Shown: positions 1-41,453, counted from the stretch's first letter. The stretch: DNA of 41,453 bases from a virus (IMGVR_UViG_3300022678_000013:1-41453), one strand, 5' to 3'. Numbers and translations: made by a program. The notes: generated from the letters alone by a model not told the origin.

Positions 1-406
1 GCAGTTGTCCACCTCGAGCAAGGTCACCAACCTTCGGATTTCCTTGATAAACCTTTTTTAGTTTAATGATAGATTTATCGCCTCTGACATCATAAGCATA
101 ACCAATGGCCAGTAGCTTTCCCGTTTCATCAGAGTAAAAGTCAATTTTCATTCCTTTATAAACCCCTTGATTGAGTCCTTGATCAATAACAACAAAGAAG
201 CCTTTCTTAGAAACCTTAGTGATCTTGGCCTCGAAGCTATACTCCTTAAACTCTTGCTCTTTTTTAAATTTTTCTCGCCACTTCGCTATGCACAGTATCT
301 TTTCCGCAGAAGGCAATCCGTCCTCTACTAATAGTTTAATGTCGGCAAGCAATTTCTTGTTTTCTTCAACTGCCTTTTGGTAGGTGCTTCTATTTACTTT
401 ACTCAT
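1..406 (-). CDS. Hypothetical protein, cut by the window edge
   Basis: The start codon is at 406-404 and the frame stays open to base 1, so 135 codons are visible and the C-terminus is missing. The N-terminal third is lysine- and glutamate-rich and probably helical. The rest has alternating beta-type segments (FEAKITKVSKKGFFVVIDQG, later IIKLKKVYQGNPKVGDLA), which resembles a small beta-barrel of the kind used for nucleic acid or ligand binding; this fold guess is weak. No family is recognised. If the window end is joined to its start, the frame continues 16 codons to a TAA at 41406-41404, giving 151 residues. It is the last gene of the leftward small-gene group. Confidence 0.75.
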   Translation of the reverse strand, partial: MSKVNRSTYQKAVEENKKLLADIKLLVEDGLPSAEKILCIAKWREKFKKEQEFKEYSFEAKITKVSKKGFFVVIDQGLNQGVYKGMKIDFYSDETGKLLAIGYAYDVRGDKSIIKLKKVYQGNPKVGDLARGGQL

Positions 407-461
407 AATATCAATGTTTTGTGTTTCAAATCCGTAAATTAACTGGTCATACACTCGTCCG

Positions 462-749
462 TTAGGCTTCATTTGCCTCCCACGGTGCTGTTGTGTAATA
501 TTCAACCCCTTCAAGTAGTTCCTCACCCCATTTATCCTTAAATGGAAACCATAGCTTATTCATCACATCCCATTTATCTTTCCCACTACTCCACTCCTCA
601 AAGAACATATCAGCAATGTTTCCATCTTCTTCATAAAAAGTAACTGTATCATTACTCATATTATGAAATGCGTATAATGTTCTTTTTTCCGTTCCTCCCC
701 ACGGGTCTCCACATATTTCATATTCTGCTTTTACTCTAAGTTTTCCCAT
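462..749 (-). CDS. Hypothetical protein, 95 aa
   Basis: A short acidic, aromatic-rich protein with many Trp, Tyr and Glu residues and no signal peptide or membrane segment. The region around residues 50-80 is rich in Trp/Phe plus charged residues (FFEEWSSGKDKWDVMNKLW). No family is recognised. It lies in a leftward run with the same orientation as its neighbours. The spacer after its stop holds a degenerate form of the TAACGG-N-GTATG motif seen in the hairpin elements of this window. Function unknown. Confidence 0.6.
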   Translation of the reverse strand: MGKLRVKAEYEICGDPWGGTEKRTLYAFHNMSNDTVTFYEEDGNIADMFFEEWSSGKDKWDVMNKLWFPFKDKWGEELLEGVEYYTTAPWEANEA

Positions 750-799
750 AATCTTGTTTTTATCCTAGCGTTATAACCTCATTCTGTTCAACTCCTTTT

Positions 800-1210
800 T
801 TAGCTTCTTAGCGTTTTCATGATTTTATAATTATTCATGTGAATCATGCGTTTTTCAAATCCTTCTGTATCATGTTTTTTAACGTATAGCATTCTTTTAA
901 TTACATTTGCATGATCTTCGAAATAACCAGATTTATAAGATTCCCATTCCATATGAGCTTCTCTACAAGAGAACTCTATATTATCTATATCCCAAATCAA
1001 TTCAGTTTTACCAAGTTCTTTACATCGCTTTTGTGATATTGTATGATCGTGGTCATCTGCTTTCATGTGATTATATGCTTGACAAATTCCAGTAGGGCAA
1101 AGCATTTCTATTTCTTCATATGCTTTTTTAAGCCTTGAATTAATTTGTGCTTGGCTAACCATTTCACCATCAGAACATCTATATTTTTTTTTCGAACTAA
1201 CCTTTTTCAT
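800..1210 (-). CDS. HNH endonuclease-like protein, 136 aa
   Basis: The motif layout fits a zinc-binding HNH fold: a Cys pair at about residues 38 and 43 (CPTGIC), a His/Asp cluster at 52-56 (DDHDH), a Leu-rich stretch followed by DIDN with Asn near 77, then Cys82 and His86 (SCREAHMEWE). Similar small proteins with the ending DN-x-C-x3-H-x-x-WE are common in phages. The spacing of the zinc ligands is not the textbook one, so activity is uncertain; it could be a catalytically weak or regulatory relative. It belongs to the leftward accessory group and may act on host or competing phage DNA (inference). Confidence 0.6.
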   Translation of the reverse strand: MKKVSSKKKYRCSDGEMVSQAQINSRLKKAYEEIEMLCPTGICQAYNHMKADDHDHTISQKRCKELGKTELIWDIDNIEFSCREAHMEWESYKSGYFEDHANVIKRMLYVKKHDTEGFEKRMIHMNNYKIMKTLRS

Positions 1211-1255
1211 TGCGCTATCTTCTTTAGTTGTGGTATGGTTTTGTTTTTGTACATT

Positions 1256-1528
1256 CTATAAGTCCTCAAATTTAGGTAGCATCCAATCTACATAAGCTCT
1301 CTTAGCATTGTCTATATCCTTATAAACATGTAGTAAACTTATCTTTACAGCCTGATCTAAGGTGATGTAATACCGGTGGTTTATTTTGCATTTCTTCATT
1401 CTTACATCCCCTATGAATCTCCTGGCTTTTTTTATGTATTTTATAATTGTCTGAGGATAAGTATTATTCCAGTTTGCAACCTCACTTAATGAGTGATACT
1501 GTTTGAAATCATATTGGTATTCTAGCAT
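1256..1528 (-). CDS. Hypothetical protein, possible helix-turn-helix, 90 aa
   Basis: A basic small protein. Residues 13-40 (SLSEVANWNNTYPQTIIKYI) read like a helix-turn-helix: a helix, a short turn, then a Lys/Arg-rich second helix (KKARRFIGD). This would suit a DNA-binding role, but no family is recognised. An attC-like hairpin (1543-1592) lies directly upstream of its start, between it and the preceding gene of the leftward group. Confidence 0.55.
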   Translation of the reverse strand: MLEYQYDFKQYHSLSEVANWNNTYPQTIIKYIKKARRFIGDVRMKKCKINHRYYITLDQAVKISLLHVYKDIDNAKRAYVDWMLPKFEDL

Positions 1529-1542
1529 AATAATTTATTTTT

Positions 1543-1592
1543 ATAACACTTTATAACAAAGCATACGCTATCGCTTTACGCTTGTTATGCCG
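1543..1592 (-). repeat. attC-like hairpin element, copy 1
   Basis: On the minus strand this starts with CGGCATAACAAGCGT (1592-1578) and ends with TTGTTATAAAGTGTTAT (1559-1543). The ATAACAA/TTGTTAT arms (1588-1582 and 1559-1553) are a perfect 7-bp inverted repeat around a 22-nt variable middle. The same two end blocks occur at 6441-6493 on the plus strand with a different middle. The layout (short conserved inverted ends, variable imperfect-palindrome middle, placed just after a gene stop) is that of integron attC sites; the identity is inferred. Confidence 0.6.
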
Positions 1593-1612
1593 GTGTTGTA
1601 AAACATATTCTG

Positions 1613-1849
1613 CTACTCAATTTCACTAAAATACATTATTGCATCATCCAATGTTTCACAGTCTTTTAATTCATTTACTACTTGTTCCGCAGAAAACGAT
1701 TTTACAACACCGTGTATAGATAATTGCTTTTTAATCATATCTAAATATTTTCGGCTTTTAGTGCAGTCCCTACCTTCAATTCCGTGTAAAACATCTTCCT
1801 GTTCGCTTAAAAATTCATCAATAAATTCTATAATATCTAAGTTTGTCAT
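1613..1849 (-). CDS. Hypothetical acidic protein, 78 aa
   Basis: A small, mostly helical acidic protein with no recognised family, membrane segment or signal peptide. The C-terminal half (SAEQVVNELKDCETLDDAIM) looks like a short amphipathic helical hairpin. Acidic helical phage proteins of this size are often inhibitors that bind host proteins, but nothing here proves that. Its stop lies just before attC-like copy 1, and its start follows the 1906-2003 inverted-repeat spacer, so the gene is framed by hairpin elements on both sides like a cassette. Confidence 0.55.
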   Translation of the reverse strand: MTNLDIIEFIDEFLSEQEDVLHGIEGRDCTKSRKYLDMIKKQLSIHGVVKSFSAEQVVNELKDCETLDDAIMYFSEIE

Positions 1850-1905
1850 TTTTTATAATTTTCAGTTAATAATTCACGCAACTATCCATACACAAGTACG
1901 TTAGA

Positions 1906-2003
1906 GTTAATAGGTGGTCTAAATTTAGAGGTTATCTAAAAACGCCTGTGAAATGCACAAGCCTGTAAAACCGTATAATGTACAGTCATTACCACCTACT
2001 AAC
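1906..2003 (-). repeat. Spacer bounded by 13-bp inverted arms
   Basis: The arms GTTAATAGGTGGT (1906-1918) and ACCACCTACTAAC (1991-2003) pair at 12 of 13 positions. A smaller hairpin (TGTG-N5-CACA) lies inside. The element fills the spacer between two leftward genes and contains no plausible ORF. Its build resembles the other arm-bounded spacers of this window and is treated as a member of the same class with moderate confidence. Confidence 0.5.
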
Positions 2004-2029
2004 AATAACAATGTATATAAAAAATAAAC

Positions 2030-2281
2030 TTACAATTTATAATTTTTGTTTAACCATTCTACTAATTCAGTCTTTGTTATTCCTTTTTGCTGTCTAAACT
2101 CTTTCAGGGTTTCAGGCTCTTCTACTTCAACAAAAAATTCTAAAGTTTCTATGTTAGGTACGTGACCATACCCAGTAAATTCGTATGTAAACCTACTTTC
2201 TGGTCTACCGAAACTACATTCATTTCTTTCCATAGAAACCTGTTCTAAATTCAATTGTACTTGTTTTTTTACTGTCTTCAT
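2030..2281 (-). CDS. Hypothetical protein, 83 aa
   Basis: No family is recognised. The first half has alternating beta-type sequence; the last 30 residues (LKEFRQQKGITKTELVEWLN) look like a helix-turn-helix-like or helical tail rich in Lys and Glu. It begins 25 bp after the stop of the gene upstream on the minus strand, so the two are probably cotranscribed from the leftward promoter. Confidence 0.55.
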   Translation of the reverse strand: MKTVKKQVQLNLEQVSMERNECSFGRPESRFTYEFTGYGHVPNIETLEFFVEVEEPETLKEFRQQKGITKTELVEWLNKNYKL

Positions 2282-2306
2282 TTTATATAATTTAATTTGT
2301 TAATAT

Positions 2307-2666
2307 TTAATCGTTTACTTTTGCGTAATTACTAAGCCAACGCACATCAACCCAAGCATCAGTGAATGGTATTTGTTTTTTAACCATCACTTGGGGTGGT
2401 TCATAATCATATCCACCAAATCCATTCCCATCTTCCAAAGTTTCGATTTCTTGCTTTAATCCATTTTCTAATATTTTAACGTGTATAGGTTTCCAATAAA
2501 TATTGGTTAAATTAACCCCTATAATCTCAACCTTTACTTTTCTGAAATTTGGGTAATCCATTTCACATTTAACCTTACCTTCTGCAATTGCCAACAAACA
2601 ACTACGCATAACATCAGATATATGTAATGCCTCGTCTTTATTTTCTAAATTTTGTTCTTTACTCAT
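2307..2666 (-). CDS. Hypothetical protein, first gene of the leftward group, 119 aa
   Basis: No recognised family. The N-terminal 30 residues are acidic and helical; the middle (VKVEIIGVNLTNIYWKPIHV) is beta-type with a Trp. There is no membrane segment. It is the first full gene downstream of the leftward promoter near 2821-2851, with an unusually long leader of about 150 nt that contains an 8-bp hairpin and a 13-codon micro-ORF. Confidence 0.55.
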   Translation of the reverse strand: MSKEQNLENKDEALHISDVMRSCLLAIAEGKVKCEMDYPNFRKVKVEIIGVNLTNIYWKPIHVKILENGLKQEIETLEDGNGFGGYDYEPPQVMVKKQIPFTDAWVDVRWLSNYAKVND

Positions 2667-2685
2667 TATTTCAGTATATTTAATT

Positions 2686-2719
2686 TGTGTAGTAATTTAT
2701 TTAAGGTCGGCACTACACA
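2686..2719 (-). repeat. Leader hairpin with 8-bp perfect arms
   Basis: On the minus strand TGTGTAGT (2719-2712) pairs with ACTACACA (2693-2686) across an 18-nt loop. Just upstream on the minus strand, about 2731-2711, is TAACGGTTTGGATATGTG, which resembles the TAATGGTTTGTATATGGC block of the element at 11406. It lies in the 5' leader of the 2307-2666 gene, so it could also fold in the mRNA. Confidence 0.5.
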
Positions 2720-2751
2720 TATCCAAACCGTTAGAAACAATTAGCCAACGC

Positions 2752-2793
2752 TCATATAAAATTGAATTTGTCCCAATCTCCGTTGTTTTCCAT
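2752..2793 (-). other. Micro-ORF in the leftward leader, 13 codons
   Basis: The frame MENNGDWDKFNFI runs from 2793 to a TGA at 2754-2752, starting about 20 nt after the predicted transcript start and followed by the 2686-2719 hairpin. The order promoter, micro-ORF, hairpin, gene would suit a leader peptide, but it may be chance. Confidence 0.25.
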
Positions 2794-2820
2794 AGCTCAA
2801 ATAAAGTTTCAAATACAATT

Positions 2821-2851
2821 CAAATATAAGTGTATAATATTACAATGTCAA
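2821..2851 (-). promoter_or_regulatory. Bacteroidota-type leftward promoter
   Basis: Reading the minus strand, TTG (2851-2849), 20 nt, then TATATTTG (2828-2821). This fits the known Bacteroidota pattern of a -33 TTG and a -7 TAnnTTTG. It would start the leftward transcript near 2814. It lies back to back with the rightward promoter at 2880-2909. Confidence 0.6.
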
Positions 2852-2879
2852 GTGTTTTATAATATTTTATCCTAATATT

Positions 2880-2909
2880 TTGTAGTTACAAATATTTATA
2901 TTACCTTTG
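2880..2909 (+). promoter_or_regulatory. Bacteroidota-type rightward promoter, leaderless
   Basis: TTG (2880-2882), exactly 19 nt, then TACCTTTG (2902-2909). The ATG of the next gene is at 2914, only 4 nt after the -7 box, so the transcript should start at or next to the start codon. Confidence 0.75.
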
Positions 2910-2913
2910 ATTT

Positions 2914-3105
2914 ATGGAAACAAGAAAAAAGATATTTGCAAAAGACGTGGCCGAACGATACGGATGCGTACCGGAAACGGTTAAAACATGGGCGAGAAAC
3001 GGTAAAATACCAGGATATCAAACAGGCGGTGGCAAATGGTATTTTTATGAAGATGAGCTTTTAGAGGCGGACAAAGAAAGAGCGGAAAATTCATTAAAAG
3101 ATTAG
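2914..3105 (+). CDS. Excisionase/MerR-like DNA-binding protein, 63 aa
   Basis: The whole protein matches the winged-helix excisionase (HTH_17-like) layout: FAKDVAERYGCVPETVKTWA as helix, turn and recognition helix (residues 8-27), then GKIPGYQTGGGKWYFYEDEL as the wing with the usual GKW-[YF] stretch, and a charged C-terminal helix. Such proteins bend or bind DNA as excisionases or small transcription regulators. With no integrase in the window, a regulator of the early region is more likely. It is the first rightward gene and its mRNA is probably leaderless. The protein at 7878-8033 has the same type of fold and promoter. Confidence 0.75.
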   Translation: METRKKIFAKDVAERYGCVPETVKTWARNGKIPGYQTGGGKWYFYEDELLEADKERAENSLKD

Positions 3106-3108
3106 ATT

Positions 3109-3339
3109 ATGTCAGTAGAAATTAAATACATATGTGATCATTGTGATCGTAAATCATTTGTAAAAGACAATTGGATGGAGATAAAGGCGGTTGGTAATGA
3201 CGCATCTTTGAGTATAGAAAATAATATTCATGGCAGAAGCCTGATAAGCTCAAGCATGTATAAGCAAATGCACTTTTGTAGTAGAGAATGCTTCATAGAT
3301 CATTTTTTTAAACCTATTGAAGAACTATTAAAAGATTAA
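3109..3339 (+). CDS. Small zinc-binding hypothetical protein, 76 aa
   Basis: Two Cys pairs, C9-x2-C12 (ICDHC) near the start and C57-x3-C61 (FCSRECF) near the end, suggest one zinc site holding the ends of the chain together. The rest is polar, with no recognised family. It begins 3 nt after the preceding stop, so it is cotranscribed and possibly translationally coupled with the DNA-binding protein. Zinc-ribbon phage proteins of this size often bind nucleic acid or host proteins; the target is unknown. Confidence 0.6.
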   Translation: MSVEIKYICDHCDRKSFVKDNWMEIKAVGNDASLSIENNIHGRSLISSSMYKQMHFCSRECFIDHFFKPIEELLKD

Positions 3340-3341
3340 AC

Positions 3342-3367
3342 AAAAAAAGGCCGCTACTAGGCGACCT
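3342..3367 (-). terminator. Leftward-reading terminator inside the rightward early operon
   Basis: Read on the minus strand, AGGTCGC (3367-3361), a 6-nt loop and GCGGCCT (3354-3348) form a 7-bp stem with one G-U pair, followed by a T run (3348-3342). On the plus strand the stem has a C-A mismatch and no T run, so the signal works better leftward. Confidence 0.5.
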
Positions 3368-3383
3368 CTAAACACTAAAACAC

Positions 3384-3887
3384 ATGACAAAGATACAACA
3401 AAATTTAAAAGAAGCTATAGCCTTTGAAACAGCTATTAAGCATCCAGACTTATTTGAACACTCTATCAAGAAACTAAAAGATAGATTAAACCTTAAAAAC
3501 TACTACCGGTTTTCGGAGATAGAGGAGATGGGTTATCCAGAAAGACACTACGCATTACTTTCATTGGCTCATACGTTTAATCTCAATTACAAAGAAGATT
3601 TCAACGGAAACTTCCCATCTTCAAATAGAGAATTACAAATACTATCACGCAATAAGTTTTCAACGGCTTACCATGAGGCGTGTGAAGAGTTAGGATACAC
3701 TTACAGACGCGTTCCGATAGGTGACAATTACATTGAGTGTGGGAAAAAAGAAATACGAGTAAACGCATTTTATGATTCTGTTTTGTTTTCTAGGTTGACA
3801 GAAGAAGGCTGGAATCAAGACAGGGTACTAACCTGGAATATTAATAAAGAAGATGTTATTAAAGCAGTAAAAGGATTAATGTTATGA
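3384..3887 (+). CDS. Hypothetical protein, 167 aa
   Basis: No family is recognised. The first 50 residues are charged and helical; the middle is rich in Tyr and Asn (residues 40-85) and the last 40 residues hold a predicted mixed alpha/beta segment. There is no signal peptide or membrane segment. It lies between the early regulator genes and the recombination module (HTH protein, ERF), and its reading direction and tight spacing suggest cotranscription with them. Confidence 0.6.
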   Translation: MTKIQQNLKEAIAFETAIKHPDLFEHSIKKLKDRLNLKNYYRFSEIEEMGYPERHYALLSLAHTFNLNYKEDFNGNFPSSNRELQILSRNKFSTAYHEACEELGYTYRRVPIGDNYIECGKKEIRVNAFYDSVLFSRLTEEGWNQDRVLTWNINKEDVIKAVKGLML

Positions 3888-3903
3888 ATAAAGCAAAAGA
3901 ACT

Positions 3904-4110
3904 ATGAAAGAATCACAATGCAAACAACTAAAAAAATGGCTATCTAAGGGCTATGCAATTAACTCAATGTTAGCCTTTCAAAAGTTTGGTATAACAAGCC
4001 TACACAGAAGATTAACCGACCTTAGAAATGAAGGGTTTCCGGTTGATCAAGGAGAATGGAACGACATACAAAAGAAAGACTTTAAGAGGTATAAACTAAT
4101 AGAACTATGA
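3904..4110 (+). CDS. Helix-turn-helix protein (HTH_39-like), 68 aa
   Basis: The core AINSMLAFQKFGITSLHRRL followed by TDLRNEGFPV matches the short phage helix-turn-helix family HTH_39: a first helix, the GIT turn, a recognition helix with paired Arg, then L-R-x-x-G-[FY]-x-[VI]. Proteins of this family occur throughout phage early regions, commonly near recombination genes; a DNA-binding role is likely but the site is unknown. Its stop overlaps the start of the ERF gene by 4 nt (ATGA), indicating coupled translation. Confidence 0.75.
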   Translation: MKESQCKQLKKWLSKGYAINSMLAFQKFGITSLHRRLTDLRNEGFPVDQGEWNDIQKKDFKRYKLIEL

Positions 4111-4628
4111 AAAATTTATTTAAAGCATTAGCAGCATTTCAGCAAGACTGTCCGGTCATATTAAAAGATACTACCGGATACGGTTACAAATATGCAGACT
4201 TGCCACAAATATTTAATGTAATTAATCCGCTTCTAAAAAAACACGGATTAGGATTTTACCAATCAGTTGAAGCAAAGCAACTTAAAACTGTTGTGTTTCA
4301 TATCGAAAGTGGTGAGCTTATAGAGAGTTGCGCAGACATCCCACAGGAGGTATCCTTGAAAGGAATGAACGACTTCCAAGTGCTTGGTAGTGCAATTACA
4401 TATATGAGGCGTTATCAGCTTTCCAGTATGTTGGGAATCGTTACAGACAAAGACACGGACGCATCAGGGCAACAAGTGAATGGTAAAAAGAAAATGAAAG
4501 ATTTATCAGGTGCGATGAAAAAACTAAGAGAATCGCCAAACGCTGGCCAACTGTTTAATAAAATAATAGATCAATACGATCTTACTAAGGAACAACAAAC
4601 CCAATTAGAGGAATGTTTAGCTGGTTAG
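4107..4628 (+). CDS. erf: ERF-family single-strand annealing recombinase
   Basis: The sequence carries the ERF signature: the N-terminal stretch with YKYADLPQIFNVINPLLKKH, the aromatic GLGFYQSV, and the conserved end of the domain with GSAITYMRRYQLSSMLGI followed by an acidic DKDTDA. ERF proteins anneal complementary single strands during phage recombination, genome circularisation or concatemer repair. At 173 residues it is about the size of other short ERF proteins. It stands upstream of an SSB-like protein (5184-5462), the usual partner of annealing proteins. No exonuclease partner was found. Confidence 0.9.
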   Translation: MKNLFKALAAFQQDCPVILKDTTGYGYKYADLPQIFNVINPLLKKHGLGFYQSVEAKQLKTVVFHIESGELIESCADIPQEVSLKGMNDFQVLGSAITYMRRYQLSSMLGIVTDKDTDASGQQVNGKKKMKDLSGAMKKLRESPNAGQLFNKIIDQYDLTKEQQTQLEECLAG

Positions 4629-4639
4629 GTGTTGAAAAG

Positions 4640-4846
4640 ATGTTACAATTGTGTTCTCTTAAAGAGAATAGACAAGAGGACATAATTGTCAGGCTCATGG
4701 AGTTAGAAAACAGTGAGGATGAATTTGATTTGATGGAAATTGAATCGTTAATTGAAGAGATAAAAACAAATCAATTTGATCCTATTACTCATGGAAATTA
4801 CTACAATCAGACTGACATAAGAAAGCACTTAAAAAAATTAAAATGA
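4640..4846 (+). CDS. Hypothetical acidic protein, 68 aa
   Basis: An ATG at 4640 is chosen; an in-frame ATG at 4613 would overlap the erf end by 16 nt and add nine residues. The protein is helical and strongly acidic (residues 20-50 rich in Glu and Asp) and ends in a Lys-rich tail. No family is recognised. Its end overlaps the next start by 4 nt, so it is part of the recombination operon. Confidence 0.55.
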   Translation: MLQLCSLKENRQEDIIVRLMELENSEDEFDLMEIESLIEEIKTNQFDPITHGNYYNQTDIRKHLKKLK

Positions 4847-5187
4847 ACGAAAGCCTACAAGCAATAGAAAGAGTAGCGGATTGGTATAAGAACGCTAAAG
4901 GAGCTAGCCCTGAGCAACTACTAGAAGCCTTAAGAGTTGTAACATCTCATTTGTTTACACTTGAAACCGAACGGGCTAACTATCACAAACTTTATGAAGA
5001 TATTATATTCGATAAAACTAAAGATGGTGACAGTGTAGCCAGGGCAACTAATGCGGCAGAAGTTGAGGTGCCAGAGCTTTACATGTTAAGGCGAATTATG
5101 GAGGCGAGTTATAAAATGGCTGATGCAATCAGATCGCAAATAAGTTATTTAAAACACGAACAATCACATTTAAAAACAGAACAATGA
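4843..5187 (+). CDS. Hypothetical helical protein, 114 aa
   Basis: Almost entirely helical by composition, with heptad-like spacing in the last third (LRRIMEASYKMADAIRSQIS), which suggests a coiled coil or helical bundle. No family is recognised. The 4-nt overlaps at both ends place it in one translational unit with the ERF operon and the SSB-like gene, so a role in DNA replication or recombination is a reasonable inference. Confidence 0.6.
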   Translation: MNESLQAIERVADWYKNAKGASPEQLLEALRVVTSHLFTLETERANYHKLYEDIIFDKTKDGDSVARATNAAEVEVPELYMLRRIMEASYKMADAIRSQISYLKHEQSHLKTEQ

Positions 5188-5462
5188 TAAAGATTAAAAT
5201 CAATGTCAATAATATTGACAAAAACAGACTATTTAAAGGTGAAAAAGGAACCTATCTAAATGCCGTTCTCATACCTACTCCTGACAATCAATACAATGAT
5301 TACATGATTGTTGAAGATATTAGTAAAGAGGAAAGAGAACGAGGCACTAAAGGTAATATTTTAGGTAATGCAAAAGAGTTTAAAAGTGACTCTCAACAGC
5401 ATACTAAACAAGATAATCAAGTTAATTCTGATGAAATAAAAGAAGATGATCTCCCATTTTAA
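5184..5462 (+). CDS. SSB-like single-stranded DNA-binding protein, 92 aa
   Basis: The N-terminal 60 residues are beta-type (MIKIKINVNNIDKNRLFKG, then GTYLNAVLI and DYMIVEDIS), compatible with a reduced OB fold. Residues 60-85 are a polar low-complexity linker, and the protein ends in DEIKEDDLPF. This acidic tail with terminal Pro-Phe is the hallmark of bacterial SSB, which uses it to recruit replication and repair proteins. Bacteroidota phages carry similar short SSB-like proteins. No canonical SSB family motif is seen in the core, so the call rests on the tail, the size and the erf neighbourhood. Confidence 0.7.
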   Translation: MIKIKINVNNIDKNRLFKGEKGTYLNAVLIPTPDNQYNDYMIVEDISKEERERGTKGNILGNAKEFKSDSQQHTKQDNQVNSDEIKEDDLPF

Positions 5463-5465
5463 CAA

Positions 5466-5537
5466 ATGACTAAGCAACAACAAAACATATTAATCTGGAT
5501 GCTAATAGCTATCCTGTTTTTACTACTTAAAATTTAA
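5466..5537 (+). CDS. Very small membrane protein, 23 aa
   Basis: MTKQQQNILIWMLIAILFLL plus a short tail: a polar N-terminus followed by one hydrophobic segment that fills most of the chain. It starts 3 nt after the SSB-like stop and ends 5 nt before the next start, which supports translation. It is one of several tiny membrane proteins in this operon. Function unknown. Confidence 0.4.
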   Translation: MTKQQQNILIWMLIAILFLLLKI

Positions 5538-5542
5538 ATGAC

Positions 5543-5800
5543 ATGACACACTTAACAAACACCGTAACACCACACTTTGTTACATCAAAAATTAATGATG
5601 GGTGGTGGGAAAAAGACAAAGAATATACTGTTTTAATCAACGTAATGACAGATGGGAGAATACAGTTTTTTGATAATTCTGTTAAATCCGGCCCTAATTT
5701 AAAAATCTATAAAACGTCTAAACAGATGTTTAATGAATTTGAATTTGATGAAATTGACAAGCAAAAGATTTTAGAACGATTATCTTTTTATTTTAACTAA
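5543..5800 (+). CDS. Hypothetical protein, 85 aa
   Basis: A soluble protein with beta-type N-terminal half (WWEKDKEYTVLINVMTDGRI) and a helical charged C-terminal half. No family is recognised. It shares the start MTHL with the next gene (MTHE), and both follow an ACATG start context, which suggests similar translation signals. Confidence 0.5.
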   Translation: MTHLTNTVTPHFVTSKINDGWWEKDKEYTVLINVMTDGRIQFFDNSVKSGPNLKIYKTSKQMFNEFEFDEIDKQKILERLSFYFN

Positions 5801-5812
5801 ATTAAAGCTTAC

Positions 5813-5977
5813 ATGACACACGAAGAATTACAAGAAGCGATAAAAGTTATAATGATGTTTATTATAGGAATATCAACGGCTTTATTAATAGTCTTTACAT
5901 TTTTGAGCTATATAGCAAATAAAGACACAAAGGAGATAGAAGAAACATTTAAACGATTGAAAGATGGACGAAGGTAA
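5813..5977 (+). CDS. Small membrane protein with charged tail, 54 aa
   Basis: The layout is a short polar N-terminus, one membrane segment (about residues 11-34, VIMMFIIGISTALLIVFTFL) and a Lys/Glu-rich cytoplasmic-type tail (NKDTKEIEETFKRLKDGRR). No family is recognised. It overlaps the next small gene by 14 nt in another frame. Membrane peptides of this kind in early phage operons may alter the host envelope or exclude other phages; that is speculation here. Confidence 0.5.
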   Translation: MTHEELQEAIKVIMMFIIGISTALLIVFTFLSYIANKDTKEIEETFKRLKDGRR

Positions 5978-6065
5978 ACACAGAGCAATATTTTTCACAA
6001 TTTTAATGGTATCTCTTACGATAGTAACTGTACTTATTATTTTAGGATTTAACTATTTTGGGTAA
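5964..6065 (+). CDS. Very small membrane protein, 33 aa
   Basis: MDEGKHRAIFFTILMVSLTI and onward: eight polar residues and then one hydrophobic segment to near the end. It overlaps the gene before it by 14 nt in a different frame, which is an arrangement typical of coupled phage genes. No family is recognised. Confidence 0.4.
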   Translation: MDEGKHRAIFFTILMVSLTIVTVLIILGFNYFG

Positions 6066-6119
6066 TGAAAAAGATATGGGCTGGTTTTCAGCCTATTTAA
6101 ACAGATAAAGATTATAGAT

Positions 6120-6437
6120 ATGGAAATTGAATTTTTAGATTGGTACAGCAAAAACGAAGATAGATTTGCTCACGGACAATTTGATGAAAAGCAAATAGCG
6201 TACTCAGCGTGGCTTGATGGTAAAAATCGAAACTCTAAGGCTGAAAACTTGCCTATATCGGATGTTATGTGCCGTGCTTCATTTCGTGGTGAAGCGACTA
6301 AAGAACAACTCTACATTATACTCGAATACATAGATGATATGAAACAACGAGGATATGTATTTGAAAAGCACGAGCGAACTGACTTAGATAATGGTAATGT
6401 AAAACTTGATTATGTACTTGCTCTGCATGGTACCTAA
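6120..6437 (+). CDS. Hypothetical protein with WY/AW-L-G motif, 105 aa
   Basis: The first 35 residues (FLDWYSKNEDRFAHGQFDEK, then AYSAWLDGK) share a pattern with the 46-residue protein at 7702-7842 (FEKWYDDGAALLSADDIKKA, then CYLSWLSG): WY, a 14-18 residue gap, D-x-K, then Y-x-[SA]-W-L-x-G. This looks like a small helical module present twice. The rest (TKEQLYIILEYIDDMKQRGY) is helical. No family is recognised. Its stop is followed after a few bases by an attC-like element. Confidence 0.6.
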   Translation: MEIEFLDWYSKNEDRFAHGQFDEKQIAYSAWLDGKNRNSKAENLPISDVMCRASFRGEATKEQLYIILEYIDDMKQRGYVFEKHERTDLDNGNVKLDYVLALHGT

Positions 6438-6440
6438 CAT

Positions 6441-6493
6441 CGGCATAACAAGCGTTACGAGGAACGAGTAAATACATTGTTATAAAGTGTTAT
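6441..6493 (+). repeat. attC-like hairpin element, copy 2
   Basis: It starts with CGGCATAACAAGCGT (6441-6455) and ends with TTGTTATAAAGTGTTAT (6477-6493). ATAACAA (6445-6451) and TTGTTAT (6477-6483) are perfect inverted arms around 25 nt that hold an inner CGTT/AACG pair. The same end blocks are found at 1592-1543 on the minus strand, while the middles differ. It sits right after the stop of the 6120-6437 gene. Confidence 0.6.
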
Positions 6494-6509
6494 CATAAAA
6501 CTTAAAATT

Positions 6510-6632
6510 ATGGAAGAAGATTATTATGAAGAAGCAGAAAGCACTGCAATAGGCTGTGCGATAATATTCGCAGGTCTTACACTACTTGCAGGACTTGTAA
6601 TAAGTGTAATTAGTTATTTTATACTAGCATGA
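6510..6632 (+). CDS. Small membrane protein, 40 aa
   Basis: An acidic N-terminus (MEEDYYEEAES) is followed by one long hydrophobic segment (IGCAIIFAGLTLLAGLVISV). It overlaps the next start by 4 nt (ATGA), which supports it being a translated gene. It is the first gene after attC-like copy 2. No family is recognised. Confidence 0.5.
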   Translation: MEEDYYEEAESTAIGCAIIFAGLTLLAGLVISVISYFILA

Positions 6633-6760
6633 ACGACTACGAAAGAATAAGACAGTTAAATCGTGATACCTGGATAGGAGGTAAGCCAGTAGGTTTAAAC
6701 GCTATACTATTAATTATTGCAATTGCTTACGGGATTAGTTGTGTAACTTATTTGATATGA
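6629..6760 (+). CDS. Small membrane protein, 43 aa
   Basis: A polar and basic N-terminal half (NDYERIRQLNRDTWIGGKPV) precedes a single membrane segment (LNAILLIIAIAYGISCVTYL). The start overlaps the preceding stop by 4 nt. Together with 6510-6632 it may form a two-subunit membrane protein; this rests only on the coupling. Confidence 0.5.
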   Translation: MNDYERIRQLNRDTWIGGKPVGLNAILLIIAIAYGISCVTYLI

Positions 6761-6763
6761 AAT

Positions 6764-6895
6764 ATGATGTATTATGTTAAAATATTAAAGGTTAATGGTA
6801 ATAAAAAAACTATTATTAAAATACCTAAATTTTGGTTTGGAAAAATTACCGAAGAAGAAATGCCAGTAAAAGTTGACACAGCAAGACAATTTTAA
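6764..6895 (+). CDS. Small basic hypothetical protein, 43 aa
   Basis: Lys-rich, with a short beta-type core (YYVKILKVNGNKKTIIKIPK) and no membrane segment. Two adjacent ATG codons (6764 and 6767) could both start it. It ends the run of tiny genes before the gene-free region at 6896. Real coding status is less certain than for its neighbours. Confidence 0.35.
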   Translation: MMYYVKILKVNGNKKTIIKIPKFWFGKITEEEMPVKVDTARQF

Positions 6896-6917
6896 GATTA
6901 ATGGAATAGAAATTTAT

Positions 6918-7032
6918 TAGTTTATTCTTAACACTTAAATAAACTATTAGTATATTGCTTACATGTTTACTACTAATACCCATCATTTATGATGTTCACC
7001 GGATTTGTAAACATTTCAATTAAAAGTAATTG
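6918..7032. repeat. Stack of inverted repeats, candidate replication origin or operator
   Basis: Perfect pairs seen: TAGTTTATT/AATAAACTA (6918-6926, 6938-6946); TATTAGTA/TACTAATA (6945-6952, 6971-6978); ATGTTTAC/GTAAACAT (6963-6970, 7007-7014) enclosing CATCAT/ATGATG (6981-6986, 6989-6994) almost concentrically; CAATTA/TAATTG (7017-7022, 7027-7032). Such density of dyads in AT-rich DNA near replication genes suits an origin or a multi-site operator. The role is inferred. Confidence 0.45.
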
Positions 7033-7041
7033 ATTAAGATA

Positions 7042-7072
7042 TTGTAAAAGTGACAGTTGCAGGCTACATTTG
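7042..7072 (+). promoter_or_regulatory. Bacteroidota-type promoter of the short-RNA locus
   Basis: TTG (7042-7044), 20 nt, then TACATTTG (7065-7072). Transcription would begin near 7078, about 20 nt before the terminator stem at 7097. Confidence 0.6.
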
Positions 7073-7077
7073 TAGTA

Positions 7078-7150
7078 AGTCATTTAAAATGAAACCAAAG
7101 CCTTTGTGCTGAACCGACTGCAACCGGGGAAGCCAGAGGCTTTTTGTTTT
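7078..7150 (+). ncRNA. Putative short structured RNA or attenuator, about 70 nt
   Basis: Between the promoter and the T-rich end there is room only for a 70-nt transcript. The closing stem AAAGCCT (7097-7103) and AGGCTTT (7137-7143) is extended by AAAC/GTTT across a small internal loop and is followed by T-rich sequence, giving an intrinsic terminator with a large 33-nt inner part that includes CCG/CGG pairs. A seven-codon frame MKPKPLC lies at 7090-7113. It could be a regulatory RNA, an antisense RNA or a leader peptide attenuator. Confidence 0.45.
7097..7150 (+). terminator. Intrinsic terminator of the short-RNA locus
   Basis: Stem AAAGCCT/AGGCTTT (7097-7103, 7137-7143) followed by TTTTTGTTTT at 7141-7150. 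The loop is long and itself structured. Confidence 0.6.
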
Positions 7151-7359
7151 GAAGATATTTTAAAAAAAATGGTTGAAATTCCATGAGATTTTAATAAAAA
7201 ATCCATCGTAGATATGGTACTCTATTAGATAGTTATATGCTAATACAGATTACAATCTCTAAAATCATCTACAATAATAGATAAACCTTGAATAGGTGTA
7301 GATGCTTAAACTAATTATCTAAATGTTTTTATAGGGTTTAAAGCGAAACGCAATTAATT

Positions 7360-7497
7360 ATGGAAAATAAAGAAACATGCGCACACTGTGGCGGAGCAAT
7401 AGAAAATATAAACTATTCCTGTGGTAATGGTTGGGATGGGAATTCAATATGTAATCAATGTGGAATCATAGAACCAGATATAAATTATGAGGATTGA
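7360..7497 (+). CDS. Zinc-ribbon protein, 45 aa
   Basis: Two CxxC knuckles, C7-x2-C10 (CAHCGG) and C31-x2-C34 (CNQCG), separated by 20 residues, form a complete zinc-ribbon that fills the whole protein. This matches the short Lar/restriction-alleviation-like or other phage zinc-ribbon proteins, but no specific family can be named. The stop overlaps the start of the next gene by 11 nt in another frame. Confidence 0.6.
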   Translation: MENKETCAHCGGAIENINYSCGNGWDGNSICNQCGIIEPDINYED

Positions 7498-7699
7498 ATT
7501 AGATGGTTATTGGTATGAATATGAGCATAAACTGGCAAAACACAAAATTGATATTTGCTTAGCTACAAAAGATCCAACAAAATATTGTAATGGATATTAT
7601 AGATATTCAGAAAAAGACCCAGGGGATGGTAAGGAATTTGTCATTATAGATACAAACGATCCTAATTGTAAAATATTATTAATAGAAAATAACTTTTAA
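7487..7699 (+). CDS. Hypothetical protein, 70 aa
   Basis: Rich in Tyr, Lys and Asp, with a predicted beta-type layout and no membrane segment (MRIELDGYWYEYEHKLAKHK at the start, FVIIDTNDPNCKILLIE at the end). No family is recognised. It overlaps the zinc-ribbon gene by 11 nt and is probably translated together with it. Confidence 0.5.
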   Translation: MRIELDGYWYEYEHKLAKHKIDICLATKDPTKYCNGYYRYSEKDPGDGKEFVIIDTNDPNCKILLIENNF

Positions 7700-7701
7700 C
7701 T

Positions 7702-7842
7702 ATGGATAAGTATTTTGAAAAATGGTATGATGACGGTGCAGCACTTTTATCTGCCGATGACATAAAGAAAGCATGTTATTTATCCTGGCTTTCAGGTTGT
7801 GAGCATGGGGTAGATTTAGCTAAAGAAAAACTTAAAGATTAA
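7702..7842 (+). CDS. Small protein with WY/SW-L-G motif, 46 aa
   Basis: FEKWYDDGAALLSADDIKKA followed by CYLSWLSGCEHG repeats the module seen at the start of the 6120-6437 protein, here making up almost the whole chain. It is helical and soluble. It starts 2 nt after the preceding stop. Function unknown. Confidence 0.5.
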   Translation: MDKYFEKWYDDGAALLSADDIKKACYLSWLSGCEHGVDLAKEKLKD

Positions 7843-7872
7843 TTGTACAGTTGTAAAATATTCTTATATTTG
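7843..7872 (+). promoter_or_regulatory. Bacteroidota-type promoter, leaderless
   Basis: TTG (7843-7845), 19 nt, then TATATTTG (7865-7872). The ATG of the next gene is at 7878, 5 nt after the box, so the mRNA is expected to be leaderless, as for the 2914 gene. Confidence 0.75.
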
Positions 7873-7877
7873 TAGAC

Positions 7878-8033
7878 ATGGAAGCATTAAAGATTGATAG
7901 AACGAAATTAGTCACGGTTACAAATTACGCTAAAGAGATTGGGGTAGTTCGTCAGACGATTTATAACATGATCAGATCAGGCGAGTTGAAAAGCGAAAAG
8001 ATTGATGGAGTACTTTTTGTAGTTCGTGATTAA
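7878..8033 (+). CDS. Excisionase-like helix-turn-helix protein, 51 aa
   Basis: NYAKEIGVVRQTIYNMIRSG is a clear helix-turn-helix of the excisionase/HTH_17 type (helix, GVV/RQT turn, recognition helix IYNMI), followed by ELKSEKIDGVLFVVRD as a minimal wing. It begins the segment leading to the replication genes and has its own promoter with almost no leader. The matching fold and promoter arrangement at 2914 suggests that the two proteins form a pair of regulators with related control. Confidence 0.7.
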   Translation: MEALKIDRTKLVTVTNYAKEIGVVRQTIYNMIRSGELKSEKIDGVLFVVRD

Positions 8034-8067
8034 TATTTTTTTACCTAATAAATAGACAATTGTAAAA

Positions 8068-8409
8068 ATGGCAAAGATGTTGAGTGAAATAAGAAAGGCA
8101 ATGAATGAAATAGATATAACTAAAAATGAATACGTTCCAAAATATGTAGATAAAATATATAGTGTTTATGTTTTAGTTAAAGACTCGATGCCTATTTACA
8201 TCGGTTGCACACAATCAATAGAAAAAAGAATTGTTTCGCATCGAAGCAATAAAGATTTTGATGAAGTTATGATAGCTGGTGTTTACACAGACAGATCAAC
8301 AGCATTTTTTCATGAGCGAAATCTAATTGACTTTGCTACAAAGTATAACAGTTCAATGCTAAATATTAAAAAGGATTATACTAAACTAAATTACACAATA
8401 AAGTTATAA
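8068..8409 (+). CDS. GIY-YIG nuclease-like protein, 113 aa
   Basis: Residues 31-90 carry the fold's landmarks: VYV at 33-35 in place of GIY, YIG at 44-46, Arg54 and His58 in EKRIVSH, and Glu83 in the metal-binding helix FHERNLIDF. GIY-YIG enzymes cut DNA in repair, restriction, homing or phage defence evasion. The catalytic Tyr, Arg and Glu are present, so it may be active. No extra DNA-binding domain is visible, unlike homing endonucleases, so a homing role is unlikely. It lies just before the replication genes. Confidence 0.7.
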   Translation: MAKMLSEIRKAMNEIDITKNEYVPKYVDKIYSVYVLVKDSMPIYIGCTQSIEKRIVSHRSNKDFDEVMIAGVYTDRSTAFFHERNLIDFATKYNSSMLNIKKDYTKLNYTIKL

Positions 8410-8416
8410 GGCGAAT

Positions 8417-9127
8417 ATGTCTATGTCAGATAAAGGATTTATAAAATTACATAGATCATTAATAGATTGGGAGTGGTGGGACGACCATAATGCTGTCCGA
8501 TTATTAGTCTATTTATTGGTATCTGTCAACTGGGAAACTAAGAAGTGGAAGGGCGTCCTTGTTGAAAAGGGGAGTATAATTACCTCATGGGAGAATCTTT
8601 CAATTAAGTTAGGATTGAGTAAACAGCAAGTACGCACTGCAATGGCTAAATTAGAATCAAGTAAAGAAGTAACACGCAAACCAACAAACAAATATCAGCT
8701 TATAAAGCTAAATAAGTGGGATAAATTGCAGTTTATAGAGAATGATAACACACAGAATAACAGGCAAGTAACAGGCAAGCAACATTCAAATAACACTCAA
8801 ATAACACCAACTAAAGAAGTTAAAGAATATAAAGAAGAGGAAGAATATAAAGAAAAGAGTATGATACCCACACAATTAGAAGTTGAAAAATATTTTTTGG
8901 ATAATGGGTATTCCACAGACGGAGCTAAGAGGGCATTTGATTATTATCAAACTTCAATAGAAGGCAAACCAAGATCAAAATACTGGAAAGACAGCAAAGG
9001 CAATCCTGTGAAAAACTGGAAGCAAAAAATGAGAGCTGTTTGGTTTAAGGATGAATTTAAAACAAAAACTAACGGAGTTGAATATCACCCAGGCACTAAC
9101 ATCCCTAAAAACAAAATAATACAATGA
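8417..9127 (+). CDS. Replication initiation protein / helicase loader-like, 236 aa
   Basis: The N-terminal 100 residues match the winged-helix start of phage replication proteins: GFIKLHRSLIDWEWWDDHNA, then the hydrophobic LLVYLLVSVNWE, then WENLSIKLGLSKQQVRTAMA as the HTH with the wing to about residue 100. A polar linker rich in Asn, Thr and Lys-Glu follows (105-150). The C-terminal part (GYSTDGAKRAFDYYQTS, later NWKQKMRAVW) resembles the DnaT/DnaD-type region that contacts helicase and single-stranded DNA. It probably binds the origin and loads the primase-helicase encoded next, whose start overlaps its stop by 4 nt. MSD at 8423 is an alternative start. Confidence 0.75.
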   Translation: MSMSDKGFIKLHRSLIDWEWWDDHNAVRLLVYLLVSVNWETKKWKGVLVEKGSIITSWENLSIKLGLSKQQVRTAMAKLESSKEVTRKPTNKYQLIKLNKWDKLQFIENDNTQNNRQVTGKQHSNNTQITPTKEVKEYKEEEEYKEKSMIPTQLEVEKYFLDNGYSTDGAKRAFDYYQTSIEGKPRSKYWKDSKGNPVKNWKQKMRAVWFKDEFKTKTNGVEYHPGTNIPKNKIIQ

Positions 9128-10857
9128 TATTTTGGGAAGACATAGATTTTAAAGGGCGTAAGTCAGGAACTATAAAAACTACCTGTCCGGTATGTAGCGA
9201 AACAAGGAAAAAGAAAAAAGACCCTTGTTTGTCTGTTAACTTGGATAAAGGCCTTGCGAAATGCTGGCATTGTGACGAAATATCGATTAGAGATTACAAG
9301 GAACTAACAAAAAAATATGATCTCCCTCCTCAAGAGTGGAAAAACTATACAAACCTTTCCGACAAAACAGTCAAATGGTTTGCTTCGAGAGGAATAACTC
9401 AAAAGACATTAATTGAAAATAGAATAACGGAAGAAAAGCACTACCAGCCAGCTCAACAAAAGGAAATGAATAACATTGTTTTCAATTATTTTGAGGGAAA
9501 TAAGCTGGTCAATAAAAAATATAGATCAGGTAATAAGGATTTCACACAATGTAAAAACGCAAAAAAGATATTTTACGGAATTAACGATGTTGTTAGTGAG
9601 GATGAATGTTACATAGTTGAGGGAGAAATGGATAAACTTGCTTTGTACGAGGCAGGGATAAAAAATTGCATAAGCGTTCCAAATGGTGCCAAAGATTCAA
9701 GCGATTATTTTGAGAACTGTGAGAGCTATCTAAAGGACATTACAAAATTCTACATTGCAGTAGACATGGATCAGCCCGGTAGAGAGCTAGAGAGCTCGCT
9801 TATTAAACGATTAGGTAAACATAGATGTGTTAGGGTGCATTTTAAAAATAAAGACGCTAACGACGATTTAATTGAGTCATTGTTAATTTTAGAAGAAAGC
9901 CTAAATAGAATTACTGAATATCCAATTGACGGCACTTACACAGCACTAGATATAGAAGATGAAATACTTGATTTGTATGATAACGGGTACGAGCAAGTAA
10001 TAAGGCCAAAAAACAATTTTAAGAGATTTAATGAATCATTTGGGATTATCCCTGGGCAACTGATTACTATCACGGGAATCCCAGGACACGGTAAAAGTAA
10101 TTTTATTGAATGGTATGTATTGAATTTGATAAATGATTTGGATAAAAAATGTAGTTTCTATTCTCCAGAACATTTTCCTATGCAACTACACCAAAGCGTT
10201 TTATCTGAAAAAGTAACAGGAAAGCCGTTTATGAACTCGCTTCCTAATCATGATCGTGTAAGCAAAGAAGAAATAAAGCTATACAACAAATGGAGCAACA
10301 ACAAGATATATTTAACTATTCCAGAAAAAGCAATTTTGCCAGATTGGGATTGGTTGTTTAATAAGTTCGAAGAGCAGCTTTATAGATATGGAATTGATTT
10401 TTTTGTTATAGACGCATGGAATAAGGTTAAGCTTCAAAGAGGGGATCTGCACGAAATGAACGAGGTGCTTGCCCGTCTTACTTTATTTTGTCAAATGCAT
10501 AATGTCAATATATTTTTGATTGCTCACCCTACAAAAATGAGGAAAGATGAAAAAGAAGGTATTTATCAGATACCAACGTTATACGATGTGAAAGGAACAG
10601 GAGATTTTTTTGATCAAAGTCATTGTGGCCTTACGGTTTACCGATATTTTGGAGAGGATGAGTACACAAAAGTAATACCCACAAAGATAAAATTCAGACA
10701 CCAGGGAAAAGTTGGTGAAGAAATTTTATTTAAATTTAATAAGGCAAATGGAAGATATTACGAGTACAATGATTTGCCAAATAATCATTCTTGGATAAAG
10801 GAGGATGAACAAAAAGAACTTATTTATGATGGATATGATCCAGATACAGGATTTTAG
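9124..10857 (+). CDS. Primase-helicase (T7 gp4 / DnaB type), 577 aa
   Basis: Three parts are visible. A zinc-binding part uses C21, C24, C47 and C50 (CPVC and CWHC). A Toprim part has EGEMD at 166-170 and DMDQPG at 214-219, the acidic metal sites. The helicase part has Walker A GIPGHGKS at 318-325, Walker B ending in Asp430 (FFVID) and a DnaB-type HPTK segment (AHPTKMRKDEK), followed by a QSHCGLTVYR stretch typical of this family. It should unwind DNA as a ring and synthesise primers at the fork. Its start overlaps the initiator protein. No phage DNA polymerase is present, so the host polymerase probably does the copying. Confidence 0.9.
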   Translation: MIFWEDIDFKGRKSGTIKTTCPVCSETRKKKKDPCLSVNLDKGLAKCWHCDEISIRDYKELTKKYDLPPQEWKNYTNLSDKTVKWFASRGITQKTLIENRITEEKHYQPAQQKEMNNIVFNYFEGNKLVNKKYRSGNKDFTQCKNAKKIFYGINDVVSEDECYIVEGEMDKLALYEAGIKNCISVPNGAKDSSDYFENCESYLKDITKFYIAVDMDQPGRELESSLIKRLGKHRCVRVHFKNKDANDDLIESLLILEESLNRITEYPIDGTYTALDIEDEILDLYDNGYEQVIRPKNNFKRFNESFGIIPGQLITITGIPGHGKSNFIEWYVLNLINDLDKKCSFYSPEHFPMQLHQSVLSEKVTGKPFMNSLPNHDRVSKEEIKLYNKWSNNKIYLTIPEKAILPDWDWLFNKFEEQLYRYGIDFFVIDAWNKVKLQRGDLHEMNEVLARLTLFCQMHNVNIFLIAHPTKMRKDEKEGIYQIPTLYDVKGTGDFFDQSHCGLTVYRYFGEDEYTKVIPTKIKFRHQGKVGEEILFKFNKANGRYYEYNDLPNNHSWIKEDEQKELIYDGYDPDTGF

Positions 10858-10898
10858 AGGCATATGAACCAATAAACAAACTAACATGAAAATAAAAA
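10855..10898 (+). repeat. 44-bp direct repeat, copy 1
   Basis: It begins at the TAG stop of the primase-helicase gene, runs through AGAGG-C-ATATGAACCAATAAAC and ends inside codon 5 of the next gene. The second copy at 11108-11151 differs at one base (C to T). Both contain a tiny frame ATGAACCAATAA directly before the real start. Confidence 0.85.
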
Positions 10899-11110
10899 CT
10901 GGAAAACACGTCAAGATAATATGTGAACTGAATGAGGGAGATCAAGTAATGACTGATGGATGTGGGTATAAATTAGACGGTAAGATACATAAGGTAAAAG
11001 AAATAAAATTTAATATTGGGCATTGTAAATCAGGTGTTATGGTTAGGATTTCAGGATATGCAGGATGGTTAGACTCTGATTGGTTAGATAAAGTAAATCC
11101 TTCAGCATAG
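10886..11110 (+). CDS. Hypothetical protein, 74 aa
   Basis: A small beta-rich protein: the pattern GDQVMTDGCGYKLDGKIHKV with later MVRISGYAGWLDSDWLDKV suggests a short SH3-like or KOW-like barrel, and such small phage proteins often end with a WxDxDWL stretch. No family can be named with certainty. Its start lies inside the 44-bp repeat, and the same repeat follows its stop. Confidence 0.55.
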   Translation: MKIKTGKHVKIICELNEGDQVMTDGCGYKLDGKIHKVKEIKFNIGHCKSGVMVRISGYAGWLDSDWLDKVNPSA

Positions 11111-11151
11111 AGGTATATGAACCAATAAACAAACTAACATGAAAATAAAAA
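11108..11151 (+). repeat. 44-bp direct repeat, copy 2
   Basis: It begins at the TAG stop of the 10886-11110 gene and ends inside the next gene's codon 5, matching 10855-10898 at 43 of 44 positions. The unit bounded by the two copies is exactly one gene. Confidence 0.85.
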
Positions 11152-11324
11152 TAAACGCTAAAGAAACAGTAGAAGAAATTAACCATTTAACAAAGTTCTG
11201 GTTAGACGGTAATAAGTTAAAATTAGTTAACTTGTATGACCGAAACGTTTTTCATCCGTTTATAGATGATAACTTTGAAAAGACAGTAGACAGAGCATAT
11301 TTTATAGAACGCAAAGAACCCTAA
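11139..11324 (+). CDS. Hypothetical protein, 61 aa
   Basis: Basic, with the start MKIKINAKETVEEINHL sharing its first four residues with the gene before it because both starts lie in the 44-bp repeat. It then has FWLDGNKLKLVNLYDRNVF, a possible beta-hairpin. No family is recognised. Confidence 0.5.
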   Translation: MKIKINAKETVEEINHLTKFWLDGNKLKLVNLYDRNVFHPFIDDNFEKTVDRAYFIERKEP

Positions 11325-11405
11325 GACCAAAGAAAGGTAAACTTATTGTACACTACATATAGTTAACCAATGAAACAAAGTGCAACATACTACAATCATA
11401 AACTT

Positions 11406-11530
11406 GTGGCTAATGGTTTGTATATGGCACGTAGCCACTCACAGACCTAACCAAAGAGAAAATAATTTAATAACCGCACATAGTTTAAAAAATGGCTGAC
11501 AGGCTATGTGCTATATACTTTGTTAGCCAC
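11406..11530 (+). repeat. attC-like hairpin element, 125 bp
   Basis: The left end GTGGCTAA (11406-11413) and GTATATGGCACGTAG (11420-11434) pairs with the right end CTATGTGCTATATAC (11504-11518) and TTAGCCAC (11523-11530), leaving a small bulge of unequal length (6 against 4 nt). Two local hairpins compete with it: GTGGCTA/TAGCCAC (11406-11412, 11432-11438) and GCACATAG/CTATGTGC (11476-11483, 11504-11511). Long imperfect arms with bulged bases are typical of attC-type sites. It ends 10 nt before the next ATG. Confidence 0.6.
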
Positions 11531-11540
11531 CGTTTTTATT

Positions 11541-11816
11541 ATGAAAAGACAAGAAATACCAGAATGGGATGGGATAATAGAATATAGAAGCCCAGTTTTT
11601 GAGGAATATGAATTTGACTTAGAAATAGCGAAAGGAGGAGGAAAAACATTTGATATGGACCCGACTACAAGGGACGGAATCAGTTTTGCTGCTTTAAATT
11701 ATGCTCGTGAAATTGTTGGAGACCCAGATAATAGCAAATGGCTTGAACGAAGAAAACTTACAGATGCTTTTAAAATGGGCGTTGAATATGCTAAACGTTA
11801 CTTAAATGGTGGCTAA
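11541..11816 (+). CDS. Hypothetical protein framed by hairpin elements, 91 aa
   Basis: The ATG at 11541 (MKRQEIPEW) is preferred over an upstream GTG at 11508, which would read through the hairpin arm. The protein is soluble and acidic in its first half and helical in its second (SFAALNYAREIVGDP, later AFKMGVEYAKRYLNGG). No family is recognised. Its stop lies inside a second copy of GTGGCTAATGG (11809-11819) that also begins the element upstream (11406-11416), so the gene sits between matching ends like an integron cassette. Confidence 0.55.
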   Translation: MKRQEIPEWDGIIEYRSPVFEEYEFDLEIAKGGGKTFDMDPTTRDGISFAALNYAREIVGDPDNSKWLERRKLTDAFKMGVEYAKRYLNGG

Positions 11817-12067
11817 TGGAAATAATAAACGCATGTGGGAGTGGCAGAGCAGGGAATGTACTGGAATAGCAAGGGATATGAAAAACGATTCCGTTTCAGA
11901 ATCAGGCATGGTGCAATTCCATGCCTCTCACATTGCGTTTATTTATTGTTATAGTGTTAAGTATAACAGTCAGGCTGGATTAAAAGCTCCGAACCTTCCT
12001 GACTGACCAAAAGCGACAAAGGAGCAATAACAGTGGAGTGATGTTCCACACCCGCTTGCTGTTATAC
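11809..12067 (+). repeat. Composite hairpin element, about 260 bp
   Basis: It starts with GTGGCTAATGG at the end of the preceding gene. Within it, AATAAACGCATGTGGGAG (about 11823-11840) pairs almost fully with the complementary stretch at about 11926-11946, around an inner perfect hairpin GGCATGG/CCATGCC. A second part (11961-12067) has 9-bp perfect outer arms GTATAACAG/CTGTTATAC (11961-11969, 12059-12067) and inner AGTCAGG/CCTGACT (11968-11974, 11998-12004). It lacks a believable gene and looks like two attC-like sites in tandem. Confidence 0.5.
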
Positions 12068-12099
12068 ATTATTAGGTGATGGAGTAATTGAAATATAAA

Positions 12100-12342
12100 A
12101 TGGAAATTAAATTAGGAAACAAAGTACGTGACAAGGTAACTGGTTACGAAGGTGTAGCAACTGCAAGAGTAGAATACCTAAATGGATGTGTGCAGTATTG
12201 TGTAAAGCCAAAAGTTGGTAGTGATGGTAAAATGCCTGAACCTGAATACATAGATGTTCAGCAACTCGAAGTAGTGAGCGATGGGACAACCGTTGAACCT
12301 TCAAAAACTGGTGGCCCACAACGAGACTGTCCGAGGTATTGA
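12100..12342 (+). CDS. Conserved phage protein of unknown function, 80 aa
   Basis: The core LGNKVRDKVTGYEGVATARV followed by EYLNGCVQYCVKPKVG and then PEYIDVQQLEVV belongs to a small protein type often seen in phage genomes, with the constant D-K-V-T-G-x-x-G-x-A and Y-L-N-G-C-V-Q segments; I know no established function for it. It is beta-rich and soluble. The ATG at 12100 is used rather than an upstream TTG. It comes directly after the composite hairpin element. Confidence 0.65.
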   Translation: MEIKLGNKVRDKVTGYEGVATARVEYLNGCVQYCVKPKVGSDGKMPEPEYIDVQQLEVVSDGTTVEPSKTGGPQRDCPRY

Positions 12343-12355
12343 AAAACTTAAAACT

Positions 12356-12709
12356 ATGAGAGAGATATTATTTAGAGGTAAAACAGAGTCAATTTGGGTT
12401 TACGGTGATCAAAGAATAGTTACTGGAGATGTATTTTATACCGTTAATCCAGACACAATAGGCCAGTACATAGGACTCAAAGACAGAAACGGAACTATGA
12501 TATTTGAGGGGGATATTATAGACTTGCATCAGACAATTAATGGAGTAAGCAAATTTATAGTTGAATGGTGTAATAAAAGACTAGGATGGACTTTAAGATA
12601 TGCCGAAAACATGGTAAATCCACGCACTTACGAATATGATGTTGCAGACGTATTTACAGTTGAAGAAATAGAAGTAATAGGCAACATACATGAAACTAAA
12701 AAGCCATGA
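12356..12709 (+). CDS. YopX family protein, 117 aa
   Basis: It has the YopX family layout: MREILFRGK at the start with a following W-V-Y-G, then IGQYIGLKDRNGTMIFEGDI in the middle and EEIEVIGNIHET at the end. The family is widespread in phages and has no proven biochemical role. The ATG at 12356 fits the family start; an upstream in-frame ATG at 12281 would add 25 unrelated residues overlapping the previous gene. The stop overlaps the next start by 4 nt. Confidence 0.85.
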   Translation: MREILFRGKTESIWVYGDQRIVTGDVFYTVNPDTIGQYIGLKDRNGTMIFEGDIIDLHQTINGVSKFIVEWCNKRLGWTLRYAENMVNPRTYEYDVADVFTVEEIEVIGNIHETKKP

Positions 12710-13026
12710 GAAATAAACTAATAATTTGTATAGACGGAAAGAGAGTAGAATTATTTGAAAGTGATGGTAACCCATTGACTTTAAATAAAAATGCTTTTAT
12801 AATGGCCATTAATGATAAACCAAATGCTTACTTATTTTATGGTGAAGAGGAAGAATTAAATAAAACTTTATCAATAGACACAAGAAAAAGAATTAAGAAA
12901 CAAAAGCCTTTAGTTCCTGGATGGGAGTTAACAACCAACGAAAAAGGGGTAGAAATGGCGACACTGCCAGCACAACTACTTAGAGACACGTTAGATTATA
13001 TTGAAGAGCTAGAACAGCAGCTATGA
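12706..13026 (+). CDS. Hypothetical protein, 106 aa
   Basis: Mixed beta and alpha composition, ending in a Leu/Glu-rich helix (LLRDTLDYIEELEQQL) that could be a short coiled coil. No membrane segment. No family is recognised. It is joined by 4-nt overlaps to the YopX gene and to the next small gene, so the three form one translational unit. Confidence 0.55.
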   Translation: MRNKLIICIDGKRVELFESDGNPLTLNKNAFIMAINDKPNAYLFYGEEEELNKTLSIDTRKRIKKQKPLVPGWELTTNEKGVEMATLPAQLLRDTLDYIEELEQQL

Positions 13027-13124
13027 CAACTAAACAGATAAAAGCGGACACCATTAAATTTAGAATGCAAACACGTTCTAAATACTTTAACATGGTAGAA
13101 TATAAAGTAGTAAATCAAAAATAG
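13023..13124 (+). CDS. Small basic protein, 33 aa
   Basis: MTTKQIKADTIKFRMQTRSK and a short tail: Lys/Arg-rich with no recognised family. The 4-nt overlap with the preceding gene (ATGA) is the main argument that it is translated. It closes the accessory segment before the packaging genes. Confidence 0.4.
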   Translation: MTTKQIKADTIKFRMQTRSKYFNMVEYKVVNQK

Positions 13125-13242
13125 ATTTGCGAAGGTTTGCTAAAACAAGTATATTGTCAATAGTTATGTTAATCAGTTATTATAATATATCATCAAGCAT
13201 AAGCCTACCGAAAAACATTACATTTACATATTCATACAAGTA

Positions 13243-13593
13243 ATGCCAACACTAAAAACAATAAACAAAAGAAAACCGAAGTCAAATTGGTCGAAGCATG
13301 ACAACTTCTACAATAGATCATCATGGAGATCATTAAGAAACAAGAAACTAAGGAAAGACCCATTGTGTGAAGTATGTAAGAAAGAAGGAAAGATTAAGAC
13401 GGCCAGTATAGTAGATCACCACAAACCAAAGAGACTATGGCCTGAGCTGGCACTAACCCCAAGCAACCTAACAAGCATGTGTGAATCACACCATAATAAA
13501 AAATCAAGAATAGAACTCGACATACACTCTCAGTATGAATGGCATGCAGTATTCGACAATCATAAGCTATTTAATAAATTACTAAAACCATGA
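13243..13593 (+). CDS. HNH endonuclease of the packaging region, 116 aa
   Basis: The zinc and catalytic residues are all present: C42 and C45 (CEVC), D58-H59-H60 (VDHHKP), N75 (SNL), C80 and the H83-H84-N85-K86 ending (MCESHHNKK). The basic N-terminus with SSWRSLRNKKLRKDP is typical of phage HNH proteins encoded beside the terminase, such as HK97 gp74, which work with the terminase in cutting genome ends. The position upstream of small and large terminase fits this role. Confidence 0.88.
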   Translation: MPTLKTINKRKPKSNWSKHDNFYNRSSWRSLRNKKLRKDPLCEVCKKEGKIKTASIVDHHKPKRLWPELALTPSNLTSMCESHHNKKSRIELDIHSQYEWHAVFDNHKLFNKLLKP

Positions 13594-13817
13594 AAAAAAT
13601 ATTATCAATCATATTTCTAACATCCATAATTTTAGGTTTTTTGGCCATTTTAATACATGAATTATATATTGAACCACTATCTAAAATTAAATGGTTAGAT
13701 GAATGGTATGAATATATTATTGCAATCGTTGTACTTTCAATTATTTACACTATTATCATTTTTGCAATAAAGGGTCTTGGTATATTGATTGATAAGGCTG
13801 TAGACAATATCTATTAA
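13590..13817 (+). CDS. Membrane protein with two membrane segments, 75 aa
   Basis: Hydrophobic segments at about residues 4-25 (ILSIIFLTSIILGFLAILIH) and 40-65 (YIIAIVVLSIIYTIIIFAIK) are separated by a short polar loop with Trp and Lys. No family is recognised. It overlaps the HNH gene by 4 nt. The hairpin topology is compatible with a holin, but the other lysis genes are far away, so this is only a possibility. Confidence 0.55.
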   Translation: MKKILSIIFLTSIILGFLAILIHELYIEPLSKIKWLDEWYEYIIAIVVLSIIYTIIIFAIKGLGILIDKAVDNIY

Positions 13818-13829
13818 ACTATATAAGAA

Positions 13830-13955
13830 ATGAATCCAGCATTACAAATAATAGGACTAATAAGCATTGGCATTGTATTAGGATGGCTGAGCTTAGGAAT
13901 AGCTGTCTATCACATTACTATTAAGTTTAAAGATAAATCATCAAACCATAATTAA
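13830..13955 (+). CDS. Small membrane protein, 41 aa
   Basis: One membrane segment (ALQIIGLISIGIVLGWLSLG) followed by a short basic tail with Lys and His. It fits between its neighbours with short gaps. No family is recognised. Confidence 0.45.
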   Translation: MNPALQIIGLISIGIVLGWLSLGIAVYHITIKFKDKSSNHN

Positions 13956-13957
13956 AC

Positions 13958-14176
13958 ATGATACACGGAATACTAAAAATATTGTTTATTGCTGCATCTG
14001 TAGTTGTTGCAGGAAGGACAGCACATGATGCAATTAAAGGTACACTGAATGAGTACACCTATACAAAGTCAGAATATAGGCAGATACAAATGAATAAAAA
14101 ATATCAAAAAGCATTAAGGATTAAAAAGTTTAAAGATAGGAGACTAGACAAAAGGACAAAACTATCTGATAATTAA
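13958..14176 (+). CDS. Small protein with N-terminal hydrophobic segment, 72 aa
   Basis: Residues 3-20 (HGILKILFIAASVVVAGR) form a hydrophobic anchor or weak signal, followed by a Lys/Arg-rich helical tail (QMNKKYQKALRIKKFKDRRL). It starts 2 nt after the previous stop. A membrane-tethered basic protein; function unknown. Confidence 0.5.
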   Translation: MIHGILKILFIAASVVVAGRTAHDAIKGTLNEYTYTKSEYRQIQMNKKYQKALRIKKFKDRRLDKRTKLSDN

Positions 14177-14202
14177 TAGAAAGATATACAGACAGCTACT
14201 AT

Positions 14203-14358
14203 ATGGCATCCATTGAATTTGTAACAAAAAAAGGGAGGGTAGGATCAATCCTTAAAAGAAAGCCCCGTTTAACCGTCATAACCCAAAAATTTTCTCATTA
14301 TAATTTTACATTAGCCCGGGGGTTGTACCAAAATGAAACACTTTTAAACCAGACATAA
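14203..14358 (+). CDS. Small basic hypothetical protein, 51 aa
   Basis: MASIEFVTKKGRVGSILKRK and the remainder are basic, with no membrane segment. The frame fits exactly between its neighbours, ending 1 nt before the next ATG at 14360. No family is recognised. Confidence 0.4.
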   Translation: MASIEFVTKKGRVGSILKRKPRLTVITQKFSHYNFTLARGLYQNETLLNQT

Positions 14359-14359
14359 A

Positions 14360-14560
14360 ATGACAAAAAAAGAAAAAGAAGCCCAAAGATTAATTGTTGA
14401 GGAGATAGAAAAAGCAACAAACTTACTTGTTAGTACTTGTGAGAATTGGTGCAAAGAAACATCGGCAAAAGCAGTACCATTGTTGCTAGTACAATCATTT
14501 GCGGAAACAATGATTAGTTCATTCAAAAAAGGAGCATATGACAAGGAGGTAGAAAAATGA
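14360..14560 (+). CDS. Hypothetical helical protein, 66 aa
   Basis: Mostly helical, with a charged N-terminus (MTKKEKEAQRLIVEEIEKAT), two Cys residues around residue 30 and the stretch SAKAVPLLLVQSFAETMISS. No family is recognised. It overlaps the small terminase gene by 4 nt and may be made together with it. Confidence 0.5.
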   Translation: MTKKEKEAQRLIVEEIEKATNLLVSTCENWCKETSAKAVPLLLVQSFAETMISSFKKGAYDKEVEK

Positions 14561-14904
14561 AACCACACAAAGACTTGCCGAAAGAGGCAAAGATGATTTT
14601 TGAACAAATAGTAAAGCACCTAAAAGGTAAATCAATGCCTATTGATTACTTAGAACTTAGCATGTTATCGATGGCATATCATCAATACTTCGAAGCCATA
14701 AGAAATGGAGCCAATGAAGGATTTTTGAATATGTATAAAAACGGAAGCGGAACCACTATACAGATAAATGGATATCAAACCCAACTACATCAAGCCTATT
14801 CAAATATCCTAAAGCATTCAAGTAAATTTGGAATGAATCCAGCTGATAGAGAAAAAATAAAAGCATTTGCAGAAACAAAATCAGAAATGCCAGACATAGA
14901 ATGA
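14557..14904 (+). CDS. terS: Terminase small subunit, P27 family
   Basis: The sequence follows the P27-type small terminase pattern: LPKEAKMIFEQIVKHLKG, then D-x-x-x-L-x-x-L-x-x-Y-x-x-Y (residues 30-45), QINGYQTQLHQAYSNILKHS, and the conserved end KFGMNPADREKI. It recognises phage DNA and loads the large subunit during packaging. The length of 115 residues is usual. Its stop overlaps the terL start by 4 nt. Confidence 0.88.
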   Translation: MKPHKDLPKEAKMIFEQIVKHLKGKSMPIDYLELSMLSMAYHQYFEAIRNGANEGFLNMYKNGSGTTIQINGYQTQLHQAYSNILKHSSKFGMNPADREKIKAFAETKSEMPDIE

Positions 14905-16553
14905 AAACTGAAGCTGAAATATACGCTCAAAGAATACTCGATGGCAAAGAAATAGTAAGTAACTACATGGTAAAAGCAGCCAAAAGGTTTTTCACGTTTA
15001 TTAAAAAATATGAGTATGATAGAGATGAAGCTGAAAGGGTTGTTAACTGGTTTGAAAAAAACTTGGTGCATTGGGAAGGAGAATGGCGGGGGAAGCCGTT
15101 TATATTGGAACCATGGCAAAAATTTATCCTTCAGCAAATCTTTGGCCTAAAAAGAGATGGTCGTAGGCTTATCACAAAAGTTTATACTCAGGTTGCGAGG
15201 AAAAACACTAAAACAACTTTAAGCGCAGGAATTTCATTATTTCATTTATTTGCAGATTCGGAGCAAAGCCCCCAAGTTTTAGTTGGAGCCAACAATGAAG
15301 ACCAGGCAAAAATATGTACTACTTGTGCAGCTAATATGCTTGAGATGAGTCCTAATTTTGTACCCCACATTGATGCTGGTAATATACATATTTGGAGGTA
15401 TAGAGATAAATGCACAGCCATAGGTTATAAAAAGAAGAACGGAAGAATAGAGGCTATCTCAAGAGATTTAAAAACAAAGGACGGCTTTAACCCATCTTTA
15501 GGAATAATAGATGAATACCATGAGGCTGACACGGCCGGACTTTTAAACGTTATTCGCTCCGGGCAAGGTGCAAGACTTAATCCATTATTGATAGTTATTA
15601 CAACGGCCGGATTTAAAAAGGACGGGCCATGTTATTCTCAATTAAGAAAAGTAGGAGTTGAAATATTAAATAACAAAAAACAAGATGACAGTCAGCTAGT
15701 AATTTTGTTTGAGCCAGACGAAAATGATGACTGGGAGGATGAAAATACATGGAAAAAAGCAAACCCAAATTATGGAGTAAGTGTTTATAAGCACTATTTA
15801 AAAGACAGGTTTGTTGAGGCGAAAAACGAAGGGGCAACAAAAGAGGTAGATTTTATAACTAAGAATCTTAATAAATGGACTAATGCGGCTAGTGTATGGA
15901 TACAAGATCATCTATGGATGTTAAATGATGCCAAACCTAGAAAAGATTTAGAATATTATGTTGGCCTTGACATAGGATATAAGCGCAATTGGTGTTCGGC
16001 TGTATTTACGGCAAAAGATGAAAATGATATATTTCATGTATTTCCTTATTATTGGATACCAGAAGAAACGATTGACCAAAAAGTCAAAGACGAAAATAGC
16101 AATGTTTTAGACTGGATAGAAAAAGGATTAGTGTTTAAAACCCCTGGTAATGTAATTGACCATGATGCCGTTGCCAAGTTTATTATAGATAAGAAAAACG
16201 AAATGACAATTAAACAAGGGATTGCAGATCCAGCTTATGCTATCTCAATCATCAACCAACTGAATGCAAATAACATAGAAACATTAGAACAAATACAGTC
16301 TGCGGCAAGGTTGACACCAGCAATAACTAAATTATATGAAATTGTTATGAGCAAAAAAATGAGACATGGAGGCAATCCTGTTTTATCATGGAATTTAAGT
16401 AATACAATGCTCAAACAATTTTCAAGCGGATTGATATTATTGACAAAAAATGATGAGAATAGCCCAATAGATGGCATTTCAGCTTTAGTCAATTCATTAG
16501 TCCCTCAAGTTATAGAAAAAGAAGAAACAACATTTATAGCCGAATGGTGGTAA
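14901..16553 (+). CDS. terL: Terminase large subunit, HK97-like
   Basis: The ATPase half holds the deviant Walker A ARKNTKTT (99-106) and Walker B with catalytic acid IIDEYHEAD (202-210). The nuclease half has the metal-binding aspartates D357 (YVGLDIGYK), D443 (GIADPAYA) and D524 (SPIDGISALV). The N-terminal FILEPWQKFILQQIFG is the usual adenine-binding region of this family. The protein pumps DNA into the procapsid and cuts the concatemer. At 550 residues it is full length. Confidence 0.95.
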   Translation: MKTEAEIYAQRILDGKEIVSNYMVKAAKRFFTFIKKYEYDRDEAERVVNWFEKNLVHWEGEWRGKPFILEPWQKFILQQIFGLKRDGRRLITKVYTQVARKNTKTTLSAGISLFHLFADSEQSPQVLVGANNEDQAKICTTCAANMLEMSPNFVPHIDAGNIHIWRYRDKCTAIGYKKKNGRIEAISRDLKTKDGFNPSLGIIDEYHEADTAGLLNVIRSGQGARLNPLLIVITTAGFKKDGPCYSQLRKVGVEILNNKKQDDSQLVILFEPDENDDWEDENTWKKANPNYGVSVYKHYLKDRFVEAKNEGATKEVDFITKNLNKWTNAASVWIQDHLWMLNDAKPRKDLEYYVGLDIGYKRNWCSAVFTAKDENDIFHVFPYYWIPEETIDQKVKDENSNVLDWIEKGLVFKTPGNVIDHDAVAKFIIDKKNEMTIKQGIADPAYAISIINQLNANNIETLEQIQSAARLTPAITKLYEIVMSKKMRHGGNPVLSWNLSNTMLKQFSSGLILLTKNDENSPIDGISALVNSLVPQVIEKEETTFIAEWW

Positions 16554-16567
16554 AAAATAAAACAATT

Positions 16568-16759
16568 ATGAAAAAGTTAATTATAATATTATTGTTATTT
16601 AGCTCTTGTGCAGTACAAAGAGTAGATTATAGGACCAGATACCAGGGTAATATGAAAAAGTATACTCATGTAAGATCAATTGACGGGTGTATAGTAAACA
16701 GAAATCCGGTATTGCCTAAAAAGTGGAAAAAATTACATGGATATATCTATGTCTATTAA
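16568..16759 (+). CDS. Small lipoprotein, 63 aa
   Basis: The ATG at 16568 gives MKKLIIILLLFSSCAVQRVD, a lipoprotein signal with Lys pair, hydrophobic core and lipobox FSSC with the modified Cys at residue 14. An in-frame ATG at 16544 would spoil the signal. The mature part is short and basic. Lipoproteins expressed by phages may block superinfection at the envelope or act as small lysis components; the position after terL gives no further hint. Confidence 0.7.
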   Translation: MKKLIIILLLFSSCAVQRVDYRTRYQGNMKKYTHVRSIDGCIVNRNPVLPKKWKKLHGYIYVY

Positions 16760-17093
16760 ATATACATACAAATACGTAAACCCTAACAGTCTCAAACTTG
16801 GTGGACAGTTTAAATATGTTTGGTATGACTGGAGACCATACAAATTAAGGACAAAGGAATCGCAAAGAGACTACGATAAACTAGAGAATCATCTAATGGA
16901 AACAAAATCAATGATTAATCCATTAATAGTATTCAGAGGATGTGTTTTAATAGGTATGCGTAGATGTGAAATAGCGGTTAAACATGGTTGGAAAGCTGTT
17001 CCTATATGGGAGATAACTACTGATATTTCAGAAGATAGACAACCGGATAGAGTTTTTGAGTTGAGAAATAAATATAAAGAGGTAAATTATTAA
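16749..17093 (+). CDS. ParB/sulfiredoxin-fold protein, 114 aa
   Basis: The second half (MINPLIVFRGCVLIGMRRCE, then IAVKHGWKAVPIWEI) matches the ParB N-terminal / sulfiredoxin-like nuclease fold: NPL-[IV]-V, a short hairpin, then G-x-R-R-x-x-[AV] and G-x-x-x-VP-[VI]. The GMRRCE box is the conserved nucleotide-binding motif. Phage members bind or cut DNA or use ATP/CTP; here no DNA-binding HTH follows, so it is not a partition ParB. It overlaps the lipoprotein gene and lies upstream of a sulfotransferase. An ATG at 16737 is an alternative start. Confidence 0.7.
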   Translation: MSIKYTYKYVNPNSLKLGGQFKYVWYDWRPYKLRTKESQRDYDKLENHLMETKSMINPLIVFRGCVLIGMRRCEIAVKHGWKAVPIWEITTDISEDRQPDRVFELRNKYKEVNY

Positions 17094-17112
17094 TATGTAG
17101 GGAACCCATAAC

Positions 17113-17589
17113 ATGAAATATAAGTACTACAACAACCCAGAATACAAAGTATCTTACCTTCCAATCCCCAAAAATGGTATGAGTTCAATACAACGTGCAT
17201 TAAAAAGTCGTGAAGTAGATCATTCAGATAAGCCAACTTATGCAACATTTTGCATTCTAAGAGATCCTGTTGATAGATTTTATTCTGCATATCATGAATT
17301 ATGCAAAAGAGGGATATTTAAAGGTAAAATTATTGATCTATTACACAAAATTAAAAAAGATGGGCTTTTTGATCCTCATATATTTCCTCAGAGCTATTAT
17401 TTCAGGCAATGCGATAAAAACTTTACATTTCCTACTGCATTTACTGAAATAGAAAACTGGATAGGCTTAAAAGTGCCACATTTGAATAAAAGAGACCGAG
17501 AAAATGACGTTTTAGACCCAAAAACAACGTCAATGATTAAAAAAATGTACGAAAAAGACCTTAAATTATACGAAAAATGGCTGATTTAG
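17113..17589 (+). CDS. Sulfotransferase family protein, 158 aa
   Basis: It has the two PAPS-binding motifs of the sulfotransferase fold: a 5'-phosphosulfate loop LPIPKNGMSSIQRAL (residues 16-30, P-K-x-G-x-S-S) and the 3'-phosphate motif CILRDPVDRFYSAYHE (47-62) with Arg50 and Ser58. The rest has PHIFPQSYYFR and a basic end. The size is near the minimum for the carbohydrate (Sulfotransfer_2-like) group. It would transfer sulfate from PAPS to an unknown acceptor, such as a host glycan or a phage component. The position inside the head gene cluster suggests late expression. Confidence 0.8.
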   Translation: MKYKYYNNPEYKVSYLPIPKNGMSSIQRALKSREVDHSDKPTYATFCILRDPVDRFYSAYHELCKRGIFKGKIIDLLHKIKKDGLFDPHIFPQSYYFRQCDKNFTFPTAFTEIENWIGLKVPHLNKRDRENDVLDPKTTSMIKKMYEKDLKLYEKWLI

Positions 17590-17783
17590 AAGGATGGCAA
17601 ATGACATTCACAGAGTTTAACAGACGTTTTGAAGGACTTTTGAGTGCAGAAAAAACGTATGAAGACGCCTATTTTGTTGTAGAAAACCAGCATATAGACG
17701 CCACAGGTAAGCAAAGATACTCAGGATACCAAAGTTTTAAGAAGGCAAGGTATTACCATTTAAATAAAAGTGTTTCAAAATGA
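17577..17783 (+). CDS. Hypothetical protein before the portal region, 68 aa
   Basis: Residues 8-60 (MTFTEFNRRFEGLLSAEKTY, then DAYFVVENQH and RYSGYQSFKKARYYHL) resemble small conserved proteins that precede the portal gene in some Bacteroidota phages; the function is not known. It overlaps the sulfotransferase end by 13 nt; a start at 17601 (MTFTEF) would remove the overlap and is also plausible. Confidence 0.55.
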   Translation: MADLEGWQMTFTEFNRRFEGLLSAEKTYEDAYFVVENQHIDATGKQRYSGYQSFKKARYYHLNKSVSK

Positions 17784-17854
17784 AACAAAGTCAAAATTTA
17801 TCCCCTAAATAACTAAGTAATATGCCGTTATTTATACCATAATCGGTTATAATA

Positions 17855-18136
17855 ATGGCAAATACAGACGTTTCTGACATACCAAAGGAGATTACCGTAA
17901 GCGGTACATCTGAGCATACAATCACATTTACATCTGATCAACTAAAAAGGTTACCCTTTTTTGAGGTACAAGTAAGGGTTACTTCTGGCACTGTAAATTT
18001 TAATTCTTTAGGATCAACAGCGGCCAGTGGTTATGCATTGTCAGACACTGATAATGATTTGATAATTACAGTATGGAATAATGTTTTAAGATATAAAGGG
18101 TCTTCTGGCTCAGAAACTTTTGTCGTATCAGTATGA
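17855..18136 (+). CDS. Hypothetical beta-rich structural protein, 93 aa
   Basis: Rich in Thr, Ser and Val with alternating hydrophobic residues (HTITFTSDQLKRLPFFEVQV, later DNDLIITVWNNVLRY), which suggests a beta-sandwich. No signal peptide, so it acts inside the cell or in the virion. Its location just before the portal, with 4-nt overlap, points to a head protein such as a decoration protein; this is an inference. Confidence 0.55.
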   Translation: MANTDVSDIPKEITVSGTSEHTITFTSDQLKRLPFFEVQVRVTSGTVNFNSLGSTAASGYALSDTDNDLIITVWNNVLRYKGSSGSETFVVSV

Positions 18137-19461
18137 GTGGAAAGCCAGCCATATTGCAAAGTTTCTTTAATCGGTTTATTTACAATCCAGAAGCCAGGGG
18201 ATTGTCATTTTCACAAAATGGGTTACAAGCATTTTATGATTATATAGGCTACACAAAAACAGATGCAGATGAAGATGTTAGCGTTGAAAAAGCTACACGC
18301 ATTGAAACGGTTTTTTCCTGTATTAATGCCTTAAGTCAAGACGTGGCCAGACTACCACTAAGAGTAAGACAAAAAACAGATAAAGGAAGAGTCGACATTA
18401 CAAATAATATTTCTTATTTGTTAAAAAGACGGCCAAACCCTTACACATCACCTTTTAATTTTTGGTACACAGTTGTATTTCATGCGTTTGCGTGGGGGAA
18501 TGGTTATGCTTTAATAGTAAGAAACAAAAGACAACCTTATGAGCTCGTTAATGTTCACCCATCACATGTACAATGTGTAAAGGTAGATGGAGAAATATAT
18601 TATAGGGTTGAAGGCATAGAGCCACTTATCAAGCAAACAGAAATGTTGCATTTTAAAATGTATTCATTTGATGGCATTGTTGGTGTTTCTCCTTTGTTGT
18701 GGTGTGCAAATACAATGGGCTACCGAATTAAGCAAAATAAATACAAAGCCCGTGTAATTGGTGAGCGTCCTCCTGGATTTATATCGTTTGCTGAAAACCT
18801 AAACGCTGAACAAATAAAGCAAGCTCAGGAAATGTGGAGAAGCCAAACCCAAGGCAAAAACTTAGGTAAAACGGGTGTTTTGTCACATGGAGCTAAGTAC
18901 AATCAATTGTCAATGGATCCCGAGTCTACACAAATGATTGAATCATTAGATTTAAACGATGAACAGATAACAGGAATTTATAGAGTTCCTCCTACGGTAA
19001 TTCAAAAATATAAGGATAGTGCCTTCAAGGGGCCGGATCAACAAGACTCAGTGTATTTAAAATATACACTGAGTCCAATCCTTACAATGATAGAGCAGGA
19101 ATGTGATTATAAACTATTTTCAGAAGCAAATAAAATGTCTGAAAGCCCATTGTACACAAAATACAATGTAAAAGAAATGCTTAGAGGTTCATTGAAGGAG
19201 CAGGGAGAATGGTATAAGCTGATGATTACATTAGGACTCATGTCATTTAACGAGGTTAGGGAAATGGAGGACGCACCACCATTTGAAGGAGGTGACATGA
19301 GAGTAATACAGGGTGCATATGTTCCGCTAGATCAATTAGAAGATTTTTATAAAGGCAAAAGTGCTCAGGACGGAAATTCTATGAGACAACTTGGTTTTGA
19401 AATACAAGAGCAGATTAAAGAAGCTTTGAGTAGAAAAGAAATTTTGAATAAGCATGAATAA
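18133..19461 (+). CDS. Portal protein, HK97 family
   Basis: The N-terminal part has the family pattern AFYDYIGY, then VEKATRIETVFSCINALSQD and VARLPLRVR; the wing and stem region has AFAWGNGYALIVRNKRQPYE, and the C-terminal half carries YRVPPTVIQKYKDS and SVYLKYTLSPILTMIEQECD. The dodecameric portal forms the DNA gate in the capsid and docks the terminase. The length of 442 residues is normal. The last residues are helical and charged, and the gene overlaps the protease start. Confidence 0.95.
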   Translation: MSGKPAILQSFFNRFIYNPEARGLSFSQNGLQAFYDYIGYTKTDADEDVSVEKATRIETVFSCINALSQDVARLPLRVRQKTDKGRVDITNNISYLLKRRPNPYTSPFNFWYTVVFHAFAWGNGYALIVRNKRQPYELVNVHPSHVQCVKVDGEIYYRVEGIEPLIKQTEMLHFKMYSFDGIVGVSPLLWCANTMGYRIKQNKYKARVIGERPPGFISFAENLNAEQIKQAQEMWRSQTQGKNLGKTGVLSHGAKYNQLSMDPESTQMIESLDLNDEQITGIYRVPPTVIQKYKDSAFKGPDQQDSVYLKYTLSPILTMIEQECDYKLFSEANKMSESPLYTKYNVKEMLRGSLKEQGEWYKLMITLGLMSFNEVREMEDAPPFEGGDMRVIQGAYVPLDQLEDFYKGKSAQDGNSMRQLGFEIQEQIKEALSRKEILNKHE

Positions 19462-20053
19462 CATGGAAAGACGATATTCTTCACCACCTGAAATCAGGGC
19501 AGAAGGAGATGAAAATATAATTGAAGGGGTTGCGGCAGTAGTTGAAAAAACGACTGATTTAGGTTGGTTTGAAGAACGTATTGCAAAAGGCGCATTTGAT
19601 GACGTTTTAAATGATGACACGGTAGCATTGTTTAATCATGATGCTAATTTGCCACTTGCAAGAACAACGGCTATCGGAGATGGAAAGCTTGAGCTTGGAA
19701 TTAATTCTGCTGGTGATTTAACGTATAAATTCAAATCTCCAGATACTAGCATTGGCAGGGATTTATCAGTAAACGTAAAAAGCGGAGTGGTTAAACATTC
19801 TTCATTTGCATTTACAATAAAGGAGGAAAAGTGGGAGTTTGCGAGTAAAGAAAATGGCCTTGAAAAAGATATAAGAACTATACTAAAAGTTGACCGTCTA
19901 TATGATGTTAGCCCGGTTACTTATCCTGCATATGCAGACACAAGCGTAGCGGCAAGGTCAAAAGAAGAGAATAAGCCAGAATCAGATGAAGTTGATAAAA
20001 GAGAAATGGCTCATACAATAAACAAAATCAGGAACAAAATTAAAATAGGATAA
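19454..20053 (+). CDS. HK97-type prohead protease
   Basis: The sequence shows the U35-like protease pattern: FEERIAKGAFDDVLNDD, then the catalytic His in VALFNHDANLPLART (His62), and the Ser in VVKHSSFAFTI (Ser116/117), followed by LYDVSPVTYPAYADTSVAAR, the conserved end of the domain. It cleaves the N-terminal scaffold part of the capsid protein encoded next. MERRYSS at 19463 is an alternative start. Confidence 0.93.
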   Translation: MNNMERRYSSPPEIRAEGDENIIEGVAAVVEKTTDLGWFEERIAKGAFDDVLNDDTVALFNHDANLPLARTTAIGDGKLELGINSAGDLTYKFKSPDTSIGRDLSVNVKSGVVKHSSFAFTIKEEKWEFASKENGLEKDIRTILKVDRLYDVSPVTYPAYADTSVAARSKEENKPESDEVDKREMAHTINKIRNKIKIG

Positions 20054-20054
20054 A

Positions 20055-21440
20055 ATGGCAATTGACAGATTAAAACAAGTTAATGAAGAAATCGAGGAGC
20101 GACAAAGCAAACTTGATGAAATTGAGGCCACGTGTACAAAAGAAAACCGAGGCTGGAAAGATGATGAAAAAGCAGAAGTCAAAAAAATAAACGATGAAAT
20201 TGATGATCTGCTTGAGGAGCGCAAACTTCTTGAAAAAGAAGCAGCGAGAAAAGAAAAAAGAGCGGCTGAACTTTTAGCTCAGCAAGAGGAAGAGGAAAAG
20301 AAAAAAGAAAAGAGAGAGCAACCAAAAGTTGAAGTTACTCAGAATGAGGGTGAAAGCAAGGAAAAGCGTAACGCCAAAGTATTTGCCATGATTAACGCTC
20401 ACATAAACAACCAATTTGAAGCTAGAAACGAGGCTGCAAAATCATTGGTTGATTATGGATATTTCCCAAAAGAAATGGAGGAAAGAAACTTCTCTACTCT
20501 GACAACTGGAAAAGGCGGTATTTTAGTACCTGAAATTATAGCAAGTGAAATTCTTGACATTGAGCAGCAATATGGTTTTGTTCCTCAATACACTAACAAC
20601 TTAGGCAATGTGCTACAAAGTGAAGTAAAAGTTCCTAACATTTTAGGAAGACCTTCATTTACAGCAGTTAACCAAGGTAGTGCAATTTCAGGATCAGGAT
20701 TTAATCTCGGTGGTATTTCCTTAAAGCCTTTGAAATGGGGAGCTATCATTGACTGGACAAACGAAGTAGATGAATCAATAGGAGCTAGAATGGTTCCAAT
20801 TATTCAAAGAAAAATTGCTGAAGCTTTAGCCTATGCAAAAGATGATGCATTTATTAACGGTGATGGAACAAGCTCATATAACAACATCAGCGGACTTACT
20901 TCAAGAGTAGGATCAGATGCTTATGTTAGACAAGCTACAGCAGCAACAGGTAACACTAGCTTTGATACATTGGATGCTGATGACTTTCAATTACCGATTT
21001 ATGAACTAGCACCAGGTGTAAGATCAGGAGCTGTATTTTTAATGCACCCTAATATGGTCTTAAAGCTACAGAAAATCAAAGATGGTAGAGGGGCTTACAT
21101 TTATGGAGACCCAAGCGCACAGGCACCAGTAGGAACTCTATTTGGTTATCCAATTAGAACAAGTGAAGCCTTCCCTTACTCAAGTGGAACATACGCACAA
21201 GTTTGCGCATTCTTGAACCCTATGAACTTGCTTTATGCATCTGGTAGAGAATTAAGAGCAGATATGTTGAGAGAGGGTAGTGTTACTAATGAGAACGGTG
21301 ATACTGTAAACCTTGCAACAATGGACGCTCAAGCGATTAGATGGACTGCATTGTTTGATATTATGTTTGACAACAACACAAGATCGGATGCAGGAACCAC
21401 AAAAGGCGCATTTGCAATGCTAAGAACAAATAACTCATAA
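20055..21440 (+). CDS. Major capsid protein, HK97 fold with N-terminal scaffold
   Basis: Residues 1-110 are a charged coiled coil (LKQVNEEIEERQSKLDEIEA, then a Glu/Lys-rich run), the built-in scaffold that the protease removes. The capsid fold follows with FSTLTTGKGGILVPEIIASE at the start of the mature shell, LKWGAIIDWTNEVDESIG, FLMHPNMVLKLQKIKDGRGA and GTLFGYPIRTSEAFPY in the P-domain, ending with an AMDAQAIRW-like stretch. It forms the icosahedral shell. Length 461 fits a scaffold-bearing capsid protein. Confidence 0.95.
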   Translation: MAIDRLKQVNEEIEERQSKLDEIEATCTKENRGWKDDEKAEVKKINDEIDDLLEERKLLEKEAARKEKRAAELLAQQEEEEKKKEKREQPKVEVTQNEGESKEKRNAKVFAMINAHINNQFEARNEAAKSLVDYGYFPKEMEERNFSTLTTGKGGILVPEIIASEILDIEQQYGFVPQYTNNLGNVLQSEVKVPNILGRPSFTAVNQGSAISGSGFNLGGISLKPLKWGAIIDWTNEVDESIGARMVPIIQRKIAEALAYAKDDAFINGDGTSSYNNISGLTSRVGSDAYVRQATAATGNTSFDTLDADDFQLPIYELAPGVRSGAVFLMHPNMVLKLQKIKDGRGAYIYGDPSAQAPVGTLFGYPIRTSEAFPYSSGTYAQVCAFLNPMNLLYASGRELRADMLREGSVTNENGDTVNLATMDAQAIRWTALFDIMFDNNTRSDAGTTKGAFAMLRTNNS

Positions 21441-21458
21441 TTAAAAATTAAATAAAAA

Positions 21459-21860
21459 ATGGGAGCAATAGATTTAAAATCAAATATTGACATTACTGTA
21501 TCAATACCAAGAGCAGTGGTAACCTCATCTCCATCGGCAGGAACAGCCGCTGATGTGTCTGGTTATCACAGCGTATGCTTTGTTGTAGATTCAGCGTCAT
21601 GGGTAGACGGAACGGCAACGTATGCATTCCAGGAGTCAGATGACAACTCTACGTTTACCGCAATTGCTGATGCAGATTTGGATGGCACAGAGCCAGTTAT
21701 TAGCTCAGATGCAACCGGTGACTCTGTACAGTATAAAGTAGGTTATAAAGGTAACAAAAAGTATGTAAGAGCGGTGAATACTATTACAGGATCACCAAGC
21801 ACTGGGATCAACTCAGGGGCTTACATATTGAAAGGGAACCCGAAAGACTTACCAGCATAA
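21459..21860 (+). CDS. Capsid decoration-type beta protein, 133 aa
   Basis: A beta-sandwich type sequence: YHSVCFVVDSASWVDGTATY, FQESDDNSTFTAIADADLDG, then VGYKGNKKYVRAVNTITGSP. The pattern F-Q-E-S-D-D-N-x-x-F-x-x-I and Y-K-G-x-K-[KR]-Y-V-R-x-V recurs in phage proteins encoded directly after the major capsid gene. It is probably bound to the outside of the shell. The exact family is not certain. Confidence 0.65.
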   Translation: MGAIDLKSNIDITVSIPRAVVTSSPSAGTAADVSGYHSVCFVVDSASWVDGTATYAFQESDDNSTFTAIADADLDGTEPVISSDATGDSVQYKVGYKGNKKYVRAVNTITGSPSTGINSGAYILKGNPKDLPA

Positions 21861-22084
21861 TGGCACTATTTAAAATGAAATTCTTCGGTAGTCTTAACGG
21901 CAAGTCTGGAAAGCATTATGCTTTCGACAAAGGACAAGTCATTGAGGCTCCGGAGGGTGAATTTTCAGAACAAGATGCAGAACAAGTACAATCTGAGAAA
22001 CGTAAAGTTCAGGTTGTTGAGAAAGAGGTAGAAACGGCATCCGTAAAGCCCAAAGGGCAGCGAAGAAGTAAGAAGAAAAAATGA
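21860..22084 (+). CDS. Small head-region protein with basic tail, 74 aa
   Basis: The first 45 residues look like a compact beta fold (GSLNGKSGKHYAFDKGQVIE), while the last 20 are Lys/Arg-rich (SVKPKGQRRSKKKK), a tail that would bind DNA or RNA. The pattern KGQVIEAPEGEFSEQDA is similar to the gene at 23818. It overlaps both neighbours by 1-4 nt. Probably a minor head protein; the role is unknown. Confidence 0.55.
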   Translation: MALFKMKFFGSLNGKSGKHYAFDKGQVIEAPEGEFSEQDAEQVQSEKRKVQVVEKEVETASVKPKGQRRSKKKK

Positions 22085-22665
22085 AGATAAGCTATAAACG
22101 ATCGGTAGCACCAACGTCTGAACCCGTAGATATTTACGAGGCTGCAAATCATTTAGAAATTGATCATACAGACAGGGACGATAAAATATTGAGAAATATT
22201 AAGACTGCTCGTGAAATAGCTGAACATTATACAAATCGTTCATTTTTTACTCAAACATGGATAGCGCAACTAGATAAGTTTCCAAAGGATTATGAGACAA
22301 TAGAGCTTTTATATGGCCCTATTCAGTCCATAAGTTCTTTAAAATACTATGATGTTAATAACACACAGCAAACATGGAGCAGCAGTAATTATCGCTTAGA
22401 TAATAACTCTAATCCAGGCCTTGTTGAGGCTGTCGATGGATGGCCTGATGTTTATGACAGAATAGATGCTGTTGAAATTACTTACATTGCTGGCGAGACA
22501 AGCATAAGTAACATAGAAAGCAGCATTAAAGATGCAATACTTATGATCGTTGGTGACTTGTATGAAGTGAGGCAAAACATGATCATTGGTAGTCAGGTAA
22601 ATTTAGTTTCTCGAGGTGCTGAGTATTTACTAGATAAACACAAGATTTATCATGTTGCAAAATAG
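22081..22665 (+). CDS. Head-tail connector protein, gp6-like
   Basis: It matches the phage head-tail connector (phiE125 gp8 / HK97 gp6-type) layout: PVDIYEAANHLEIDHTDRDD, IKTAREIAEHYTNRSFFTQT, IELLYGPIQSISSLKYYD, a beta-hairpin, then IKDAILMIVGDLYEVRQN. The protein forms the first ring below the portal. The 194-residue length and place after the capsid genes agree. Confidence 0.88.
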   Translation: MKISYKRSVAPTSEPVDIYEAANHLEIDHTDRDDKILRNIKTAREIAEHYTNRSFFTQTWIAQLDKFPKDYETIELLYGPIQSISSLKYYDVNNTQQTWSSSNYRLDNNSNPGLVEAVDGWPDVYDRIDAVEITYIAGETSISNIESSIKDAILMIVGDLYEVRQNMIIGSQVNLVSRGAEYLLDKHKIYHVAK

Positions 22666-23005
22666 AATAAAGATAGGGGAGTTTGACATTAGACTTGTCA
22701 TTGAAAAAAACACTCCTACAATTAATTCTAATACTAATGAGCGTGAGGATAGTTGGTCTGAGCTTACAACAGTAAGTGCCAAGCGAATGCTGAAAGGCGG
22801 AAGGGAAGGATTTGAGGCTGATCAACAAGTAGCTACAAACGTGGAAACTTTTTTAATTAGGTATTCTTCGAACGTAGCGGATATAGATTCTACTTATCGT
22901 GTTTACGAATCAGGTACAACAGATTATTATTATATAAACCTGGTGGAAAAGCAAAGAAGGGAAAGATGGATAATGTTACAAGCAGTAAAAAGAGACAATG
23001 GCTAA
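22652..23005 (+). CDS. Head-tail adaptor (head closure) protein
   Basis: The layout RIKIGEFDIRLVIEKNTPTI, then DSWSELTTVSAKRMLKGGRE, ETFLIRYSSNVADIDSTYRV and the ending NLVEKQRRERWIMLQAVKRD is that of the SPP1 gp16 / head-tail adaptor family, with the usual VSAKRxLxGGxE box. It closes the head below the connector. It overlaps both neighbours. Confidence 0.88.
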   Translation: MLQNRIKIGEFDIRLVIEKNTPTINSNTNEREDSWSELTTVSAKRMLKGGREGFEADQQVATNVETFLIRYSSNVADIDSTYRVYESGTTDYYYINLVEKQRRERWIMLQAVKRDNG

Positions 23006-23438
23006 ATCATTTGAAATTGTAGGAGATGTAGAGCTTAAAAACTTGATTGATAAACTTCCATCTATTGCTTCTCAGCGTAGAGTATGGAGGTCATTAGCTA
23101 GAAAGGCGTCACGACCTATTATTGAGTCTGTTCGTAGCAAAGTTCCTGTTGATGAAGGGGATTTAAAGCGATCTGTTAAGTATGTAAACTATCCAAGCAG
23201 GTATCATAATGGACTTGGTGGATTCGTGAAGTTTAGTAGCAGATCGAAAAGTAAAACATTTTCAAACCCTGCTAAAGGGTCAGTGCTTACTAATAACAGA
23301 ACGGTTAAACCACTACATAAAACATATAGAAACTTTTTTGATGAAGCTGCTGACGACTCCGGCAGAGAAGCCCTGGCGGAAATGGAAAGAAGCGGAATAA
23401 AGTTTTTAGAAAGGGAAATTAATAAACTGGTACGGTGA
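22998..23438 (+). CDS. HK97 gp10-like tail completion protein
   Basis: It shows the gp10 family pattern: IVGDVELKNLIDKLPSIASQ, RRVWRSLARKASRPIIESVR, SKVPVDEGDLKRSVK and a C-terminal helical region with FFDEAADDSGREALAEMERS. These proteins help complete the tail end that joins the head. The stop overlaps the next start by 4 nt. Confidence 0.85.
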   Translation: MAKSFEIVGDVELKNLIDKLPSIASQRRVWRSLARKASRPIIESVRSKVPVDEGDLKRSVKYVNYPSRYHNGLGGFVKFSSRSKSKTFSNPAKGSVLTNNRTVKPLHKTYRNFFDEAADDSGREALAEMERSGIKFLEREINKLVR

Positions 23439-23821
23439 TAGGGATTATAGGGATATTAACAGCAGACTCAAATGTATCTACAAGAGTAGGCACAAGGATA
23501 TACCCTATTGAAAGAGCACAACAAGACGCATTGCCAGCGGTAACAGTTGATGTTGACAGCGTAGACCCTTCCGACACAAAAGACGGGGTTAGTGAGTTAG
23601 ATCAGTCTTATATAACCGTTACAAGTTTTGCACAAACGTATGATGCGGCCAGGCTCCTTTCAGAAGATGTTAGAACGGCTTTAGACCGAGTATCAGGAAC
23701 GTATAATACTGAAGTAATTCAAAAAATACAGTTTTTGGATCAGTTTACCGACAAGGAAGAAAATGCTGATAAAATAATTTATTGGGTAGAGCAAAAATAT
23801 AAAGTAAGAGTAAAGCGATGA
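23435..23821 (+). CDS. Tail terminator-like protein (DUF3168 type), GTG start
   Basis: The frame begins at a GTG (23435) overlapping the previous stop in GTGA, an economical phage arrangement. The pattern GIIGILTADSNVSTRVGTRI, then IYPIERAQQDALPAVTVDV, and FAQTYDAARLLSEDVRTALD matches the DUF3168 tail terminator/tail completion family. It would cap the tail tube at the head side. Confidence 0.82.
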   Translation: MIGIIGILTADSNVSTRVGTRIYPIERAQQDALPAVTVDVDSVDPSDTKDGVSELDQSYITVTSFAQTYDAARLLSEDVRTALDRVSGTYNTEVIQKIQFLDQFTDKEENADKIIYWVEQKYKVRVKR

Positions 23822-24048
23822 TAATTGAAATAATCAAAAAAGGAGCTAAAAACATTGTAGGAACTAAAGAATATCCTATTGGTAAGAAAGTATATGTTAC
23901 TGATTACAAATATGGTGAAGGGCTTATAAAAAAGGGTCTTGCTAAACGTATAGATGAAAACACTGACGAATTTAGAGCGCAGATGTTTAACGAAAGCAAG
24001 GCTAACATTGAGAAGGCAAAAGAAATGAGTAAAAATAAATCAAAATAA
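23818..24048 (+). CDS. Small basic tail-region protein, 76 aa
   Basis: A beta-type N-terminus (MIIEIIKKGAKNIVGTKEYP) with a GLIKKGLAKRID middle, then a Lys/Glu-rich helix. It resembles the 21860-22084 protein in its small fold plus charged tail. It comes between the tail terminator and the major tail protein. No family is named with confidence. Confidence 0.55.
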   Translation: MIIEIIKKGAKNIVGTKEYPIGKKVYVTDYKYGEGLIKKGLAKRIDENTDEFRAQMFNESKANIEKAKEMSKNKSK

Positions 24049-24051
24049 ACT

Positions 24052-24465
24052 ATGGCAACGACAGGACCAGTAGAAGGAACATTATACAAAATAACAGTAG
24101 GCGGCACGTCAATAGACAGCCAGACCTCAGCATCTTTTGAGTTTACGACAGAGACAAGGGATGTAACCACCAAAGACAGTTCTGGGTGGATGGAAAAATC
24201 GGCAACATTGAAAAGTGTTAGTTTTTCAGTAGATATATTGGTAGCATTGGATGACACATATGCACTTGAAGAATTATATGACGCATGGGTAGCAGGCACG
24301 GCGGTAACCGTTGTATTTACTACATCCGTAACTGGTGATGTACAGTGGTCATGTGATTGTATATTGACAAGCGGTTCAGTGGATGCGCCACAATACGACA
24401 ACGTAACAGGATCATTTTCATTTGAAAGCACAGGAGCAGTAACTAAATCAGACGTATCATCATAA
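24052..24465 (+). CDS. Major tail tube protein
   Basis: The pattern KITVGGTSIDSQTSASFEFT, then TKDSSGWMEKSATLKSVSFS, the ALEELYDAWVAGTAVTVVFT segment and DAPQYDNVTGSFSFESTGAV is typical of TP901-1-like major tail proteins, with the Thr/Lys-Asp-Ser and S-F-x-x-x-G boxes. It polymerises into the tail tube. Length 137 is at the small end, as in many Bacteroidota phages. Confidence 0.88.
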   Translation: MATTGPVEGTLYKITVGGTSIDSQTSASFEFTTETRDVTTKDSSGWMEKSATLKSVSFSVDILVALDDTYALEELYDAWVAGTAVTVVFTTSVTGDVQWSCDCILTSGSVDAPQYDNVTGSFSFESTGAVTKSDVSS

Positions 24466-24466
24466 T

Positions 24467-24736
24467 ATGAAAACAGTAAAAATACAAGGTAAGAATTATC
24501 CCTATAAATTCACCATCTCAGCTTGTAAGGAGTTTAAAGAAAAGTTTGAAAAGGACGTTTTAGATACTAATCCAAAAGATGTTGAAGAAACCCAATGGAT
24601 TGTTTACTTAGGCCTCAAGTATGGGGCAAAGGTGGATGGAAAAGAATTTACAATTACACCAGAATTTTTTGAAGACTTTGATTATGATGAATTAATTGAA
24701 GTCATGAACTCGACAGTTGATAAAAAAAAGCCGTAG
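24467..24736 (+). CDS. Tail assembly chaperone, short (G-like) form
   Basis: A small protein with YKFTISACKEFKEKFEKDVL and FEDFDYDELIEVMNSTVDKK: the acidic-helical composition and the place between the major tail protein and the tape measure gene are those of a G-type tail assembly chaperone. Near its end the frame holds A AAA AAG (24724-24730), a strong -1 slippery sequence, and stops six nt later at TAG (24734-24736). Confidence 0.8.
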   Translation: MKTVKIQGKNYPYKFTISACKEFKEKFEKDVLDTNPKDVEETQWIVYLGLKYGAKVDGKEFTITPEFFEDFDYDELIEVMNSTVDKKKP

Positions 24737-25044
24737 GCACTCCTCAGTCTGGTGAGATTAATTGGGATGAAGTTGAGGAGTTGGCCTATGGTCGATTAGG
24801 GTGGAAGCCTAATGACCTTGATGTGTTTACTTTTGATGAAATGGTAAATGCTTTAAAGGGACTTGATAAGGTATGGCAGGAGAAGTGGGCAATAGCCAGG
24901 CAGTTAGGAGTCTGGATACTAGAGCCACATGTAAAAAAAGGCAAAAAACTTAAGCCAACAGATTTATTAAAGCTTGACATAGACGGAAAAGAAACACAAA
25001 AACCTTTAAAACCAGCAAAAGTAACAAGGAATGGCAAACACTGA
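24467..25044 (+). CDS. Tail assembly chaperone, long (GT-like) form by -1 frameshift
   Basis: Slipping at A AAA AAG (24724-24730) moves the ribosome to the -1 frame, which stays open to a TGA at 25042-25044 and adds 104 residues, for 192 in total. The extension reads INWDEVEELAYGRLGWKPND, later MVNALKGLDKVWQEKWAIAR, with the T-type helical pattern. There is no convincing ATG for a separate downstream gene; the first possible initiator in the frame is a TTG at 24781. Phages use the G to GT ratio to control tail assembly around the tape measure, whose gene overlaps the end here. Confidence 0.8.
24724..24730 (+). promoter_or_regulatory. Programmed -1 frameshift site A AAA AAG
   Basis: In the zero frame the codons are AAA AAA AAG with the heptamer A AAA AAG in the correct phase; both tRNAs can re-pair after a -1 slip. 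It is the same heptamer as in E. coli dnaX. Confidence 0.8.
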
Positions 25045-27118
25045 TTTAATTGTACGTTTATTAGGAGATACTTCAAGGCTTCGCAGTGATCTAGCAAAAG
25101 CAAATGGTAGTCTTAATAAGTTCAAGAAAACAGCAATGGCAGTGGGTGGAGCCGTTGGTATTGCTTTTGGAGGTAGAGAAATAATAAGGGCAATAGGCGT
25201 AGGTATAAAGAAAGTTGCCGACTTTGAGTATCAAATGGACACTGTTGCCGCTGTATCAAGAGCTAGTGGAAAAGCAATACAAAATCTATCAGACAATGCT
25301 CTTGATTTAGGTAGAAAGTCAAAGTTTACCGCTACTCAAATAGGGTCAATGCAGGAAACTTTGGCTAGACTTGGATACAGTGCTAGGCAAATTGTAAACA
25401 CCACAGACGCTGTTAAAGACTTAGCTATTGCTACAGGTGAAGATTTAGCAGACTCGGCCATGATCGCAGCCTCAACTATGAAGTCTTTTGATTTAGAGGT
25501 TTATGAATCTTCAAGGGTTGCAAATGTTATGGCCGAGTCATTTGCCACAACTTCATTGAATCTTGAAAAATACGGGAACGCAATGGCAAACGCTGGTGTG
25601 TTATCTAAGATTTCAAATGTTAGTTTAGAAAAAACAACAGCAATACTAGGTACACTAGTAGATAGAAATATAGAGGCAGGGAAAGCTGGTACAGACCTAA
25701 GGAGAATTTTAATAAACCTTGCGGATAAAGGGATAGATTTCAATGATGCTTTATTACAAATAAGGACTTCCACCAACAAGGTAAAAACAGCGACTGATTT
25801 ATTTGGAGCAAGGGCAGCGGCAGCCGGGGTTATTATAGCCGAAAATGAGGGCAAAATTAATGACCTTACAAAAAGCTATGAAGACAACAACAAGGAGCTT
25901 CAAAAAATGGTCGATACAATGGAGGACAACCTTCAGACAGACCTTGTTAAGTTGCAAAGTGCTTTTGAAGGCATTATCCTTAAAGGTGGTGTATTAAGCG
26001 GAACACTTAGAGAACTTGTGCAAGGGTTAACTGCTTTGGCTAATCAAGCAAACGACAATACATCGGCATTTGGTTCATTAATAGAAAAGTGGAAAAAGTT
26101 CACTCCTGCCGGATGGATTATGTCTAAATGGATGTATATTCTAGGAGAGAATACAAAAGAATATACTGACAAATTAAATGCTTTAAACAAAGTACAGAAA
26201 GAAACAAACTTAGTAATAACAGAAGCCGTAAAAGATGCTTTTAGCTCTGGCAATGTAGATGAGTACATAAAAAATCTAAAGGAAGGAAAAACGCTTGCTG
26301 AACAAATTAATATGTCTGCTACTGAAATGCAAGACTATTTAATTAAGCAAGCTAACCAAGAAGAAATAATAACTCGCATAAGAGAACGTCAAAAGAAAAT
26401 ATCAGATGCTCTTTTGCAAGATGAAAAAGACAGGCTTAAAGTAATAAACCAATTAGTATCCGCAAAGAATGCTGAGCGAAAAGCTTCAGAAGGAATGCAC
26501 ACGCTTAGTACAAAAGGGTATCAAGGAGAGCTATCGATCAGTGGAGAAACTCCGCAACTAGATGGATTAAAAGAAGTACAAGACAGGTATTTAGCTCAAC
26601 AAGAAGAATTTAATAAAAGGTCAGAACAGCTTGCTATTACTGGTAGAGAAAATGCAGAAGCGATAGCTAATGGCATTAGTGGGTTAATAACATCTTTTGC
26701 TCAGGCTATTGCATCAGGAGAAAAACCGTTAAAAGCAGCAGGAAGATTAATATTAGGAACTATAGGAGGATTACTCACAAAGCTAGGAACTACAATGATT
26801 GCGTCAGGTATTGGATTAAGTGCCGCAACAGCAGCATTATCGAACCCTTTTACAGCAGGCCCTGCAGCAATAGCTGCAGGTATTATAGTTGCAGGGATAG
26901 GAGCAGCAATGTCTTCATTTGCAGGGGGCATGACATCAGTAAGCGCATCAGGTGGTGGTTCTTCTGGGTTTGCTTCATCATCTAATAATAGGAGTAGTGG
27001 GTATCGTTTCATGGATAAAAATGAAAAAATAGAAGTTGGGGGTAGTTTTGAACTTAAAGGTAATGTTCTGGTAGCAGCAATAGAAAAAGCAAATAGACAA
27101 AAAAGAATTACAGGATAA
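25031..27118 (+). CDS. Tail tape measure protein, 695 aa
   Basis: The N-terminal 350 residues follow the TP901 tape-measure core: LGDTSRLRSDLAKANGSLNK, VADFEYQMDTVAAVSRASGK, LGRKSKFTATQIGSMQETLA and later LRRILINLADKGI. The middle is helical and coiled-coil. Residues about 563-633 are hydrophobic with Gly/Ala (LILGTIGGLLTKLGTTMIAS), the usual membrane-active region, and a Ser/Gly-rich linker and a small C-terminal domain end the chain. Its length sets tail length, which here predicts a tail of moderate size. It overlaps the chaperone frame by 14 nt. Confidence 0.93.
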   Translation: MANTDLIVRLLGDTSRLRSDLAKANGSLNKFKKTAMAVGGAVGIAFGGREIIRAIGVGIKKVADFEYQMDTVAAVSRASGKAIQNLSDNALDLGRKSKFTATQIGSMQETLARLGYSARQIVNTTDAVKDLAIATGEDLADSAMIAASTMKSFDLEVYESSRVANVMAESFATTSLNLEKYGNAMANAGVLSKISNVSLEKTTAILGTLVDRNIEAGKAGTDLRRILINLADKGIDFNDALLQIRTSTNKVKTATDLFGARAAAAGVIIAENEGKINDLTKSYEDNNKELQKMVDTMEDNLQTDLVKLQSAFEGIILKGGVLSGTLRELVQGLTALANQANDNTSAFGSLIEKWKKFTPAGWIMSKWMYILGENTKEYTDKLNALNKVQKETNLVITEAVKDAFSSGNVDEYIKNLKEGKTLAEQINMSATEMQDYLIKQANQEEIITRIRERQKKISDALLQDEKDRLKVINQLVSAKNAERKASEGMHTLSTKGYQGELSISGETPQLDGLKEVQDRYLAQQEEFNKRSEQLAITGRENAEAIANGISGLITSFAQAIASGEKPLKAAGRLILGTIGGLLTKLGTTMIASGIGLSAATAALSNPFTAGPAAIAAGIIVAGIGAAMSSFAGGMTSVSASGGGSSGFASSSNNRSSGYRFMDKNEKIEVGGSFELKGNVLVAAIEKANRQKRITG

Positions 27119-30100
27119 ATGGCTCTTAATGTATTATATTATATCAATCTCTTAAGTTCTATTTCACCCTGGTCATCAGGTGATAGTGTAATTGTTTATT
27201 GGGATGATGTAAATAATTCATTTGTAGTTAAAAGAAACGGTTCTACAGAAACTACAGGGCCAGATCTAGGAACATTAGAAACATATGTTGCATATAAAAA
27301 ACCATATCAATTTTGTGAAGGGACTACGTTAAATACATTTCAATTAATAGGTAATGGTAATAACCCTTATTTCCCATATGTAGAAAAGGTAGAAACAACC
27401 AATAGTAAATATTGTTCAACAAACAGCGTATCTAATCTAGTATTTACTTCTATAGTAGTATCTGATGCTTTTGGTAGCACTGATGGATCAGTTTCAATTA
27501 CAGCAGATAATGGAGGAGCAAGTACAATAGAATATGCAATTAATGAATTTACTGTACCTTATGGAAGTGGTAACACAACAGGAATATTTTCAGGTTTATC
27601 TGCTGGTGTTTATTTTGCAAAAGCTAGAGATTCTTCAGGGCAAATAATTAGTCAAAAATTTCAAATTGATGAAATAGGATATTCTAGTGTTGTAAAAATA
27701 AATTCAATTAGTGGTACGGCACCAACTACTACAGGAGGTAGTGATGGTACGATTACAGTAAGTGCATCTGGTGATGGAACCCCATTTACTTATGTTTTAA
27801 AAAAGTCAGGGTCAATAGTTTCAACAAATGCAACCGGATCATTTTCAAGCCTAAGTGCAGGGGTTTATAATATTTCTGTAACAGACACATTCAATTGGAC
27901 GGCATATGGCTCTTATGAATTAATTGATCCTTTAATTTGCGATCTTGAAATTACTGACACAACATTTACACACGTAACAAGTCAAGGTGGCAATGATGGT
28001 TCTATAACAATAACGGCAACAAGTTCAAACGGGCCAATAGAATATTCTTTAGGTGCATTCACAGGATCTTACGGCACAGGTAGCGGAACAAATACATTTA
28101 CTGGTTTATCTGCCGGTAAATATACAGTTTATGTAAGGGATTCAGCTTGTCTCACTGCTGTTACTGGATCAATATTAGACGGGGCATCGTTGACAGAATA
28201 CAATTATAATACATTATATAGGCTTGAATATGATGATTTATCTGGTTATATAACAAGATTTGATATAAATAAAAAAGGGTACACTGGAAGTATAGAAGAA
28301 GTAAACGGAGGCGCAGAACCATTAATATATTCAAAGCCAGAGGCAGACTCAAACAACATCTTTGAGCCTATACATTCTAGTTATGTATCTGTAACCTTAG
28401 AATCAGATACTAATTTTAAATTTAGAGACCTTTACACAAGTGACGAAAAGCAATATTTAGGGAAATGGTATAAAGACACGGGTAATGGGTTTGAGTTATA
28501 CTGGATTGGGTTTTTGCAACCAGAAGTATTCACAGAACCTTATTTACCACCTCCTTATGACGTAACATTAAAATTTACGGACGGAATAGCTTTATTAAAA
28601 AGAAAGCCTTATATCCCAGAAAATGCAAGTTTTGGGGAAGATTTAAGTGGGTATGAAAGATATGGGGGTAGTGTTAGTATAATTAAAATATTAAGTAATA
28701 TTCTTAGTAAAACAGGACTAACTTTGCCGTATAGTGTAGCAATTAATATGTATGAGGATTCTTTTAATTCAGCCGATACAGATGACCCATTAAAACAAAC
28801 TTATATAGACCAAAAAGCTTTTTATCCTGATGATGAACCAATGGACTGCTTAACGGCTTTATCAGAGATTTTAAAACCATTTGGGGCACGGATATTTCAA
28901 TGGAAGGGCGAATGGAAAATAAGGCGAGTAAAAGAAGAAATTGCAACGTATGATTTTAGAAGATTCAGCTATACTGGACAAACTTCTTTAAATGGCAGTT
29001 TTAATCCAATTATAAATTATGATAGTTTTACAGAGAGCGGTCAGCGTGTCCATGCTATAAATAATAGTCTTAATTACGAAGTACAACCATCATATAAAAA
29101 AATAAAAATAAACCAAATACTTGGTAAAAAAGAAAGTATTTTATTAAACAATAACTTTAACAAGTTTGTATTTGATTTTGGCCAAGTAGGAGGAGATACA
29201 TATTATGACTATGATGAATGGTTAGCCAAAGGGGGAGGACTAGGATATGTACGTTATTCTGTGAATGAATGGCAATTAAAATTAAATGGAGGAACTTGTA
29301 ATGATAACATCAAACAAACAGATATTGACGACTACTCATTAATGATAGAGTATTCTGGGAACGGGGCAATTACAAATGATACAAAAATAGATGCTGTTGA
29401 AAGAGAAATAACATGGAGAACTGGAGATAAAATAAAAATAGACTTTGAGGTTGCTGTAGATAAGCTAAAATCATTTCCATTTTTAATTATAAGATGCAAC
29501 TTAAATATTAATGATGAGTATTGGTTAGGGGAAGATGGTTTATGGAGAACAAATGACTTTGATCTTAGATTTTATCCATCCCCAAAAAATGAATTTATTA
29601 ATTTAAGTGTGGAAGCAGAGTTGCCGGAGGTATCAAATGTTGTCACAAAGACTTTAAAGTTTTCAATATATCCGTACCAAGCATCGGTGCCAGATTTTGG
29701 ATCATGGTATAATGGAGTATTAGATCAAGATGGAGAAACAGCTTTTAGAGCTTTTCAAACAACTGATAAACCAACCGGATATAAAGTGTCTGTATTTTCA
29801 AATACAATTAGTGATACGGATAAAACAGGATACTTTGATTCGCCAAGTTTAGATGATATAAGAAATAACTTTTTGTTTTATGAACTTAGATCAAAGTTTG
29901 ATTTAGAATCCGAGCCAGACGTTATTGTACAAGATGATTTTGATACATCAGGAAACATAAGAGAGTGGTTATTGGTCGGACAAACATACGTTGACCCAAA
30001 TGACCCTGATATATCAGCGGTTGGAAGTGAAGTATCGGCAGTACCAAACACTAGATTTTATATAAACAATGTGAATATAACACATTTACCAAATGGTATC

Positions 30101-30610
30101 GAAAGTCCAGAAGAAGCTAATTACAGTGTAAAAATAAACGAAAAAGCTAGTGAGACTCTTCAATATGAGTTATATTTTGGTGATTTAGGGGATAATAGGT
30201 TGAGTAAAGACCAATATACTAATTTTTTTACAGAAAGTGACGGAACTTTAACATCCTCCTGGACTAGAGATGGTGTGAGTGAAAGCAATTATCTACAAAA
30301 TTTGTCATTAGCTCAAATGGGATTCCAGTATAACACACCATCTTCAAAAGTAACTGGTTCAATAACAGGTCATAATCCATCAGGAACATCTTTATTTATA
30401 AGCCCTGAGTATGTTATAAAAGAAACTCAAGACAATAATAAAGGATATTGGTTAAGTGAGTTAACAATTATGGATAAAAGTTCATATTGTGATGTAAAAA
30501 TGGTAGAATTAAAAGGAACTACAGGAAGCTCTGGTGATAGTGATGAAGATGACGGAGGAAGCGGTAACGCAGGATTTAGTTTAGGTTTTAGTTTAGGATA
30601 TAATTCATAG
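27119..30610 (+). CDS. Tail tip protein with SprB-like repeats, 1163 aa
   Basis: After an N-terminal part of about 105 residues come three SprB-like repeats (about 110-180, 195-265, 280-350), each with D-A/G-x-x-D-G-S-[VI]-[ST]-[VI]-T and ending F-[ST]-x-L-S-A-G-x-Y-x-[VA]-x-[VA]-x-D. SprB repeats belong to Bacteroidota surface adhesins of gliding motility. The next 800 residues (starting YNTLYRLEYDDLSGYITRFD) are a large baseplate-type region rich in Tyr and Asp, and the C-terminus is Gly/Ser-rich (DSDEDDGGSGNAGFSLGFSL). The place after the tape measure argues for a tail tip or distal tail role. Confidence 0.8.
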   Translation: MALNVLYYINLLSSISPWSSGDSVIVYWDDVNNSFVVKRNGSTETTGPDLGTLETYVAYKKPYQFCEGTTLNTFQLIGNGNNPYFPYVEKVETTNSKYCSTNSVSNLVFTSIVVSDAFGSTDGSVSITADNGGASTIEYAINEFTVPYGSGNTTGIFSGLSAGVYFAKARDSSGQIISQKFQIDEIGYSSVVKINSISGTAPTTTGGSDGTITVSASGDGTPFTYVLKKSGSIVSTNATGSFSSLSAGVYNISVTDTFNWTAYGSYELIDPLICDLEITDTTFTHVTSQGGNDGSITITATSSNGPIEYSLGAFTGSYGTGSGTNTFTGLSAGKYTVYVRDSACLTAVTGSILDGASLTEYNYNTLYRLEYDDLSGYITRFDINKKGYTGSIEEVNGGAEPLIYSKPEADSNNIFEPIHSSYVSVTLESDTNFKFRDLYTSDEKQYLGKWYKDTGNGFELYWIGFLQPEVFTEPYLPPPYDVTLKFTDGIALLKRKPYIPENASFGEDLSGYERYGGSVSIIKILSNILSKTGLTLPYSVAINMYEDSFNSADTDDPLKQTYIDQKAFYPDDEPMDCLTALSEILKPFGARIFQWKGEWKIRRVKEEIATYDFRRFSYTGQTSLNGSFNPIINYDSFTESGQRVHAINNSLNYEVQPSYKKIKINQILGKKESILLNNNFNKFVFDFGQVGGDTYYDYDEWLAKGGGLGYVRYSVNEWQLKLNGGTCNDNIKQTDIDDYSLMIEYSGNGAITNDTKIDAVEREITWRTGDKIKIDFEVAVDKLKSFPFLIIRCNLNINDEYWLGEDGLWRTNDFDLRFYPSPKNEFINLSVEAELPEVSNVVTKTLKFSIYPYQASVPDFGSWYNGVLDQDGETAFRAFQTTDKPTGYKVSVFSNTISDTDKTGYFDSPSLDDIRNNFLFYELRSKFDLESEPDVIVQDDFDTSGNIREWLLVGQTYVDPNDPDISAVGSEVSAVPNTRFYINNVNITHLPNGIESPEEANYSVKINEKASETLQYELYFGDLGDNRLSKDQYTNFFTESDGTLTSSWTRDGVSESNYLQNLSLAQMGFQYNTPSSKVTGSITGHNPSGTSLFISPEYVIKETQDNNKGYWLSELTIMDKSSYCDVKMVELKGTTGSSGDSDEDDGGSGNAGFSLGFSLGYNS

Positions 30611-30615
30611 ATAAA

Positions 30616-31458
30616 ATGTCAAATAGAACATCAAGCAATTTCAACAGTACATATAACACTGTATTTGCAGATAATACAACTAGAGATATTAGTGAGGGAG
30701 ATTTAAGAAGTTTCAAAACTGACATGTCTGAAAGTTTATTGTTTAAAAAATTCAGCACTAATGATTTAGGGACAGACCCTTCATCATGGGATTTACAATC
30801 ATTTGATACAGTTGATGCAATATGTGAACTAACAACAAATGGATCATTTACAATTACAAATACACGAAATAACGGTAAATATAGGTTGTTAATTACAAAA
30901 TCAACGGCATCAACCATAACCTTGACTTTTAATCAATCTGGTATTGGTGAAATTTATCCAGAAAATGGTATTAATGTTAGTCTTTCTGGGAGTTCAGGGG
31001 ACAAATATTTAATACAACTTAATAGAGTTGGTAATTATATAGCTATTTCAGATATGACTCAATATGGGTCATCTTCGTCATCAGTATTAAAAACATCAAC
31101 AACAATAAGCTCAGCAGAAATAAAAAATATAAATACAAGCCCTAAAGAAATAATAGCAGCCCCAGGATCAGGAAAATTTATAATGCCTTTAAAAATATAC
31201 GGTAAGTATATTTATGATACTGCTGCATATGCAACTTCTACAAATGTAGAGGTACTTTTAGGATCTGTACAAATACATAATGCCACTGGTATATTAAATC
31301 AGTCTGTTGATACCTGGTTTTTTTATCCAGGCGGATCGACAATAACAACTGGAACTATAGAAAACACTGCTTTAAATATTAGCTCTAACAGTGACCCAAC
31401 TTCTGGATCAGGAACATTAGAAATATATGTTACATATATTATATTAGACACTTTATGA
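30616..31458 (+). CDS. Tail fibre-associated structural protein, 280 aa
   Basis: The start STYNTVFADNTTRDISEGDL followed by RSFKTDMSESLLFKK is a common start of phage virion attachment proteins with the pattern F-x-D-N-x-T-R-x-I-x-x-x-D-[LV]-R. The remaining chain is Thr/Ser-rich and beta-type (TITLTFNQSGIGEIYPENGI), without repeats. It is probably a fibre or baseplate component. It overlaps the next large gene by 4 nt. Confidence 0.65.
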   Translation: MSNRTSSNFNSTYNTVFADNTTRDISEGDLRSFKTDMSESLLFKKFSTNDLGTDPSSWDLQSFDTVDAICELTTNGSFTITNTRNNGKYRLLITKSTASTITLTFNQSGIGEIYPENGINVSLSGSSGDKYLIQLNRVGNYIAISDMTQYGSSSSSVLKTSTTISSAEIKNINTSPKEIIAAPGSGKFIMPLKIYGKYIYDTAAYATSTNVEVLLGSVQIHNATGILNQSVDTWFFYPGGSTITTGTIENTALNISSNSDPTSGSGTLEIYVTYIILDTL

Positions 31459-34400
31459 GCAAGAAAAAATACATAAAAACAGGCATTATAGGTTCTGAAG
31501 TTCAACTATCAGCACCACTAACTACTCCTGCACCATTAAGAGCATTCGCAAGAACTGACACGGAAGTCATAATACAATTTAGTAGAATTGGAGAAGCTGT
31601 TAGTTATCCTATAGAGCGTGACACAGACCCTGCATTTAGTAGCCCTACACTTGTCGACACAATTTTGCAGGCCGATGATGAAGGATTTTTAATTGATACA
31701 GGGTTAACACCTAATACTGAATATCATTATAGAACTAAGGCGGTAGGCGCAAGCTCAGAAAGTGCGTATATCACTGCTAGTTGTACGACATTAATAACTC
31801 CTTTTATGTGGTTAGAGCCATCTGGTATTCAGTATGGTGATAGTAATGATTTTGGAATAACTTCTGCTGACTCTTACACAGTAACACAGATCAATGACTG
31901 GTTTGGGTCTAGCGGACTTAATCTAACTCCTAATGCTGCAAGCACAGGATTAAATACAAATAGTTTAATAGGAAATCCAGTATCAAAATGGATAGCAAAT
32001 CAACAGTATAATTTTAGTAGTCTTCTCACATTATCAGGAGATTTTCATATTTTAATTTCTGCGCAAAGAAATGATAACATTTCAACTACAGGAAGAATTG
32101 TTGATGATGCAGGTGGTGGAAATGGGGAGCTTAGAATACTATCATTTAACAGACCTATTTCTTCAGTTACAGATAATGGAGGTTTGGCTCAATTTAATAC
32201 AAGTGTAGCGCACGGATACGCCAATGGAGATACGGTTGAAATTAAATCTACCACTTCTTATAATGGAGTTTATAAGGGATTGGTTTCGGTAGTAGATTCA
32301 AATTCTTTCACTGTTGGCGTATCATTTGTTGCTGATGAAACAGGAACAGCAACAAGAGGATTCGACCGGGTTCAAATGCTTTATATAGCTTCTAGCCCTA
32401 ATACTACTATAAATTTATCTCAAGAAAATCATTTATCAACCACAGATTTTTATGAACTAGAAATAAAAAGAGTCTCTGGTCAAATGTATGCGAGATTAAG
32501 AGGTAATTCTTGGGATACTGATGCAGTAGGAGTTAATACAAATGATGTGTCATTTGGAAATTGGTTTGGGGCTGTATTTAATGAGCTAGAAAGATTTGTT
32601 ATTTATAATCAAGAGCTTACAACAGATCAAGCCAACGCAGTATTTGATCATTTAAAAACAGAAGCTTACACACTACCATCACAACCAAATGCATTTAAAG
32701 GTTTAGATACAGATATAGCAATTACTAGTAACCTAATACCTATAACAAATTTTGACAATAAAGGTACATCAAGCTATGTAAGAGACAGGGCATGGCAAAA
32801 AGGAAATAAAATCCTGGTAAACCTTAATCTCGATGATAGTCAGAATTGGGAAGATTTCTTAATGCTGATTGATATTGACACAATGCAACATAGTGCACTT
32901 AAAAGTCTAGGAGTTCCTGTGCCTATTTCAGCACCAAAAGAGGATTATGATTATCATGATAGTGGTTCTACATTTTTAAGAGGGGATAAAGTTGTAGCTA
33001 TAGAAGCTGCCAGTCATTACGGAGCTGGATTGTCCGCATCCCATGAGATAAAAATTCAAGAATCAGGCGTTAATATGGATTTGTCAGTATTTACACCTAA
33101 GAAATTAGCAAAAGGTATCGCTAGAATAGTAGGTGAAAATTCACAGTATTTCCAAAGCCTAACAGTAGGTAACACTACAATAGTAGTCTGTCAAAACTTC
33201 AAATTTGACACTGTACTATATAAGTTTGTTGACAACATGGAGTTTCCTGTTGAAACTATAGTCATTTTCAAAGGTAATGACAATAATAACTGGATGTATA
33301 AGCATTTGGTTTACAGTGAAGATGGGCAAGTAAGGTTATTCTTGAATCATTATGATAATGACCCTAATCCCGGTCAGCCAGATTATGTTGCTTACGTTCA
33401 AAGCCCAATTACTGATTTGCATACATGGACAGATAGAACAGGAAGTAATTCAAAAGAAATTTATGATAGCCAATCTCCATTTACTACAGATGAGTTAAGA
33501 GCAGGCTATATGATATTTGATGTTACCCCATATACTGGCTCCATAAGAGTTGAAGATGCATGGTTTGATGGCACAACTGTTCATGGAGTAGCAAAAGGGG
33601 AAGATTTTGATGCAACAACTCCTGGTGAAAATACCTTTAATACTTACTTCACTATTGATGACGTCACAGGTGCATTTGCAAAAGAAGAAATAGATACAGG
33701 AGGTACAAATGTAGAAACTGAAATATTAACTGCAAGTAGTATAAATTTATGGTTAGATGTAAATGGTCATCCACATGTTTCATGTTTTGAAACAAATGGT
33801 GGTTATTGGATATGGGCTGAATATGAGCGTACAGCAGCTAATACATGGACAAGAATAGGAGCATTAAGTAACGACCCTACAAGAAAATTTAAAAGGCCAA
33901 TAAGAACTAGAAATGCCAATGTTATAAGCTCTTCAAAAACAGCATTATTCTGCATAAAAGAAGATTTATCTGATACAGATGCTAATGGAGGATTAGGGAA
34001 TTTTAATGGTAATGGTGATTTGTATGTGGCAGTAGTTGATCTTGGTCAAGCTATAGCACCTACTAGTATTTCCTTATCATCAACATCTATTGATGAAAAT
34101 AATTCTATTAATGATGTTGTTGGTATACTATCAGCTAATGGGTCACCTTCATCAACGTTTACATTAGTTTCTGGAACTGGAGATACTGATAATGGTAGTT
34201 TTAATATTAGTGGTTCTAATCTAAGAGCAGGAGAAGTATTTGACTATGAGACAAAGACTAGTTATTCTATTCGTGTTAGAGCTACTAACTCAGAAGGAAA
34301 CACAGAAGATACATTTACAATTACAATCAATGATGTAACAGAATCTAATATTTCAAATGTTTCTGTTTCTGAAAATTCAGGCGTGTTTACGTTGTCATAT

Positions 34401-35312
34401 GATTATACAAACGAGCCTAACAAACCACCTGTAATTAACAATGTTGAATTAAGTTCTTATGCGCCTACAGAAGGCGACACACTAACTTTAACGATTGATG
34501 CTGAGACAAGAAGCATAGGAAGTCTTTCAACAGGTGATTATACATATCAATGGTATAGATCAGACAATAAGGATGGACTTAATAGAGCCGCCATTTCAGG
34601 AGCCACTTCCTCAAGCTATACTTTAGTAAGTGCTGATGTAAACAAGTTGATTGACTGTGAAGTTACTGTGGCTGTTGACGAAGGTCAAAATTTATATTCT
34701 GATCCTTACATTACAAGATCAACAGAGGCGGTAGCAGTTGGGTCATTGACACTACAAAGAACAGTAAAAGTAAACTTTGGTAATAATGCAATTGGTGCAG
34801 TAACAGGATATAACGCTGCGAACGCTTCAACAAAATCAGGAGGAGCAGTATTGTCAAACTTGAATGAAGATGATGGCACGGCAACAACATGGGACTTGGA
34901 GAGCGTTGCAACATGGGGAGCGTTTGCTTCAGGAGATACTTCAAATGCAAGTACTGGTGATTTACAAGCAGGTATTATAGGACTATACCATAATTCAGGG
35001 GGGAACAATGCCAAAACAGTAGGAAAGAAAATATCTTCTTTAGACCCTAGCAAGTTTTACACTATAAAAATAGTATCAGTTGCTGATAGTTCAGAAACTA
35101 CTAATTATGACACGTATTGGCAGTGTACATATAAGGATGGTGATACAAGTGAGGTAACTATTGATCCTGTTGCTCAAGCAGCTAGCCCATCAGTTGTAAC
35201 GATAGCAACTGAAATAGCACCAACAGCAGGAGGTGAAATTACATTGTATGGAAGGGAACCTGGCAGTGATTCAATATATTTAAGTTCAATGATAATCGAG
35301 GAGTACGCATAA
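31455..35312 (+). CDS. Large modular tail adhesin, 1285 aa
   Basis: Domains, by approximate residue: fibronectin type III-like (24-112, TPNTEYHYRTKAVGASSESA); a lectin/concanavalin-like region (113-410, with YVRDRAW-type beta strands after it); a BNR-like beta-propeller (about 410-865, with GYMIFDVTPYTGSIRVEDAW and LWLDVNGHPHVSCFETNGGY); a cadherin-like repeat (868-958, SIDENNSINDVVGILSANGS, then SNLRAGEVFDYETKTSYSIR); an Ig-like domain (about 992-1092, YTYQWYRSDN); and a C-terminal beta domain (1095-1285). Such chains bind host surface polysaccharide or protein. No catalytic residue set was identified. Confidence 0.75.
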   Translation: MSKKKYIKTGIIGSEVQLSAPLTTPAPLRAFARTDTEVIIQFSRIGEAVSYPIERDTDPAFSSPTLVDTILQADDEGFLIDTGLTPNTEYHYRTKAVGASSESAYITASCTTLITPFMWLEPSGIQYGDSNDFGITSADSYTVTQINDWFGSSGLNLTPNAASTGLNTNSLIGNPVSKWIANQQYNFSSLLTLSGDFHILISAQRNDNISTTGRIVDDAGGGNGELRILSFNRPISSVTDNGGLAQFNTSVAHGYANGDTVEIKSTTSYNGVYKGLVSVVDSNSFTVGVSFVADETGTATRGFDRVQMLYIASSPNTTINLSQENHLSTTDFYELEIKRVSGQMYARLRGNSWDTDAVGVNTNDVSFGNWFGAVFNELERFVIYNQELTTDQANAVFDHLKTEAYTLPSQPNAFKGLDTDIAITSNLIPITNFDNKGTSSYVRDRAWQKGNKILVNLNLDDSQNWEDFLMLIDIDTMQHSALKSLGVPVPISAPKEDYDYHDSGSTFLRGDKVVAIEAASHYGAGLSASHEIKIQESGVNMDLSVFTPKKLAKGIARIVGENSQYFQSLTVGNTTIVVCQNFKFDTVLYKFVDNMEFPVETIVIFKGNDNNNWMYKHLVYSEDGQVRLFLNHYDNDPNPGQPDYVAYVQSPITDLHTWTDRTGSNSKEIYDSQSPFTTDELRAGYMIFDVTPYTGSIRVEDAWFDGTTVHGVAKGEDFDATTPGENTFNTYFTIDDVTGAFAKEEIDTGGTNVETEILTASSINLWLDVNGHPHVSCFETNGGYWIWAEYERTAANTWTRIGALSNDPTRKFKRPIRTRNANVISSSKTALFCIKEDLSDTDANGGLGNFNGNGDLYVAVVDLGQAIAPTSISLSSTSIDENNSINDVVGILSANGSPSSTFTLVSGTGDTDNGSFNISGSNLRAGEVFDYETKTSYSIRVRATNSEGNTEDTFTITINDVTESNISNVSVSENSGVFTLSYDYTNEPNKPPVINNVELSSYAPTEGDTLTLTIDAETRSIGSLSTGDYTYQWYRSDNKDGLNRAAISGATSSSYTLVSADVNKLIDCEVTVAVDEGQNLYSDPYITRSTEAVAVGSLTLQRTVKVNFGNNAIGAVTGYNAANASTKSGGAVLSNLNEDDGTATTWDLESVATWGAFASGDTSNASTGDLQAGIIGLYHNSGGNNAKTVGKKISSLDPSKFYTIKIVSVADSSETTNYDTYWQCTYKDGDTSEVTIDPVAQAASPSVVTIATEIAPTAGGEITLYGREPGSDSIYLSSMIIEEYA

Positions 35313-37207
35313 TGGCAAATAGACTAGCGACATCGAGTGACGTAAGCACATATTCAGCGTGGATAAGTAGCGAAGGGCTTCCTGCGATGGAGGTTGACGA
35401 TATAATTATTGATTCATACACAAATGTTTCAAATAAGGCTGTATATTATAATTCTTCTACTACATGGAGTGGAGCAAGAGACGGAGCAACAATTTGGCTA
35501 TTAGCCGATACATTTGATAATGATATTAGCTATATGTCTTTTGCTGGTAATGGGTCAGCACCATTTACAACCACAAGCGCAAACCCATGCCATATTCGAC
35601 CACTAAACGGAAGAATCAGATTCAAGCGCCTAAACACAGAGACTCAAAATGTTTGTATTGAAATACAAGACATAGAATATTGTGTCATTGATGGAGAGCT
35701 AAGAAGCTCATATCCGGGTATAAGGCATGGCATAGATAATATCTACTTGTGGCAGCAATTTGGTTTCTGGTTGATGGACACAGAATATGCAGAAAGCACG
35801 AGGATGTGTTCAATAACAGGTTCAAACCTAAAAGGTGCTGGATTTAGAGGTGTTTGCTTGTTTGGCGGATTTTCTGGCTTTAGGGCTGCAAGATCAAACG
35901 ACAATCAAGAACTTGACTGGTTTTTTAGAGAAAGATGCGTGGCAGTGTTTGGTGTTACTGGTGAGGGGTCTTATATAGGACAAACAACAGATAACGCGGC
36001 CAATCCAATATTTAAAAAAGTAACACTAACAGATAACATAGACGCTTATCGAGGGCGTGAGGGCTGGCAAGTTCAAAATATAGCCGCTACAGCAGGAGAA
36101 TCCAACATAAGTAATTTTGTTTGCTTTTCTTGTGCCACAGATTGGAAGGATGCGAACCAAGCCAATCAAGACGGTGGGATCCAATGGGAAATTCAAGACG
36201 CTAACAATGGAAACTTCGTACAAAATGGAGTTATTCATGGTTGGGGCGGCAACGGAGTACAGATATTCAGCTCTGATAAAACAGCAAGAGGATATACAGC
36301 AGGTTCAGGAGTAGCTAAATGCAAAAATTTAGTTATGGATGGAGGAAGAAAATTAGCATTAAGAACGCACGGATCTATGGACGATGGCCCTGCTTTAGAA
36401 TATCGTGACATAGACATATTAGGCATAAATGATACGTATGATGAAATATCTGTTTATGATAATGTAGATTATTTTGTTGAGTCAGCCTCAGAGTCAGGAA
36501 ATAAACAGCATTTTATTAACATTAATCATCCAAGTGGTAAGTCAGAATTTTTTGCTTCTACAGGAACAGGAACATCATTTGCAAAAACATATTCAAGGGC
36601 GATAAATGAAACCGATAGCATCCCAGCTATTAGTTACATAAACATGGGCTTTTCAGATGTTGATGTTGAAAAGATAGAACTTTGGAAAGCAACAGCCCAG
36701 CGGGATACAGGAACCCCAGCAACTTCTTATACAGCAGGTGATTATGTTATTAATGCAGTTGTCGACACGGAATATAAATTTTATAAGTGTATTTCTACTC
36801 ACACATCAAGTGGAACAAGTACACGGCCAGACAACGATGCTACTAAATGGACTCAGGTAACTTGGGATGAATCAGGTGTAAGAAGTGACGCAGCTGGATG
36901 GTCTTCAGGCGACACGCAAAGCGATTTGCCGCCAATTGATTTTAGATTGACAGAAGACTCTTATCACAACAAAAAAAGAAGAGGACTAAGTTTAAACCCC
37001 CCAAGAACAGATCAGACACAACATCAGTGGCAATATGCGATTAATAATACCCCTTCATATGGTGAATATTGGAACGTAGGAGGTGCTACTGAATTGGTAA
37101 TAGATACATCTAAATATAACTACTTAATCAATGGGTTATACTTAAGATGTAAGATAACAGAAACAAACGGAACAATAACTTATACAGATTGGACAGTAAT
37201 TAGTTAA
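35312..37207 (+). CDS. Putative tail spike, beta-helix-like with carbohydrate-binding part, 631 aa
   Basis: Residues about 50-430 have the short alternating strands and Asn/Gly turns of a right-handed beta-helix (CHIRPLNGRIRFKRLNTETQ, NVCIEIQDIEYCVIDGELRS, later NFVQNGVIHGWGGNGVQIFS). Residues 463-519 (YTAGDYVINAVVDTEYKFYK, CISTHTSSGTSTRPDND, TKWTQV) match a CBM5/12-like chitin or glycan-binding module. It may degrade or bind host capsule; no catalytic acids could be assigned. Its start overlaps the end of the previous gene by 1 nt. Confidence 0.7.
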   Translation: MANRLATSSDVSTYSAWISSEGLPAMEVDDIIIDSYTNVSNKAVYYNSSTTWSGARDGATIWLLADTFDNDISYMSFAGNGSAPFTTTSANPCHIRPLNGRIRFKRLNTETQNVCIEIQDIEYCVIDGELRSSYPGIRHGIDNIYLWQQFGFWLMDTEYAESTRMCSITGSNLKGAGFRGVCLFGGFSGFRAARSNDNQELDWFFRERCVAVFGVTGEGSYIGQTTDNAANPIFKKVTLTDNIDAYRGREGWQVQNIAATAGESNISNFVCFSCATDWKDANQANQDGGIQWEIQDANNGNFVQNGVIHGWGGNGVQIFSSDKTARGYTAGSGVAKCKNLVMDGGRKLALRTHGSMDDGPALEYRDIDILGINDTYDEISVYDNVDYFVESASESGNKQHFININHPSGKSEFFASTGTGTSFAKTYSRAINETDSIPAISYINMGFSDVDVEKIELWKATAQRDTGTPATSYTAGDYVINAVVDTEYKFYKCISTHTSSGTSTRPDNDATKWTQVTWDESGVRSDAAGWSSGDTQSDLPPIDFRLTEDSYHNKKRRGLSLNPPRTDQTQHQWQYAINNTPSYGEYWNVGGATELVIDTSKYNYLINGLYLRCKITETNGTITYTDWTVIS

Positions 37208-37209
37208 TT

Positions 37210-37560
37210 ATGGCAAATACAAACGATTATTACCCTGGCGAAACACTACCTTTTGACGGGGCGTTGACTGACAGAAATGATGAAAATATATTGTTTACTG
37301 ATGTTATAGCAATGACTATTGTCGCAGTTGATAGACCTGGAACAACGAAAACCTATACTAAAACTGATGGAGATATTACTGTTGGTGACGCTACAAATAA
37401 ATGGCAATTGGTTATATCTGATACTGATTCTGCTGATTTTAAACCTGGCCCATTACGTCTTTGTATAGAGTTTACATTTAATGACGCAGATGTAGGAATT
37501 TATAAAGAATATGATGAATATGTACCATATAGCTTAAAAATACGTCATGACGGAAATTAA
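37210..37560 (+). CDS. Baseplate-type beta protein, 116 aa
   Basis: A beta-sandwich pattern: YYPGETLPFDGALTDRNDEN, ILFTDVIAMTIVAVDRPGTT, then LVISDTDSADFKPGPLRLCI and a DVGIYKEYDEYVPY end. Such proteins resemble the N-terminal part of baseplate-anchored fibres (BppU-like) in which an ordered sandwich is followed by a fibre. It lies between the spike and the next small gene and overlaps that gene by 14 nt. Confidence 0.6.
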   Translation: MANTNDYYPGETLPFDGALTDRNDENILFTDVIAMTIVAVDRPGTTKTYTKTDGDITVGDATNKWQLVISDTDSADFKPGPLRLCIEFTFNDADVGIYKEYDEYVPYSLKIRHDGN

Positions 37561-38017
37561 TATACAACAGAAGCCAATTTATGCTGTAAATATCAAACAA
37601 AAACCTATTCACAGTATTCCTATTAAAAGCAAAGGAATTTTTGCTAGGAATATACTACAAGACTCTGAATTTGATGATCCTACAAAATGGTCAATTACAG
37701 GTATTGGAACCATAACAGGAGGCAAGTTTATTAAATCCGGTGCTCCTTTAGCTGTAACTCTTTCACAAAGTTCATTATCTTTTACATCAGGGAAAACTTA
37801 TACATTCATTATTTATGTTGTTTCTATTATCGGTCAGATTTCTACACAAAATATTGCGTTTTCCCTCGGTGGTGGTACAGTTGTTAATCAAATTTTAACT
37901 GCTGGTATTAATAAAATTGATGTTTTGGCTGGATCATCAAACACAATAGCACTAGTGTCATTTCCAGCGGCAGTTGGACAAGTAGTATTTGAAAGCATGT
38001 ATTTAAACAAAAAATAG
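37547..38017 (+). CDS. Tail fibre-like protein, 156 aa
   Basis: A polar N-terminus with repeated I-x-x-K-P-I units (INIQQKPIYAVNIKQKPIHS) precedes a carbohydrate-binding-like beta domain: DSEFDDPTKWSITGIGTITG, FTSGKTYTFIIYVVSI, then NKIDVLAGSSNTIALVSFPA. The order D-x-F-x-x-x-x-W-x-x-x-G followed by F-x-x-G-K-x-Y is a common carbohydrate-binding module start. It may end the set of tail adhesins. Confidence in the exact fold is moderate. Confidence 0.6.
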   Translation: MTEINIQQKPIYAVNIKQKPIHSIPIKSKGIFARNILQDSEFDDPTKWSITGIGTITGGKFIKSGAPLAVTLSQSSLSFTSGKTYTFIIYVVSIIGQISTQNIAFSLGGGTVVNQILTAGINKIDVLAGSSNTIALVSFPAAVGQVVFESMYLNKK

Positions 38018-38022
38018 AATGA

Positions 38023-38220
38023 ATGACTCTCTTATTTGGTTTGTTTATATGGGCTTTTTTATTACTTGCAGGGGTTTTATATTCACATTTAAAAGAGTTG
38101 ATTGACTATAAAAAAGAGGTAAAAATATTTGAATATTTAAAATTACAGTTTGAAATTATTAAATTGAAAATAGAATGGGAAAGAGTAAAGAGAAAGAAAA
38201 ACCGAAAAAACCACGAGTAG
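38023..38220 (+). CDS. Membrane protein with coiled-coil tail, 65 aa
   Basis: One N-terminal membrane segment (LLFGLFIWAFLLLAGVLYSH) and a long Lys/Glu-rich helix to the end (EYLKLQFEIIKLKIEWERVK). The layout resembles small holin-related or spanin-type proteins. It opens the lysis region, 300-900 bp before the amidase. Confidence 0.55.
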   Translation: MTLLFGLFIWAFLLLAGVLYSHLKELIDYKKEVKIFEYLKLQFEIIKLKIEWERVKRKKNRKNHE

Positions 38221-38288
38221 ATGTACAAACAGACGATGGAGAAGGAACAAAGCCACTTGATCCGCCAAAAGGCGACCCACCAGGATAA
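38175..38288 (+). CDS. Putative small charged overlapping protein, 37 aa
   Basis: An ATG at 38175 opens a frame MGKSKEKEKPKKPRVDVQTD and continues DDGEGTKPLDPPKGDPPG to TAA at 38286-38288. It overlaps the end of the gene before (46 nt) and the start of the gene after (68 nt) in a different frame. The Lys-rich then Pro/Asp/Gly-rich composition is like small disordered proteins seen in Bacteroidota phages, but chance cannot be excluded. Confidence 0.4.
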   Translation: MGKSKEKEKPKKPRVDVQTDDGEGTKPLDPPKGDPPG

Positions 38289-38625
38289 TTACTGGTTGAT
38301 TTATCTAGGTATAGTTTTAACTATGCTTTGGGAGGTGTTCCCTAAAGGAAATACAATAAGTTATCCTTTGGTAGATCATTCTCAAGATGCTAGGTGGTGG
38401 GCTTATTTATTAGGGCAACATTTAAACGTTATTTGTTTAGCGTTATTCATGTACTTAAAAGATAATACTGTTGTAACTCAGGCGTTTTTAGTGGCCCATG
38501 TGCTATTTATGTTCGATTACCTGCTTAGATATAACATGGATTTTGCATTTAACATAAATTATAATCATATTATCATATTAATAATGGCGTTTTATATATG
38601 GGGTTCTCGATTCTTCAGGCATTAA
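38221..38625 (+). CDS. Membrane protein, possible holin, 134 aa
   Basis: After a polar start (residues 1-22) four hydrophobic segments follow: YWLIYLGIVLTMLWEVF (24-40), YLLGQHLNVICLALFMYL (61-80), FLVAHVLFMFDYLL (88-104) and HIIILIMAFYIWGS (115-130). Several membrane segments next to an amidase make it a holin candidate. The true start is unclear because the first 68 nt overlap the 38175-38288 frame; MEKEQSH at 38236 is an alternative. Confidence 0.55.
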   Translation: MYKQTMEKEQSHLIRQKATHQDNYWLIYLGIVLTMLWEVFPKGNTISYPLVDHSQDARWWAYLLGQHLNVICLALFMYLKDNTVVTQAFLVAHVLFMFDYLLRYNMDFAFNINYNHIIILIMAFYIWGSRFFRH

Positions 38626-38861
38626 TATTACTAATACAACAGGATAGTTCTGTACAAAAACAAATGGACACTATTGAAAATCTTGGCGTAGTAGCTTTGA
38701 CTGGTTTGTTTATATGGATGGGGTGGCTTACTATAATATGGGTTAAATCTAGTGCAGAGGTTACAAGACATACAATCATATTAGAACACATGGGTGAGGA
38801 TTTACGAGAGATGAAAAGCGATTTAAAGACGTTTTTAAAAAAGGAAATGTTTAAAGAATAA
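38598..38861 (+). CDS. Membrane protein with charged C-terminal helix, holin candidate, 87 aa
   Basis: It has a first hydrophobic stretch (GFSILQALILLIQQ), a main membrane segment (VVALTGLFIWMGWLTIIWVK, about residues 31-50) and a charged coiled-coil tail (GEDLREMKSDLKTFLKKEMF). Short membrane protein plus coiled coil directly 4 nt before an amidase gene is a common holin layout. It overlaps the previous gene by 28 nt. Confidence 0.6.
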   Translation: MGFSILQALILLIQQDSSVQKQMDTIENLGVVALTGLFIWMGWLTIIWVKSSAEVTRHTIILEHMGEDLREMKSDLKTFLKKEMFKE

Positions 38862-38865
38862 TAAC

Positions 38866-39363
38866 ATGAGGCATATAAATTTAATAGTTATACATTGTAG
38901 CGCAACGCCAATAGATCAACAACTATCATCAGAAAAGTTGGCTGAAGAACATGCCGCTAGAGGCATTAGGAGACCAGGGGGTTATCATTTATATATCAGG
39001 CGTAACGGAGATATAGTTAATATTAGGCCATTTAATGAAGTAGGAGCGCATGCATACGGTTATAATCCTAATAGTGTAGGAATATGCTATGAAGGAGGTA
39101 TCATTGCAGGAGGACACCCGAATAACCCAAAACACGCAAAAGACACTAGGACGGATTCACAAAAAGAGTCTTTAAAAAAAGCAATAAAAATGGTTCAGGA
39201 TTATTTTGGCGATTATCAAGATATGACTGTGGTTCAAATTGTTGGTCACAGAGATTTGAGTCCTGATGTAGATGGTGATGGTATAATTGAGCCTTGGGAA
39301 TACATGAAACAATGCCCTTGCTTTGATGCAATTCCAGAATATAAAAGCCTTATAATAAAATGA
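38866..39363 (+). CDS. N-acetylmuramoyl-L-alanine amidase endolysin, T7-lysozyme type
   Basis: It matches the T7 lysozyme / Amidase_2 zinc amidase: zinc ligands His10 (IVIHCSAT), His128 (VGHRDLSPD) and Cys150 (QCPCFD), with Tyr40 (GGYHLYI) and Lys148 at the catalytic places. It cuts the bond between sugar and peptide in peptidoglycan. Between His128 and Cys150 the loop DVDGDGIIEPWE (134-145) matches the EF-hand consensus, so calcium binding is likely. There is no signal peptide, so a holin is needed for release. Confidence 0.93.
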   Translation: MRHINLIVIHCSATPIDQQLSSEKLAEEHAARGIRRPGGYHLYIRRNGDIVNIRPFNEVGAHAYGYNPNSVGICYEGGIIAGGHPNNPKHAKDTRTDSQKESLKKAIKMVQDYFGDYQDMTVVQIVGHRDLSPDVDGDGIIEPWEYMKQCPCFDAIPEYKSLIIK

Positions 39364-39680
39364 CAGCTCAAACAGTAGGATATATTTTAGGGTCATTGAC
39401 AATTATATACTTAATTGGCTTTTCAGTAGTTCATGGCAAAGGAATGATTGATGGGCTTAAAGGTATCAATGGGAAGTGGGATCCTCCTGAAATAGTAATT
39501 GCCATTGTTTTACCAATTTTTATTAGTGCTTTACTTGCAGATATATTTTTATCATTAACGGCCAGTGCAGGTGTGTGGGCTTCTTTTAATATAGTAATAG
39601 GGTTTGCGTTGACAGGAAGGGTTAGTTTAGATTTTATACATAAAAAGAAAGGCGACCATAAAAGCCGCCTTTCCGATTAA
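39360..39680 (+). CDS. Membrane protein downstream of the endolysin, 106 aa
   Basis: Three hydrophobic segments are visible: YILGSLTIIYLIGFSVVHG (8-26), IVIAIVLPIFISALLADIFL (46-65) and SAGVWASFNIVIGFALTG (70-87), then a basic tail. It overlaps the endolysin stop by 4 nt, so it is likely made with it and is a holin or antiholin candidate. The last codons are inside the hairpin at 39648-39672. Confidence 0.55.
   Translation: MTAQTVGYILGSLTIIYLIGFSVVHGKGMIDGLKGINGKWDPPEIVIAIVLPIFISALLADIFLSLTASAGVWASFNIVIGFALTGRVSLDFIHKKKGDHKSRLSD
39648..39672 (-). terminator. Hairpin with T-rich end on the leftward side
   Basis: AAAGGCG (39648-39654) pairs with CGCCTTT (39666-39672) over an 11-nt loop. Read leftward, CGCCTTTCTTTTTA follows the stem; read rightward the stem is followed by CCG, so it looks stronger for leftward transcripts. 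It lies at the end of the 39360-39680 gene. Confidence 0.4.
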
Positions 39681-39741
39681 CCTAAAACATATGAAAAAAA
39701 TATACTTGGTGACAAGTAAGTAAATTTAAATTTAAAGTGCA

Positions 39742-40113
39742 ATGATTATTATAATTATTTTATTGCTCGTAGCCATTGAGTTATTTATTGAAAAGAAGTT
39801 ATTCGATAAATACGGTAAAATAAAGCACTGGATAAAAGTTGCTATCTATTTATTTATAGCTTATGTAGCATATCAGGAAGGTTTTGTAGATGGTAAAGAT
39901 ATTATTTGTGCAGTAGGGATAAGAATGTTATTATACGACTCTTTATTTGCTACTATAGTGCTTCATAAAGATATTTTCTACATAGGGGAAAGTACTTTTT
40001 TTGATGAGCTAAGAATTAAATTAAATCTTGTTGGATGGCCTGGATTTTGCATGAAGTTTATTTTAAGCCTTGGAGCAATTACTAACTATTATATACCTTA
40101 TATTAATTTTTAA
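39742..40113 (+). CDS. Hypothetical membrane protein, 123 aa
   Basis: Hydrophobic segments at residues 1-15 (MIIIIILLLVAIELFIEKKL), about 30-48 (WIKVAIYLFIAYVAYQEGF) and about 95-115 (FCMKFILSLGAITNYYIPY) suggest three membrane passes. No family is recognised. It lies among the lysis-region genes; role unknown. Confidence 0.5.
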   Translation: MIIIIILLLVAIELFIEKKLFDKYGKIKHWIKVAIYLFIAYVAYQEGFVDGKDIICAVGIRMLLYDSLFATIVLHKDIFYIGESTFFDELRIKLNLVGWPGFCMKFILSLGAITNYYIPYINF

Positions 40114-40117
40114 AATT

Positions 40118-40297
40118 ATGGACATAGTAAAACAAAAATTAGTTCTTAAGCTTCACAAAGAAGGTAAGATTACAGAAGAGGAGGCGTTAATTTTAATGGA
40201 AGCTGAAAAAGAATATATTTATCCTACATGGATTAATACACATTTTTACGAAGATAATACAGCGCTTCCATTCACACTTACAGCAGCAAAAAGTTAG
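40118..40297 (+). CDS. Hypothetical protein, 59 aa
   Basis: The ATG at 40118 is used (MDIVKQKLVLKLHKEGKITE); an upstream TTG at 40070 would overlap the previous gene. The middle EEEALILMEAEKEYIYPTWI reads as a short helix and loop. The pattern HKEGKITEEEALILM is typical of a small helical hairpin. No family is recognised. It starts 4 nt after the previous stop and ends 2 nt before the next gene. Confidence 0.5.
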   Translation: MDIVKQKLVLKLHKEGKITEEEALILMEAEKEYIYPTWINTHFYEDNTALPFTLTAAKS

Positions 40298-40299
40298 TA

Positions 40300-40797
40300 A
40301 TGACCCCTAACCCAATGATAAAGCTAATAGTAAAAATAATAGGGATTAGTATTTTGATTGTTTGGGTGTGTTCTTGCTCAGCTAACTATCATTTAAAGCG
40401 ATCAAAATACCATTTAGAAAAAGCCAAATCAAAGGGTTACGTTTCGTTAGTAGATACAGTATACAAAACAGTACCTATCGCTATACCAGAGGCCCGTCAC
40501 GATACGACCTTTTATGATGTGGGTGATACTGTCATTATAACCAAAGATCGCTTAAAAACGATTTATAAGCGTGACACAATTACAAATGAAGTTTACATTG
40601 AATCTATTTGTGAAGCAGACACAATTTATAAAGAAGTTCCGGTTACGGTTCAAGAGACTGTTTACATTGAAAAAGGCTTGACAGATATTTTATATGATCA
40701 ATTCGGACTTACTAAATGGTGGCAAAAAATACTATTCTGGTTGTCTATTCCTTTGATTATTGTTATACTGGTTTTAATTAGGTATTTGTTTAAGTAG
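40300..40797 (+). CDS. Putative unimolecular spanin (lipoprotein with C-terminal membrane segment), 165 aa
   Basis: The N-terminus KLIVKIIGISILIVWVCSCS is a lipoprotein signal with lipobox VCSC and predicted lipidation at Cys26. The middle 100 residues are periplasmic, beta-rich and Lys/Asp/Thr-rich (VDTVYKTVPIAIPEA, then TVYIEKGLTDILYDQFGLTK). The last 25 residues (WLSIPLIIVILVLIRYLFK) form a membrane anchor. A protein tied to the outer membrane by lipid and to the inner membrane by its C-terminus is the design of u-spanins such as T1 gp11. It follows the endolysin region and would disrupt the outer membrane in lysis. Confidence 0.7.
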   Translation: MTPNPMIKLIVKIIGISILIVWVCSCSANYHLKRSKYHLEKAKSKGYVSLVDTVYKTVPIAIPEARHDTTFYDVGDTVIITKDRLKTIYKRDTITNEVYIESICEADTIYKEVPVTVQETVYIEKGLTDILYDQFGLTKWWQKILFWLSIPLIIVILVLIRYLFK

Positions 40798-41079
40798 CTG
40801 TGCATTTGAGTAAATCAACACGCCTTTCATGTATATCTTAAATTCCTTGTTTTCAAACTCGCTTCCAAGTTGAGTAGGATTCGGTGGATAATTATTCCAC
40901 AGCACCCAACCAGTTGCCCTGTTGTTTTGTAATGACAGGTAAACTGAATCAAATCCGATTCTATATTTCTCTCCATCAACGACAACTTCTGTATCCCAGT
41001 AATTAGTTGAAGGAGAAAAACGCACGCTAACACATGGTATAGCAAATGCCTTTCGTAGTTTTCTGATAATCCTTTTCAT
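40774..41079 (-). CDS. Hypothetical protein convergent with the spanin gene, 101 aa
   Basis: A leftward gene whose 3' end overlaps the spanin gene by 24 nt. The N-terminus is basic (MKRIIRKLRKAFAIP), followed by beta-type sequence (VVDGEKYRIGFDSVYLSLQN, later FKIYMKGVLIYSNAQLL). No signal peptide or membrane segment is clear and no family is recognised. It points the same way as the leftward group and could be its first member if the genome is circular. Confidence 0.55.
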   Translation of the reverse strand: MKRIIRKLRKAFAIPCVSVRFSPSTNYWDTEVVVDGEKYRIGFDSVYLSLQNNRATGWVLWNNYPPNPTQLGSEFENKEFKIYMKGVLIYSNAQLLKQIPN

Positions 41080-41453
41080 ATTTCAAAATTTAATGTTTCA
41101 ATAAAGTTTGTGGTAGGCACTTGCCATACCATCGGTCCGTTCAGGCATAATTGCCTACGGCCGATAACTTCATGAAAAGAAAAATATAAGGGTCGCTTGG
41201 GCGATTTATCGGGTTCACTAGGGTAGCATTGCTGTACGCTTACGTTAGGCTATATACGGCTGACAATCCGTGCCATGAATCGCCCCACGCTTTATATATA
41301 GACACTAGACTATCCGGTAAGCCACTATGTTGCTAGAAACATGAGACAGACCCTCAATGGCCAGCAAACCCTTATATTTATTCTAATCATTCTCGTTATC
41401 TAATTATGCCTGAACGCTCGGGCGAGATGCAACGCCCTGGAACAGACATCTAT
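41080..41453. other. Gene-free end region
   Basis: No believable complete gene on either strand. Most of it is the inverted duplication at 41114-41416, described separately. The last 50 bases may encode the end of the first gene if the genome is circular. It contains the same GTATATRGC-type blocks found in the other hairpin elements. Confidence 0.6.
41114..41416. repeat. Large imperfect inverted duplication
   Basis: CGTTCAGGCATAATT (41138-41152) is repeated in perfect inverted form at 41402-41416, and AAATATAAGGGT (41182-41193) at 41368-41379. The stretches between and inside these blocks also align as diverged inverted copies around a centre near 41280. A further 8-bp pair GGGCGATT/AATCGCCC (41199-41206, 41278-41285) and GTAGGCA/TGCCTAC (41114-41120, 41151-41157) form local hairpins. 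Confidence 0.65.

Follow-up and report, generated by a model that had tools for sequence, protein, structure and literature searches.

The question raised by this locus is why a phage genome carries, on opposite strands, two short elements that share their ends and differ in between. The window (the whole stretch of DNA analysed, 41,453 bases) is a siphophage record with genes for an Erf-like annealing protein, helicase loader, primase-helicase, terminase, portal, protease, capsid and tape measure. Inspection of its sequence confirmed the presence of both elements, here called A and B. An initial reading made without database searches (the sequence-only reading) had claimed two exactly shared ends and identical 7-bp inverted arms with 22-25 nt between them, and both claims held. 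The 15-mer CGGCATAACAAGCGT lies at 1592-1578 (minus strand) in A and at 6441-6455 (plus strand) in B, and the 17-mer TTGTTATAAAGTGTTAT at 1559-1543 (minus) and 6477-6493 (plus), respectively. The inner arms are ATAACAA/TTGTTAT, enclosing 22 and 25 nt, with an unconserved middle of 18 and 21 nt, and the likeness continues outward to AACA[C/T]CGGC. Chance is a poor explanation of the pair, since the 17-mer occurs exactly twice in the record and not at all in the reversed control, and its distance from the shared 15-mer is about equal at both places.

By sequence and fold, attC-like hairpin A spans 1541-1600 (minus strand; R'' TACAAC at 1600-1595, a spacer, the inner arms, and R' GTT at 1547-1545) and attC-like hairpin B spans 6429-6495 (plus strand; R'' CCTAAC, the inner arms, and R' GTT at 6489-6491). 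The claim that each element follows the stop of a small gene also held: R'' of A starts 12 nt past the stop of ORF 1613-1849, and the stop codon TAA of the ORF before B falls within R'' (CC-TAAC), in each case on the same strand. Each element is oriented like its own genes, which is why A and B lie on opposite strands, and their interpretation as transposon ends was rejected on this ground. The reversed orientation as attC, hinted at by a bulge on L' and by the reversed R' of B (GTTAGGT), was also rejected, since the forward orientation is fixed by the order of the genes and by the homology edges described below.

In the folds of both elements an unpaired spacer separates the outer stem (AACAC/GTGTT) from an inner stem, and by energy alone these folds are weak (z -2.0 for A and -0.2 for B). 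The canonical extra-helical bases on the R''-L'' arm are absent from A, where the extra base sits on L' and not on L'', from B, where none is clear, and from the hairpin preceding cassette A, where G.T pairs take their place. Of the bulged hairpin on which the sequence-only reading depended, the stems and spacer were seen, with weak energy, and the canonical polarity was not met in A. An Rfam search gave no match. The hairpins probably work like those of integron cassettes, recombination by an integron integrase being inferred; they are not filed here as canonical attC sites, because the extra-helical bases are not met.

In exact-pattern scans, neither the viral nor the genome contigs contained another copy of the A/B hairpin, the lone viral match being a chance match within a coding gene of contig L003. 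The sequence-only reading had stated that matches restricted to these two places would refute it; the exact hairpin is indeed found only there, which taken alone would count against the reading. The travelling part is the gene ahead of the hairpin. A covariance model built from attC sites of other phages scores A poorly (E 6.8) and does not list B.

An RNA-level role, as terminators or antitermination (nut/put-like) hairpins in divergent early operons, is one alternative. nutL and nutR sites are placed on the transcribed strands of leftward and rightward genes, and A and B are placed in the same way, which favors this explanation. Against it, A and B lie approximately 1.1 and 3.5 kb into their gene runs, away from the start, and RNA elements leave unexplained the gene exchange at G^TT, the in-frame read through the hairpin and the arrays in other phages (all below). 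We consider this explanation very unlikely.

In the integron-type scheme, a cassette would consist of a short gene body, running from G^TT to AAC or AAT, followed by an attC-like hairpin in the order R''-spacer-L''...L'-spacer-R'. Cassette A (161 bp, 1547-1707, minus strand) runs from TTGTAAAATCG to the G preceding the TT of R', with ends that pair (GTTGTAAAATCGTTTTCTGC / GCAGAATATGTTTTACAAC). ORF A (1613-1849, minus) consists of a 47-aa leader from the loop of the upstream hairpin and a 31-aa C-terminal module (VVKSFSAEQVVNELKDCETLDDAIMYFSEIE). This upstream hairpin (1706-1907, minus; GTGTATGGATAGTTGC / GCAATTATCTATACAC, R'' TCTAAC, R' GTT at 1708-1706) scored 34.4 in a structural scan in which no shuffle of that strand reached 25, and its L-box type is also present in contig L049 and in phage P12002L. 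DNA identity to other phages (94% with L047/L048, 80% with L049) begins at G^TT, and in L047 the homology stops at ACAACACC. Approximately 15 nt of the L' arm 5' of G^TT are also alike in these relatives, so the edge of cassette A is blurred by that length. Body A lacks its own start codon close to its beginning; in the window, L047 and L049 it follows three different leaders, all joined in the same frame, and the L047 and L049 copies have different N-termini and different downstream hairpins.

Cassette B (225 bp, 6265-6489, plus strand; ends pairing as GTTATGTGCCGTGC / GCATGGTACCTAAC) is preceded by a leader-bearing hairpin at 6062-6270 (plus; GATATGGGCTGGTTTTCAGC / GCTGAAAACTTGCCTATATC, R'' GTAAT, R' GTT at 6264, score 40). 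ORF B (6120-6437, plus) joins a 48-aa leader to the body VMCRASFRGEATKEQ...LALHGT and ends within R''. It has a single relative among the viral contigs, L046, with a match limited to residues 46-105; the leader is not common to the two. The 90% DNA identity of the bodies begins at window position 6265 (L046 position 651, immediately past G^TT) and lasts as far as the TAAC in R''; identity is 0.32 in the 60 nt before G^TT, 0.92 after it and 0.45 past the AAC. In L046, body B lies behind a different hairpin and leader and ahead of another attC-like hairpin. When body B was scanned against genome contigs, no match was found. L046 itself is a contig of an unrelated phage.

For the third cassette, C, it was noted before the search that ORF 2307-2666 (minus strand) should share with its relatives only the part 3' of GTT 2612. 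This ORF consists of a leader (MSKEQNLENKDEALHISD) and a cassette body from that GTT, preceded by an attC-like hairpin at 2604-2738 (minus; R'' TTTCTAAC, R' GTTATGCG at 2612, score 33.1, covariance model E 0.07). Its one relative, L060, aligns at the DNA level (90%) only from TGNTG^TT onward, and the leader and hairpin before that point differ. The protein-level match is drawn out to residue 3, so the edge has to be decided by the DNA alignment. In L060, R'' (TTACGCATAAC) pairs with the cassette start; in the window, R'' of cassette C has decayed. Cassette C thus behaved as predicted, like A and B. Bodies B and C both open with GTT-ATG, so in these two cases a start within the body is possible.

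Across the four comparisons (A/L047, A/L049, B/L046 and C/L060), identity over 60-nt stretches on either side of G^TT rose from 0.32-0.47 ahead of it to 0.78-0.93 past it, and it fell from 0.85-0.97 to 0.42-0.45 across the AAC of R'' (A/L047 and B/L046). These alignments show the breakpoints, and with them that bodies, leaders and hairpins form a mosaic. No body has more than three relatives, and L047 and L048 belong to one virus. The ratio of synonymous to nonsynonymous codons (14:2 for B/L046, 21:7 for C/L060 and 4:1 for A/L047) shows that the bodies are coding and under purifying selection.

Palindromic MITE or REP-like repeats, inserting themselves behind genes, would account for a near-identical pair in one genome and for gene bodies having different hairpins in different phages. 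Against this, the unit that recurs across phages is a gene body with defined ends, the A/B hairpin is found nowhere else, no target duplication was seen, and the ends of the bodies pair together. This explanation is also regarded as very unlikely.

In cassettes A and B the first 14-20 nt pair with the last 14-20 nt, a feature that would make sense in a cassette formerly closed into a circle. The circular joint of A folds at -19.5 kcal/mol, compared with -10.6 for the linear form (z -5.4 and -1.7); that of B folds at -11.2, compared with -5.5, with a z of only -1.8 for the circular form, little better than shuffles. The circular intermediate itself is inferred. The nearest relative phage, G001 (TerL 66%), carries 4.67 kb of cassettes, one with an N6/N4 DNA methylase, flanked by its homologues of window gene 14557-14904 and of terL. 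The two genes overlap by 4 bp in the window, an empty junction compared with the filled one in G001. The hairpin preceding cassette B is also found in G001, followed past G^TT by a different cassette, and head-to-tail arrays of cassette units are present in G001 and L049.

The claim that no integron integrase lies in the window also held: a search for the integron integrase (TIGR02249) was negative in all six records, window included, and the tyrosine recombinase profile PF00589 had no match in the window, while 14 of 14 control genomes were positive. Because no tyrosine recombinase is detectable there, either the enzyme is supplied from another source or something else produced the mosaic. 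One rival explanation is ordinary phage mosaicism: the Erf-like annealing protein encoded by the phage (4107-4628) would join DNA at short palindromes that have GTT/AAC ends by chance, and no integron integrase would take part. In its favor are the presence of the Erf-like gene, the lack of a tyrosine recombinase, and breakpoints that are ambiguous by a few bases, since GTT and part of L' are shared. Against it, three bodies unrelated to one another have edges that match R' and R'', both ends of every body pair together as expected of a former circle, and units form head-to-tail arrays in G001 and L049. We regard ordinary mosaicism as unlikely.

The integron-type reading is further supported by other sites in the window. 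The structural scan found strong attC-like hairpins at 1902-1706, 2732-2610 and 41132-41031 (minus strand) and at 6073-6264, 11406-11530 and 11809-11953 (plus strand). A covariance model trained on nine hairpins, all from other phages, gave as its top three in the window E0 (11406-11530, plus; GTGGCTAAT ... GTATATGGCACGTAGCC / GGCTATGTGCTATATAC ... GTTAGCCAC), a clear match with E 0.0008, followed by two weak ones, the hairpin before C (E 0.07) and E1 (11809-11953, plus; AATAATAAACGCA / TGCGTTTATTTATT, R' GTTATAG, E 0.65). Beyond the window the model matched cassette-bearing phages, some of these matches being its own training sites, and nothing in control contigs. The ends of cassette E (11523-11948, plus, with ORF 11541-11816) pair as GTTAGCCACC / GGTGGCTAAT. 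Hairpin D (41029-41145, minus; ATGGTATGGCAAGTGCCT / AGGCATTTGCTATACCAT, R' GTTAGCG at 41031, score 40) bears the leader MKRIIRKLRKAFAIPC of ORF D (40774-41079, minus), which continues into the body VSVRFSPSTNYW... In tblastn searches of the named phages, none of A, B, C, D and E was found.

When the sites were compared with the attC definition, bodies A, B and C had the edges expected of the R box pair, one at G^TT and one at AAC, with AAT as R'' in the hairpin before B, E0 and E1. R' often deviates from GTTRRRY: the GTT is constant and the bases that follow vary (GTTGTAA, GTTATGT, GTTATGC, GTTAGCG). The L boxes and the unpaired central spacer of canonical attC are present. The CALIN definition (two or more attC sites with no integrase nearby; Qi et al. 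2023) is met, by E0, C and E1 with the independent model and by A, B and D through structure or homology, and cassette genes A, B and C recur in other contexts in other phages. A and B are most likely attC-type cassette ends, and this siphophage likely carries integron-type cassettes without an integrase in a dispersed, CALIN-like set, although recombination is inferred. The original claim that such sites bound exchangeable small genes is thus supported by comparative evidence (the edges of A, B and C, the same hairpin with another cassette in G001, and the further sites).

Where the sequence-only reading needs correction is in its emphasis, because the larger story is that of hairpins holding the start of the next gene. 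Many of the hairpins have an ATG in the loop, from which a frame crosses L' and R' and enters the cassette that follows. Seven phages contained 67 attC-like sites, compared with 17 in the same sequences reversed, and leader ORFs were found at 28 of the 67 but at only 3 in reversed sequence. The phases of these 28 are distributed 22:5:1, with GTT read as a Val codon in the 22. Control phage contigs (400 kb) contained 28 sites and 7 such ORFs. Some contigs of the test set were chosen for sharing a body with the window, so the site counts are no unbiased survey. At the known leader-body junctions of A, B and C the frame is shared in 7 of 7, which is shown, and no conservation was seen in the leader peptides themselves. 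In-frame fusion of an incoming cassette to the resident leader is inferred from sequence alone, as is translation of the fusion.

In the proposed mechanism, cassettes would most likely exit as circles, with R'' pairing with the cassette start, and would insert again at G^TT in a different hairpin. The recombinase would be an integron-type tyrosine recombinase supplied by the host; Bacteroidota are a possible host, a guess based on likeness to P12002L. With an ATG and short leader in the loop and a frame through L' and the crossover, the incoming cassette would be fused to the resident leader, so that swapping a piece would appear to swap one part of a protein. Recombinase and excision are inferred, as is any benefit to the phage, and there are no experimental recombination or translation data. 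A bolder reading, which we offer tentatively and would lean slightly against, is that attC-like loops supply the start codon and N-terminus and cassettes the C-termini, that phages make new fusion proteins by in-frame recombination, and that bodies and hairpins are separately exchangeable at R''.

If true, start codons in attC loops would account for the translation of start-less cassettes at any position in an array, and would turn integron recombination into a source of fusion proteins. Separate exchange of body and hairpin at R'' would bear on how cassettes acquire attC, and a change of hairpin there for one same gene gives a sequence handle on the origin of cassette attC. The same bodies in unrelated phages, together with the other cassette in the sister phage, provide comparative evidence of cassette movement between phages.

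attC sites and CALINs in phages have already been published (Qi et al. 2023, PMC9892861), for example in Polaribacter phage P12002L, and IntI1 recombines five of six phage attCs, including P12002L_attC2 (PMC9892861). The window resembles these in having attC-like hairpins flanking small genes in a phage without an integrase. P12002L shares the L-box type of window site 1904-1706, and it has hairpins with a CGTTTTAATG loop (also in L046, L047 and L049) and leader-bearing sites at 32800 and 40764 (not matched to the paper's attC1/attC2 coordinates). The annotated gene gp60 of P12002L runs across such a leader-bearing site. The A/B hairpin sequence, in contrast, is not common to them, and a term search of that paper found no mention of start codons, translation or in-frame leaders in attC. 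In the open-licence literature searched, no start codon in an attC loop and no hairpin carrying the next gene's start was found, and it is these hairpins that are the new point here.

The attC sites of sedentary chromosomal integrons have R and L boxes, a spacer and a variable terminal structure, and loss of their extra-helical bases weakens strand choice while recombination continues (PMC2727003). The window shares with them the R''-spacer-L''-loop-L'-spacer-R' order, the G^TT crossover edge and the stop codon in R'' (B), and the head-to-tail arrays are seen in G001 and L049. It differs in that no integrase was found, the extra-helical bases are not canonical, the next gene often starts within the loop, and the cassettes are scattered over both strands. 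ORF-11 in attI1 and the fused cassettes of class 1 integrons (PMC8876359, PMC4670013) are similar in that a short ORF with its own translation start spans the recombination point and aids cassettes lacking a start region. However, ORF-11 lies in attI and acts by coupling past a stop codon, whereas the phage ORFs lie in attC-like loops within the array and extend into the cassette without a change of frame. Fused cassettes result from attC loss, whereas the phage hairpin is intact. In the literature searched, no known case of coding across a recombination site comes closer than ORF-11 and these fused cassettes.

The sister phage G001, nearest relative of the window phage, encodes a tyrosine recombinase of 437 aa at 13117-14430 (L044+L045 reverse complement). 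In profile searches this protein matched the tyrosine recombinase profile PF00589 above the cut-off, and gave no match to the integron integrase profile TIGR02249. The first cassettes of G001 lie directly after the recombinase gene; the enzyme may or may not act on the hairpins. A long AAWSAAESA-type repeat was observed in the G001 protein encoded at reverse complement 8447-9286.

The hairpin loop CGTTTTAATG, of which the window has no copy, is kept across several other phages, in both attC-like and 'empty' hairpins: L046 (1128) and the L049 region (both from contigs that share cassette bodies with the window), L055 (1597, 1629 and 3967) and L061 (30003-30061).

In the window, segment 41418-41137 (-), which has no clear ORF and precedes the leader-bearing attC-like hairpin D (41029-41145 (-)), is bounded on both sides by the inverted repeat GTTCAGGCATAATT/AATTATGCCTGAAC. 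Two copies of a 44-nt repeat (10855-10898 and 11108-11151) are 98% identical, and where each copy ends, a small ORF begins.
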